Shown here in pieces: positions 1 through 64,000 of a stretch of DNA of 64,000 nt (position 1 is the stretch's first letter; every line of letters starts with the position of its first letter). The position numbers and the translations under genes are program-made. The notes beneath the pieces were generated by a model. That model searched no databases. It saw nothing but the letters and a program-made list of their open reading frames with translations, and was not told where the DNA came from. Location: the NCBI GenBank assembly GCA_002682825.1, contig NOKP01000031.1:372001-436000 (forward strand), given 5' to 3'. This stretch comes from Neonectria sp. B-13. Its lineage: Eukaryota; Ascomycota; Sordariomycetes; Hypocreales; Nectriaceae.

Positions 1-465
1 GTCGGCAGGGGCTTTCCGTCCGCCGTGCTGTCCAGCCGCGGGAAGACGTGCGTCGCCGGCGGAACGGGCATCGCGTGTTTCCTGGCGCTGGAGGAGACAA
101 GCGATGCGACGCTGGCCTGGAGCATCCGCGGCGACGACTTCCCCGTCGTCGGGTCCTTCCTCGAGACGCAGATGCTGGACGTCGCCAGCTGGTCGGCCGT
201 GCGGGTCTTCGTGACGCCGGGCGAAGACGTGGACGGCCTGGCTGCCGGGAAACCGGAGGGCTGGTGGCGGGCGCGGTTTGAGAGGCTACGGCAGCGGTTT
301 CCGGGGTCTCTGGAGTTGAGCCTTAGACGGATGACGCAGAAGGACCTGGACGCGGCACTGGCTGAGAGACCTGGCGATGTTTTGTTCTGTGGGAGTAAGG
401 CCCTGGAGTGGCAGGTCAAGATGTGGTCGCTTGGCAGAGCAGCGGTGCATTGTACTGAGAGGTGA
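1..465 (+). CDS. Ferric-reductase-like flavoprotein, C-terminal part (5' truncated)
   Basis: The open frame runs in from the left edge of the window, so the N-terminal part (any heme-binding membrane domain and FAD domain) is missing. What is visible is about 154 residues. A glycine-rich VAGGTGIA element resembles the NAD-binding start of ferric reductase/NADPH oxidase C-terminal domains. The end has an LFCGSKALEWQVKMW element, resembling the CG motif that contacts the nicotinamide and is followed by the last helix in this family. The likely role is electron transfer from NAD(P)H through FAD. The substrate (ferric iron or another acceptor) cannot be read from this fragment. The stop codon is at 463-465, tail to tail with the next gene only about 120 bp away. 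The family call rests on two short motifs. Confidence 0.55.
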   Translation, partial: VGRGFPSAVLSSRGKTCVAGGTGIACFLALEETSDATLAWSIRGDDFPVVGSFLETQMLDVASWSAVRVFVTPGEDVDGLAAGKPEGWWRARFERLRQRFPGSLELSLRRMTQKDLDAALAERPGDVLFCGSKALEWQVKMWSLGRAAVHCTER

Positions 466-584
466 CCTCAGCTACATTTGAAATCTTCATTGCAATAAAT
501 GGGTTTTCGTTACTATTCTTTCCAAGAATCCTATAACCCAGAATCGGCTACTCCTTATTACCAAAGCCAATAGTTGCGTGGCCG

Positions 585-2844
585 TCACCGCATGTGTCCC
601 ATCAAGAAGCTGCCCAGGCCATCTACCTCGGTGATGCCCCCGAGATCCGCTGTCGTCTCTCCTTGCCCAAACCCCGAGTTTTGAAACCCATCCTCATCGT
701 CAAACGCCCCAAAAACGCCATCCATCCCATGGAACTCCGTATCACGTGGCAGAAACTCGAGTTCCGCGGTCGAGTTCAGTATGTTTATCTGAGCTGCATC
801 GAGGCCCTCGAAAACATCCGTCGACTGGATATTCTCCAGGCGATACGTCTCTACTGCCTCCGTCGCCCTCACGCTCAGCTCGCCGACCACTTGGCGCAGG
901 GCCCGGAACCCTTCGTCCTCGACCATTTCCAGGAGCTTGTCGAATAGGTTGAGGGCTCTCAGGGCTAGGTGCTGGTCGAAAGCCACCAAGTCGTGTGATG
1001 GGTTGATTGCCATGTTTGAGAGGATGATGATGAGTCCGGAAAAGTGTGAGCAAGAGCATTGCCTGCTCAGTTAGTTTTGAATTTAGAGCGGAAAGCCTCA
1101 CACTTACCATATCAGACATTCTGTCGGTGTTGCTCCCTGGAACAGCTTCATGCAGCCTCGGCTGACCTCGACACATTTGTTCCACCCCTCCGGCAACGGG
1201 CCCCCCTGGGCGGTGTGGCTGTGACAACTGGCATTTCGATGTTTATCCGGAATGCTCGACATGTTCTGTATGGCCGAGCGGCTGAAGGAACTTATCCTCT
1301 TGACCCAGTCGGCGTTGCTGCTGTAGATGCCGTGGGTCATGACCTCGGCCAGGAGAAAGGCGTGGTGCATCTTTGTCAACTGGATCAGCTGGCTTGGCCC
1401 GACGTGGGCCGCGACGTTCTCAATTTGGAAGACCGCTGGGAGGCGGTCGTACCACTGGTCCAGCATGGCTTGCAGACGCACGACTCGCTGTTGGCGTGCG
1501 TGGCCCTTGACCCTGGTGGCTCTGTTGGAGTACAGCAGGTCGTAGACCTTGCCCTCGATGTGCGCGAGCTCGACGCGCCTCCGGTGGTAGTTGAAGTAGA
1601 TCTGGCCGTTTTGCGTCCAGATGAGACCGACGCTGTCCGCGGGGGTTAGTAAAGGAAGAGGGACGTCGATATCGTCGTCGAACAGGGTAGACGGAGTCAA
1701 GGCTCTCAGAGTAATGTCCTAACATGGTAAGTTGATATTCAACCCGTGCGAATAGGTTACTCACCTTGTCGAGAGTGTAGGCAATCCAGAACACGCGGGA
1801 TCTTTGCTCAGCCTCTTCGAGGGTAAAGAACTTCGACACTGCTGTTGCGTGCAGGCCCAGTCGGTGGGCGAGCCTCACCGCCGTCCCGATGATGACGCTC
1901 GCGGGTTTGGGATCTCGACTGTTCTGGAACAGCATGACAACGCCCAGCAGGATCTGAACGCCGAGCAGATCGCCTTCCCTAGTCACCAGCTCCGAGATGA
2001 CAGCCTGCGCGTTCTTGAGGCAAAGATCGGCCTTTTCAATATGCACCGCGTGGCTGTCCGTATCGGTGAGCTTCGGCGTGCGGAACCCGAGCGCCATTAC
2101 AATCTGGACGGCGGCCCAGGTCCCTCTATCCCGGCCGGTGCGGTCCTTGTACCAGGTCTGAAGCATCTTCATGAAGGTGTTTTGGTGGAAGAGAGGGATC
2201 ACGTTGTTGAACGATTCAAAGTAGTGGTCGATGGTGGGCAGGATCTCGTCCAAGGGCGGGAGGACAAAGACGTCCGGTTCGGGGCCGCGGTACAGATGCG
2301 GATCGATTGGGTCGAACCTCCACGGGTTTGGGCTGCCATCCTCGCCTTGGGTCGCTTCTCGGCCTGCTGAATTGCTCCTGGCATCTGGCATAAGCTCCTC
2401 GCTGCCCTGCGGCGAAGGGTTCGCGGGTTGGTGAACCTCTTTCGCAGCATCGAGGACTTGCTGCAGTTGACTTTCAATGCGCGCCAGTCGTGATTCCAGG
2501 ACACCTACACGGCCTTGTCTGGGCGGAAATCAGTTCTGATGTCACTTGTGGATTCTGCTTGGCTTCATACTCTTGCTCATGAGGCTGGGGCAGCGCTGGC
2601 TTGGTCTTGGGTGGATTTGCCTTGCGGCGTATGATGCTGGTCCTGCAGTCGGCCTTGTAGAGGATGCAGTTTGAGCAGACGGGCTTGAGCATGTCGCATT
2701 TGATTTTCTTAGTGAAGCACAAGTCGCAGACTGTTTTGTTGCGTTAGAGGTCTGTTTGTCGCGTCTCCCGAGTCTGGACGTACCCTTGCGGCGGTTGGAT
2801 CGAGACGCCTCTGCGTCTTCCGGCGGGGTGTACATGGCCGTCAT
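585..2844 (-). CDS. Zn2Cys6 fungal-specific transcription factor
   Basis: Five exons (2844-2784, 2730-2571, 2518-1765, 1718-1108, 1062-585) join in phase to 687 codons. Splicing of exon 1 to exon 2 completes the zinc cluster, with Cys at about 22, 25, 32, 39, 42 and 49 and the basic KKIKCD linker. Exon 3 opens with a coiled-coil-like segment (LESRLARIESQLQQ) that usually mediates dimerisation. The middle is the fungal-specific regulatory domain: YFESFNNVIPLFH, then a YTLDK element. The C-terminus is acidic. It is a nuclear DNA-binding regulator whose target is unknown. The neighbouring gene on the same strand is an old-yellow-enzyme-type oxidoreductase, which could be a target (inference). 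Its promoter must lie in 2845-3372. Confidence 0.9.
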
Positions 2845-3372
2845 TATACAGTGAGTCGGCGAAGAATAGGGAGCCCTTGTTGAGTGTTTGGGTCGCTCTA
2901 GATTCAGAGCTGGCAGGTTGTTGCGTTGGAATGAGACGTCGAAGGTCAGCGAGGCTCAGGCTAGTGATGACAAATCGATAGCTGAACTAATTTTAGCACA
3001 GCGTACAGGGCTGCAGTGCTCCCAGTCACAGCGTGTCTCCCCACTGCGTAATTGGGGACCATGGCTCAGGGGTCAGTCAGGCTCAGAAGGATTGGTGAAG
3101 GTCGTGTAAGTGGTGATTTGTGATATGCAGAGGTAGCAGATATACTGCTCCAAACATCTAGAGACAAGTTTCAAGTATAAGCTACGAGACCAATTCATAA
3201 AAGAGAAAGCAACAACAAGCTTGATGATTATCGGAAACATTGCGATTGTCTATCTATCAGCTAATGTTCTCCTCCCTTGGTTCTACACTTCTACATAATT
3301 CCACACGACCAAATCTATCTATCCTTGCCCAGTAACCATTCTTAACTTCAAAGTCGTAACAGACAACATCTC
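2845..3372. other. Intergenic region with promoter of the 585-2844 regulator
   Basis: No open frame here looks like a gene. On the minus strand it is the 5' region of the Zn2Cys6 gene and the 3' region of the flavin oxidoreductase. The half nearer 3373 is AT-rich, as expected of a 3' untranslated region. Confidence 0.5.
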
Positions 3373-4886
3373 TCACTTGGACGCAGCAGTTCCATACGCA
3401 GCCAGCGGTCCGGAATACTGCACCGCGCGGATAAACTCCATCTTATCGCCATCCTGCACGACCTGCTGAAACCACAGCCCCATGTCCTGGCCAAACGTCG
3501 CCACGGTTTCCGGATCGCCCAGGTTCATCGGCTCCTTTCCTTGGCTGATCTGCGAGATTTGCGACTGCGCCGCGCCCATGCCCAGCCCGAAGTCCGTCTC
3601 GATCGACTCCACCGGCTTCAGCGCGCCCTGCACCCGGCCCGAGATGATGTCGTCTGCCAGTCGCGGCTCCGCCGCCGCCGGGCGGCCCAGGGAGACGCCG
3701 TCGACCACGTCCAGAGCCTTCACCATGGCGCTGACGGTGCGCAGCCCGCCGACGACGTACGTCTTCATCTTGCGGTCGTCGCTCAGCGAGTTGGTGACGG
3801 TCTCGGCCCACTCGATGAAGAAGCCCTCGCGCTTCTTGGTCGACTCCTTGTCGTACGTCATGCCGAGGTTCTCGTACGTGCCGCCGCTGAGTTCGACAAA
3901 GTCGAAGCCGTACTTCTCCAGCGTTTCGCACAGCTCCCGGGCGTCTTCGGGCGTCACGCCGCCGTCCTGGAACTCGACGCTGTTGAGCTTGGCCGCGACG
4001 ATGAAGTCGGCCGGCACGCGCGCCTTGATGGCCTGGGCGATCTCCGAGATCAACCGCAGCCGGTTCTCGATCGTCTGCGGGCCGTACTCGTCGGTGCGCT
4101 TGTTGGTGGTGCGCGAGAGGAACTGCGACAGCAGGTAGCCGTGGGCGGCGTGCAGCTCGACACCGTCGAAGCCGGCCTTGGAGAGATACTCGGCCGCGTG
4201 GGCGAAGCCTTCGATGATGCGGGCGAGTTCGGCCTTGGTGGCGGCGTGGGGCTTGCCAAAGGTCATTCCCATCTTAGGTTCTGCGATAGCATAGGGGTTA
4301 GCTACGGAGAATGGACAGGGAGATAACACGGCATGTAAGAGACCCACCAAGCTGGACGTCAGAGGCAGAAATGGCCACCGGGTTCACGCGGGCCGCCACT
4401 TGTCGCCCGGGGTGAGTGACCTGGGCCAGGATGAGGCTGCCGTTGACCTTGGCCACCGAGGCAATCTGCTTGAACTTCTCGAAGCGCTCTCCCTCGGGAG
4501 GGCACTCGGGCGTGATGATGCCATCGCCGATGCCATCCAAAGAGTCAAACTCGATGTCGACGTTTCCGGTGACGATGACGCCCCAGCTGTTCTCGCCCTC
4601 GCCCCAGCTGCGACTGTTAGCACAGATCTTGATCACAGTCTTCCGCTATTGTGGGATCATGGACTTACCGTCGGTAAAGCTCGATGGTCTCGTCTGTGGG
4701 AATGCCTCGCTCGGTAAGCACCTTGGGGTTCCAGGTTGCCAGGCCTTCGGCCAGAGGGCTCTTGAGGAGGCGGTTCTTTGCGGTCCGTCCAGAGAAGTGG
4801 AAGTGAAGCGGCTGGGCGAGCGGCTGGGCGCTCACGTGCTCACCCGTGGTGTATCGTGTAGAGGCCATTGTAATGTGTGTGTGCAA
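3373..4886 (-). CDS. NADH:flavin oxidoreductase, old yellow enzyme family
   Basis: Three exons (4886-4669, 4613-4348, 4280-3373) give a 463-residue protein. This FMN-dependent TIM barrel would use NAD(P)H to reduce activated C=C bonds such as enones or quinones. Visible family marks are an N-terminal RTAKNRLLKSPL strand, GSLILAQVTHPGRQ, and the substrate-binding HAAHGYLLSQFL motif (His about 205 and 208), followed by the usual NKRTDEYG segment. A late GGLRTVSAM plus GVSLGRP is the FMN phosphate-binding region. There is no signal peptide, so it is probably cytosolic. Downstream on the same strand is a Zn2Cys6 regulator. Upstream and divergent is another Zn2Cys6 gene. The physiological substrate is not known. 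Confidence 0.92.
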
Positions 4887-5628
4887 TGGGCTGGGAGTTG
4901 CTTAACGATGGTGTTTCTGCTTTGCTAGAGGTAATAGAACTGTAGTGGTTGTGATATTGTTCGTTTCTATTCCCATTTCGCCCTCCATCATTTATACACT
5001 TCCCTCCCCTGAAGCCTTCGCCGTGGACTTCATCCATGGCCTTACAAACCATCTCGAGAATCCTCCACGGACAGTCTCACTAATACCCAAATTCACGCCC
5101 GGGTGATTTCGGATGGCTTTGCCAACCCAGCAACGTTCATCCACGGACAGCGTTCCCATACAGAAATTCACGGTCGGCGCCCGCACAGCATCTCCATGGG
5201 GTTCCGGGGGCGGAGCCATGGTGCGTACTAATGCGCCTGAGACAGGGGATTCACGCGATGCCGCATCTGGCTCCCCGCCGTGGAGTTCCGCGGCGATTAG
5301 CATCGGAGGTAGGCACTAGTAATGGGAGCTGACGGGTTTTGTCCGTGTCGGCGTCCGTCGCGGACGAGGAAACCTCACGCCGTGGTGGAAACACCGTGGG
5401 AACCAGCATTCTCCATCTCATCCTTGTCCTCCTCATCCGTCGTTCGTCCGCATCACGTCGTACACTTACAAACCAAACCACCACTCGTCTGACGCAGTCC
5501 ATCCGCCCGTCATCCATTCCCCGGCCCGTGGCTTTCTGTCCTGCTCTCTTCCCTCCATGTCCAGCACCGTGTCTCTCTCGGCCGAAGCCCTCCGTCTCTC
5601 ACCATAGTCCTTTCGGATCCGCGCCGCC
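4887..5628. promoter_or_regulatory. Divergent promoter region between OYE and Zn2Cys6 genes
   Basis: This 742-bp gap separates the starts of two divergent genes and holds no convincing coding region. The side near 5629 is pyrimidine-rich (many CCTC/CCATC runs), as is common just upstream of fungal start codons. No specific binding site could be assigned. Confidence 0.45.
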
Positions 5629-7774
5629 ATGAGTGAGCCAGCGGCGAAGCGGCGCAAGGTCCGCAAGGGAACGCGCAGCTGCTGGGAATGTAAGTCCTTC
5701 CTCGGTCTCTCTCCCCCGACGCCTCTCACTCACATGGCACCTAGGCCGCCGCCGCAAGATCAAGTGCGAGTTCAACAGCGACGAAGACGCCGTCTGCGTC
5801 GGCTGCGTCGCGCGGGAGTCGCGATGCATCTCCCAGGAGGAGGCCGTCGAGCCGGCTCCCACGCCGGACCGCCGCCTCGCGCAGCGCCTCGGCCGTCTGG
5901 AGGAGTTGATGGAGAAGATCGTCAACAACACCACGTCGTCGGATGACCCGGCGCCGCAGAAGATCCCCACGCCGTCCGAGTCGCCGGCCACCTGCACGTC
6001 CTACACCGGCGGGCTCGGCGACATCTTCGACTCGACGGCCGGGCAGATGACCTGCCCCGCCCCCGGCGAAGCCTCCGTCGGCCTGCCGAGCCCGCACCAA
6101 GCCTTCCCGTTCCCGTCGCGCGGCACCGCCCGCACGGCCAAGTACCATAGCATCTCGCGCACGCTGCACGACCTGTTCCCGCCACAGCAAACCCTCTACG
6201 CCATCTCGCAGCAGAGCCCCGGCGCCAAGTACGTGCTGGCGGCCTTCTACTCGCAGCAGGACCAAATCGACGGCAAGCCCGAGCCCATCTCGTCGCTGGC
6301 GCAGGTACCCGATCCGACGAGCCACCCGGCGCTGCTGGCCAAGCGGCTGCTGCAGCTGGCGATATGCCTCCAGCAGATGCCGCCGTTCTTCGACAGCATC
6401 GGCCTGCGCCTGAGTAAGTCGCCCGCCGAGACCATGGAGGAGTGGGTGTCGGTCGCGGGGCGGCTTGTCACGTCGGACGACGACCTCGTCGGCTGTCTCG
6501 AGGGTCTGGAGTGCCTCATCCTGCAGAGCTTCTACCAGAGCGACGCCGGCCACCTGCGCAAGTCGTGGATGACGTCGCGGCGCGCGCTCAGCATGGCGCA
6601 ACTCATGGGCATCGACCGCAAGACGACCAAGACGATCCGGTCGTGCGACCCGGCCTTCGACGTCCGCCGCCAGCCGTTGCCCTCCGCGCTCTGGTTCCGC
6701 ATCAACTGCAGCGACCGTTACCTCTCGCTCATCCTCGGGCTGCCCGCCGGCTCGCGCGACGACTCCATGATGACGGACGAGCCCACGGCCCCGGAGTCGC
6801 CCAGCGACAAGCTCGGCAAGGTCTACTCCGTCATCGCCGGCAAGATCTCGGACCGCAACAACCTCTCCGGCACCGAGGCCTACGCCATGACGCAGTCGCT
6901 CGACATGGAGCTCGAGAAGGCGGCCAAGCTGATGACGGACCTGTGGTGGAAGCCGCCCGACATGGCCGTGTGCTGCGCCTCGTCCGACCACTTCGTCGAC
7001 GACATGTCGGCCTCGAAGATCCAGGTGCGCCACTTCTCGCTGCTCATCCTCCTGCACCTCCCGTACCTCCTGCAAGACCCGGGCCAGCGCCGCTACGAGT
7101 ACAACCGCGTCATGTGCATGCAGGCCAGCCGCGACGTGCTGGTACGCTTCCTCGAGTACCGCGGCACCTTCACGCAGGCCATCTCGGGCCGCCACGTCGA
7201 CTACTCGGCGCTGATCGGCGCCATGAGCCTGCTGCTGGGCTACCTGGGGCCGCCGCTGCCGGGCCACGACGTCCGGCGCGCCCAGGACTGCGCCATGACC
7301 GAGGCGGTGCAGCAGAAGATGCACGAGATGGGCGCCCTGAACAACGACCGGCTGTGTCTCGAGTCCGCCGAGACGATACGCCAGCTGCTGCCCATCGTCC
7401 AGGGGTCGTCGACTTCGGGCGGCAGCAGAGAGGAGCGGACCGTCCACCTCAACATCCCGTTCCTAGGCACCGTCAACATCCATCCTGGACCTACGCCTCC
7501 TCCGTCTACACTGCTGCCGTCGACAGGCTCGACTCCGGCTACGCATGCAACAGACGGGGGCATCCTGCCTGCGGGCCCGTCCTCTCTATCCGCCTTCGAA
7601 CCCGTCTCGAACCATTGCCCGTATATATCCATGGATGGCGATGTACCTTCCGACTGCCCTGGTAATTCCACAGACTTTACCCAGTGGCCGTGTTTCACGG
7701 CAGATCTGGAGGATTGGGCTCTTCAGGGCGTGGACACGACCTATTGGTCCATGTTGAACAGCAGCATAACTTGA
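5629..7774 (+). CDS. Zn2Cys6 fungal-specific transcription factor
   Basis: Two exons (5629-5689 and 5745-7774) join to 696 codons. The 55-bp intron splits the first zinc-cluster half. Joined, the cysteines fall at about 18, 21, 28, 38, 41 and 48 with the RRRKIKCEF basic linker. A short heptad segment follows (LAQRLGRLEELMEKIV). The large regulatory domain includes the histidine-containing stretch around AKYHSISRTLHDLFP and the NCSDRYLSLILGLP motif common in this family. The C-terminus is Ser/Pro/Thr-rich. The gene is strongly GC-rich at third positions. It is a nuclear regulator of unknown target. The start is the first ATG, in a good context (GCCGCC before ATG). Confidence 0.92.
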
Positions 7775-8188
7775 CAAGATTACCATGGACTCCAAACGCA
7801 AATCAATGTGGCAGCATAAGATAGACCCATGTTGAAAGAGCATGGGAAGCTATGTGAAATACAAATTAATAATATTAAACGCATAACCACTGTAATAATA
7901 AAACCTCCATGCAACACCGCTAACGAATGCACGCGTGCGGACCGAGTCTCGCATAACCAACATGAAAAATGAACAGGGGCCTTGCGTGGCCAGGGTATTT
8001 CCGTCTCCAAGCGACTCGGAGTGATCAAAACGCCATAAACAATGAAACATGATCCGTGAAACATCAACTCCGGGATCCCCATGGGTGTTGAGTGGGCGGC
8101 AACCTTGGTAAAAAGGAGTCATGCTCCCACCTGCTGCAAACTCTTCGTTCCTCGATTCTTTGCAAGTTCACTCGCAAACCCCTTCACC
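7775..8188. other. Convergent 3' intergenic region
   Basis: This is about 414 bp of AT-rich DNA between two tail-to-tail genes. It fits two 3' untranslated regions. I see no gene here. Confidence 0.5.
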
Positions 8189-10574
8189 TCATTCTTGCAG
8201 CCCTTCCTGCAGGGCATCACGGTCGACCGTCTCCGCCAGGACCTTTGCCGGCGCGCCCTTTCTCCGCTGGGCGATCCAGTACTTCTGGAAACCAGGGATA
8301 GCACCGGGCTGGTTGATGCCCGGAGCCCGATTCCACTCCGACTCCGACTCCGAGGCCGGTTTCAACGACGTCTTCACCGCCGTGCCCGGCGTTGAAGCTG
8401 CCCATGGCCGCCAACCAACCCACTTACCCAAAGCTCCGCTTCCGGGACTCCCTTGCGGTGTGTGTGACGGGTTCGGAGACGCTGACCGGTTCCGGTTCAT
8501 GGGGCTCGAAACCGATCTGGGGCCGGGCATGCCAATGAAGTTATCTCGGAGTGCTATGGCACTGCGCCTGGCTGAGCCGCGGGAGAGGGTCGGCTGGGCC
8601 GTGATATCGGTTACGACAGCTTCGGCACCGCCTAGGGGCCGTAGAGTCAATTGGCTGGGTCGGACCTTGAGGGTGTGGATGTCGAGTCCGCCCGCAAGAG
8701 ACATGATGGACTCGTGGGAGTGTGCTCGGTGGATGCGAGGGCGAGGTAGAAACTCGTCCTTAGATACGTCCGAGTCGTCGACGGTCGAGCTCTCATCAAC
8801 GGATGGCGCAGTTCCCACCAAGTCTGGGGTTTCTAGGCGAGGGATATCATCCACGTCCTCGCCCTCCTCGTCTTCTTCGTGAATAACGTGGTGCTGGCGA
8901 TGTGCCTGTGGAGTCGGGGGCGTTCCAGGATCGATCTGTACGGGAGGTATAGACTGAAAGCTGAGAGCCGAGATTTCAGAAGGCCCCTTGCGATGCGAAG
9001 CCCTCCAGGTGGGTGACATGGGGTCGAAGCTGGTGGTGGGCGACATGGGATAGTCGCTGTCCGTCATGTTGGGGTCAAACATGGAGTTCCGCTGATTTGA
9101 CTGCGGAGAGCTGGGAACGGACGACGCAAACTCAGAGAACTGGTCCGCAGACCAGCGTTGACGGGGCGCGCCCACCACCGAGCCAGGTTCCTTGGTCGTA
9201 AGGGAGAGCAACGCCGGTGCCGTCGGCGAAGCGTTGAGGCGCCATTGTCCGGAGGTCCTAGGGGTCGAGGCACCGGAGTAGGTCGGCGGCGTGAAGGTGC
9301 CGGGGTTCAGTCCGTGCCGCTTCCGTCGGAGCTTCCGATTCTCGGGCTTCGGTGTGGCTTTGGGCGGGACGTGGTAGTGGTGGTGGATGTGTAGCTCCTG
9401 GGACACGTGGGGAGTCGCAGGCCCTTCGAACGGCTCCGGTCCCTCGAGCTCAGCCTTGAGATTGGAGCCATAATTATCCGCGTCCATGGGCTGGTGATAC
9501 TGCATCTGATCTCGTAGGGACTGAATCTCGTCGTTGGAGTTGAGTAGCATCTCGCGGAGCTCGGCCATGCCTAGTTGCAGATTTGCGTTGTCTTGGAGCA
9601 GGTCGCGGACGAAATGGTTGACGACGCGGTTCCCGTTCTTGGTGTTCTGCAACGACTTGGACGCAGCCGCACCCTTCAGCCGACCGGCCGCCGTGTCGAG
9701 ATGCTTTTCGACCTCCCGTTGGCGTTCCATCCTGCCGACGACTTCAGCGTGGCGCTCGCGCTCCAGCCTAGCCTCCGCCTCCATCCTCTCCAGCTGGTCT
9801 TGCATGTCGAGAATTCCGCGCTGGGCCTCCTTGAAGCGCTGAACGTGGGAGCGGGCATCTTCTTCGGTGGACTGCAACTGGTGGTGGAGTTCCTCCTGCT
9901 CCTGCTCGAGGATGGCCAGGTACCGCTCGGTGTCAGAGGCGCGGAAGGCGGTGGTCTCGAGGCGGCGGACGGCTTGTTGGGAGGACAGGAGGCTGGCTTC
10001 GAGGGCCTTGATCATGCTGTCGGACTCGCAGACGGTGTTGTTGAGGTGCTCCAGCTGGTCGAGCAGGGCACGGTTCTCTTCGATCTGGACGGCGTTCGAG
10101 GCCTCGAGTTCTTGTTTGTCCATCTCAAGGCGTTCTATTCGCGTGGTCAAGTCGAGGCGATCCCGTTCAGCGTCGGCCATGTACGTTTCGTGTCTTGCCA
10201 GGAGGGCCTAGAGCGAGGCAACGAGGGAAAAGTCAGCGAGGGGTTCGGTTTGTGAGTCGCGTGCTCCATGGCGGGAAAAATGAAATAAAACGAGGAAATG
10301 AGTGGCATGCGATGCGAGGGTTGGGTTGGTGGAGAGGAGGAGAGACAGTGGACGGGAAGAGAGACAGTGGGCGGGAATGGCAAAGCAAAGAGAGACAGTT
10401 CCTGGAGGAATGCCGCGCGCGTACCTGGCCCAGCTCGGCGGCCATGTGCACATCCTTCTCCACGGAGTCGAGGACGGACGAGTTCCTCTTGAGGAGAGCG
10501 CAGTCGACGCGGCCGCAGCAGCACTGCAGCTCGGTCGAGCGAGGGTCGGCGCAGACGAGATCTGGCCTCTCCAT
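8189..10574 (-). CDS. Conserved fungal coiled-coil protein
   Basis: Two exons (10574-10425 and 10207-8189) join in phase to 722 residues. The N-terminus (MERPDLVCADPRST, then a Cys-rich CCCGRVDCALLKRNS) is followed by about 250 residues of long coiled coil with many Leu/Glu heptads. A short conserved segment (NHFVRDLLQDNANLQLGMAEL) and a His-rich patch (LHIHHHYHVPP) come next. The remainder is a low-complexity Ser/Pro-rich region with many SPT-type sites that could be phosphorylated. The C-terminus contains GAIPGFQKYWIAQRRKGAP. This matches my memory of a widely conserved ascomycete protein often called M-protein-repeat-like. A scaffold or cytoskeletal role is plausible but unproven. There are no membrane segments or catalytic motifs. 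Confidence 0.85.
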
Positions 10575-10721
10575 GGCGGCGACGACTGCGGCACTGCGAC
10601 AAGGCGATGTTGGAGAGGCCGTCTGGCTGGAAGGGCTTATCGAAGCGGGGCGGAGAGTCGGCGGGAGACGGACGCGGACGAGGGAAACATGATAGGAGTT
10701 CGAGGGTCGGGTCGGATTGGA

Positions 10722-10785
10722 GGGGGGAGGGAGAGGGAGAGGGACAGAGGGAGAGATAGAGAGAGAGGCAAAGACAGAGAGCAAG
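10722..10785. repeat. Purine-rich GGGAGA/GAGA low-complexity tract
   Basis: A run of G/A-rich sequence lies about 150 bp upstream of the coiled-coil gene start (that gene reads leftwards). On the transcribed strand it is a TCTC/CCTC pyrimidine tract of the kind common in fungal promoters and 5' untranslated regions. Confidence 0.6.
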
Positions 10786-10876
10786 GTAAGATATTCACGA
10801 AGTCGCCGTGTCTGCCATGCCCGCCGAGTCCTGGCGAGTCAAGACAAAATCGGTGGCGGAGGGAGACGCGCCTCGA

Positions 10877-10906
10877 GGGACTGGGACTGGGACTGGGACT
10901 GGGACT
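10877..10906. repeat. Hexanucleotide repeat, five GGGACT copies
   Basis: Five consecutive perfect GGGACT units lie in the 5' region of the coiled-coil gene. A 320-codon minus-strand frame spanning it is low complexity and is not treated as a gene. The array could vary in length between isolates. Confidence 0.85.
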
Positions 10907-13900
10907 GACTGTTGACTGAGATGTGAGGCACCGCGGATCGCCGTGTGGCTTGGTATGCGTGTGGCGCCGCCCGTAATTGAGTGTAATTGAGCGGTGGGGT
11001 TGCACCGTGTTAGTGGCTCCGTTGCAGCAGTTGATTAGGGGGGAGTCGGCCCCCTCCAGCGGTAGAGGTGAATGCTCGTTTCTTGATGTCACAGAGAATT
11101 CCGTGGGAGAAAGGAGAATATAAAAAAAGGGCAGAATCAGGATCAGGATGAGATGAGATGAAATGAAAAACTCATCAGGCGGACAACAGTCCATTGCAGC
11201 AAACGCCGCCATCCATCGTCTCGTCTCCTTGTCATGTGGACGGATCCCCTTGGGTTCACGGCACAGGGGGAACCAGTGGACCGCACCGGGATCCCGCCTT
11301 AGCGCCCACGCCGCCCACAGTTCAGTGGTCCTCCGGTGGTCCTGCAGTGGTCCTTCAGTGGATGGTGTGCGCTGAGGGTGTGCTGGTGGCATTCGGCGCC
11401 CGCCAGGTGATTGGCGGGGTGTGCCTGGGCCGCAGCTTATCTGAGGCCCGATTGGGGGAAATGACGACACCGCCTCGGGGCCAGCCTCTCTCATTTCGCC
11501 CGTTTCGTCCGGATGGGTGCCCAAGCAGAGGTTCCCACTCCGTAACAGCTGCAGGTCCGTCGATGTGTCGAGACGGGAGTCGTCAAAGTTGGGGAACAAA
11601 GTAGGTGAGGCCTGGCAAAAGAACAGCGTTCACTGTCGGGCCCACGCTGGCATCTAGACTGACATACCTAAGGCGCTAAGAAGAAACCTTGCAGCTGAAT
11701 GACACAGCAGTTGTGAATGGCTTTGAAAGTTAGACGCCTCTTTGCTTGTGGACGTGCCTTTGTTCAAAACACGGCAGTTGACTTAGTGGGACCGGGAAGA
11801 AAATTCAAGAAAACCTATTACTATCTAACAAATCTTATCCAACTCTGCTTTTTATTCCAGCGCTTTCCCGCAATTCTCGGTGAATTCCGTCTGCAAATCC
11901 CTTGCTAGCTCATCATGCAAATTCAGGTACAGGGTAGCTTTCACGCTAATCATCTCCATCCTCTCCCTTTAATCATTCCTCCCCACACAATCTTCTTCCT
12001 GGAGCTTTCCCTTCAAGTTCTTCCATGGAGGCTGATGAATTCCCGTATGAGGACTGCGGATGATAAGCGCCAGGAAGCCGTTAGTTTTGACAACTCCAAA
12101 TTAAACAAACTGGGGTCAGAGTGCCAAGGAAGTAGTAACGTTGACCGGATAACATCGGCAACAAGAAAGAAGAAATAAAGGAATGAAATTTATTACGCCC
12201 AAGAGGACTAACCTTAGAGGGCCAAGTGCGTTAGGCTATTTACAGCTCTAAGTTTATCGTTCGCGTCTCCCAGAAGCCCCACGTTCTCCTTGACTATGCA
12301 GCCGTTCAATATATTTTGGACAGACGGGTTAACGTTAACGCTGGCCATGTACCTGGACGAGACTCTGGTGTGGATCTCCAAGCGGAAGCCGACGAGGGCC
12401 GTACAATTCCTATGGCCTGATGCTAGGTCGTCCTGGGACTGAAATTGGCCGTGAGGTAGGCTACATGTTGAGATTTTGCATGCTTGCTACGCAGACTAGT
12501 TCAGGAACTGAAGGCAATGCCGTTACTGAGATCGATTGAGTCTAAAAATAGGACTTAGAATGAGACTTTATGAAATAGTTATCCTTGAGGTTTGGTAGCG
12601 TCGCAGTTATTTTATGCCCCGTGGTGCATGAATACCCAATCATTACAGCATATTCATGTGAGAAACTTCATCAAGAACTCTTACTCCAGAGTCTGGCCCT
12701 TCGACCTATTCTTCATTTCCGAGAAATCTCTTTCAACTATTACAAAGATATCAATTCAGCCAAGAGCTTTCCACTTATTTCACCCAAATATTTTTCACCT
12801 CAGCATTACTCCCTAACACCCTCCCATCCTCTGTAAGCTCGATAGTGTCTGTTTGTGATCCGTCGTCAAGGAGTGTGGAATCTCAAGCATACGGACAAGC
12901 TGGACAATCTATCTGTACCCTGTTTTCAGATATTTGTCGAAATCGAGGTATTCTGAGAATGTTCCCTCTAATATTAAAAGATTTCCCAGAGCAGATCCTC
13001 ACCACAAACCCTAGCATGATGACCGAGCCAAATAAAAAGGCGGTTGGCTTTGGATTAATCTTCCTCATACGTGCGACTTGGCTTGATTTCTCGCGTTCTC
13101 CCTTTATCGATGCATATGGCGTTTGCGCATGTCACGTCACACAAATGATACAAGATACCATGGTAAATTATTCCCAATTTAATTGCACTTTTTGCCGTTG
13201 CAATTCAATGAGGCGGACTCGCCATCTGATCATCCAGTCTCAGGCTGTGTCGCCGCATGATGCCAGAGAGGAATTATAACCTCCAACATCAAATCTAGAG
13301 ATCTCTAACAGCCACTTAACTGACTAAGCAAACACTCACACTTCATAAAAAGAGGCCATCCATTTTATGCCTGCTGGCACGTTTACCTTCTCACTTAATA
13401 AAAATGGACACCTGAATCCAGTGCTCACCTTCGGCAAGGCGGCTGGCGGTGTCGCTTGATTAAAGCGGAGACGATCCCGCTGTGGTAAAATCGCCGTTTC
13501 AAGGTAATAAGTAATATTAAAGATCTCGACATGATTCCCCCGAATTGATAAACGACTCTGAAGAAATGCCTCGTGCGATTGCCTCCCACTGACAGCAGTA
13601 CCAGACGTGATCTTTGGCACTGACATACATGGCATCCTCCAATGTCCGTATTCAATTTCACTAGTCGCAGCAATCGAGAACAAATCCAGTCGTGAACGGC
13701 CGAAGACATCCCCTGTGGAGTTGACAGCTCCTGCTAGCCCTCGACTCCTCCTCCAGCCCGCGCAATCCTCTCTCCGTCACATCTTCGGCCTTGGTGCGTC
13801 TCTGTAGATGCCCTCATTCACTCCTCACGTCGCCGCTTACCAACCACGAATCCATGACGCGGCCGCTTCCCTCACGGCGTAGCTCTGTCGCACAGCCGTG

Positions 13901-14207
13901 TGAGTGTCGTCATCAAAAGCTAGCTCTGGCACGTCGTCTGCCCGCTCGACCAGTCAGCGTCCTCACATTGTCATCCCCCACTTACACGAGCATCCCACCT
14001 TGCTTCCTTTCCGGCCGTTGCATCGGCAATTGGCGCGCTGCAATGCTGAGTGGCTGCCGGAGCTGTCATTGTCTCGCTATCGCTTCTCACCGTCTCTCGT
14101 GCTTCTCCTCTTTCACCTCCCCCGATTGATCCCCGCCTGTCTCTGTGCGACGTCTGTTCGTATACACTGCCATACATAGTCTTCTTAAGCTTTAATATCC
14201 CATTTAA
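10907..14207. other. Gene-poor region, AT-rich in the middle
   Basis: About 3.3 kb without a convincing gene. The left part (to about 11.6 kb) is GC-balanced and probably the 5' region of the coiled-coil gene. From about 11.7 to 13.7 kb the sequence is AT-rich, with stops in all frames and only short frames under 150 codons with no recognisable motif. The last 400 bp, pyrimidine-rich, are the promoter of the AIF-like gene at 14208. I see no terminal repeats or transposase remains. Confidence 0.5.
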
Positions 14208-16014
14208 ATGCGACTTGCTGCTCCGCTTCGCATCCTCCAGATCATTCGCCCAAGACCCGTCTCCAAGCTTCCCCGAGTTCCCCTCACCAGACCAATCTCC
14301 CTGTCCGCCACCACTCCAATGGCCAAGGAATACAAGCTCAAGGGCGTCTCCTCGCTCGACCTCGCCCCCGGCGAAAAACACGAGGTCGAGGTTGAAGGCA
14401 TCCAGGATGGCAAGGTCTTGCTGGTCAACGCCGGCGGCACGGTCCAGGCCCTCGGCGCCAAGTGCACCCACTACGGCGCGCCGCTGGTCAAAGGAGTTTT
14501 GACGACCGCCGGCCGTCTTACTTGCCCGTGGCACGGAGGTGCGTTGGTCTCGTCCCCGGTACTAAGATAAATGGCTGACGCTGTCTACTTATCTAGCCTG
14601 CTTCAACGCAAAGACGGGCGACGTCGAAGATGCCCCCGCCCTCGACTCCATCCCCGTCTTCAAGGTCGCCGAGCGAGACGGCGCCATCTACCTCACCGGC
14701 GAAGAAGCAGACATCAAGGGATCCCGCAGGAAGCCCAACTTCAAGTGCGCGGCCGCGGGCGGCGCCCAGGAGGAGAAGGTGGTCGTCGTGGGCGGCGGCT
14801 CCGGCGCCATGGGCGTCATCGAGGGCCTGCGCGAGAAGGGCTTCACCGGCCCGCTGACGGTGATATCCAACGAGGGATACCTGCCCATCGACCGCCCGAA
14901 ACTGAGCAAGGCGCTGCTGACGGACCCGAGCAAGCTCGCCTGGCGGGACAAGGCTTGGTTCGACAGCGGATCCGTCGAGTGGATGGACGACGAAGTCAAC
15001 GGCGTCGACTTCTCGAACCGCGTTGTCACGACCAAAGACGGCAAACGCGTCGCCTACACCAAGCTCGTGCTCTCCACGGGCGGAACACCGAGGCTGTTGC
15101 CGCTGCAAGGCTTCAAGGTCCTCAAGAACATCTTCACCCTGCGCAACGTCCACGACACGAAGAAGATTGTGGACGCCATTGGCGACAAGGGCAAGAACAT
15201 TGTCATTATCGGATCATCCTTTATCGGCATGGAAGTCGCCAACGCCACCGCCGGAGACAACTCCGTCACTGTCGTGGGCATGGAAAAAGCTCCCCTTGAA
15301 CGCGTCCTTGGCGAGCAGGTCGGTGCGGGCATCCAGAAGTCGCTCGAGGGCAAAGGCATCAAGTTCTACATGGGCGCCGGCGTCGACAAGGCAGAGCCCT
15401 CTGGATCGGATCCGTCCAAGGTGGGAGCCGTCTATCTCAAGGACGGCACCAAGCTGCCTGCGGATCTAGTCATTCTCGGTGTTGGCGTGTCTCCCGCGAC
15501 TGAATACCTGAAGGACAACAAGATTATCCGACTGGAGGAGGACGGCTCCCTCAAGACAGACGAGAGATACAACGTCGTCGGCCTCAAGGATGTTTACGCC
15601 ATTGGCGATATTGCCACCTTTCCCTACCACGGGCCGGGCAGCGACGGCAAGTTCGTCCGCATCGAGCACTGGAATGTGGCCCAACAGTCAGGCCGTAACG
15701 TCGCCAGCCACATCGTGAACCCCTCAGTAAGCGTCGAGCACTTCATCCCTGTATTTTGGAGTGCACTGGGCGCTCAGCTGCGGTACTGCGGCAACACTGC
15801 CAACGGATGGGACGACGTCGTTGTTCAAGGTGACCCTGGGGCGGGCAAGTTTGCTGCGTACTATTGCAAGGGAGACACAGTGGTGGCAATGACCAGCATG
15901 GGCAAGGATCCGGCCATGGCTCAGAGTGTGGAACTGATGCGTCTCGGCAAGATGCCGTCCAAGAGCAAGTTTGAGCAAGGCTTGGATGTGTTGAGTGTCG
16001 GGGTGCCAGAGTGA
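14208..16014 (+). CDS. AIF-like Rieske/FAD pyridine nucleotide-disulfide oxidoreductase
   Basis: Two exons (14208-14538, 14597-16014) give 582 residues. The first ~36 residues are rich in Arg, Leu and Ser with no acids, a likely mitochondrial presequence. Residues about 45-145 form a Rieske [2Fe-2S] domain with CTHYGAPL (Cys86, His88) and CPWHGACF (Cys106, His109). The intron falls inside the second motif. An FAD-binding VVVVGGGSGAMG follows at about 172, an NAD-binding IVIIGSSFIGMEVA, and the conserved VYAIGDIA that closes the FAD site. Domain order and length match fungal AIF/AIFM3-type oxidoreductases, linked in other species to redox control and programmed cell death. All key residues are present. 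It converges with the dynamin-like gene 220 bp downstream. Confidence 0.95.
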
Positions 16015-16237
16015 TATTGGGTAGTAAGAGATCTATATCCAGATATCCGAACAGAGCTTTGGCAGAGGTAGCAGTTTAATCAACATAGTACTACAAATGC
16101 ACTTTGAGAGCAAGTAATCCAGTTCTGCATACAGTTTCTGGTCGAAAACACGAATCAACACTCTTTGAATTTCTCTTTCCACCTGTAATGACCCAAAATC
16201 AAGAAGCTTGATCTAACCTTATGATCTGTTCCACGAT

Positions 16238-18936
16238 TCACTCTTCATATGGAGCCACTGGCTCCGGCAGCGGCAGTAGTGCCTCGAGCCTCTTCATCTT
16301 ATTCAACCTCCTCTTCCGTTTCCTCTCGACCTCCATCCTTACCTCCTCCTCCATCCTTGCCACCTCCTCTATCCTTGCCACCTCCTCTATCCTTGCCTCC
16401 TCCTCTGTCCTTGCCTCCTCCTCTATCCTTGCCTCCTCCATTCTCGCCTCTTCCATTCTCGCCTCCTCCATCTTAAAATCCTTCACCCTCAACTCTAAGG
16501 GGCTCGAATCTTGATTCGACATCGATTCCATCTCGACCTCTGGCTTTTCGGTAGGGCTCGAAGCATCGTCGAAGACAACGACCGTTTCCTCCTCGATAGA
16601 CACCGTGGCCATTGCTTTCTCAGCAGGTTCGGTCGAGTATCCGTCAAAAGGGTCGAAATTATTTTCGTAGTCATCGTTACTTATCCCTGTAGCAACGAAT
16701 TAGATGATGGGATTAGAAAACAGTGCCAGACAATCAGATTTTACCAGGAAGCTGAAAGCCCAAGTGCTTTTTGCATGTTTCCAATCCGCTTGTCAAGATT
16801 TTCAGCTTCATTTGCAGCTTCTCGCGAGCTGCACGACTTTCACTTGTCTCACCAGCAATGCGAGTGAGCTTGTTGTCTGGCATCATGACGATGGTCAAGG
16901 GTTCGAGAATGTGGCCCAGTTCGCAGACGAGGATAGTCTCAATCACCTCGACGGAAATATCGTCAAGGAAACGCCTCAAAGCAACCTGTAGTTTAGATTA
17001 GTCAAAGGCTTTTTTCTCACTGGGTATCTCAGGAGTAGGAGCTCACCTCATAGTATGCTTCTACATAATCAAGCGCCAAAGAAGCAGTGTGGTGTGCCAT
17101 GTCCGTTGGGGCGAGTGCCCGAAGACGGTAGTGGAAACGCTCTAGGTTGATCTTTCGATGCACCTGCACCTTCTCTGGCCAAGCCTCCCGAGGGCCTGCG
17201 TCAAAAATGGTCTGTAATATTTGGGTTATACGTGACTCCTGCCTCTGGGCTTGGATCATCTGGACCTTTTCGACCAAGGCCTGGTTATACGTGATCGGGT
17301 GACCTTCCTGATGCTGTTTCAGAAGTCCTGTCGTCTTCTCCTCGAGGGACGCGAGGAAAAAATCAAGCTTGGGCTCCACCACTATTTCCATCATTGCGTT
17401 GACAGTCGATGGATCGGCGGCATGTGCGGTCAAGAGTTTGAGAAAGTCTCGAGCGGAGTTCCACACTTTGTTCACATGGGCTCGTGCAATGGTTTCCCAC
17501 GGAGACGATTGCTCCTTGAACAAGTCGGACACAATCATGGGATGGAACAAGCCAGGAAGCTCCCGGCCACGGCTCCGTTCCATCAACTTGATAATCTTCT
17601 CAATGAACTCATCTCGAGTCAAGAAGTCGCCTCCTCCAGTAACATTGTCGTAGTCGGCGTCAGCGTCAGCGTCGGCGTCGGGCTCAATCTTGTGGCGTTG
17701 GCCGCGCTGATCGAGGTCTCTGGCGAATTCATGGTTCAGATTTTGGACGACAGCCCGCAGGCGCTTCTGATAGCCAGAGACAGACATGGCATCTCCAAAG
17801 AAGGGATCGTTGTAAGTGCCGTCAACGGCGGCTTTGACCAGTCCCTGAAATGACTGGCTAACCTGCAACAGATAGAGCCTTTGTTGTTCCACTGTCGTTC
17901 GAGGCTGGCCTAGTTTGTTCAGCTGTTGTTGGCAGAGAGAGGACTTGGCCGTGATCTCTTCTATCAGATTGGGTAGCTCCGCCACAATCTGGTGGAAGAG
18001 GACATTGCTGAGTCTTCCTCTCAATGTCTCCACGCCCAATGCCGACGGTGAAAGCCCAGTCCAGGCTCCCTTCGAAAAGAAATCAGCCTCTTCCTCGTCG
18101 CGTTGTGCCAGAGTCCAGTCCTCTGCCTCGGAATCGGCGTTCCTCAAAACATGCCAGCCAAGGCGAAACTCAATGTCTAGATTCATCGCCAAAGAGATGT
18201 AATCTTTCTCGCTCAGGGAGCCAGGATTGAGAGTGTCTGGCTTGGTTATGACGCCCAGAGTGCGGAGCCCCTTCGGGTCACACTCGCGGGCCAGTTTCAG
18301 GACGACTTGGTTGGCGTAGTCGTTCTTGGCGGAGACGACAGCTAGGATGATGCTCCTGCGCTGTTTCATGTAACTCTGGACCATTTCCCTGATCAGGCCA
18401 ACCTCGGTTGAAGACTGGTGTCTGTTCTCAGAGTGAATGAGCCCAGGGAGGTCCACAATGGTCAGATGAGGGCGGTCAGGCCCACTGATCTCAATGCGAA
18501 GAAGATCTCTGGAGAAGGCCCTCCCTGAAGTCATGATGCCCATTTTGGCCTTTGCTTTCTCAATCAAACCAGGCAAATCTTGGAAAGACTCTAAACCCTC
18601 GTTGAAGTCAGAGGGAGGCGACTTCTCGGACTCCTCGCCATGGGAACGATGTGGGATGATGGAGACCTTGGCGCTTGGAGCAGCTGTCTTCCGGAGGACA
18701 AGCTCAGTTGGGAAACGAGTACAGAGGCTGCTGCTGACTGGGAATGGTACCCCGGAAAGTGTTTCGAGGACAGAACTCTTTCCAGAGGACTGGTCGCCGC
18801 AGACGATGATTTGGGGGAGGGAGATGTAGTGATCGATGCCTTGCGAACGGAGCGCGTCGACCGAATCGAAGAGTTGAAGTTGCTCTGAAGAGCACAGGGC
18901 GTCAAGGGCCACAGGATTGAGTTGATGGAGAACCAT
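16238..18936 (-). CDS. Dynamin-like GTPase (Mx/Vps1-like) with repetitive tail
   Basis: Three exons (18936-17047, 16985-16745, 16686-16238) join to 859 codons. The GTPase domain has the P-loop GDQSSGKSS (about 47-55), DLPG of G3 and TKPD of G4. The middle/stalk region follows. The GTPase effector domain is encoded at the exon 1/2 boundary (MAHHTASLALDYVEAYYE, then ALRRFLDDISVEVIE). These large GTPases self-assemble and remodel membranes. The oddity is exon 3: after the effector domain the protein continues for about 150 residues into an acidic region and then near-perfect EEAR(M/I) repeats, ending KRKRR and a Pro-rich tip. I chose the start at 18936 because it begins the family-like MVLHQLNPVALDALCSS segment. 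The frame stays open further upstream. Confidence 0.9.
16332..16470. repeat. In-frame minisatellite encoding EEAR(M/I) repeats
   Basis: The plus strand shows repeated CTCCTCTATCCTTGC-like 15-nt units, encoding (M/I)EEAR or IEEVAR on the minus strand, inside the last exon of the dynamin-like gene. Units are similar but not identical. All keep the frame. Confidence 0.85.
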
Positions 18937-19724
18937 GACGGCAAAGGGGCTGGAGAGAACTCTGTTGAGAAACCGGGAAGAGGTCAAGGTCGGCTGGGGG
19001 CTCGTACTTAAATACCTGCGACAAATATGCCCCGATAATCTCTTTACAACTGCAAGAGCATTTGTACCTGAATAAATTGCACACCTCGGGCATAAAAAAG
19101 TCTGACCGCTTCTTTCTCTGACCATTTGAGTTCGGTGGCTTGCTATGTGCATGCAATGAGTGCGCTCGGTGTGAGGTAGATGAAACCAAATGGTGTCTTG
19201 TTGGCCAGTGCTATAGGACAGCCATATGCAAGATGAGCGATGGGCTGTAAGCTCCAATCAGACTGAGTGTTGAAACATAAAAGGTCACCGAGGTGGTTGG
19301 TAGGCCTCCCGCAGGAGCTTCTGATAGGGAGTTGACGGGCATCCCGCAGCCGCAGTTCGGTGGGCCTCCGGTCCATTAATGGGTAGGGTGACATTTAAAT
19401 TGCTTTGGATGACTGCGGTCTGAGGTGTTGAAAAGAAGACGTCATCACGAATTTGCACAATTGATAGGATTGAAAGGCTCTGAGCCTGAACTCGTGCCAT
19501 GTCAATTAATGCAACAAACAGCCTTCAGAGTGGCGACAACAGCCACTGAAAACCGAGAAGCATGCCGTATTATTTATGCAGCACTAACTCGCTGCTTGGA
19601 ATGTTGTCATTAATTTATACCGGCCTGGTATGAACCCGTTTGTATTCTTGTGCATCCAGCCTCGTGTCGTAAAGATCACGGCAACCCAAAACGCCACATC
19701 ACATACCCACTCGTAGAGAACATG
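18937..19724. other. 5' region of dynamin-like gene and 3' region of methyltransferase
   Basis: A 788-bp gap. The dynamin-like frame stays open up to 19257 but that extension has no family-like sequence, so it is treated as 5' untranslated DNA. Nothing else is recognisable. Confidence 0.45.
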
Positions 19725-21106
19725 CTACGCCTCGGGTGTCACTGATTTTTTATGATCCACCTGCGAGGTTGATGAAGACCCCGGTCTCCGTCCATATACG
19801 ACGTAACTGAAGAAAGTGTCAGTTCTGCGACACAGTCCAACTTTGACCGCGTTGGTGATTGCACTTACAACGGAACCCAGCTGTGCATGTTCGGGTTCGA
19901 CACTTCCCGTCGAGCCTTGGCCAGCAAGACCTGGAAATACGTCGGGTCGCCGCCGAGGATCTGCTCGTAGCCCCTGGCGAAGACGTTGGCGATAGTCTCG
20001 CGGAAGTGATGCAGCTCAAAGGCGCCAATCTTCTTCAGCGCCGGGTCGCGCGGCCACGGATTCGTCGGGATCTTGAGGACGCGCTCAACGACGTCCTCGA
20101 AGCCGGCGTCCTCCAGATAGCGCTTCCACCGTGTGGGTTCCCAGCCGGATAAATTCACGCGCGCCGACATCTCCAGGTAGATGCGGCCCATCTCCATGTA
20201 CGCCGAGTCCTGCGGCAGCGTGTCGTCGTCGGAGCGGAAGTCGGGGACGGAGCCGCCGAGTTGCAGGTACGCGCCGGGCTTGAGGTGGTTGTAGGCCTGG
20301 CGGATGAGGCGCGGCCAGTCTTGGATGGCCATGATGAGCTCGCGGCCGTGGATGAAGTCGAAGGTTGATTCTCCCCAGAGCCAGTCGTCTTCGATGTCGT
20401 CGAGCTGTGTGATTTGTTAGGTATCAGTGGGGCGAGGGAAGACAGAGAGGGAGGGAGAGCAGCGCACCTCGAATGTGAGGTTGTTCGGGACCATATCTGT
20501 CTGGACTGGCGCCTTGTCGACTCCAATGACCGTGGCTGACGGATACTGGTCGGCGATGTCGATGGCCCAGATGCCCGAGCCGGTTCCTAGATCGAGGATC
20601 TTCTGTGGAGAGTCGGCAACTGGGGCTAAATGAAGTTGGTCGTTCATGAGCATGGTGAACTTGCAATGCTGCAGGTCGTTTCTCTCCATCTGGGCAGACA
20701 TAATCAGTCAGCAACGGACTAGAATTTGACATCCATTGCAAGTAGAGCAAATCACCTCCAAGTCGTCGCTCGGGATCCAGGCCTTGTGGATGCCGTAGAC
20801 GCCATAGGTCCGCCCGTTCTCGATGATGCCGCGGCGAACATCAGACGCAATCGAGCTAAGGTAGCTGGTGTTTGTGGATTCCGGGTACGCCTCGTCGTCG
20901 TCGGTCCAGACGTCGGGCTCGATGTGGCTCGAGGGCGCCGTCGAAGATGCCGCCGACAGGGCCTCGGGTCCGGGTTCGGGTTCGTCTGGTTCATGCGCAT
21001 CCCGACCGGACGGTTCGCCGCTCGGGCTCTCCGCAGCGACCGGAGCATCGTGGGCGGGCGGGCGATGTAACCCTCCGGGCGGGCCAGGCGATGAGGGCGC
21101 AGACAT
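19725..21106 (-). CDS. SAM-dependent methyltransferase, LaeA-like
   Basis: Four exons (21106-20756, 20689-20468, 20404-19869, 19806-19725) give 396 residues. The N-terminal ~80 residues are a disordered Pro/Ser/Glu stretch. The conserved part starts YGVYGIHKAWIPSDDLE, which in this family sits before the methyltransferase fold. Motif I is KILDLGTGSGIWAIDIAD, followed by an acidic ribose-binding region and FDFIHGREL after motif II. The C-terminus WVPFYVVYGRRP is restored only by the last splice. Proteins of this architecture include LaeA-type regulators and many tailoring or orphan methyltransferases of unknown substrate. It shares a 429-bp divergent promoter with the O-methyltransferase at 21536. 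Confidence 0.9.
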
Positions 21107-21535
21107 TGGCGGCAGCAGCGGAGCTGGAGTAGATGATGTTCGTCCTGGATCAGTTGGTCTATATTCGGCTTCTTGAATCCCATGCAGGAATAGAGTTTCG
21201 GGTGATTGTTCTGATCCCCAGCAAGGTGCGCAAGAGGGTCGACCGGCGCTGATCTGATCCCACCACTTCTCCCCTTGGGACGCCGGAAGCGAATGGGCTC
21301 ACTGTGGGAACTGCGGAAACCCCTCACGCTACCCGGACGGCTAAACCACAACAAGCACACAAGCCCGTGCACGTGGCGTGGTGTGGAAGCTTCCTGCAGG
21401 GATCTCGCTCCCGTGCCACGACGCCGGGTCTCTCGCAGATGCTTGCGGACACTCACGCTTTGTATCGACCGCTCTTTCGGGTCTCCCTGTAAACACGGCG
21501 TCGGAATAGCATCTTCATACACACAACCCGCGACA
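21107..21535. promoter_or_regulatory. Divergent promoter between two methyltransferase genes
   Basis: A 429-bp gap between divergent start codons. It could co-regulate both methyltransferases. I found no obvious inverted repeat or regulator site. Confidence 0.45.
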
Positions 21536-23086
21536 ATGGCGCTCCCCAGTCAGAAAGAAATCCAGGACCTCGTCAGCAGCCTCAACCAGGCCGCACAGGC
21601 ATATTCTGATGCCCCCGACCTGAACGGCTACATGTCGCGGGTCCAAATCCTCGCCAAAACCAGGGAGTTGACACAGGCACTGATAACGCCGGACCAGAAG
21701 CCCAATTACCATGGCCTCAACGTGAGCTCCTCTTTTCTAGCACATTCAAGGCAACGTCCTTCAGTCAACTGCAATGATTTACAAGGTCTACCGTAGATGG
21801 CGGAGCTTGTCGCCGTTAGGACCTTTATGAGACTCAAAGTCCTCGACGCTATCCCCGCTACCGGGTCCATATCTCTCGAGGACCTCTCCAAGGCCACCGG
21901 GGTGCAAGACTCACTCCTGGGTACGCACAATACTGCCCTAGTCCGTCGTTTAAAATAACCATCTAGCTAAAACACGATTTACCAGAGCGTATGGGACGTG
22001 TATTAGGTGAGTCTTTCCACCTTACTTCCTGATGCATCGCCGTCTTATCGTCACCCCGCAGTTGCTTCCGGCTTTCTCGACCAGACTCAACCAGATGGCG
22101 GCGAATACAAACATACCAAGTTTTCGCTTGCCTACATTCTGGACAAACCTGCACCTGGCCACTTGTTCCTGGCCATGTAAGTTTGCCTTGCCCAGAACGA
22201 ATGGCTACAGCCTCTCTCAAGCTCGATGCTTACCCGTCTAGGTACGATGAATGGTTCAAAAATATGCACGACTTCGACGAGTATCTCGTCTCTCGAGGCA
22301 AGCTCACAGAGCCAGATGACCCATTGCACAATCCCTACACGGCCTACCACAAGCAAGAGGGAACGCCCGTGTGGAGCATCATGATGCAGAACCCGGAGAA
22401 GCTCCAGACATTCCAAACCGGCATGGCCGGTATCGACGTCGCAATCCCGGTAACAGGACACTTTGACTTTAGTACTCTCAAGAATAGCCCGGAGGAAGAG
22501 GCTCAAGGTATTGTCGAGCTGGTGGATGTGGGCGGCGGCGAGGGTGTGGTGCTTAACAAGATTCTCGAAGCTCACCCGGAACTCTCGTCCAAGAATTGCG
22601 TGCTCCAGGAGAGACCCGAGATGATCGAGCTCGCAAAGTCCCGTGCTGTCCTTCCCTCTGAGGCCCAGCTGCTGGCGCATGACTTCATGACCGAACAGCC
22701 TGTCAAAGGTACGATCAATGACTGTGTCGACTTAAAGACTGATGCTGACCCGACGATACTCAGGCGCCAAAGCCTATTTCATGCGCATGATTCTCCACGA
22801 CTACGCCGACCCAGTTGGAATCCAGATTCTCACGCGCCTAGCCGAAGCCATGTCCTCCGAGTCCCGCGTCCTCGTCTGCGAGATGGTCTTGGCCCCGCGC
22901 GTGGGAGAAGCCGACTTTGCGTCCGCTGTACTCGACCAGGCTGTCATGACTATGGGTGGAAAGGAACGCACCGAGGCAGGCTTCCAGAAGATGTTCGAGG
23001 CGGCAGGTCTTGAGCTGGTGCAGACGTGGCGCGCTGTTGGAGTTCCCGGTGGTTGCGTGGAGGCAAGGCTGAAGCGGACTGCTTAG
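21536..23086 (+). CDS. O-methyltransferase (class I, dimerisation plus SAM domain)
   Basis: Six exons (21536-21721, 21797-21920, 21986-22006, 22062-22176, 22242-22708, 22764-23086) give 411 residues. Exon 3 is a 21-nt microexon. It is needed to keep frame and lies within the winged-helix dimerisation domain. The SAM-binding motif ELVDVGGGEGVVLNKIL is at about 241-257. The catalytic base is the His in MILHDYAD (about 316), as in plant-type O-methyltransferases and fungal enzymes acting on phenolic hydroxyls. The family methylates hydroxyls on aromatic secondary metabolites. No polyketide or peptide synthase is adjacent, so the substrate is open. Confidence 0.93.
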
Positions 23087-23386
23087 CTGTCACGTTTGGA
23101 GTTGGAGCTTGTAGAGGACAGAAAGATAGCGAACGAGTGTTTCAACATGATTATGAAACATAAGGACAGCAGGAAACTGAGCTTGACATAATAGATCCTC
23201 GATTGAATAATTGATGTATCGCCATCTTGCCTACCTGTGTAAGACGCCACCTCTCGACCTCGGCTAAAGTTGGCATACCGCTTGGCAAAAATAACGTCTT
23301 TGTTAGCATTCCATGCTCACTCATCGCGGAAGAAGCATTTGAGTGATAAATCAGAAACCAGATGCGAACAAAAAAAAAGATTCATT

Positions 23387-23487
23387 TGATAAGACTGGGA
23401 CTTGAACCCAGGAGGATTGCTCCACCAGGAAATTAGTTGTTAAGGTTAACCTTAACCTGGCGCCATAACCAACTCGGCCATCTTACC
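23387..23487 (-). tRNA. tRNA-Leu(AAG) with intron
   Basis: Read on the minus strand it begins GGTAAGATGGCCGAG and ends with the T-arm GGGTTCAAGTCCC and CAGTCTTATCA. The seven-pair acceptor stem pairs with one G-T, and the discriminator is A. The anticodon stem is CCAGG/CCTGG with loop TTAAGG, giving anticodon AAG (Leu, codon CUU). An intron of about 19 nt follows the base 3' of the anticodon. A long variable arm (GGAG...CTC) supports a class II leucine tRNA. Confidence 0.9.
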
Positions 23488-23915
23488 CAATTGGATGACA
23501 GAACTCCGCTGAGATTTCAAATTATAACCTCACAAAGTCAAGACCACCGCGAGCTCAACACTGTGCCCGTCAGACAGAAAAACGAGTCGCAAGGGGACGA
23601 TGCACGTCTTCGTTGTTGCTAAACAAAGGGAATGCTTGGCTTCATTACGAGAATATTTTGCTTCTTAAATGTCAATGATACTTCTAAGTCATCTAAAGTG
23701 ATAGGTTCGGGGTAATCAGGTTGAGCATGAGGTATGCATTGCATCTGTGCTCAAAGTTGCCACGTCCCCCATTATAGCAGCGTTGACAAGAAGCGTGCTC
23801 TTGGTCCGTTCGCGACTTAGCGCAATACCTATCACGCTTCTTAACTTGTACCGTATCAAGCCCAAGGCCCAGCTCAGAAGAGATATCTACGGTGTCCTTC
23901 CGAAAATTACCTGTT
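23488..23915. other. Intergenic, no gene seen
   Basis: Mixed-composition DNA between the tRNA and the decayed metallophosphoesterase. I see no coding signal. Confidence 0.45.
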
Positions 23916-24743
23916 CATAGTTGGCTTGGCTCCGGTCAAATAGAAGACGTTCCCCTCCCCTCCATGAATGTGACCGCAGACAACAACCTCTGGCTTTGCC
24001 CTCCATAGTTCTGCAAGCAATTTCTCAGCCCTTGCATTTATCGTTAAGATGTTCCTTGGGCGGGCCATGCAAAAGCATCACGTCGGTTCCTCTTGGCACC
24101 GGGTCCGTCCAGGTAAACGCTTCTGTAAGTTCTATTGCATCGCCATTGTTTCCGCCATCCCCATACCGGAATGCGAAGTGTACACACCTTGGTGTCCATG
24201 GGCTGCCAAACACGCGAATTGAGCGGCCCTTCTCTTGTAGAAACAGGTCCACGGAACCGTGCTCTACGTAGTGAATTCCACTCCAGTCAAGATCGGAGCG
24301 AAGCTGGCTTGGGCGTCGACCCAGCTCGTGGTCGGGATGCACAGAAACGAAGTTTGAGTCAAGGAGCAGGTCATGATTCCCAGAAATTACAACCTTGTAT
24401 GGATGCGGTTGTGAACCAAGCCATTTAAGCTGGGCTTGGACCTCGCCGAACGTTCCGTACTGCGAGAGGTCTCGGCGTGAAGAAAAATATCCCCCATTAG
24501 CAGTGGAAAATGATTCGCCCAGCGACGCTTTTCTAGCTCACAGGGCCGAAAAAATGTCTGCTTGTCGCTTGGATTGGTATATTGACGAAGTCCAACGACT
24601 TTGTCGCCCTGAGTCTCGAAGACTGTGGGCGCAGTATGCCCAGCACGACACAAGGCAGATTCGTCTAGTTGCTCTAGAATATGTGGTATATCATCTAAGA
24701 GATTATGGTGAGAACACAACCCTTGTCGCTTTAGGCGGTGCAT
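23916..24743 (-). pseudogene. Decayed calcineurin-like metallophosphoesterase
   Basis: Metal-binding motifs of one phosphoesterase lie in order on the minus strand but in different frames. MGDIFLHA (the GD...H block) is in one frame, ending near 24480. After a one-base shift the next frame carries on with SQYGTFGEVQAQLKWL, VVISGNHDLLLDS (the GNHD motif), VFGSPWTPR and LLHGPPKEHLND. A TGA at 24025-24027 follows. In a third frame come LLAELWRAKPEVVVCG and then HIHGGEG, the terminal GHxH motif. The shifts cannot be explained by introns, because no GT-AG pairs sit there. The usual first motif (DTH) is not recognisable. An intact copy would hydrolyse phosphoesters using two metals; this one cannot make the full protein. 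Confidence 0.75.
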
Positions 24744-24994
24744 TCAACACCATTCTCCTTCATTCACGGTCGACTACGCATGATGTGAACTTCGGTCAGC
24801 TTCTGGCCCATCGACACATGCGCATTTATTTGATTGAACAATTATGTAACAGACCTAACAAATTGTGAGGCTAGAGGGCTTTATTTGGTCAAGAGCCGTC
24901 CAACCCATCAGCACACAGAACCAATCCACCCTTTGAATCCTGTGCTATGCATTTCCGGCCCCGTGGTGAGTTGGGCTAACACACCCGTGGGACA

Positions 24995-25666
24995 TCAAAT
25001 TGTCTTATCGTCATACGACGTGAATCCTCTCAACTTCTCCCACTCTCCTTCTGTGATACCAAACTCCAATAAGTCATGCCATTGTCGATTTTGCCAAATA
25101 GTCTCCCTCCGTCGACCCTCTAATTTGAACCCAATGGCTTCATACAAATGCACCGCCTTGGGGTTGTACGACGCAGTCGAGATCCCCACCGCGTGCAGAC
25201 CTGCGTGCCTAAAGGCCCAATCTAACATCCAGTTGATAGCTTCCCGCCCGTAGCCTTTGCTTTGATACGGCTTTGCTAGGGAGATGCCGATGTCGGAGTT
25301 TCGATGGTGTCTTTCAGTGGACGAGACGCCACCCCAGCCGATGCACATGATGCCGATGATGGTGGGCTGGTTGTCTTTCTTTGTGTCGCTGTCTGAACCC
25401 TCTGGTCCGTTCACTTTCGAATCCTCCTCGGGAAGAAGGCACACCGCAACGCCCATCAAGGAGTTGGTGACAGACCGAAGATACGAGTCGAAGTCTTTCT
25501 TTCCTGTTGGTTGAAGCATGCCAGAGCTTGCCATGGCTTGTATAAGGGGATCTTGGACAATTTGAGGGATGAAATTCTTCAAGGCTTCGTCCGATTCATC
25601 AGCCCTGATGTAACGAAGGCGAGCAGACTGGAAGGCGTCGACAATCTCAACTGTGGTGTAGTCCAT
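24995..25666 (-). CDS. GNAT-family N-acetyltransferase
   Basis: A single-exon 223-residue protein. The GNAT fold is shown by the acetyl-CoA-binding element AKPYQSKGYGREAINWMLDWAF (Q-x-x-G-x-G/A at YQSKGYG) and the C-terminal ASYNPKAVHLYEAIGFKLEGRRRE, the usual N..A..LYE..GF pattern of RimJ/RimL-like enzymes. It would move the acetyl group from acetyl-CoA to an amine. The substrate (protein N-terminus or small amine) cannot be told. There is no signal peptide or membrane segment. It sits just upstream of the decayed phosphoesterase on the same strand. Confidence 0.9.
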   Translation of the reverse strand: MDYTTVEIVDAFQSARLRYIRADESDEALKNFIPQIVQDPLIQAMASSGMLQPTGKKDFDSYLRSVTNSLMGVAVCLLPEEDSKVNGPEGSDSDTKKDNQPTIIGIMCIGWGGVSSTERHHRNSDIGISLAKPYQSKGYGREAINWMLDWAFRHAGLHAVGISTASYNPKAVHLYEAIGFKLEGRRRETIWQNRQWHDLLEFGITEGEWEKLRGFTSYDDKTI

Positions 25667-27018
25667 GTTGTTTTAAGTTGCTAAAAGACAATTTAAAATT
25701 GCCCAAAGAAGGTTTTGGAGTTGAATGCACACTGTAAGAAAGACGAGACCAGTTATGCTATATATGCGAACAGGTAATTACTTGGTCTTGACAGAGTAGT
25801 GGAGGTCAAGAACCTGAATACGAATACTGCGCTTCGACCAATCGGCACACGCCGACTGAGTCATCCGGAAGAGAAATGGGCAGAGGACTCAGACCGCTCC
25901 ACAAATATCAAGTCTCCCCATGCCTTGCGTGTTCTAGTCTACGAAGTACGATGGAAGTGTGCGAACAAGCACAAATACCAAAAAGATTGAGGTTGGTCAA
26001 CAAAAACGCCTCCATTACCAGTACAAATACCCCGTCACTTATCCAGCCGTGGTTGTGTTCAGAATGTTAACGAATGACTATCAGAGTCCGATTGCGCATG
26101 TTGTGACTGAACCATCTGACTAGGCACTTAAATTTATTGAAGCTGTGCTTCATTAGATGCGATGAACAGGCTATCCTTCTCAGCAATTACTTCAAGGTTT
26201 AACCTAGCTACTTCTTAATTTTGCTGAGAAGTTTCCTCTTGATCGGTGTCAGTCAAAACACCCACCTAGAGCGTGATGATAAGTAGGACGGAGTTCTCCT
26301 TGACCATCCAAGAACGTATTGCGCCTTTTACCCTATACCCTTTGCCGTAGGGTATCCATCTGGCTGGCCAGCTCGTTGCCATTAAGCAGAGGACTGCTCA
26401 GGTCCTGCCTGTGCCAATAACTGCGCACTATACGGCTTCGAGACGGCCTCCGAGCCTTTTACAGGTCAATTGAATCTTTTCGAACATACGGAAGTCACTT
26501 GAAGTGTTCTGTAACACCCGTGTAAGAGCCGTGCGGCAGACCCTCACGTACTGGACTAATGGGTATGATTGCTACCGCGTCCAAGTAGAATCCTAGGGTC
26601 AAGACCCCCACTATCGCATTGCAGATGAAATTCAGCAGACCGAGCAAAAGATAAGACGCATATTCACCACGGTCAACACAAACATGGCCCAGAGAAGACT
26701 CAAGATAGGGCTGTCCAGCGCTAATAGCCGTGGCTGAACCATTCCAAGCCGACGGCGGCGCCAAGATCCGCCACGTCCAGCAGCGAACGCCACCAACAAA
26801 CGTTAACAAAATTGATCTCACGATAAGCCCAGAAACTGAACTATTGAAACCTGCATGTTATTGCAGGGTTCATATCAACGACCTGTCAATCTAATCTATT
26901 AACAACAGGACAGCACGCTCCAACGCCTTGCCTTCAGAGCAGGACGAATACAACGACGGGCAAAGAAGCCCCAAATTACAAAGGTGGTATGTCTAACAGT
27001 CCATTTCCCATGCCCAAA
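25667..27018. other. Intergenic, no gene supported
   Basis: About 1.35 kb with short frames only. A 108-codon minus-strand frame at 26495-26821 has one hydrophobic stretch but no motif and no supporting splice structure, so I do not call it. Confidence 0.45.
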
Positions 27019-28969
27019 CTAACAAGCGCCTTGCTGCCACATCTTGACAGACTGTACCGTCATGCCGCGGTTTTCCACCGGCCCCCAGCTGGGGAGCCAA
27101 GTGCTGTTGGCCTTCCAAAAGTCCTTCATGGGCGTGTCACTGCCGTCAGCCCAAGGCTTGGTGCCCATTCCGTCTCTGTCGTTTAAGTGTTAGTCCTAGT
27201 GCCAGTAGCTCGTTGCCTAAAAAGCAAACAAGATAAGCAGGGAGATGAAGGGAACTTACGGGAACCAGCCTTGTGTTCCTCCGACCGCCACGTTGAGAAT
27301 GAGATAGAATTTCTGATCGAAGGGGGTGTTGGATCTGCCAGTCTGGGTCCAAGGATCTTCTGGCGTCGTGTTGTTCACAGCGGTCCGCCAGAATTCACCG
27401 TACGTCCACATGTTCTTGTTCTTCGTGAAGTCAAAGAAGACGATTTGCTGTAGAAAACGAGAGATCATTAGTAAACTCTTGCACATGAGAGAATATTGCA
27501 TCTGTTTGAATCACTTACGCGCAATCGGCCATCCAGCCATGTGAAGATGTACTTCTCAGACCATTCCAAAGAGTAGGTGTGGAAGCCTTCCGTGTACTTG
27601 GTTCGCTTGCCTCCCCATTCACCGTAGGTCTTGTACCAGGCATCGTTGAGGTACGACGTGCCCCAGTGCAGGGCCGAGCTGATAATGTGATCACCGAGAG
27701 GATACGTTTCAGCGTCGTTGCCACGGGACTCGGCGATGTCGATCTCTCCGCTCTTGGGCCACTCTCCATAGACGGAATCCTGCGGCATCATCCAGATGGC
27801 AGGCCACATCCAGTCTCCCTTGGGCATTTTGGCCACGACCTCGACGCGGCCGTATTTGATTGCTTTTTTGCCGGCAGTTGTGAGACGGGCAGATCGCACG
27901 GGATTGATGATCAGTCCACGGGTTGTGTTGCTGATGGCCGCACAGGGTTGACTGCGAACCCATTCGTTGACGGTCTGCTGGGTGACACGCTGATCACGGA
28001 GGGTGCAGGTTCCATCTTTGGTCAAATTCACGGTGTAGCTGGTAGGAAGAGTGAGCCAGTGCCAGAAATGAAATGGAGATCATGTACTCACCCGTTGGTC
28101 AACTGCCCATAAGTGATCTTGGTGCTCTCAAGAGTCATCGTAGGAACAATGTGAAGACCTTGGGCATCCACATATGAGTTCTTAGGGTCATCCGTAGTCC
28201 AGTCGAAGGAACCTGTGCTGTGAAAGGTCAGCCGCCTGTATAGAAAGCAAGAGGGTTTTGTGATGCTTACCCGAAACCATTCATTTGGATTTCATGATTC
28301 CAAACCTTCTTGTTCAGAGTCTCAAACTTGTCGTCGAGAATGAGGCACAGCTAGAAAAGTCATCAGAAACAGTCCAATCTCATGTGCAGCCAGATGAGAC
28401 AACGTACCTCTTGTTTTGGAACATCCTTGATCTTCAGCCAGCAAATGACTGCCCCAATGCCTGCACAGAAATGTCAGAGCCGGCCAGCTGAATGTGTCTG
28501 TCACAGGGCGCGGTACTTACCAAGTGCAATTACAACACCGACATAGAATATCGCACTGTCCCAGTTGAAACGACGATTGGCTTTGTCGAGCCAGGGCTTC
28601 TCGAACCTAGGTGATGACGCGTCAGTATGAATGAAGCGCAATGCGGTGGGCATACACACTGGCCAACAAGCCGGGAGCTCTTGAATCGTCGACGGGGAGC
28701 AGGCGCTGTGCAATCATGTTAGTCATCGATGAAGTGAGGCAGTGCTGTCATCGGTACTTACCTCTAGGGAAGTATCCCGACGCTGACTTCTGCGATGAAG
28801 TGGAGGGCAGAGGAGTGGTGACGAGAGGTGTGGCGAAGGGATTGGTGCCAGGAGTCGTTCCCTCCCGAAACAGGGTCGGTGAGCGTGGTGCATTGTTGCC
28901 CGGGCTGCTTCGGCCAGATTCAACGGCAGAAGTAGTAGCCGTGGACTCAGCCCGAGAGTGGATTGCCAT
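27019..28969 (-). CDS. GH16 family glucanase-like protein, type II membrane-anchored
   Basis: Nine exons (28969-28762, 28705-28660, 28606-28521, 28460-28408, 28350-28271, 28217-28092, 28038-27519, 27447-27260, 27175-27019) give 487 residues. A Ser/Thr/Pro-rich cytosolic N-terminus is followed by FEKPWLDKANRRFNWD and one membrane span (AIFYVGVVIALGIGAVICW). The GH16 catalytic domain then faces outwards. The active site is SGEIDIAESRGN, with Glu298 nucleophile, Asp300 and Glu303 acid/base all present. Trp-rich substrate strands (WMWPAIWMMP, SALHWG, FTWLDGRL) are normal. GH16 enzymes act on beta-1,3/1,4-glucans, so a role in cell-wall glucan turnover is likely. The N-terminal anchor suggests a wall-synthesis or sensing role rather than secretion. 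Confidence 0.92.
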
Positions 28970-30855
28970 GTTGGAGAAAGGCGAGAGATACTTGGCCGGT
29001 GCGAGTGTATGCAGCCCCCGTTCGCAGATCGGCAGAGTGGAAGAGTTATGACTGAAGCCGAAATAGAGAGCCTCAAACAAAACAAATGGAGATTTTGGAG
29101 AGAAGGATGCCCAAGAGCCAGGAGCACGTGTCAAATGCGCTGCAGTATCAATGATATAATTTCCACAAGGCTTTGGCAAGAAAAGCATTTTCAATTGCCC
29201 ATGTTGTCACCGACCCCCTTGTCCACTGATAGCATAATCCACACGAGCGGTTCCATCTTGTCCAGGCTTCTGGGCCTGGATTGAATCGTAGCCAGCCACA
29301 AAGACTGCGTGGCAGCTCACTAACCTACAACCGAACGGACCAGCCGGAAGAAGGTGCGTCGTTATCTTGTTAGCAGGCGCCGGACACGACGCGGCGGCTC
29401 TATTTTAGAGCCGGGACTCTTCCCCTATCGGGTTTTGGTGTTGAGCAGGTCGACGTAGACGCCAACGTTGGTGGCATTCGCGGAAGACGGAAAAGGGGCA
29501 GGGGGCCCGGGCGATCGGACAATCTCGGTCCCACGTTGAGTAGTCTGGATAGTCGTTTGGCTGAGGCTACCGAACAAATGGTAGTCTATCCAGCGTGCAA
29601 GTGTGAGTGGAGCTTTGTGGCGGCTTAGATTGGTCTGAGGCTCACAAGCAAGAAGCCACTAAGCAATATCTCTAATTTTCTGTGGCTTCAATAGCCCCCT
29701 TCGGCTTCAGCTTCTATTCTATCCGTAACGGCGACGCAAATGCAAGCCACAATGATAAACCATGCCCTGAGGCGTTGCTGTTAGCGTCGTGAGGACTCGC
29801 TTGAGCCTCCCTCCCCCTGGCGGTTTTCTTGGGTCCGACCGACGCTACTACGTGTTCTTGACAACAGCAGCGGGAAAAGAGAAACGTCTTTTCTATGGAC
29901 ACGGAGGGACAGCTCCGAAATCAGTTCGTTCAGCCGTTGGACGGGCCGCCACGCTGGTACCAAGCGGAGTTTGCCAACGGCCGACTTAACTTTGAGACTT
30001 GCAGTCTACTCGCATCGACTGTGGGCTGGGGTGACACAAAATGATGTCCACGGTCGAAAAATGTTTGCCAGAATGATGGTGACCTACGTTGCGCTGCAGG
30101 GGTCTTAGTTTCCAGGCAAACCTCCTCATACTGTGACCGCCAGGCTTCAGCTTCACAGAAAATCTTATCACGCCTCCTTGAGTTTTCAGGCACTAAAATT
30201 CTGCCAAACGCTTGCTTGGTATGACGCGCCAAGGTGACCGAGGCTTGGCGCGCGCCAATCCAGGGGTTGTTGAGTGCCGAGAATCGAACTATCACTAGTA
30301 GCATACATCTAGTCTAAACCCTTAGTTTCAATAGTCTCGGGAGACGGCCCAGCCTTGCTCAAGAGCCTCCACCTGGATGCACCGCCCTGACCTAATCCTG
30401 GCAAGCAGCTTGAGCGAGCTCGAGCTCACCTTCACTGACCGTGATTGTGCTATCTACGCTCGCTGCTGTTGGCTCTGGACCTGCACGTTCTGCGCTGTGG
30501 CGTGCCTCCTCAGCCCGCCTAAACGCCCACCACGAGTATTCGTAAGCCCGTGAATATCATGTCAGCCTTATCTAGCCTCTCGGCATTTCTGAACAATATT
30601 CAGTAGATCGCCCTTAGCGCCTTGCGTTAATGGCGCCTCGTCCACTCCGTGCTGGCTCGGTAACGGAGCTGAAAGGGATTAAGCAATGGCCCGGGTGTGT
30701 TGCTACGATAGGGATCTGGATCTCCATTTCTGGACGGCCCGAAAGTCTCTTGCTGGCCATATATCCTCCTTTCTCATCTTTTCTTCCCATTTCCCCCGTT
30801 TCTCTTGGGTCCGTGACGTTGGCAAGTGTTTGTCCTGAACAGTCTCCAGGCTACA
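28970..30855. promoter_or_regulatory. Long divergent intergenic region between GH16 and GT2
   Basis: 1.9 kb between divergent starts. No gene is supported. Short frames exist on both strands but lack motifs. It probably holds both promoters and 5' untranslated regions; the last 100 bp before 30856 are pyrimidine-rich. Confidence 0.45.
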
Positions 30856-33800
30856 ATGGCAGAATCTGGACAGCAACCCTCGGTTTCCTCTCCCGAGGAA
30901 ACCGGACTTTCGAAAAGCGGAAATGTTACGTTCCCAAGTCGTCCAGCCTCAGCACTTCGACCCTTTTCCGACCATTTCCTAAGCGCCGAAAACTCAAGGG
31001 TTGCCTCCAGAGCCTCATCCATCCACGAGAGCCCCATGGATGATCCCAGCTTGGTAAATTGACCTCCATATACATCTCACCCATGGAGATCATCACTGAC
31101 ACTTCCCTCTTTAGGTGGCCAAGTATGTCTCTCGGCGAGCCACTCTTCTCGGTTTCTTTGACGACCCTGAAGATCAGTCCCTGGTCAACGGGTTCTCCGA
31201 GACTTGCATTGCTGTGAAGACACCTGAAGACAATTATGTCTTCCAACCCAGCGATGTCAACCCTCTCCTGGCACTCGCTGTCGCGAGGATTAATCGCAAG
31301 GCTGTCTTGTCCATGACGTCCGAGGTCATCCCCACCATCGTCGACTCCATCCAACCCGGCCAAACCCAGTTCTACATTGAGGCTACTGGAACGCCGATAT
31401 CTATCGTCGCCTCTCTTGAGGAGATCAGCCCAGATGTTTCCGCCAACTCAAAGGCTTGCATAGTGCTCAAGGAACGGGTGATGCTGGTGTGGTCCAACAA
31501 CCCAAAGAAAATTGTGAACCAGGCCCACGATGTTGAGACCCAGCTTCTCAACGTGGTAAGTATATCATCTCTCACACTCACATTGACCATGGGCTCATTC
31601 TGTCTAGTGCTTTATCCCCGAGACAGGTTTCACTCCCCATCGGTTGTCTCGACGATCATCCTATACTCGCTACTCCAGCCGAAACCAAGAACCAGAATCG
31701 ACTGTTCGAGGTGCTATCAACGAGAAAGATGAAATCTACAAGATAGCTGTCCGAATGGAAGAGGGAGTTGACGACGACGCAAGTATCTTGGAAGGTCAGA
31801 TGCCATCAAGACCGACCTTTCGTATGCATTCGGTCAAGATGGCGTTGACCACAATGCTTGTTATCATCACTCAGGCTATCAGTGTCTCAAAGGTTTGCCA
31901 CATCGCCTTGTCCAAATTGAAACCCGGCCGATGTACTGACATTCTTAGGTGCTCAATGAATATCTGTGGGATGGAGGCATGCTTCGTTTCGCCCTGGTAC
32001 GTATATCGCAGGCTCTGGCATGAACTTCAAGGACTAACTCGACGCTTAGCTCGCGACAATTCCTGCTTTGGCGGTGTTCTCTATCGTAAGTTGCAAATCT
32101 TCAGTCGTTGCTTTCTTGGCTGACCCATCTCCAGTTTTTCTTCAGCAGTATCATTACTGGTATCTTTCAGCTGTTGCTCCCGGTTAGCCTGTGCCTGAAG
32201 AACTCCAAGTTTCATTCTGGTTCGTACCCAAGTGCCACTGTAATCCTCTACATTCAACTTACAATGACTAGCCGTCAAGCCAAACCCGAAGAGACACCAA
32301 GACTACGAGCTTCCCCATGTTACCATTCAAATGCCTGTGTACAAGGAAGGCCTCAAAGGGTATGTGAAAACCACAGGTTGACTACTACTGGCATAGCTAA
32401 CCAAACTAGTGTCATCGTCCCCACGATGGTGAGCGTCATGGCCGCCATTCAGTATTACGAAGAGCGGGGCGGAACTGCTTCGGTATTCATCAACGACGAT
32501 GGCATGCAATGCATTCAGCCCGAGCTCGCAGAGGCTCGAAAGCAATACTACCGGGAGAACGACATCGGATTCACTGCTCGACTGCCCAACAAGCAATCGC
32601 CAAAGAAGAAATCCTGGTTCAAGAAGTCCGATGCATCACAAGATTCCGAACAGGAGAAGAGTTCTCGCACGCCTCAAGATATAGCTAATGAGATCGGCTT
32701 CGAACGAAAGGGAAAGTTCAAGAAGGCTAGTAACATGAACTACGGACTGGCCTTCTCCAACCGTGTCGAAGATGAGATTACTCGTCTGAGCAGCTTGGAA
32801 TGCCAGAAGCGTGGCTGCACCCAAGCCGACTTGACCGCCGACGATGACGACGAGATCTATCAGCAAGCCCTCCAGAACATGCTGGGTGAAGATGAAGGCC
32901 GCACTTGTAAGTCTTGGCCCATTTGTCTTCTGGATCGCGCGATACTGATATTTGTTGCAGGGGCTGAGGGTAACATCCGCATTGGCGAGTTGATTCTGAT
33001 GTAAGTTGATTCATTGGCACCGGAACAATCTGTCAGCTAACCTGACTGCAGCATCGATTGTGATACTCGAGTTCCCATCGACTGTCTCCTCTACGGAGCT
33101 CTGGAGATGCACGAAAGCCCTGAGGTTGCCATTCTCCAGCACGGCTCCGGCGTCATGCAGGTTGTTCACAACACCTTTGAGAACGGAAGTAAGTCAACAC
33201 CCAAACATGTTGATTCCCTGATCACTTCTAACACCACGCAGTTGCTTATTTCACTGATGTCATTTACACCGCCATCAAGTATGGTGTTGGCACCGGAGAC
33301 ATCGCACCTTTTGTTGGTCACAACGCTTTTCTGCGCTGGGAGGCCATTCAGGACGTTGCCTTTGTAGACACGGACAAGAAGACGAAATGGTGGTCTGAGT
33401 GCCACGTGTCTGAGGATTTCGATATTGCCCTCCGCGTTCAGATGGCTGGTATGACATGCCGTCTCGCAACATACCACAACGGAGAGTTCAAGGAAGGTGT
33501 ATCACTCACTCTTTACGACGAGTTGACACGATGGGAGAAGTATTCCTATGGCTCCAACGAGCTGGTTTTCCATCCATTGTAAGCCATGTTGAGTAACCTT
33601 CTGATGTCCCTGACTAACATTTGGGCAGTTACAAATGGTTCTACAGAGGTCCCGTCACGAAGCTCTTTCTCCGTTTCCTCTGGAGCAATATTCCTGTCAC
33701 CAGCAAGGTCACCATCATTGGCTACATGTTTACCTGTTTGTCAACCTTTCTCGATGAGTAATCCTCATAAGCTAACCTGTCTGTAGACCACGCGATTGCC

Positions 33801-34413
33801 TCGGGCATGTTCTTCACCGTGGTGAACTATGTCGTTGTCGGCCTCTACTCAGATGTTATTGACCACTACTATCTGTCATCTTTCGGAATCTGGGTTGCCC
33901 TTGCTGTCGTCTTCAACGGATTTGGCTCAATAGCTTTCAGCATGCTTCGTCACAAGTTGAAGGAGGTTACCTTCTGGCGCGCACTGATGCAGGCCCTCAA
34001 ATGGGTGCCTTTCCTAGCCCTTTTCTTCGGAGGCATCAGCCTCAACTGTGCCAAGGCTTTGTTGTGCCACGCCTTCAGCATCAACATTGAATGGTCGTCC
34101 ACGGCCAAGGAAGTGGGACCGACAGGTTTCTATATTGGCTTGGACAAGATGATCAAGACGTTCCGGTACACCTGGGGTATCTGTATTGTCCTCGCAGCTG
34201 GTAAGTGGATGCACATTCCAATGGAACTTGATTACAATCACCGTGAACGTGAGCTGACTAGTCGTTATAGGCATCATCTACATGGCTGTTGCAGCGCCTT
34301 GGGGCTGGACCATCACTCCAGGTCCTCACTCGACCGCAACCATTGCCATCATCCCCCTGGCTCTCCAAATCTGCAGTGCTTCATTGCTGCCATTCTTCCT
34401 GGGAATCAACTAG
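30856..34413 (+). CDS. Family 2 glycosyltransferase, fungal hyphal-growth GT2 type
   Basis: Fourteen exons (30856-31053, 31115-31555, 31608-31892, 31949-31996, 32050-32085, 32135-32219, 32272-32359, 32410-32906, 32961-33000, 33052-33188, 33242-33578, 33629-33735, 33787-34200, 34271-34413) join in phase to 951 residues. A cytosolic N-terminal domain precedes two membrane spans (MALTTMLVIITQAISVS; TIPALAVFSIFFFSSIITG). The catalytic loop has FINDDGMQ, IDCDTRVP, VSEDFD and TRWEKY, the D,D,D,(Q/R)xxRW-like set of processive GT2 enzymes such as chitin and hyaluronan synthases. At least four more spans form the exit channel. The layout matches the conserved fungal GT2 reported as needed for hyphal growth on solid surfaces in plant pathogens. 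The polysaccharide made is not known. Confidence 0.93.
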
Positions 34414-34723
34414 TTTGTAGATGGGAGAAAGAGGAGTTTTTGTTCAACGAATTGGAAATGTACTTAGATGGGCTTTGGGTTGCAGTAACTCGCGGTGATT
34501 ATTCTTCTGGGTAATAGGGTAATTAGATGGGATAATTGTTAGATAGAGGCTTTAGATGTGTAACCGCGCCAAGGTGTTTTTAATACCCAATGTTTAAGAG
34601 CTATTGATCAACTGTTATCTAGCTCGCCTTATCATAATTAAGCTTGCATCTCTGAGATAATCCGAAGGCTGCAGCTTCCACGGCACCCCACTCCTTAATA
34701 GCGGTCTGCTTCTTCGCCTGAGT

Positions 34724-35073
34724 TCACTTCATGCCAATTTCCATGCCCTGGTCTATGTCCTTAAAAATGTGCAAGAAATCATCGTAGGGATCGTCGATAC
34801 GCAACCGCGCGGAAGCGTCGATCGATGTCTCCCAAATCTCATTGCTGTCAATAAGAGAGCCTGGCTCTTTGGATCGATGGCTCGGATGTAAAGGCCGTCG
34901 TTGTATGGTAAGCGAGCGAAGGAGGGAGGGTACATGTAGGTAGAGTGGAGTTGCCTAGTAAACTGGTGGCCTGGATCACCGCGGAGAAGTTGGAGGTGTA
35001 CTTTGATAGGATCAAACCGAAACTGCAGCACCAGCGCCTTCAGCCAAGAAGTCAGCTCAGGGTGGAGATATTA
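34724..35073 (-). pseudogene. Unidentified gene relic, frame-shifted C-terminal fragment
   Basis: On the minus strand a protein-like stretch (WLKALVLQFRFDPIKVHLQ, then YMYPPSFARLPYNDGLYIRA) runs to about 34860. There the coding character moves to another frame (LIDSNEIWETSIDASARLRI, then DDPYDDFLHIFKDIDQGM) and ends at a TGA at 34724. An in-frame TAA lies just upstream of the first stretch. Amino-acid composition is ordinary on both sides of the break, so one shift in a former gene is the simplest reading. I do not recognise the family. Confidence 0.5.
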
Positions 35074-35396
35074 AGCTTGGGATGTAAGCATTGAAAACAA
35101 AGCAAAACTATAGAAAGCAACAACAAAGAAAGATCATCATTTCTCGCTATGGAAATGCGAAATATGTGAGTGATGCTGGCTGGTGTTTGTTATTCATTCA
35201 GGAATCTTTCAGCCAGGATGGATGGATGAGTACACAAAACCTAACGCTTGTAGATAATTTTTATCTGGTTATTTATTCTTTTACAGGAAGGACTCCTTGC
35301 TAACACAATAACAGTTCACTTGCCTATGACAGACAGACAGACACACAGAAAGAAGGATCAACACCTAGAAGCGGATCTCTGAGGAGCAAAAAGAAG

Positions 35397-35486
35397 GGTC
35401 TGGCCGGGGATTGAACCCGGGACCTCTCGCAAGCTAAGCTATAGGGTTTGCCCTAAGCGAGAATCATACCGCTAGACCACCAGACC
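35397..35486 (-). tRNA. tRNA-Pro(AGG) with intron
   Basis: On the minus strand the gene runs from GGTCTGGTGGTCTAG to CCCCGGCCAGACC. The acceptor stem GGTCTGG/CCAGACC is perfect. The anticodon stem is CTCGC/GCGAG with loop TTAGGG, giving anticodon AGG. An intron of about 19 nt follows the base after the anticodon. The T-arm is GGGTTCAATCCC. Confidence 0.92.
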
Positions 35487-36651
35487 GAATCAGTTCAGAG
35501 GAGCTGATCAAGCATCACGTGATGTGCTGCTTGATGGTAAGTGACTTAGTTTTTTACTATATTCGCGTGAATTTTGCAGAGCTCACATTCCTTATAATCA
35601 TTTAAATCATTCAGTATTTTACAGCACATGAATTATTTACCTCACCTAATATTCGCTTTCGACAGTATTAAAAACACTACAGAGCTTCCTTAGGGCAATT
35701 CCACAAAACTTCCCTAGATTTTTCTGGAAAGATCTTGAATGACACCCGTAGACCAGCCATTCGTCACCTAATCATCACGGTCTCTATTATCAGAAGGCAT
35801 ACCCTGCAGCATTCGATATCTGAGGAAGGATGAACCAGACGATGTCAAAGCTCCAATTGACAGGCTACACAAGACTCTGAATAATACTAAAGGACTTACG
35901 CGAATATGAGTACCGGATCGATGATGCTAATGTGAGCGGTGTACATCCGACAAACCGGGTACACGCGTCGACCAGGCCAGGCTCCACCAGCCTCATACGT
36001 TCTCAAACAAAATCACCCTTGTCATTAGAGATGAAACCCACGTAGACTTGCAATAATCATGCCTCGACTTGACGCCAACAACATTTAGCCTCGCAGACAA
36101 TTGCCCCGAGATGTACGATTCAGGAAGCTGAAGCCATGGTGTCAAGAAGACCCCGGTGGCTCCAAGCATGCAGCCAAGACAATGAAAAGGGGGCGTGAGG
36201 GGTATTGCCGTGGCTTAACATGGGATATTTGGTATACCTCGGGCTTGGCACACGGTTTTGACGTAAAAAAAGAAAACAGCGGCAGATGGGCTACCAGCTT
36301 CCAGATTGCTCCGGGGAACTATCCAATAGTAGTATCGAAATAGAGCGCCCTCTTCAGCAGAACAGGAGAACTCTTTCTGTGCAAGTGATAACTCTCGGGC
36401 GTTTTCCCCCGATAAAATCAGCGCTGACAGCTTTGGGATGCCTTTCTTATCCATGGAGAAGGTCTAACTGAGCTGGGAGTTTGGCAGTGTCTTCCGCGTG
36501 CTTGCATGTTCAATCACCTCGTATTGCACCTTCAAACTTAATAGACATAATTAACCATCCGACCCCTCAAAGAAAGAAATGCCTGCCGTTAGACTCATCT
36601 TACATGGCAAGGTATAAGTAAATACATGGAATTTGTTCACAACGACCACTC
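35487..36651. other. Intergenic, no gene seen
   Basis: About 1.2 kb of AT-leaning DNA between the tRNA and the 3' end of the esterase gene. Short frames only; nothing recognisable. Confidence 0.45.
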
Positions 36652-38271
36652 TCAGATACACTTCCAAGTATCAGGATCTGTAGCATCACCCTCCCCAGAG
36701 TACACATTGCGGTAAGGATACCTGCAATGTCGTCGTTTGAACGCAACCTTCCCGATCCCATTGGAACCAGAAGCCGAGCCTGGAACGACGGCAGTACCCA
36801 TAATAGTATCCGGTGCCTTCCCATTCTCTACCCAGTCAACCATGGCCATTAAGACATTCTGCTCCGGCTTGAGTCCAGCATTGGCCTGTGACTTTTGGCC
36901 TATGAAACCAGCCCCTGATCCACCCGTGCAGTGTGCTAGTCCGCTGATCTTGAAGTATCGGTAGAACGAGTCTAGTTCAGATGACGGAAGCTCCATGGTT
37001 CTGCTGACATGGTTGTAGTACCACGGGGAGTTCTCGCTAGTGATAATTCCATCTTCTTGGCCGTGATAATGCAAGAGCTTGCCGCCCTTGTCACGGAATG
37101 CTGACAAGTCGCCATCGAACGTCTCAATGTCGCCCGGGTTCAACTTCGATGCAAGTGTGTAGTCCTCTACACCGACCGTAGCTGTGTCCCAGCTAGCATC
37201 GTTGTGAACCGCATATTTGTACCACTCCGAGGCGAATGGCGTTCCAGCGTATGACATAAATGCGGCTCCAGTGAGCTCTGAACCGGGTTGCATTCTGGGG
37301 TAGATAAAGGTGCCGTTCTCACCATACAGAGGCTCAAAGACCTTGCGTACAGTACCGGCTTGCTTCCCAGTCAAACAAGTGCTCGTGTTCTGGCCTGGCG
37401 CGCAGATCAGGCTCTCGGGGCGGTAGTTGCACAGGGTGACATCTTCGATGATACCGTCTTTGTACCCATCGATTTCGTCACATTGGCGCAAGATGTCATC
37501 GTGTACAATGGTTGTCCACAAATTGACTGGGACGAAGGTGTCCGAGTCAGGCGTTCCCGTCAGTCCGTAGAAGTGCGCGCTCCAACCGTTCAGACGATTG
37601 AAAGCGAGGGCTGGTGCGCCCACAACGACTCCGTCGAAGTCTCCAGGGAATGATTGCACGGACTTCATCCCCTGACGGCCGCCGGTAGAGCAGCCGAGAT
37701 AATAGCTCTTGGTGAAGTTGCGAGCGTAGAAAGCCTTAGTGATCTGCTTGCCCACCACAACTCCGGTGTGGACGCTGCGCCAGGCGAAATCCTTGACAAC
37801 TTCTGGCGCGTTCAAAAAGGGGGCTCCGGATGTGCCGTTGTGGCCGTTATTGGCGCCTACGGTTGCGAAGCCAAGGGAGGAAGTGTATTCGAGATCTTCG
37901 TACTGAATGCAGCCGCTCCAGCCTCCATTGCCAGTACTGAGGAAGCGCTTATTCCATTTAGCGGGCAGCCATGCCTCGAGGCTAATCTCCGATTCTTCGG
38001 ATGTTTCTACCCGTAACGCAACGCGACAAAGATCCTTGGAGACGAGGACAAACGGACGCGAACAGGTTCGGTCGTTGTCGGGAAAGGTGAGGTTGGTGCC
38101 CGCCTCGATGAATTCCGAAAACCAGACAGTCGCATTGGCGATCCCGAGAGATTTAGTGTTGACTTCTGCACATTTCTGTTGATTTTCATCTCTCGATGAC
38201 CGAGAGACGACGCCAGAAACGCACAGGGCAGACTGCAGTATAGCGAGGACAGAGCGTCTCCAAAGCGTCAT
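36652..38271 (-). CDS. Secreted tannase/feruloyl esterase family protein
   Basis: A single exon of 539 residues. The N-terminus is a secretion signal (basic RR, then LAILQSALCVSGVVS). The nucleophile elbow is GCSTGGRQG (Ser195, with adjacent Cys194). The matching His lies in GLAHCTGG. The CS-D-HC pairing, where a disulfide links the residues next to Ser and His, is a mark of tannases and type B/C feruloyl esterases, and the acid is probably the Asp in QEDGI. Many Cys residues and N-glycosylation sequons fit an extracellular enzyme. It would cleave ester bonds of gallate or hydroxycinnamates in plant material. All catalytic residues are present. Length is normal for the family. Confidence 0.93.
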   Translation of the reverse strand: MTLWRRSVLAILQSALCVSGVVSRSSRDENQQKCAEVNTKSLGIANATVWFSEFIEAGTNLTFPDNDRTCSRPFVLVSKDLCRVALRVETSEESEISLEAWLPAKWNKRFLSTGNGGWSGCIQYEDLEYTSSLGFATVGANNGHNGTSGAPFLNAPEVVKDFAWRSVHTGVVVGKQITKAFYARNFTKSYYLGCSTGGRQGMKSVQSFPGDFDGVVVGAPALAFNRLNGWSAHFYGLTGTPDSDTFVPVNLWTTIVHDDILRQCDEIDGYKDGIIEDVTLCNYRPESLICAPGQNTSTCLTGKQAGTVRKVFEPLYGENGTFIYPRMQPGSELTGAAFMSYAGTPFASEWYKYAVHNDASWDTATVGVEDYTLASKLNPGDIETFDGDLSAFRDKGGKLLHYHGQEDGIITSENSPWYYNHVSRTMELPSSELDSFYRYFKISGLAHCTGGSGAGFIGQKSQANAGLKPEQNVLMAMVDWVENGKAPDTIMGTAVVPGSASGSNGIGKVAFKRRHCRYPYRNVYSGEGDATDPDTWKCI

Positions 38272-38746
38272 AGTGACAACGACAAGAATTATCTACCCAA
38301 AGTGTAAGGATACAATTAGGGGTGTGCTTGAAGGCAGAAAATCTAGAGATAAATCGCCGGAGACACATATATACACATGTTTGACGCGGAAATTGCTTCC
38401 GTGGGGCTGTGATATGCATGCTTTTAACGTTCTGGGAGAATTAACCACGGGCAGCCTCCACTCACATCCCTGTTTACCAATGAAGACCATTGCTCGGTGA
38501 ATCTCGTATAATACACGGACCTACGCCATGCAATGGTGCCATAGCACTGTATATGCGGCACAGTATTATCTTCCGTCATCGGCTGTTGGATAGAATAGAC
38601 GTAAGACGCCGAAAGACTAATCCGCGACCTTCCGTTCCTGCGAACGGCCGTCCAGACTATCGGCCCTTTTGGCCGCCGGACTCTGAGCCCTTTCAGGCTC
38701 CGCAGAAACCCGGGGGTGGATTGGAGCTTGTTATTAACTTTAGGGT

Positions 38747-38890
38747 CGTTTCATCCTTAGATCATACCATCGTCAACGTCGTATTGCCAAGTTTAAACCA
38801 GCAACATCCCCTAGATCACAAACAGGCTGGTTCCCGAGCGGCCCGAGCCAATTGGCCTGTAGGGGTTGAACATTTATCCAGGCGGACGAC
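38747..38890 (+). pseudogene. Possible relic of a 14-TM MFS drug transporter
   Basis: The plus strand reads SSLDHTIVNVVLPSLNQQH, close to the LDxTIVNVALP motif at the first membrane span of DHA2-type drug:H+ antiporters. It is followed by a short stretch with no continuing transporter sequence. No other transporter motif is nearby. If real, it is a small fragment of a lost gene. The match rests on about 12 residues. Confidence 0.3.
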
Positions 38891-39026
38891 TTCATCATTG
38901 GTGGGTATGTCAGTAAGAGTGCAATTAGCACCGGGGTTATTAGAGAATGCATTGAAGAGAAGGGTTCAATATATATCTATAGCATGGACCCTGCCTATCT
39001 AGGCATCTATGTACGGCTTATCTCAT

Positions 39027-42000
39027 TTAAGTGACAATACATCCATTACAGTTCTCATCACACCCATCCTCGCCCTGGACCAGAATGTGTGCAGAGCAAC
39101 CAGGACCAATCATGCAGTTCTGAGGCTCGCAGTCACAGTTGTTGGTGCCACGCGGGCTCACGCTGCGAGGAATTGACGTTAGTTAAGATTGCGCGTAAGA
39201 AAGGAGAATGGTGGACTTACTACGCCCGACAGGCATAGATAATCGCCGTGGTTGTAGCGGCCGGCGGCTCTGAGGTTGTATCCGGGATCTGCACTGTTGA
39301 AGAAGGAATGGTTGTCGTTGTGGGCTCCTCGACTGGGGAGGTAGTTGGCGATTCCACCGGTGATGTAGTTGACTCTTCAATGGTAGAGGTAGTTGGCTCT
39401 TGAACGGTAGAGGTAGTTGGCTCTTGAACGGTAGAGGTAGTTGGCTCTTGAACGGTAGAGGTAGTTGGCTCTTCAATGCTCGAGGTAGTTGACTCTTCAA
39501 TGCTTGATGTAGTTGACTCTTCAATGGTAGAAGATTGCCGGGTAGTCGTGAGCAACGTCGTCGGAACGGTCGTGGATGTCTCAGCCCGGCTGCAGTCCGC
39601 CTCGTCAGGGAAGTTACCGTCGCTATCTTGTCGTCTCACAAGTGGACACGACTAAACATCACCGCCCGTGTTAGTCAACATTCCATATCAGCTTCTCGTA
39701 TACACTCGGGCTGACTTACGGGGCTACCAATGCCTGCATCAGCGGGCCTGACGCCGTTGAAGATGGTGTTCAACCCGGGTGCGCGCTCCCATGCCCACTC
39801 TAGCATGAGCTCCTTGACCTTCACAGGGGTGCTGACATCAACGTCCGCAAACGGCTGAAGGTTTCCGAGTCCGATCAGATAAGCGGCCATACCAGCAACG
39901 GCGGCGCCAGCTATGGTTATCTTTGATCAGTTTATATTCGGCGAAAGAAGCAATGAACTCACCTGGCGATGTGCCTGAAGTAGATCGGTAGGTGCTAAAT
40001 TCCGGCTGGAAGTTCGCACATTGAATATCTTCGCCAGGAGCGTACAAGTGCGGCAGGCCCTTGGCAGAATCACGATTAGTTTTCAGGTACATGTTCAATC
40101 CTTGAGGATCAACACCTCCGGCGACAATGATTTCGGGGATGTAGTTGAGACCAGCAGTGGAATCGCCAAAAATGGCGGGGAAGCCATCGATAGAGTTCTG
40201 ATGCATACTTGTCAGTCTCGAATGCTTAGTTGAGAGAATCCACTTACAGCTCCGTTGTTTCCCGTGCCCGTTACGAGAGTCACGCCCTTGGATGCTAGAA
40301 GCCTGAGCATGCCACGCAAGGTGTCACGAGGAGCCTCAAAGCCATCTTCGCCGTTGACGTCCATGAAAACTAATTTTCCATTGCCGGGATTGCGACGCGG
40401 GTAGTACCAGGACATGGAGACGACGGCTCGCTTGTTGCCGCTCCCGATGTCATCGATGATCTTCTGGATTCCCTCGAGGTAGTCTTCTATAGTATTGATT
40501 GATGTTGGTCGCTTGGGCAGTCTGACAATAACTGCGTTTGCGTTCTTGGCAATTCCGTAAATGTGGCCACCCATTCTGCTGAGCATACAGGTGCCGTGGC
40601 CAAACTTGCCGCCGTTGTCGTTGTCTGATGACTCAACAGAAGGTCGAGCGTGAAGATACCTAGCTCGCGAGGCGATGTTACTGCCACCAGTGAATTCCTG
40701 ATGTCCTCTGTTAGTGGGTGATGATTAGTTGGGGGGCGTTAGATGATGTACTCACCGCATTGTTCAGGTTGGCACCCGAATCTACGATGTAGACGTCAAC
40801 ATCTTGACCACCAGATTCGTCGTACACATAATTGCTTTGGTACCACGAGAGTGGCTGGCCCTCAAATTGGGAAACAAGGACCATGTCATCAGAAGAGTCG
40901 GGCTGTTGTACGAGATCCGTCGAAGGGTCAAAGCATGAATCCGAACAGGGCTGGTAAACAGTGGCGACCTGGGAAAGGCGTTAGTGTCTGATGCTCGATT
41001 CGCCAAGAGGATTGGAGTACGTACATTAGCAAATTTGATCAGCTCCTCTGCCTGAGACGTGGTCATTTGCACGGTCCAGAAAAGGACTCCCAAGCTTGAT
41101 GAGTCCGAGGCGACAATGCTGTCTGCGTCGACCATACTGAGCATCTTGGCATAGATAGCAGCATTGGTTACAGAGTTAGAGCCATCGGATGGGTACACAA
41201 CAAACTCGAGGTCCAATTCGCAAGAGTCTCCGTCATCGTCGCCCCCGTCCTGTCGTCGACCGAGGCCTGAACCGCCAGTTGCTGTACAGGCCTTGCTCGT
41301 TGTAGCAGTGGTGCTTGTCTCTTCTTCAGTGGATGTCGGGGCATTGGTGGTGGGATTGTTCGTGTTGTCAGGGTCATCGGGGTCACCGCCGGGAGGAATG
41401 ATAGGAGGGATCGGGGCAGCAAATGGCGGGAATACGAGGCCAGGGCCAGCAAGAGGGAACCAGAGCCAGCCGGCGATACCGATGATGATGGGAAGATCAG
41501 TCGTGGTGGAAGTATCACCGGAAGTGGTATCGATGTGCGTTGTGGTTGTGATCGGGGCAGTAATGGTCGAGTAATTGGGATCCTGAGAGAGAGTGTAGTG
41601 GCCAGTTATGCTGCCAGAGGTGAACTCAGTTTCCGTTGCTATATGGGTTGATGACGCCGGTGCTCCAGTAGTTGGGCCCTGGGATTGAGACCCATCCGTA
41701 GTTGTATCGCCCGAGCCATCGTTGGTAGTAGCGGTAGGGTCGGAGGTCTGCTGAGTGGTGGTATCTCCCTGCCCGTCAGTCGTAGTGGTTTCCTGGTCGG
41801 CGCTTGAGGTCCCAGTCTCGGTGCCAGTTGTAGTTTCGGTGCCAGTAGTCTCAGTACCGGTCGCGGTGCCAGTCTCGGTACCAGTTTCTGTGCCAGTCTC
41901 AGTACCAGTCTCGGTTCCAGTTCCAGCTTCGGTGCCAGTCTCAGTACCAGTCTCGGTGCCAGTGCCAGTCTCAGTACCAGAAGAAGTCTCAGTGCCAGTC

Positions 42001-43118
42001 TCAGTACCGGTGCCAGTCTCGGTGCCAGTCTCGGTGCCAGTCTCAGTACCAGTCTCAGTACCAGTCTCGGTTCCAGTAGTTTCGGTGCCAGTCGCGGTGC
42101 CAGTGGCAGTGTCGGTACCAGTAGTCTCGGTACCAGTTGCAGTCCCGGTTCCAGTAGTCTCAGTACCAGTCTCGGTACCGGTGCCAGTCTCTGTGCCAGT
42201 CTCAGTTCCAGTAGTCTCGGTACCAGTACCAGTCTCGGTGCCAGTGCCAGCTTCGGTACCAGTCTCAGTACCAGTCTCGGTACCAGTACCAGTCTCGGTG
42301 CCAGTGCCAGTCTCAGTACCAGTCTCAGTACCAGAAGAAGTCTCAGTGCCAGTCTCAGTACCGGTGCCAGTCTCGGTGCCAGTACCAGTACCAGTGCCAG
42401 TACCAGTCTCGGTGCCAGAAAGCGTCTCTGTGCCGCCTTGGTCGGTAGAGGCGCCGGAGATAGTCGAAGCTGTTGCAGAGCCCGACTGAGTGTTTGTTGT
42501 TATAGAAGAGTTTCCAGCTCCGGTCGGGGTCTCAGTACCAGTGTGTGTGCCGTGGGAAACGGTGTCGGTGCCGGTTCCAGCTGTATTTGTCCCGGAGTGC
42601 TCCTCAGTGTTTGAGGATTGTCCGGTCTCGGTACCAGTCGTACCAGTGGGCGTACCCGAACCACCATGCTCCGTGCTGGAGGTGTGCTTAGTCTCGGAAC
42701 CAGACTGAGGCGTGTTCGTGTTGGTGGTCTGGTCGGTGCCCGAAGAAAGTGGCGTAGTACCAGAGCCAGGAGTCTCCGAAAGGGTACCAGATCCAGATAA
42801 TTCAGTTTGAGAAGAAGGTCCCGGAAGCCAACTGGTGCCCGTGGTGGTTGTGTTAGAGGCTGTGAGAGATGACTGCACTGAGATCACACTGGTGCGGGCT
42901 GTGGTCGTGTCAGAGCCTGTGAGAGTGTTGGTCCCTGTCAAATCGGTGGTTTGGTCAGTCGTGGTTTCTCCCGGCTCATGGGTGGCTGAGGGGGAGTCCG
43001 TCCCTGTCTCAACTCCAGAGGTCAAGGAGAGAGACGGAGGATGGCACAAATTCAGCTTCTCGGCCTGGACTCCAGAGAGAGCCAGGGCCAAGGCTGCAAT
43101 GGCCGCTTTGGGAAGCAT
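39027..43118 (-). CDS. Very large secreted subtilase (S8) with two repeat regions
   Basis: Seven exons (43118-41025, 40968-40756, 40697-40248, 40197-39963, 39910-39720, 39651-39221, 39162-39027) join in phase to 1249 residues. A signal peptide ([15 protein letters not shown]) precedes about 450 residues of Thr/Ser/Gly/Glu, including long TGTE repeats. A hydrophobic [11 protein letters not shown] segment, a Pro-rich linker and a GRRQ site that could be cut by Kex2 follow. The subtilisin domain has Asp in VYIVDSGAN (about 761), His in GHGTCMLS (about 803), the oxyanion Asn in GTGNNGA and Ser in GTSPAGAAVAG (about 996). A second repeat block ([15 protein letters not shown]) and a Cys-rich end ([14 protein letters not shown]...) close the protein. 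It is probably a cell-wall-bound or secreted, heavily O-glycosylated protease. Confidence 0.88.
39372..39530. repeat. 24-nt in-frame repeat encoding (E/Q)EPTTST-type octapeptides
   Basis: Units like GGTAGAGGTAGTTGGCTCTT with a short variable spacer recur every 24 nt in exon 6 of the subtilase, encoding TTSTVQEP or TTSSIEES on the minus strand. Three central units are nearly identical; flanking units have diverged. Confidence 0.85.
41800..42420. repeat. In-frame minisatellite encoding TGTE repeats
   Basis: About 600 bp built from 6- and 12-nt units (CCAGTCTCGGTG, CCAGTCTCAGTA and variants). On the minus strand this gives (T)[15 protein letters not shown]. Larger blocks are themselves duplicated: a block containing the glutamate-poor SSGTE and EAGTGTE variants occurs twice (around 41930-42050 and 42245-42390). 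The frame is kept throughout. Confidence 0.9.
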
Positions 43119-46100
43119 GGTTCAAAAGAATGAATGAATAAGCTAACGAATGAATGGGAAAACGAATGTATGATCGCCTCTGAAGAAAGGAAACCCGAGG
43201 TATCAACCTCAACGAGGGGAACAGTTATAGATATCAATTATTCTACCTCCAGTCAGCCGCTTCCTTAACTCCAGGCGCTGTACTGAATTGATCCATACTC
43301 CAGTTCTGCGGCCGCGGAATGAATTTGTATCCCTGCCCGTGAGATCTGCACGATCCCATGCCAGTACCTACGCGTTGGGGGCTAAGTGTGTTTGAGATAT
43401 ATCACGGACTCTCCTCTTCTCCGCCTAAACTCACGAAACCGGCCGCCCCGGTGGATACCTCAGCCCTAGTTGAGAACCCAAACCCCGAATCCCGATTATC
43501 TGACCTGTTTGTGCTCGTATGCGGGAAAGATCCACCGAGAGCGATCGATTCACACGAATCCACGCGGTGCGGTGATAGCCTATATCACGGACCTCGGTGA
43601 TAGCCCGTATCAACGGCCTCGGTGATAGCAGCATGTCTAATAATAGTCAGGCTTACTGAATCTCACCATTTGGTCGACGAGGAAGCTATACGATTTTTTT
43701 TACCAGGGCTCATGTTATTGGAGGATTAATAATGATGGCTATGGAAGCGCTAGGTCTGTCAGCGGCCTCGATGCCTCAGTCGGATTGGAACATGTGCGGA
43801 CTTAAGTGAGGTGTTAAGAGACGAAAATACAAACCGCCTCCCTTGAAGAAGGTTCGACACGAGCTTACATAGTATGCTCAAAGGTAATGATAGCGCAGGT
43901 ACAGCCCCCCTCCCGACGGCTATCCGGCGCCGAAAGAAAACAGCCCTACAGTTAACGTTAGGTGCGAGGTCCGGCCGAAAGTGCATTCAGCCCCCGGTCT
44001 GGAGGCCCATATTACCTTGTGCCGTACATGCCGCACATGCCGCTGGCAGTCGATCTCCTTAAGTGCGCAGAGGTGCTAGTGGTGTACGAAGTATTAGTGT
44101 GAGCGGAACTACTGTCGATCACTCTGGCTACACTTTTCTCTTAATGATTTGCCTACTGTTAGAGGTCTCTAAGGCACTAGATGGCGTCCGGGCTAATGTG
44201 GAGCCCAGTACGTCACTGGCACCTTTGCGCACTTAAAGAGATGATTTGGAAGAGATCGTAGAAGTGCGCAGGGGGTAGCTTGTGACCTGCATGCTGCTCA
44301 TCTCTGAAAAGCGCCGAGGCTGCAGGGTCAAGGCCGCATCACGGCAGTGTCGGATCTTGGCCTGTAGGTTTCTTTACACTAGAAGCATCCCGTTTGTCGG
44401 AGATGGTACTAAACAAAATGTTGAGGCGGATTCTATCGAGCCTGTCCATTTCTACTTATAAAGTAGTGTTCCTGGTCTGATTTGTTTTAGTCGCCGTTAT
44501 TAGTATCAGCCCATCGCGAACACAACGTCTCAGATCTGAATTCGCCGGACTTCGGTCGTAGCCGTTGCACTAGCCTAGTTCGCGCTTCTTGATCCACCAC
44601 GACCCTGGACCATTCCCCGTGTCAGGGAACATGGAGATTTGTAATTGCAATCAGCCTTCAGCCTTCAGCTCTGCTGACTGCGTATCCTCCATCCCTGCTA
44701 GTCGGGTTTCCCACTGAGTAAGACAAACGGAGATAGGCACCTCATGCAGCTACCATCAATCATTGGTCAACAACTAAAATTTGAACGGGTTTTGTTGATC
44801 ACGGCAGAGTTGGGAACATGTGTGAGGATCCGCACCGCCTGGCTTCTTTCAGGATACTTCTTTTCCCCTTCGGCGGTGCATTTGGTGGACATTAGCCAGG
44901 GGTCAGAGGCTCACACCACCAGCTTGGCTGCTTTATATCCACCTCGGAACGCTGGTTGGCTACAGAAATGGCTCAGCTACGTTTCCCAAAACCTTGTGGC
45001 CCACTAAAAAAGAGAAATAATGGAGTCAGCTCAGATAGCTCAGGGTCCAACCCGAAGGTGCATTGTTTCCTCCCCGGGACAAGACAAGACGGTGCTAACC
45101 TAGACCTCGAACCATCACCGAGAAGATGACTGTGTCTTCATGGCTTAAGGGAAAGTTCTGTGAGATTTGGACTGGCTCGTATCCATATTGAGGTAAGAGG
45201 GATTGTATTACGAATACGCATGGACGACCTTGCATACCCCATCATGACGCTAGCCTGGGCTTTTCTGACCGGCCATGTCGACCAGGTGTGAACTAAGGGA
45301 TCAAGGGTTGACATGCCCATGCGGCAGGATAGTCGATATTTTCTAGTGTAAATGTTCAAGGTCATTATTGTCTTCCGATATATGAATACGCCCCAGGCAA
45401 GAAAACGAATTCAGCAAAACCAGGCGAGCCTTCTTCAAGCTACCTCGCGGATCTCAAGCGCAGTACCACAGCTTGCAAGGCTACATCAAATACATCAGGA
45501 GTTCGACTTCAACTGGTATCAGGACCGAACAGATGAAGCACGAAACTGGGTGATTAATCGGCTGGACACTATTTCAGACGCCTATCGTCAAGTTGCTCAA
45601 TAGCAGGGGGATTATCGATCCGTTATGGCAGCAGTTGCTTCCTTTCGGAGGCAACTGAAACACATAACACCACCACCAAAAGATCCTAAAAGTACTGAGT
45701 ATTGGCACTTTAACATGGATTCTTATGCTTGGTAATGAGAATGATGCTACCAACAAGCACTGATTATTTCCCCCAACATCGTGTCCTGTTAGTTATTTCC
45801 TATACTTTATCATGCTTCTTAGACATGAAGAGCGATGTGGTCGATGATGCCTGTTCTGCGTTATCTACAGTACGTAGGCCCAAATTAAACACCCTTGTCT
45901 ACAGTTCGTTGCTCCTGCCACAACAGACAGCAAGTGTCCGTTGTAAGAGTAGTAGGAGCGGTGCTCAACAGGGTCAAAATTAGCAATCGTAATTATTTAA
46001 GCTCGACCATCGTAAAACTGTCTTTGCAACCCGGCTAGATCCTCTCCAGTTAAGATAAAATAGAGAACCATGTCAGTGTCCAATCCTGGCGCACTTAAAG

Positions 46101-46355
46101 TTTGATTAAACAGCGGTACCTATGCAGCCAGCCAACGAACGGCGGAGCTTAATTGTTGACACATGTCTTCTTTCTCTGGGTAGATTCTGATGCTTCAGCC
46201 TACTTAAGGGGGTTCGTATCACTTCGCCTCTCTTCCTGATTTCAATCATTCACGTATAAAACCGCAACACGGATCTTCATGTGTTTTATGTCTCCGTTTT
46301 CATCGACACCCTTAACATTATCCTTCCTTACGCTCACTAAATTCGGCGAGCCATC
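43119..46355. other. Long gene-free region
   Basis: About 3.2 kb with no supported gene. It contains the promoter of the subtilase (left end) and a 25-bp tandem repeat at 43570. An 83-codon plus-strand frame at 45352-45603 has helical, Gln/Arg-rich composition but no motif. I see no terminal inverted repeats or transposase motif. Confidence 0.5.
43570..43630. repeat. 25-bp tandem repeat, two and a half copies
   Basis: CGGTGATAGCC starts units at 43570 and 43595, and CGGTGATAGC starts a partial unit at 43620. Each of the two full units ends with TATCA and CGG..CT with a few mismatches. Confidence 0.85.
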
Positions 46356-47120
46356 ATGCGTCCTATTCCTCGTCCAGCCTGGATGTCCAATTATTCCAGC
46401 ACTGTTCCCAGTGTTATCTCCAGCATCCGAAGCCTCCCACTTGGAGTTGAGCCAACTCTAGAGAGTATTCCACAGATTAACACATCCATGATGAAGAAGG
46501 AGCCACTACCGTCCATAATTCGAGACATGCAGGAAACTGGGTTCCACCACTGGGGCTTTGTTATCTACCGTTGCGCCTATGCCGATGACTTACAGTGGGA
46601 GAGTTACCTCGAATTCTTGAAAGAAGCAGTGAAAGAGGAACTAGAATTCCTTGAGCTTTTTACTCTTCTCTGGAAAGATCTAGAATGGACAATTGTGGAG
46701 GACAGTACAGCCCTCGATGGAGCTTCCAAGCAACATGTACGAGAGCAATTCTCTGAGTGGGTTCTTGATAGGGATGTTGAGCAAGTCGAATCTGGCACCC
46801 CCCGCTTCCAATACTGCATCTATATCGACCAGAAATGTCTTAATACCGTTAATCAGTATGAAAAATGGGTCGAGGAAGGTGCCGGAGGTGTACCTAAACA
46901 CGTTGTCTGCGCAGTCCTAGATAAGGACTGCAAACCCAGTGGTCGTGGAAAGCGTGGGTGTCCATCTGTTGAGGGCTGCATCAGGGAGGATACAGGATGG
47001 ATGTATACTGATGTTGGATGTATTCCCGATGTATATGACAGGCTTTCCTGCGAAGAATTGGCCGAGCGCGACTACCCAAGACCTCCGGAAATCTTTCCGT
47101 TTGTAGGTTCTATGCCTTGA
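46356..47120 (+). CDS. Conserved fungal protein of unknown function
   Basis: A single exon of 254 residues. Its core reads GFHHWGFVIYRCAYADDLQWESYL, then LEWTIVEDSTALDGASKQHVREQF and FQYCIYIDQKCLN. This matches a pattern I recall in an expanded family of short fungal proteins without known function (GFVIYR.. and TV.ED...LDGAS). No signal peptide, membrane span or catalytic motif is seen. It ends tail to tail with the broken phosphotransferase at 47130. Confidence 0.75.
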   Translation: MRPIPRPAWMSNYSSTVPSVISSIRSLPLGVEPTLESIPQINTSMMKKEPLPSIIRDMQETGFHHWGFVIYRCAYADDLQWESYLEFLKEAVKEELEFLELFTLLWKDLEWTIVEDSTALDGASKQHVREQFSEWVLDRDVEQVESGTPRFQYCIYIDQKCLNTVNQYEKWVEEGAGGVPKHVVCAVLDKDCKPSGRGKRGCPSVEGCIREDTGWMYTDVGCIPDVYDRLSCEELAERDYPRPPEIFPFVGSMP

Positions 47121-47129
47121 TAGTAGGCT

Positions 47130-47511
47130 GCGCAGTCTCAGGGCATGGATCCTATAATACATGTTAATCAAATACCGATCCGTAAAGGATGGCCATGCTT
47201 CCCGCAATATTTGCCCACGAACGAGACTCATGTATATAAAATTGAGGTCGTGGTGCTTTCTCCATCCAAACACCTCTGGGACGGGAACTTCGAGGTCAGG
47301 AAACGCCTGTCTTACTGCTTGCATTGCCTGCGCTTCTTCTAGCCTCAAGTATTGAGACTGCCCGATCTTGATAGCCAGATTCAAATCTGAGCACACACTC
47401 CCCAGGATCTGGATATTTCTCGAGAATTGCGGCAGGTGTTGGGAGCTGAGGTAGCAAGCCACCATTGAACTGAAAAAAGGAAGTATCGTGAAAGTCAATC
47501 TCAGTTTTCAA
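47130..47511 (-). pseudogene. Phosphotransferase (APH/choline kinase-like) remnant, frame-shifted and truncated
   Basis: The start MKTEIDFHDTSFFQFNGG and ECVLRF are in one frame. The continuation LNLAIKIGQSQYLRLEEAQ, the VPVPEVFGW element and NFIYMSLVRGQILREAWPSF are in another, with the shift near 47390. These are N-lobe elements of the fungal aminoglycoside-phosphotransferase-like family. The catalytic loop (HGD...N) and DxD motif that should follow are absent. The sequence runs into the 3' end of the convergent gene instead. The product could not be active. Confidence 0.75.
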
Positions 47512-47672
47512 GAAGTTTTCAAGATGTCTGACAGAGACGATATATCAATACGCGGATGAGTAGTCTCCACTGTAGAGGTCGAATAAGGAGGTTGAAGATC
47601 TTGTTCTCTAAAGAATGCTATGATTTTAAGTATCAGTTGGTAATTGCGCTCAATATCTAGCATAGTAAGGTT

Positions 47673-48731
47673 TCAGTCCTTGCCCATAGCTTTCAGAAAC
47701 CCCAGTGACACACTGTCTCGCATACTCTCTTGTAACCACCCTGGGAAGCCACGTAGGAGAGAAACCCATCCTAGACTCTCTGGGATGACTATCTGCGCGC
47801 CATATGCAGAGTAGAGCTGGTTAAGAATTCTGTCAGCCACCTCTTCAGGGGTCACTGTAGGGTCCTGCAGCTTCCCCTGTTCCTTGATCTTTGAGATCAT
47901 CGGTGTTTGCACCCATGTTGGATGCACAACGCTGCGGATTGTTAGTCATGATAGCGATTCTAGACCACAGTTGAGAGGAATTACCTAGTCCGCACCATGG
48001 GCGCTTTGTAAATATGTCTCAGCTCCTGCGCTAGGCCTTCCGAGAATGAGAGAACTGCAGCCTTGGAGCATCCGTAATCGACATTGCTGGCTTGAGTACT
48101 GAAGGAGGCCATGCTTGCTATGTTGACGATGTGACCGTGGTTTCGCTTCACCATGCTTGGAAGAAACTCCTTCACCAACAGGATAGGCGCAATGATGTTC
48201 ACTTGAAAGACCTTCCGGATTTTGGGTTCGGTCAGGTCCAGGAGTGACGTGGCATTTCCAATGCCTGCGTTATTAATAAGGACAGTTGGGTCGCCGTGTT
48301 CTGTCCGAACGCGATCTGAGATAGAGGAGATGGCGGAAGGGTCTGAGAGATCGACTTGGTAAAAAGAAGTTCCCGATGCTAGAAAATAGTAGTTTAGTTC
48401 ATTTGGTGTAACAAGTGACTCGGTATCGCCGAGAATACTCACACAGTGTACCCTGTGGCGCGTTCATGTCCAAGATGATGACATTAACGTTTCTGCGCGC
48501 AAGCTTGGCAACTATCATGGCACCGATACCACTGCTTCCACCGGTGACCACGACAATCTCGCTTTTCCAGTCCCAAGTGTTGTCAGTGAGATAGTTGTTC
48601 ACCTTTCTCCGAGTTAACCACCTGTTCAGCTTGGGTAGCAAGCAAACAGCTAGCAGCGCTGCGGCCCCCGCCTGGACCTTGGGTAACTTGGCAAGTTCTG
48701 CAACTTTTGCCAAAATCTGTTGCTTATCCAT
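47673..48731 (-). CDS. Short-chain dehydrogenase/reductase, membrane-anchored (SDR16C/RDH-like)
   Basis: Three exons (48731-48443, 48378-47985, 47931-47673) give 313 residues. A hydrophobic N-terminal segment (AGAAALLAVCLLP, about 21-33) flanked by basic residues suggests anchoring to ER or lipid droplets. The cofactor motif is TGGSSGIG (63-70). The Asp after the second strand (VIILDMN) favours NAD. NNAG is at about 132, the catalytic Ser in NIASMAS at about 185, and YGCSK gives Tyr198 and Lys202. The VVHPTWVQTPM segment fits the retinol-dehydrogenase-like branch that oxidises hydrophobic alcohols. It is divergent from the hydrolase at 49325. In the proposed pathway it would oxidise an alcohol to the ketone used by the BVMO (inference). 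Confidence 0.93.
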
Positions 48732-49324
48732 TATAAGAAAGAGTAAAGGTGATAGGATTGGTATGAGGGGGTGTATGAGATGTTTCTCGAATTGCTGGCT
48801 GTGAATGACACCACGAGATACTAAATTGGAAATCTCGTAGCGATTATTCACGACTTTATTTGCCATTCATTATATTTGGGAAATGTTACTAAACCTCATC
48901 TCAACGGACCGCGTTTTCGATCGTCACCTTCCGGCACCCAAGTTCACCAGCCTTGGTTGGTTCGGTCGCTTGGCCCGAGGGATCTTTGTTGCCGAGGAGC
49001 ATTAATCCCCGCCAAGCGACGCTAACTTCAAGCGCCAGTAAGAAACGGATAGACCCAACTTATTCGGCGTTAATGTTCTCAGACCTTGCCCCGAGGAATT
49101 CCCGAGGTGAATCAGCAGTACTCCTGGACCTCGTATCTTGTTGCAGTGTAGTGCCTTGGTTGTAAGTTGCTACTTTGCAGCAGCTGGCGTATGTACATAT
49201 CAAGTGTTTAAACCGGACGCCAGAGGATAAATGGCATTGTCCCAGTACTAAATCTGTCGTTTTTTTCTTTCTTTCTCAGTACATACAGCACAATCTCAAT
49301 ATTACGTTCATCAAGTCACCCAAT
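48732..49324. promoter_or_regulatory. Divergent promoter with four CCGAGG elements
   Basis: This 593-bp gap separates the SDR and hydrolase starts. CCGAGG occurs at 48975-48980, 48992-48997, 49091-49096 and 49102-49107, three of them as CCCGAGG (reverse complement CCTCGGG). The same core is repeated in the other cluster promoters. It is a candidate site for the Zn2Cys6 regulator encoded at 55829. Confidence 0.5.
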
Positions 49325-50289
49325 ATGAGTTCTATCAAAGACGTCGACATTTCCACCTATGATGGGTTGAAACTTCGAGGAACGCTATACAGCGTCGGAC
49401 AGCAAAAGCCCTGCATCATCATGTCCAGTGGAGTGAGTGACCACTGAGGAGATTTCTCATATATCTCACTTTATCTTTTGCTGATCTCTGGCTTGTCTCT
49501 TAGTTTTCCGGCCTTCGAGGTCATTTCACGCCCGAGTTTGCTGCGCGGTTCAATGCTGCCGGCTATGGTGTGCTGGCATACGACAATCGGTGCTGGGGAG
49601 ATAGCGAGGGATTACCCCGTGATGAAGTTGACCCTTGGCTGCAGACGCGGGACTATTTTGACGCCTTCAACTATGCTGCCGCTCAGCCCGAGATTGACGG
49701 AGCAAAGATCATCTACTGGGGTTCCAGCATGTCCGGCGGCAACGCCATCTGCGCCGCAGCCATCAATAAGGATCTTGCGGGTGTCATCTTGCAGGTACCT
49801 TTGGTGTCAGGCGAGGCTCTCAGCCGCACTCCAGGGATGTCTAGCATGCTGGTGCTGGATCGTGGCAAGACTGTCGCAGAAGGTTCTCACACCAAGTTGC
49901 CAAACTTCCCGAGCTCCATGGAGGATCTCACGAGTGGCACATCCAAGGCAGTGTTGAAGGACCCAGGGGCCATACCCTTCATGGAGGAGATGCAGCGGCG
50001 CGGATTAGACTGGGCCAAGCTTTGTACGGCTCAGAGCATATTGAATACGGCGCTCCATGAGCCGATTGCGTATATTCATCGCATCTCGCCAACACCGATG
50101 TTGATGGTTGTCTCGGACAGCGACGTTACCACGCACACCCACCTGCAGCTTGAGGCCTTCGAGAAGGCACTGCAACCGAAGAAACTGAAGATTATTAAGG
50201 GAGCGGGGCACTTTGCTCCCTATTTTGGGGAAACCTTTGAGCAGAACATCAAGGCACAGATTGATTTCCTCAAGGAGATTTTAGGGTAG
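49325..50289 (+). CDS. Alpha/beta-hydrolase (S15/dienelactone-hydrolase-like)
   Basis: Two exons (49325-49432, 49504-50289) give 297 residues. The start MSSIKDVDISTYDGLKLRGTLY is the usual first strand pair. GFSGLRG gives the oxyanion loop. The nucleophile elbow is YWGSSMSGG with Ser111. The acid is probably in MVVSDSDVTT and the His in KGAGHFAPYF, so the triad appears complete. YDNRCWGDSEG is a marked family element. There is no signal peptide; it is probably cytosolic. The family hydrolyses esters, lactones or C-C bonds. Beside a BVMO, ester or lactone hydrolysis is the natural guess (inference). Confidence 0.92.
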
Positions 50290-50794
50290 ACAGGCGGCCT
50301 GGTGGGGGTGCTCAGCGAATCTCAGATACAAACAAATTGGAGACTGAGATGATTTACACCATAATTGGAACTGTGACAGTGACATTTTTTAGTTCCATAG
50401 CAGGCTAACTTTGTTGAGGCTGTGAGTGACCGTTAATCCTGTTTTCCATGTACGTGTCATAAAAACTGGGATATATCGCGAGAAACTGGTCATGTAACAA
50501 CGATTCCCCAGCACGTTTTCCATATCCACCGTAAAATAAACTCAATCGTAGCTATGAGAATCTGAAGGAATCGGCACCTTGCGTAATGTGGCTTAATTGA
50601 CTGCTTCCTGTGGTACTGTCGAAGCAAACATTCTCTGGTCCATACAGCTTGCAACGATTGCAATTGATTTCTTGATCTTTGGTCATCCCACACATGCTAC
50701 GTGACACATGTGCTAGTTGAGTAAATAACCGGAAATTTCGGTCAAATAACATTTTCAAGTATGATTTACAAGTGTGCTCCAGAACCCCCGAGAC
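50290..50794. other. Convergent 3' intergenic region
   Basis: About 505 bp between the hydrolase and CoA-ligase stop codons, AT-leaning, with no gene seen. Confidence 0.45.
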
Positions 50795-52836
50795 TTAAAG
50801 ATTGGCTTGCACCTTTCGCCCCTCCTTCTCCAGGTCTTTCAAGACGCGTCTCAATATCTTCCCGCTAGGACTCTTGGGAATTCTCGCGATGAATTCGATG
50901 CCGTGCAGCCATTTATACTTTGCTTTGTGCTCCTCAACGTGCTTGCAGATCGCCACCGCCACCTCTTGATCAGTCTTGAAGCCTGCAGATGAGCTCTTCA
51001 CGATAAACGCCTTCGGCACTTCGCCGGCATATTTTTCGGGTACCGGAATTACGGCGCAGTCGGCAGCGAATGGATGCAGCAGAATGTGAGCTTCAAGCTC
51101 CGCTGGAGCAACTTGATGCCCCTAGGATAGTGTTGATAAATTAGCTTGACTTCTAGCAGCGGGAAGAAAACACTGGGATTACCTTGGTCTTTATGAGCTC
51201 CTTGATACGATCAACCACGACGATGTGCTCATTGCCCTGTGCAGAGCGACGCATTACCACCACGTCGCCTGTCCGGAGCCACCGCCCATCTTCGTCCCAA
51301 ACAATTGTCTCCGCTGTGGCCTTCGCATTGTTCATGTATCCCAGACAGATGCCCGGAGACTGGACGTAAAGTTCACCTGGAGTTTCGAGTTCCGCAACTT
51401 CCTTGCCATCAACGTCAATAAGTTTGCATCGGATTCCTGGGAGGATAGATCCGGACGAGCCAGGTAGAATGTCATGTTCACTGGTTGCGCAGACGCCAGG
51501 ACTACTCTCGGTCAAGCCTATGTCATATTTTGTTAGTTGGACTGTGCTAGAAACGGAAGGAAAGCCTTCGCCTGGCGTACCGTATCCTTGGCCCACCTTC
51601 CAGCTTGGCCACGCCTTGCGGATGTCTTCCACTGTCTCCTCCCCAAGAGGGGCGGCTCCCGATGTGACAATCCGCACGCTGCTCAAGTCATATTCTTGGC
51701 ATTTCGTCCGCTTATCAAGCAATTGGATGATGATGGGGGGGACCTGCACCCGATAATCTGATTAGCATATATTACAATTCTGTGGCGTAACGCTGATCAC
51801 AGTACCAAGCATAGTTGATTGATCTTGAACTTCTGCACTGCGGCAAGCATGTGGTCAAGTTTGTGTTTCGGTAGAACAACGACTTCGTCGCCGCGCCAGG
51901 GCAGTATGTGAGATATGATGCTGAGGCCGTAGATGTGGCTGAAGGGGAGAAGGCCGAGCCCAACTTGCGTGTCGATTCCGGCAAGCTTCCGACCATAGGC
52001 CTCGAATGCGACTCCTGCAGCGACGTTGCTGATGATATTGTAGTGTGAAAGTACTACCCCTTTCTGCGGTTTAAGTTAGCGGGGGGAATCCTGATCTGTA
52101 GCAGTTGCTAAGGCACGAGAAAGGGTTACCGGTAGTCCCGAAGTTCCGCTCGAGAAACAGATGTAGGCGACCTGCCTAGTTCCCTGCCCCTTCACCCACT
52201 GTAGCGGCGGCAGTCGTGGCAGCTCTCCACCCTGCTCAATCAACGCTGATATCGTCGTGAATGGGGATTCGGGAGGATCTCCAGGCATGTCCAAGATGAA
52301 GATGCGGTTCCGAGGGAGTTGTGCCGCGGTGGCTGCTTCCAGTGCTGTTTCAAGAAGAGCCGTACAAGTGAACAGAACACTTGCACTGGTTACACGCAGC
52401 TGATGGGTCAGCTCTGGCGCGCCGTATGCCGCACTAGCCGGAGTAACAATGCCATTTAGGCGATGCACTGCGTATGTCAGGGGGACGTAGTCAATCTCAA
52501 GGCCGTCGAGGTTAGCGGTTGTGATGTCTCGTATCTCATCCCACGTTGTCTTACACTGTTCAGAGAGTAGATGCAGGCCACTTTGTCCCATTCGGACCCG
52601 TCACTGGTGGCCCATCCCGCCCTGTTCTCCAACGCCCGAGCTATGAAGTCAATACGTTGCTGGACCTCAGCTGTGGGATAACTTCGTCCAGTAATGCCGC
52701 AAGTGAAAGGATTTCGAGAGTTTGCCAAAGGTTTTCGACCATATCGCTCGTTGTACATGAACTCCTCAATTGTTACATCATCAGGGATGGTCTGTGGAAG
52801 CAGACTTTGAGCCCAATCATGCGCTGTGAAGACCAT
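50795..52836 (-). CDS. AMP-forming acyl-CoA synthetase, 4-coumarate-CoA-ligase-like
   Basis: Six exons (52836-52555, 52495-52130, 52063-51806, 51743-51581, 51517-51183, 51121-50795) give 576 residues. The AMP-binding motif is YICFSSGTSGLPKGVVLSH, restored across intron 2. GQGYGLTE is restored across intron 4. WLRTGD, VDRIKELIKTKGHQVAPAEL and the C-terminal catalytic lysine in PKSPSGKILRR are all present. The enzyme adenylates a carboxylic acid and transfers it to CoA. The protein ends in Ala-Asn-Leu, a tripeptide that acts as a weak peroxisomal PTS1 in catalases, so peroxisomal location is possible. It is divergent from the BVMO gene, sharing a 544-bp promoter. It would activate the acid released by the cluster hydrolase (inference). 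Confidence 0.94.
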
Positions 52837-53380
52837 TTTTCTGGTATATGCTCCAGAGTATTCAAGAAGAGGGATAATATCAAGGACTGGATAAACTAGA
52901 GTCGAGGTGCGTCAATGATGGTTTACGTTTATTTCTCGGCCTTGTCATTGAGCTTTTGCCTTGGTCCACTAAGCTCGGACAGTGAGAAAAGGCCCCTCAC
53001 CATAGCTTTGTTGCGATCCGATTTGCTACAGATCGTCGCCGATTGCCATGACCCTCGGCTCGGCACTTGCCCTCGGCCCGCACATAGCAACCATGAAACC
53101 AACTTTTATGTAGGATTATCCTGGGGATCTAGGAATATCCATGTCCTTGGAAGCTAATCGTCCGACCGTTGCAGATGTCGTTGCGCTCCCTCGGGCGATA
53201 CCCTCGGGTTCTGCATGCGCAACTGGGTTGCGTATCGTGAAGCAGTCGAGTTTTGGGCTGTATAATACTTGATTTTAAGTTCCAAATATGAGAAAATAGA
53301 TGCCTGACAATTCACTGCGTCTTTGGCATAACCAGAAACCCTTTTCAATTCCAAGCAAAGCGATACGCGACAGACCGAAA
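52837..53380. promoter_or_regulatory. Divergent promoter of CoA ligase and BVMO with shared motifs
   Basis: CCCTCGG occurs at 53052-53058, 53070-53076, 53188-53194 and 53201-53207. TTGCCTTGGTCC at 52956-52967 is followed by TCGGAC at 52975-52980. The same 12-mer and TCGGAC recur in the region before the MFS gene at 58.8 kb. The density and sharing suggest binding by one regulator. Confidence 0.55.
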
Positions 53381-55470
53381 ATGAACGGTACCTCCAGCAA
53401 ATTCACCCTCAAGGATGTTCCGGTTGAGAACCAGCGTCCCCTCAAGGTCGTCATCATCGGCGCTGGGTTTTCTGGTATCTACTCTACTATCAGGTAGTTG
53501 CTTCGTCTATGTCCTAGTCCCCGCAATGCGACAGTCGCTGATGCTGTCTGAACAGGATGACCCAGAGGCTTAAGAACATTGATCTCACCGTCTACGAAAT
53601 GAACGAGGAAACGTCTGGAGTGTGGTATGTCATTGACGATAAAACTACGACGCCAATGGGTCTAACACTTTGAAGGTGGTTGAACCGGTACCCAGGTCTA
53701 GCATGCGACATTCCGTGTGAGTAGGCGCTGGTCCCTGTCCAATGACAAATTAAAGGAAGCTGACACAAATTGGGCATCCACAGCCTACTCTTACCAATTT
53801 AGCTTTGCGCCAAACCCTTACTGGTCTTCTCTTTATGCACCAGGGCCAGAGATTCGGGCTTACATGCAGGAAGTCGCCGAGAGATTTGGCGCAACGCGAT
53901 TCATCAAGACCTCTCACAAAGTGGAGGCAGCCTCCTGGGATGCCGAGAATAAGCAATGGTATGATGAATTTGTCCCTGAATGGCCTTGATATTATATCGT
54001 TGACACCTTGGCACAGGAACATCAAAGTGCTCAACCTGAAGACAGGCGAGACATTCCAAGACACGGCAAACATTCTCGTCTCGGCGCGGGGAGGGCTGAA
54101 TCAGATTTCTTGGCCCGAAATCAAGGGCCTGAAAGACTTTGGTGGAAATCTCATGCATTCTGGAGCATGGGACGAAAGGTGAACAGCGAGATTCCGAAAA
54201 AGAAAAAGACCAAGGACTGAAGAAGAGAATAGCGTTGACCTGCGCAACAAGCGCGTCGGAATTATCGGCAACGGATCGAGCGCCATCCAGATTGTCCCAA
54301 AGCTTCAGTCCCTGGAAGGATTGAAGTTGTCGTGCTTCGCAAGATCTCCAACCTGGATTACGTCCTCGTTCGGCGACAAGGCAATGTCGAGGATGGGAAT
54401 GGACCCTAAAGACACCAAATGTGCGTAATAAGTCATGACCCCCAAAATTATGTCGAGCAGAAGGCTAACCGTACTTGACGCCAGTTTCGCGAAGTCATCA
54501 GGAATACATTGCCCGGAATCCCGAAAAGTATTTCCAGTTCAGGAAGACGCTCGAGTCCGAAGCCGCTGCGCTGTACCCCATCACGCTTCAGGGCACTGAG
54601 GAGCAAGTTGGCGCAACCGCCCTATTCGAAGAGGGGATGCGCCAGCGTCTGAATGGCAGAGAGGACCTGGCGACGGCCATGATCCCCAAGTTTGCTCCTG
54701 GGTGCCGCCGTCTCACGCCTGGGCCTGGATATCTCGAGGCTCTCAAGCAAGAGAACGTGACGTTCATCACCACACCGATCCAGGAAGTGACGCCCAAGGG
54801 CATCAAGCTCACTTCGGGCGAAGAAGTCGAGCTCGACGTTTTGGTCTGCGCCACAGGGTATGACGTTGAGGCGCCTCCCACTTTCGAGGTCACAGGTCGC
54901 AATGGCACAACCCTGGCCGAGAAGTGGAAGCCGTACCACGAGTCATACATATCGGTAGCTGTGGACGAGTTCCCCAATTTCCTACTGGTCGGAGGGCCCA
55001 ACAGCGGCCTGGGATCCGGGAGCCTGGTCAGCGTGTTCGAGGCGCAGGGCGATTACATCGTCAAGGTGATCCGGAAGATGCAGAAGGAGGACTACGCGAC
55101 CATCGAGCCAAAGGCGGAACGGGTGGCCGACTTCAGCCAGTACATTGACGAGTACTTCAAGCGCACCGTATACACGGACGAATGCTCGTCGTGGTACCGG
55201 GCGGGCAAGTCTGGCTCTCGGATTGTGGCTCTGTGGCCGGGCTCTTCGGCGCAGTGTCTCGAGGTGCTGCGTGCGCCGAGATGGGAGGACTTTGTGTTTG
55301 AGAGCGCGGACAATACGGGGAATCACCTGCGGTGGATGGGGAACGGCTGGAGCTTGACCCTCACCGAGGGTGACCCTTCGTGGTTCCTTGACCCCGACGT
55401 GGTGGACGTGCCTGACGAAGGGAAGCCGGAGGAGGGCGAGTTTTACAAGAGGCGCCCGTTTTCGTACTAG
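53381..55470 (+). CDS. Baeyer-Villiger monooxygenase (class B flavoprotein)
   Basis: Seven exons (53381-53493, 53556-53624, 53676-53716, 53784-53958, 54017-54178, 54233-54420, 54485-55470) give 577 residues. Rossmann motifs are VVIIGAGFSGIY for FAD and VGIIGNGSSA for NADPH. Between them FGGNLMHSGAWDE fits the BVMO fingerprint FxGxxxHxxxW(P/D) and separates it from N-hydroxylating or sulfide-oxidising FMOs. RYPGLACDIPS and LVCATGYD are further family marks. The reaction is NADPH- and O2-dependent insertion of oxygen next to a carbonyl, turning ketones into esters or lactones. I chose 53381 because MNGTSSKFTLKDVPVENQRP looks like the family start; an in-frame ATG at 53300 would add 27 residues. 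The substrate is unknown. Confidence 0.94.
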
Positions 55471-55828
55471 AGACGGAGCTTGTAGTTTACCTAGTATCCT
55501 AGGAGAGTGCTTGATCTCGGCTACAGCGCTCATAACTTAGCCGTAAAATTGGAGTAATGAGGCTGGCATTCCGAATTCCGAGATTTTTGCCCTGTGTCGA
55601 GGTTGCGGGGAAGACTTGAACCGGCCTAGTTCCGGCAGCGGGGCCGGCAGCGATGCCGTGCTACCGCAGATAGACTACTAGTCTTCTCTTCCCCGCATGT
55701 CACGAGTAGATGGTTCGGGGTAGAGCTGGACAGGGGATAGTTTAGCTCTCCATCTCCGCTTCCACCGCTTCATCCGCTCCCTAGCGAACTCAAACACTTC
55801 CCATCATCATCAGTTCTCCTTCAGTGCC
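55471..55828. promoter_or_regulatory. Region between BVMO and regulator gene
   Basis: This 358-bp gap is the promoter of the regulator. It contains a CGG/CCG-dense block at about 55619-55668, including CCGG-N7-CCGG at 55621-55635 and two GCCGGCAGC-like copies. Zn2Cys6 proteins bind CGG half-sites, so autoregulation is possible. The CCCTCGG core of the other cluster promoters is not seen here. Confidence 0.4.
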
Positions 55829-58715
55829 ATGGACTTGTTGAGCGAATCAAGCCTCCGAGCTGGCGGGCATCGCAAGCGGTCAATGCAGGCCTGCCTCTCC
55901 TGTAGGACGAGAAAGGTCCGCTGCGACGTGTCTTCTCGTGGCCAGCCATGCACCAACTGTGACCTGGATGCTAAAAACTGTCTCCTGGTCGGCCGAGCTT
56001 CTCGAATGTTGGAACATCCTGAAATCCACTTTGTAGTCTACATCAGCTGACCTTACTCACGTACAGAGGTCAAGACGTCCCGAGACGACGATCGCACCGA
56101 CAAACCAGCGACTGTTCATCTCAACGGAAACAACAAGCACCAACCGACTTAGGCAATGACACTGATGCCGTGGCATCCCAGACAATCCCCCCACTGGCGG
56201 AGTCAAGAGAGACGGCAGATGAGCCAGAACCAATGGACTTCGACAACTTCTGGGAGCTCGAGATGGATATGCCCCAGTCCGGCGACCCTTTTGACAGGAA
56301 CGGCCTAGCAGCTGCAGACCAAGATTTCATACTGCCCGAATGCTTTGAAACTATCGGCGGGACGCGTACGACAGGTATCGTCATTATCCCTTTTTGTCTT
56401 GACTGGTACCATCTGACTCGCATATCGGATAGAAACAACCTCCCAAGAAGGAATGCCACGCATGGGTAATGAACAGCACTCAAGAAGTGATTCAGGATCT
56501 GTTCATCAGAAAAAGCGTCCGAGGAATGGCAGCACTACAGTCCTCTACTCTCACTACCGGTATCTCAGTATCGGTAATCTCCACAACATCCCTCATCAAG
56601 ACGTCAGCTATCTGGAGGCCCAAGGATGTCTCCATGTTCCAACTCGACCTGTTCTTGACAACTTTGTCGAACAGTACTTTACTCACTCCCATGTCTTCCT
56701 CCCATTGCTAAATGAGGGCGACTTTTGGGACATGTATTCTCAACGAGATAACGCGGCTTCGGATGACAAGATATCCCTACTGGTCTTTCACGCCATGTTA
56801 TTTGCTAGCTGCAATGTGAGCTGACTCGGAAATCCCACCCTCGCAATACTGGTTTCTACGAGAAGGCTTACAAGGGCCTAGTTTGTCCCCCTCGAAATCA
56901 TCCAGACGCTAGGTTTCTCTAGCATCCGATCCGCGAGAGCCGAATACTATAGGAGAACAAAGGTGCGAAATCAACAACATACCTAGCTGTATAACTAGAG
57001 TCAGTGCTGACAAGAACCCCATCTCCTTTAACAGTTGTTGTTCGATCTAGAAACAGAGACAACATCCCTTCCGCTGGCACAATCTGCCCTGTTGTTGATG
57101 GGCTGGGTACCGCCTTCAAACGCGACCCTCACCCCACATAAGACATGGCTAGGTCGCGCTATTCAACACGCGAGAAGCTCCAACGCAGATCGTCATGCAG
57201 AGACCCTCGAATTGCCAATTTCAGCTACTCCAGCTGAGAGGAAGCATCACAATGCCCTTCGCCGACTGTGGTGGTGCTGTGTCATCTTGGATCGCATCTC
57301 GCCCCTCTGCACCCGATTCAGTCTCCAAATCACGCATGATCGTTTCGATTTCAAGTACAGCGCCAGGCTAGGTATGGCAGATCTCCAGGACGAGATATAT
57401 CGTTCAAGCGTCTTTACTCCAGCAACAAAGCGACGTCTGATTGCTCTGTTCTCTAAATTTCTCGAATTTGCTATTATACTGACTGATGTGCTGACCCTGA
57501 CATTCCCTTTCGAGGATTCCGTCAAGTCCCCTCGGGAATCACTAGAAGATGGAGATATTGATGTCACAAAGTGCGACGCTTCGCTGAAAAACTGGTACGC
57601 ACGAGCCGCAGCCGAATTTCCTCCCTGCGAAGACGAGTACCATAACCTGCCTGGTAAGAAGCAGGAGGGGGCAAAGTCTACGGTACTATATACGAATCTT
57701 GTGTATATTTACTACCAGTGAGTCGATTGAGCCTAGTTGGGTCACATTCACCCCTTTTGTAGTCGGCTCTAACCGTAGAAAAGCACCGCTCTCATCGCAC
57801 TTTGCCATTACAAGATTCTCCGCCAATCGGTCGCCTCAACTCAGACGACCACGGAGATGGGGGAAGTCGGGCAGTCCAACAAGCTCGATGCAAGTCGCTG
57901 TGAACTACAAGACTCCATGGGGAGAGTGACAAAGTGCTTTGAGTTGCTGACCCGGTGTCGGCTTGCCCGTTGGCTGCCAATATCAGCGTGAGTGCACAAC
58001 GCCTCAGAGAAATACTACAACACCGAGCTGACGAATTACATGGGACAGAGTTGCCTGCATTGCCACGCCTTTAGCCTTGCATGTCATTTCCGCTAGACTG
58101 TCTTCTCTCAGCAGGGAGTTGGCCTTTGACCCCCCGACCAGCGGATCTGATGCAACTTCAGCCTCGAGCCAGCACCGACTGGATATTTTGGCTGAGACAA
58201 TGACGGCGTTTGTACCGCAGTACGACGGTGTAGAATGGATCAAGAAAACCGCAAGACACGTTGCCAACCTGGCGCAAATCGATCGCCTGTCTTTATCTCA
58301 GCCTGGCCAGACATCTGTAACGGATTGGAGCCAGATCCTGACGAGTCAACCGAACACGTACCTAAAAATGACCTGGACAATCGACTTGTGTATCAGCAAG
58401 GGAAGATTGCCTGAGAAACACGACTTTCCTGGGTGGCTGCTCGGCCAGTTGACCTCGTCCAAGAATCCGAACTCTACCTTGCTTCAGCAGCAAGATCGAT
58501 TTCACTCCATGACAGAACTAAATGCACGTGGCGGGTCTATGAACTGCGATATCGAACAGATTTTGGGCCTCGTCCCTCAAATGACCGACTTCAGGCCTTC
58601 CGGGCGACTATTGGTAGACCAGGAAGATGATGATTTCGGTAACGACTGGCCCCATGGTGACGACATTGGCAGGACGGGATGGAACTTGTTCGGGGCTTTG
58701 CAAGAGCAGCAGTAA
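55829..58715 (+). CDS. Zn2Cys6 fungal-specific transcription factor, likely cluster regulator
   Basis: Seven exons (55829-56007, 56067-56374, 56433-56815, 56882-56962, 57035-57717, 57784-57987, 58049-58715) give 834 residues. The zinc cluster is near the N-terminus, with Cys 22, 25, 32, 41, 44 and 51 and RTRKVRC. The regulatory domain begins FVEQYFTHSHVFLPLLNEGDF, with RRLWWCCVILDRISPLC in the middle. The acceptor of exon 6 was chosen so that YIYYHTALIALC, a family-typical helix, is continuous. The first intron has a weak donor (GTTGGA), so the link between DNA-binding and middle regions is less sure. Position between the BVMO and the transporter suggests it controls the cluster. Confidence 0.88.
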
Positions 58716-59259
58716 GACTAAGATGAATAAATAAGCCAATTACTTGACGAATTCCCACAGGCGAGGAAAGGCGTTCCCTAGATTAGTATCTCGGACTACC
58801 CGTTGCCTTGGTCCGATACCTCGGCCCCACAAGCCACCATAGAAAACGCAGATCGTCGTGAAAGGCTAAAGCTCATTAGCTTGGGAATTCGGCCGCTAAC
58901 GAGCCTCCCTCGGCAAGGGGGACCCATATTGCCGCGGTGAGGCTTGTCACCTTATCTAGGGGACGTCACACGGAGACAGGTTCTGAGGATAGGTCTATGG
59001 CAACCATGCATCTCTACCCCGCGGGGACAGTCGCTGTGAAGGGATCCGGACCTAATGCACCCCGGATTACTAGGTCTTGACTCTGACAAATCGCGGCGCG
59101 ACACTCTACACATCTACCTACATCACAAAGTGCGTATATATATTCGACTCTGTGCCTCGTAATTAAAGTTGGAACCTCCATCGAGCCCCATGCTCCTTGT
59201 CTCAGTCAGATAGTTACTTGATATAATCGTTGCCAACTTGTCCTAGCCATCCACGAGTC
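58716..59259. promoter_or_regulatory. MFS promoter with inverted repeat and shared motifs
   Basis: TCGGAC (58791-58796) and GTCCGA (58811-58816) form an inverted repeat with a 14-bp spacer. TTGCCTTGGTCC at 58803-58814 is identical to the element at 52956. CCTCGG occurs at 58819-58824 and CCCTCGG at 58907-58913. These are candidate sites for the adjacent Zn2Cys6 regulator. Confidence 0.55.
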
Positions 59260-61535
59260 ATGGAGCAACAGCCGACGCACCACGCGTGAGTGTACCAGGT
59301 CGCGCAGTATCTGGCTTAGTATAACCCCGTGTTTCTAACTTAATCAAAGGTCTGATAGCAATGCTAGCACTGCAGTCCCAGGGACTGTGGATATGAGCAT
59401 TGTTGGTAAGTTTGATCCCTCTAAATATTGGGAACAATTACTTTCATTAACACGACGGCCTGCATAGACGGGCAGGAGACTGCATACGGACTGGCCTTGT
59501 ACCCTATTCCATCCAAAGATCCTAATGATCCCCTTATAGTGCGTCCCCCCCTGTTATTCATGCTAACCAACTGTGCTAACTGAATCGTCATTCCACAGTG
59601 GCCGAAGCGGAAAAAGTTCACCGTCTTGTTTCTCGTTTCTATCTACTCGTTCCTAGCAAATGGTGCACTGTTCGGAGCGAGTGTGTATGTCAATTACCTT
59701 GCGGAACTGTTTCAAAAGACGCCTAACGAAACGTCTCATCTCGTCACATATCCAAATCTGCTTTTTGGTTTCGGTGAGATACCCCTGGTGCATCATCTGA
59801 GTTAGGAACAGTATAGTTGCTAACATCTATTCCTAGGTTCTCTCATCTTTGTGCCGATGTATCACAAGATTGGACGCCGACCAGTCATGCTCATATCTAT
59901 TGTTCTGGTAAGCAGCTTCCCCTCACAGAGCTATACTTCAAGTTCGCGTGCTGACGACCATATCCTCCTAGTACTGCGCCGGGCTCCTTGGATGCGCTCT
60001 ATCCAACTCCTACAACGTACTTCTTGGCTTCCGAATGCTCCACGCGTTTGCTTCCTCGGTCTGCGAGGCACTCCCAGCACAGGCCGTGGCGGACATTTTC
60101 TTTCTCCACGAACGCGGTAAAGCACTTGGCTGGTATACTTGTAGGTGTTATCATCAACGCTTCAGTTTCTTCGAGTGGGAACCATGCATCGAGAAATTAA
60201 CTGACCTCTTGAACAGTTGCTCTAACCACTGGTACCCTGAGCGCTGTTCCTGCTAGTTACATGCTGTCTAGCGGCAAGTCCTACAACCTCTTCTTCTGGG
60301 TCGAGTTTGCCTGCGGATGTCTCTTGTTCCTTGGCACATTCTTCTGCTTCGAGGAGACCATGTACCTTGGAAGGGTGAAGGCTCTAGGCGCTAGACCTGT
60401 GGATGAACATGTCGTCAGCTATGAAAAGGACGACGAGCAAAGCGTTCGGCAAATCGAGAGCCGGGCAAGACAGACCGATTCAGAAGTGCCCACACGAAAG
60501 ACATACCGACAACAGCTCAAGGTTTTCGATAAGACTGACCCCGAATCTCCAATCTTTCTCATGATGGTAATATCAACCTGTTCCTGTGTTTTTCCCAGAC
60601 AGCGAGGATTATTCTGTTATGGTGACTAATGTATAATCTCTTTCAGGCCCGATCGTTCACGTACTTCATCGTTCCCCCAGTCTTCTGGGTTTGTTCAACT
60701 TATGGTATGTGCAAAATCGCAAATGAGAAAAGCGTTGTCGCTCAATGGGTAATTTAGGCATGATCATCGGCCTCGGAGCTCTTGCTTTCACGTCAACCTT
60801 TCCAGTCATCGTCGCTTCGCCACCATACTCCTGGCCAATTGTAAGAACGTCTGAATGATCAATTTGACGAAAGCTGTGTCGACTTAAGGAAAGGTTCAGC
60901 CCAACTAACGCTTAATGTGCAGGAAAACACAGGCCTCGTCTCCGTCGCTGCCTTTCTTGGCTACCTTCTTGCTATGGGCCTGTTCGGTACGCTTCCCGAC
61001 CGATTTGCGGCAAGATTGACCAGGAGAAACAAAAACATTCACGAAGCGGAGCACCGCCTCTGGTGCCTTGTCATAGTTTTCTTGATATCTCCTGCATCAC
61101 TCATTTTGTATGGATACTGCGCCGAGAAGCACCTGCATTGGGTTGGCCTCGTCTTCGCCGTTGGCATCTTCCAGTTTGGTAAGTTCGATAGTCCTTCTTT
61201 GATGACCGAGTCTAACCATCCTCTGTTGTAAACCAGGTTCTTTCTTCTACTTGACTTACACGCTTGCCTACGCTATGGACTCATACGAGGCAAATATTCC
61301 AGAGATGTTAATCGCCATGAACGTTGGGAAGCAGGCTATCTCGTTCGGATTCGGATTCGAGGTCATTAACTGGATCACGGAGAACGGATATATTACCATG
61401 TTTGCAGGCATTTTCTGTGGCGTCTTAGTAGCCAATAACCTGGTCGTGTTTATCTTCCTAGCCTTTGGTAAGACTATGAGGAGGTTTTTCGGACAAACCC
61501 GACTTGGAAAGATGCATAAGAATAGTATTACTTAA
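59260..61535 (+). CDS. MFS transporter (DHA1-like, 12 TM)
   Basis: Eleven exons (59260-59285, 59350-59405, 59468-59538, 59599-59773, 59837-59907, 59972-60140, 60217-60566, 60647-60704, 60758-60840, 60923-61178, 61237-61535) give 537 residues. A soluble N-terminus ending WPKRKKFT leads into the first span. The loop 2-3 signature is MYHKIGRRPVMLIS, corresponding to GxxxDrxGRR. A charged central loop (about 70 residues, KDDEQSVRQIESRARQTDSE) splits two six-helix halves. WPKRKK before span 1 and the PxxWxxxF-like start resemble fungal drug/polyamine-type DHA1 carriers. It would exchange a small molecule with protons at the plasma membrane. Uptake or export of the cluster compound cannot be told apart. 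Confidence 0.92.
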
Positions 61536-62644
61536 AGTAGTTCTATAGATTGACGTCTTTAACAAACCTTTCTCAGATTTGTCAAGGTTAAATCAGCCTA
61601 TTTCCGCATTATACTAGTTATTTCGACCTTGCAGCTCTCGAAAGTTAGATTCTACTATATGTTTAATTCAAACTAAACTTCTCTCTTTCTCTTCTAATTT
61701 CATTTTCAGGTTGCATGCCAGCTTTTCTGATATTTATCCTCAATCTGTACATGCACTTTCGCGTTGAGGGAGGAGTAGGATTGTCCTAGAGCAGATGGAC
61801 ATGGAGAAGCAACCTGTTCAGGTATCCTTCGCCGTGTTATTCTCTCCGTCCAGGGAGTTACCCTCGGAGCCAGATTCACCTCCACTGTCCCCGATAACAA
61901 TGCTACCACGTCCCAAAGCAGGACGGTTTCAGCAGGCCCTGTAATCTCAACTAGTTTTCTGCCTAAATAATCACATCAGCTTTGATAACGTGGAATTCCG
62001 ACTTCGAAAATGGCACGCTGAGTTCGCTTCAGGCCTAAAGTATGGCCATCCCCTTTCGCACACGCCAAAGAAAGAAAGCGCCCACCTGATTCCGTAGAAG
62101 GTTAACTAAACTACTCTGTCAGCCGCTTGCATGCCATAAAAAGGTGGTGTGAGGTGCCAAGCCTTGAAGACGATTACGAAGGAGCCCCATAGCGCCATGA
62201 TCCTGACGCGCGAACCGGGGTTGAAGCTTTCGCCGGTTTGCTTGGCTGCGATATGCCACTTTTCTAAGCTTCGGCCACCGATTGGCTAGTCTCAATTTAA
62301 ACGGGTTCTATGTCAGCCGGTTGCGTCTATGCCCACTTAGCACGTACGGCTAAGCCTGGGCTCTGGAGTTGACTAGGACTTTTTCTCTCCAAGGCTCGCT
62401 CGCACACGTCATAGTGCAGTTTACTCGGCTTCCTACGATTGCATGGCGTGATCTTCAGCGACTAGGATGTAAGGTTATAAGGCCTTGGGAACACTGGCAG
62501 CGTAAACTGCCCTCCCTATCTTCGTGGGAGCTTTCACACACTGACACTTCGAGACACACCGCGCAGCCAGTGTTTTGCTTCTCTTGACTTTCTAAAATTT
62601 ATCACACATCCGTTTTACCAAAGTCTTTATTCCGGCTCCTGGAA
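61536..62644. other. Intergenic region between MFS and epimerase-like gene
   Basis: 1.1 kb without a supported gene. The left part is AT-rich. One CCCTCGG lies at 61861-61867. A short frame at 62369-62587 has no motif. The last ~200 bp are the epimerase-like gene's promoter. Confidence 0.45.
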
Positions 62645-63510
62645 ATGACACCTCTTCGGGTTCTTTTGTTTGGCGGCAATGCCTCGATCTCTCGCCTAAT
62701 GACACCAATGATGCTTGAACGTTCTTGGGACGTCATCAGTGTGGTAAGAGATGCACGACAGAGAGACAGAATCCTCCGATTAGGAGACGGCAAAAAAGGC
62801 AAGGTGGACGTCATAGTGTACGATCTGGAAGGGATGCAGAGCGTTTCTGACGCCCAAGCCATCATCGAACGTGCGAAGCCCAACACAATCGTTTTCGCCG
62901 CAGGTACGAATACCACAAGTCAAGAATTGCACCCTGCTTGTCGTACATGCTTGGCTGAATCTTTTTCATAGGCTCCATGTCCAATCCATTCGGTGTGGAT
63001 CGAGATGCTGCCAGGTACATCATGAAGGCATCCGCAGCCGACTCCGATATCATCAAGTTCCTCTTCATCTCATTCCCCTCATCGCGCAGAAACAGAGCAC
63101 CGTGGTGGTCGGAAAGCGCTTATCGCGACTGGTTGACCGAGAAATCCTCTTATGGAGATATCTACCAGGCGAAGCTTGAGGCCGACGAGTACCTTGTCGC
63201 CCAAGCCAACGCCCGAGTGAGCCAAGGAGGCCCAGGTTTCCAAGCAATCAGCCTCAGGCCTACTTGGTTGACAAATTCAAAAGGAACTGGTCGGGTACAG
63301 CTCGGCAAGGGTGGTTGTGTGGGACAAGTCACTCGGGACGATGTCGCTCGTGTCGCCGTGAGTCTCCTGTCCAGACATGATACCAAAGGATGGTTCGATT
63401 TGTTTCAAGGCGATGTCAAAATTGAAGATGCGGTAGAGATAGTCGTTAAAGACGGAACCAATTGCATTGAAGGAGAGGACATCCGCAGCATGGACCAGTT
63501 GGCGGATTAG
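62645..63510 (+). CDS. NAD(P)-binding epimerase/reductase-like protein
   Basis: Two exons (62645-62903, 62972-63510) give 265 residues. The N-terminus LRVLLFGGNASISRLMTPMML is a degenerate Rossmann start (GGNASIS instead of GxxGxxG), followed by VVRDARQRDRI, the usual position for NADP phosphate-binding arginines. A YGDIYQAKLEADEYL segment carries the Tyr-x3-Lys-like pattern (Tyr, Ala-Lys). SLRPTWLTNSKGTGRV and ISRDDVA-like TRDDVARVAVSLL are typical of NAD(P)H-binding atypical SDRs (HIM1/YwnB-like). The function is unknown. It may reduce or isomerise a cluster intermediate, or be a bystander. Confidence 0.88.
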
Positions 63511-63809
63511 TTCGAAGGCGACGGGTTTGGTCATGCTGTAGGGGCTTAGTAAATTCGTCTACGACGACGAGAGCACCGGCGAGATCTCCTGGGCTCTTGG
63601 GTAGCCAAGTTGCATTTCAGGAAATAAGATGATGGAAAGAGGCTTTCTATAAGTTCATGTGAAGTTCCAGTGCTGTGAACTTTGGATATATGTCGTGTTA
63701 CGGGACACGTAATATGACAATATTGTGACTTCAAGATGCTGCTACCATCAGGTGCCAGTATCAGTTCAGATATTTGAAAATACTGATTAATTCTTTTCAA
63801 GAGCTTCAG

Positions 63810-63971
63810 TCAATATCTTAACTCCATGCTCCGCCATTCCTCTTGGGCTTTATACTCAGACGTGGCCGTACCTTCAGCCGGCCAGTCGTGCTTTGAGCAG
63901 GGTGACGATAGCTCTCGAATATTTGCTGCGGTTGAGAAGCCCCTTGCACAGTTTGGACAAGAGGCCGCCAC
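63810..63971 (-). CDS. Possible last exon of a gene cut by the window edge (zinc-finger-like)
   Basis: On the minus strand a possible acceptor (GCTGCAG at 63972-63978, with GCTAAT before it) opens a 53-codon frame beginning VAASCPNCARGFSTAANI and ending EEWRSMELRY at TGA 63810-63812. Cys-x2-Cys and Cys...His spacing hints at a zinc finger. The rest lies outside the window, so this is a weak call. Confidence 0.3.
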   Translation of the reverse strand: MAASCPNCARGFSTAANIRELSSPCSKHDWPAEGTATSEYKAQEEWRSMELRY

Positions 63972-64000
63972 CTGCAGCTACACGTAATTAGCATTAATGA

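What the first reader, a model, noticed from the sequence alone, without database searches (positions are those of the whole stretch)
47673..63510. Candidate catabolic cluster: SDR, BVMO, hydrolase, CoA ligase, regulator, MFS and epimerase-like genes
Seen: seven neighbouring intact genes with full catalytic motifs and no PKS, NRPS or terpene synthase in view. Known: in bacterial cyclic-alcohol degradation, a dehydrogenase makes a ketone, a BVMO makes a lactone, a hydrolase opens it and the acid is oxidised further. Inference: the same logic is encoded here as a fungal cluster, with a CoA ligase feeding beta-oxidation, a dedicated Zn2Cys6 regulator and a carrier. The membrane-anchored SDR points to a hydrophobic substrate such as a terpenoid, steroid-like or alicyclic alcohol. 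I know of no described fungal cluster with exactly this set.
Basis: partly seen in the sequence, partly recalled or inferred. Interest (0 to 1): 0.8.

Follow-up and report, generated by a model that had tools for sequence, protein, structure and literature searches.

The report
Conserved fungal ketone-degradation gene cluster
Seven neighbouring fungal genes look like a shared pathway that turns an oily alcohol or ketone into fuel for the cell's fat-burning compartment, and a core of them recurs together in related fungi, though what it eats is unknown.

Summary
SDR, alpha/beta-hydrolase, AMP-forming CoA ligase and type I BVMO form a core that recurs side by side in other fungi: consecutive locus tags in Neonectria punicea, and at least two cluster members within 5 tags in 11 genomes (9 species). 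N. ditissima keeps SDR, HYD, LIG, then MFS and the epimerase-like gene in order (its BVMO and regulator were not in my hit lists). No PKS, NRPS or terpene-synthase match was found on the 825-kb contig. New here: (1) the two divergent promoters each hold four CCTCGG/CCGAGG boxes, the published target of Ctf1/Far fatty-acid and cutin regulators; no other hexamer occurs three or more times in both. (2) Most CoA-ligase relatives end in PTS1-like peroxisome signals, though the window's ends ANL. Best reading: a hydrophobic secondary alcohol or ketone is oxidised, turned into an ester or lactone, hydrolysed, and the acid sent to peroxisomal beta-oxidation. Gene trees group Fusarium solani copies with Neonectria (and Clonostachys where sampled), not F. 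oxysporum: transfer, or duplication and loss. Substrate, expression and the regulator's target are untested. The carrier looks efflux-type; the epimerase-like gene is peripheral. Ten literature searches found no such cluster described.

The parts
47673..48731 (-). SDR gene, 3 exons (48443-48731, 47985-48378, 47673-47931), 313 aa; 17-beta-HSD11-like with a modestly hydrophobic N-terminal segment
48732..49324 (.). Divergent SDR/HYD promoter with four CCGAGG boxes (48975, 48992, 49091, 49102)
49325..50289 (+). Alpha/beta-hydrolase gene (HYD), 2 exons, 297 aa; DcsB/GrgF-like; Ser111-Asp243-His272 triad inferred from conservation
   Evidence: 65, 75 and 81 on the N. punicea orthologue
50795..52836 (-). 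AMP-forming CoA ligase gene (LIG), 576 aa; exons 52555-52836, 52130-52495, 51806-52063, 51581-51743, 51183-51517, 50795-51121; ends ANL
   Evidence: intron 51518-51580 placed by hand
52837..53380 (.). Divergent LIG/BVMO promoter with four CCTCGG boxes (53053, 53071, 53189, 53202)
53381..55470 (+). Type I BVMO gene, 7 exons, 577 aa
55829..58715 (+). Zn2Cys6/Fungal_trans regulator gene (REG), 7 exons, about 823 aa; 56816-57034 is the least sure part of the model
59260..61535 (+). MFS transporter gene, 11 exons, 534 aa, DHA1-like; two CCTCGG boxes upstream (58819, 58908)
   Evidence: (65 on the F. solani orthologue)
62645..63510 (+). NAD(P)-binding (PF13460) epimerase-like gene, 2 exons, 265 aa; peripheral member; one CCTCGG box upstream (61862)

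Best explanation
This is a conserved catabolic cluster. Proposed route (order inferred, not shown): the SDR oxidises a hydrophobic secondary alcohol to a ketone; the type I BVMO inserts oxygen to give an ester or lactone; the DcsB-like hydrolase cleaves it; the CoA ligase, probably in peroxisomes, activates the acid for beta-oxidation. A Zn2Cys6 regulator sits in the locus, the two divergent promoters carry arrays of Ctf1/Far-type CCTCGG boxes, and a DHA1-type transporter probably exports toxic substrate or intermediates. Shown: gene structures, families, catalytic motifs, linkage of core genes in other fungi, box arrays, PTS1-like ends of most ligase relatives. Inferred: reaction order, peroxisomal site, Far/Ctf-type control. 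Unknown: the substrate.
For: Families and motifs. Linkage by locus tags: N. punicea QQX98_004686 SDR, 004687 HYD, 004688 LIG, 004689 BVMO; N. ditissima AK830_g2009 SDR, g2008 HYD, g2007 LIG, g2005 an MFS fused in one gene model to the epimerase-like protein (79% identical over 273 columns; domains); F. nematophilum ACJ41O_007459-007461; eight further Fusarium genomes. A 586-aa F. anthophilum model fuses an SDR to a Hydrolase_4 domain. Boxes: 11 in 3148 bp of promoter against a shuffle mean of 1.6 and maximum of 7 in 500; no other hexamer is found three or more times in both divergent promoters; four tandem box pairs in the span where the genome rate predicts 0.087; the only two places with four boxes in 160 bp in 215,011 bp scanned. 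Ctf1alpha/beta and FarA/FarB bind CCTCGG and control cutinase and fatty-acid genes (PMC5068947, passages). PTS1-like ends: 17 of 19 ligase relatives by a relaxed rule that I set after seeing the ends, 8 of 19 by the strict rule. No PKS, NRPS or terpene-synthase match on the contig.
Against: No expression, enzyme or growth data. The window's own ligase ends ANL, not a canonical PTS1. The transporter looks like an exporter, which fits detoxification as well as growth. The regulator was not shown to be a Ctf1/Far orthologue ('cutinase transcription factor 1 beta' is only a name on two relatives), and its own promoter has no box. I noticed the box by eye before counting. Tandem box pairs are not enriched genome-wide (335 against 343 for the reversed control). 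The cutinase and acyl-CoA-oxidase comparison was inconclusive. N. ditissima BVMO and regulator, and N. punicea regulator and transporter, were not in the top-120 lists.
Confidence: 0.6

Rival explanations
1. Detoxification of an antifungal plant terpenoid or phenolic ketone: the same enzymes disarm a toxin and the DHA1 transporter pumps it out; carbon gain is secondary.
For: The transporter's nearest solved relative is Quinidine resistance protein 2 (E 2.3e-9), and its F. solani orthologue matches the 2_A_01_02 drug-resistance model, below that model's cut-off. G. clavigera BVMOs are implicated in limonene detoxification (PMC8120277, passages). Patchy gene trees fit a dispensable xenobiotic cluster.
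Against: A CoA ligase with PTS1-like relatives and Far/Ctf-type boxes point to acyl-CoA metabolism. Simple detoxification would not need a CoA ligase (inference).
Confidence: 0.22
2. Tailoring genes of a secondary metabolite whose backbone is made elsewhere. The hydrolase would act as a trans-acting thioesterase like DcsB.
For: Nearest solved relatives of HYD are DcsB and GrgF; fungal BVMOs occur in biosynthesis, e.g. MoxY (PMC6315744, search listing).
Against: None of 56 ketoacyl-synthase, 78 condensation-domain or 3 terpene-synthase matches is on the 825-kb contig. The N. punicea HYD also matches the UilS lactonase model (E 4.8e-38, but 131.5 bits against a cut-off of 400).
Confidence: 0.1
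3. Only SDR-HYD-LIG-BVMO are functionally linked; the regulator, transporter and epimerase-like gene are chance neighbours. (Compatible with the catabolic route for the core.)
For: The epimerase-like gene is elsewhere in N. punicea (QQX98_009723); boxes are densest in the two core promoters; N. punicea regulator and transporter were not in the top list.
Against: REG and BVMO are 5 tags apart in the FOXG, FOYG and FGADI sets; MFS and BVMO are 2 tags apart in F. solani NW759; MFS and the epimerase-like gene adjoin in N. ditissima.
Confidence: 0.3

Closest known systems
Bacterial cyclic-alcohol/ketone degradation (dehydrogenase, BVMO, lactone hydrolase; pathway recalled)
   Same: Same enzyme logic; type I BVMO; steroid, phenylacetone and cyclohexanone monooxygenases are the nearest solved relatives
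   Different: Fungal, with CoA ligase, Zn2Cys6 regulator and Far/Ctf-type boxes in the locus; alicyclic substrate untested
Pseudomonas camphor pathway
   Same: Dehydrogenase, Baeyer-Villiger step, lactone opening, then CoA activation (PMC4097962, passages)
   Different: P450 entry step, spontaneous lactone opening and a second monooxygenase on the CoA ester; no P450 match near here (nearest on the contig about 163 kb from the cluster, 92 of 295 candidates scored)
Aspergillus terreus ATEG_10004 BVMO, ATEG_10005 aryl-CoA ligase, ATEG_10008 SDR
   Same: BVMO, CoA ligase and SDR close together and salicylate-upregulated (PMC7842363, passages)
   Different: Sits beside a 3-hydroxyanthranilate cluster; orthology with the present genes not tested
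Grosmannia clavigera BVMOs CMQ_7007 and CMQ_6956
   Same: Fungal BVMOs tied to use or detoxification of plant monoterpenes; listed as peroxisomal (PMC8120277, passages)
   Different: The BVMO here ends RPFSY, without a PTS1; sequences not compared; the primary paper is not held
Ctf1/Far regulon
   Same: CCTCGG boxes upstream of fatty-acid and cutin genes (PMC5068947, PMC4117967, passages)
   Different: No Baeyer-Villiger gene is mentioned in PMC4117967 (0 hits for 'baeyer'); binding here not shown

Membership tests
Type I Baeyer-Villiger monooxygenase | FxGxxxHxxxW[DP] fingerprint and two Rossmann motifs | tested here: met
   FGGNLMHSGAWD; GAGFSG and GNGSSA read in the translation; F or Y form in 49 of 51 homologues
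Type I Baeyer-Villiger monooxygenase | second fingerprint [AG]GxWxxxx[FY]P[GM]xxxD (recalled) | tested here: inconclusive
   window has it only with S in the first place; strict in 16 of 51 homologues, relaxed in 44 of 51
Type I Baeyer-Villiger monooxygenase | ketone-to-ester activity | not testable with these tools
   needs enzyme assay
Fungal catabolic gene cluster | linkage conserved across species | tested here: met
   11 genomes of 9 species with at least two members within 5 locus tags; F. decemcellulare tags are not linked
Fungal catabolic gene cluster | co-induction by a substrate | not testable with these tools
   no expression data; 0 papers for six gene tags
Ctf1/Far-regulated gene set | CCTCGG/CCGAGG upstream | tested here: met
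   four boxes in each divergent promoter; none before REG
Ctf1/Far-regulated gene set | REG is a Ctf1/Far orthologue | tested here: inconclusive
   names only; three own-genome paralogues have 60-67% identity in the zinc-cluster region; no reference Ctf1/Far sequence compared
Peroxisomal acyl-CoA ligase | C-terminal PTS1 | tested here: inconclusive
   window ends ANL; of 19 relatives 8 fit the strict and 17 the relaxed rule
UilS acyl-homoserine lactonase | NCBIfam curated cut-off | tested here: not met
   N. punicea orthologue 131.5 bits against 400
Secondary-metabolite cluster | backbone synthase in or near the cluster | tested here: not met
   no PKS, NRPS or terpene-synthase match on the contig (other backbone classes not searched)

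The most novel reading that the evidence does not exclude
A dedicated fungal pathway for mid-chain secondary alcohols and ketones of plant cuticular wax (or subterminally oxidised alkanes), wired into the Ctf1/Far cutin and fatty-acid response: the SDR makes the long-chain ketone, the BVMO the ester, the hydrolase frees acid and alcohol, and the ligase loads the acid for beta-oxidation. The cluster has moved between hypocrealean families.
Probability: 0.17. Interest if true: 0.72.

Novelty: new variant of a known kind. Interest (0 to 1): 0.48.

Why it matters
Only a few BVMOs have known physiological substrates (PMC4498894, passages). A conserved four-gene core with a shared promoter code gives a concrete, testable pathway, may tie a BVMO to the cutin and fatty-acid regulon, and has orthologues in tractable fungi. 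If the substrate is plant wax or a defence terpenoid, it bears on how plant-associated fungi use or disarm plant surface chemistry.

Tried and rejected
A second copy of the cluster in this genome: not found; the best paralogues of HYD (45%, 41%), SDR (38-47%) and BVMO (contig C72, 48-60% piece by piece) lie on other contigs. Gene-tag literature search: 0 papers. Literature searches for a fungal SDR-BVMO-CoA-ligase cluster gave only the parallels listed. DcsB/GrgF literature: one irrelevant paper. Comparison of the box in one acyl-CoA-oxidase locus and ten cutinase loci (of 2 and 14 fetched; mirror copies and overlapping pieces left out): inconclusive, since positions were printed without promoter models and the oxidase match is its C-terminal domain. 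Three boxes within 160 bp also occur at one cutinase locus (L050) and one HYD-paralogue locus (L018). Similarity between the two divergent promoters: nothing beyond a 10-bp match. An SDR cofactor-motif regex was mis-specified and returned nothing; I do not use it. Species identity: not settled; protein neighbours point to Nectriaceae, nearest Neonectria. HYD fold: the model of the N. punicea orthologue (mean pLDDT 79.1) matches GrgF and DcsB; it does not decide between esterase, lactonase and thioesterase.
Full report
The window is contig C52, 372001-436000, of an unnamed 60.9-Mb genome. I modelled the seven genes with a splice-aware script, corrected one MFS exon and an extra ligase intron (located), and got seven full-length proteins: SDR 313 aa, hydrolase 297, ligase 576, BVMO 577, regulator about 823, MFS 534, NAD(P)-binding protein 265. 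Introns are 51-90 bp and all GT-AG. The coordinates are right.

What the enzymes look like. The BVMO is closest among solved structures to steroid monooxygenase (E 6.1e-57) and phenylacetone monooxygenase; it has the main BVMO fingerprint and a relaxed form of the second. The SDR is closest to 17-beta-hydroxysteroid dehydrogenase XI (E 3.8e-30). The ligase is closest to plant 4-coumarate:CoA ligases and luciferases. The hydrolase is closest to DcsB (7d78) and GrgF, and a model of its N. punicea orthologue (mean pLDDT 79.1) has GrgF and DcsB among its top three structures, with a Chloroflexus hydrolase. That orthologue also matches the UilS lactonase model, well below the model's cut-off; UilS is an acyl-homoserine lactonase (PMC11633161, title and abstract start in the listing). 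These are class assignments; none fixes the substrate.

Conservation. The protein searches list relatives with locus tags, which I used as a position proxy. Eleven genomes (9 species; three are F. oxysporum strains) had two or more members within 5 tags: N. punicea (SDR, HYD, LIG, BVMO consecutive), N. ditissima (SDR, HYD, LIG at g2009-g2007, MFS fused to the epimerase-like protein at g2005; only g2006 lies between, and its BVMO and REG were not listed), F. nematophilum (BVMO, LIG, HYD consecutive), F. solani NW759 (BVMO 005912, MFS 005914), FOYG (REG 09389, SDR 09391, BVMO 09394), FOXG (REG 02960, BVMO 02965), BFJ63 (HYD 9066, BVMO 9068), FVEG (SDR 01814, BVMO 01817), FGADI (BVMO 8310, LIG 8311, REG 8315), LB503 (LIG 009874, BVMO 009875) and ACKAV7 (BVMO 009438, SDR 009441). 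Outside Hypocreales (placement recalled), hits whose longest contig has the same length suggest the same link in Coniochaeta ligniaria and Pleurostoma richardsiae (SDR, LIG, BVMO) and Cephalotrichum gorgonifer (SDR, HYD). Against this: the N. punicea epimerase-like protein is elsewhere (009723); F. decemcellulare tags (NM208_g4218, g7904, g2202, g7686) are not linked; the F. gaditjirri SDR and HYD in the lists are distant paralogues elsewhere; Stachybotrys elegans has its SDR and MFS on one contig and its BVMO on another; the F. solani MRS44 ligase in the list is a paralogue from another clade. Only the top 120 hits per search were listed, and searches used chimeric queries, so absence from a list means little. 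Full-length identities of the N. punicea SDR, HYD, LIG and BVMO to the window are 93, 88, 88 and 91%.

Promoters. Counting the published Ctf1/Far box CCTCGG/CCGAGG gave 4 in the SDR/HYD divergent promoter, 4 in the LIG/BVMO divergent promoter, 2 before MFS, 1 before the epimerase-like gene, and none before REG, in the 3'-3' gap between HYD and LIG, or left of the SDR: 11 in 3148 bp of promoter against a shuffle mean of 1.6 and a maximum of 7 in 500. Ranked against all hexamers by the window's own frequencies it came second, after AGTTTA; but it is the only hexamer found at least three times in both divergent promoters. Tandem pairs 4-14 bp apart occur 335 times in the genome, no more than the reversed control at 343, so 0.087 are expected in the finding's span and four are seen (Poisson 2e-6). 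In 215,011 bp scanned (the window and 35 loci; 16 overlapping or mirror-copy loci left out), only these two promoters had four boxes within 160 bp. I noticed the motif by eye before counting, so the comparisons with all hexamers are the fairest of these tests. Ctf1alpha/beta of F. solani and FarA/FarB of Aspergillus nidulans bind this site (PMC5068947, passages), and it is used as a FarA-site marker for beta-oxidation and suberin-response genes (PMC10512302 and PMC4117967, passages). Whether REG or a global Far factor binds here is unknown.

Peroxisome link. Of 19 ligase relatives taken from the hit list, 8 end in a strict PTS1 and 17 in a relaxed one that also allows PKL, VKL, PKI, PRL, SSL and SNL; I set the relaxed rule after seeing the ends. 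The window's copy ends ANL. BVMO relatives end mostly in RPFS[HY] or close variants, without a PTS1.

Evolution. On chosen subsets of the hits (22 HYD, 26 SDR, 30 BVMO and 21 LIG relatives), the SDR, HYD and BVMO trees put F. solani-complex copies with the window and Neonectria (and Clonostachys rosea in the SDR and HYD trees, where it was sampled) rather than with F. oxysporum (SDR 7-row clade 100/99; HYD 5-row clade 99/96; BVMO 5-row clade 98/96). In the ligase tree an F. oxysporum f. sp. vasinfectum copy and F. mundagurra join the window and Neonectria, apart from other Fusarium (100/99). Clonostachys belongs to Bionectriaceae, Neonectria and Fusarium to Nectriaceae. Horizontal transfer, or old duplication with loss, are both possible.

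Context. The P450 matches seen on C52 are about 163 kb left and 322 kb right of the cluster (92 of 295 candidates scored). To the right are a phosphorylase-family gene, an NPHP3_N-ankyrin gene, an FAD oxidoreductase, an SLAC1-type transporter and a class III aminotransferase.

Judgement. The specific alicyclic, steroid or terpenoid claim is one of several open options. I found no paper describing this gene set in ten searches of an open-access library; most subscription papers are not in it.

Noticed in passing
G000 contigs C1, C20, C34, C36, C38, C41, C47, C50, C54, C55, C57, C69, C72, C74, C105: Many hits come in mirror-image pairs with identical scores on opposite strands of one contig, as if large inverted duplications or assembly fold-backs inflate the 60.9-Mb genome. 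C52, which holds the window, shows no such pairs in these searches.
   Followed up: no
window 40782-43118: ORF of 778 aa dominated by Thr/Gly/Glu-rich repeats (12-bp units), looking like a cell-wall protein.
   Followed up: no
L009 501-4260 (C52:436501-440260): Phosphorylase-superfamily ORF followed by an NPHP3_N plus ankyrin-repeat ORF, an NLR-like arrangement, next to the cluster's right edge.
   Followed up: partly
window 36652-38271: Intact tannase/feruloyl esterase ORF about 9 kb left of the SDR.
   Followed up: no
window 1-12000: G+C of 0.57-0.64 against roughly 0.50 in most of the rest of the window.
   Followed up: no
P0199 (Fusarium tjaetaba) and L011 1507-3410: One public gene model joins a cluster-type SDR to a tyrosinase domain; tyrosinase-like ORFs (judged by eye, no family scan) also lie about 22-24 kb right of this cluster.
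   Followed up: no
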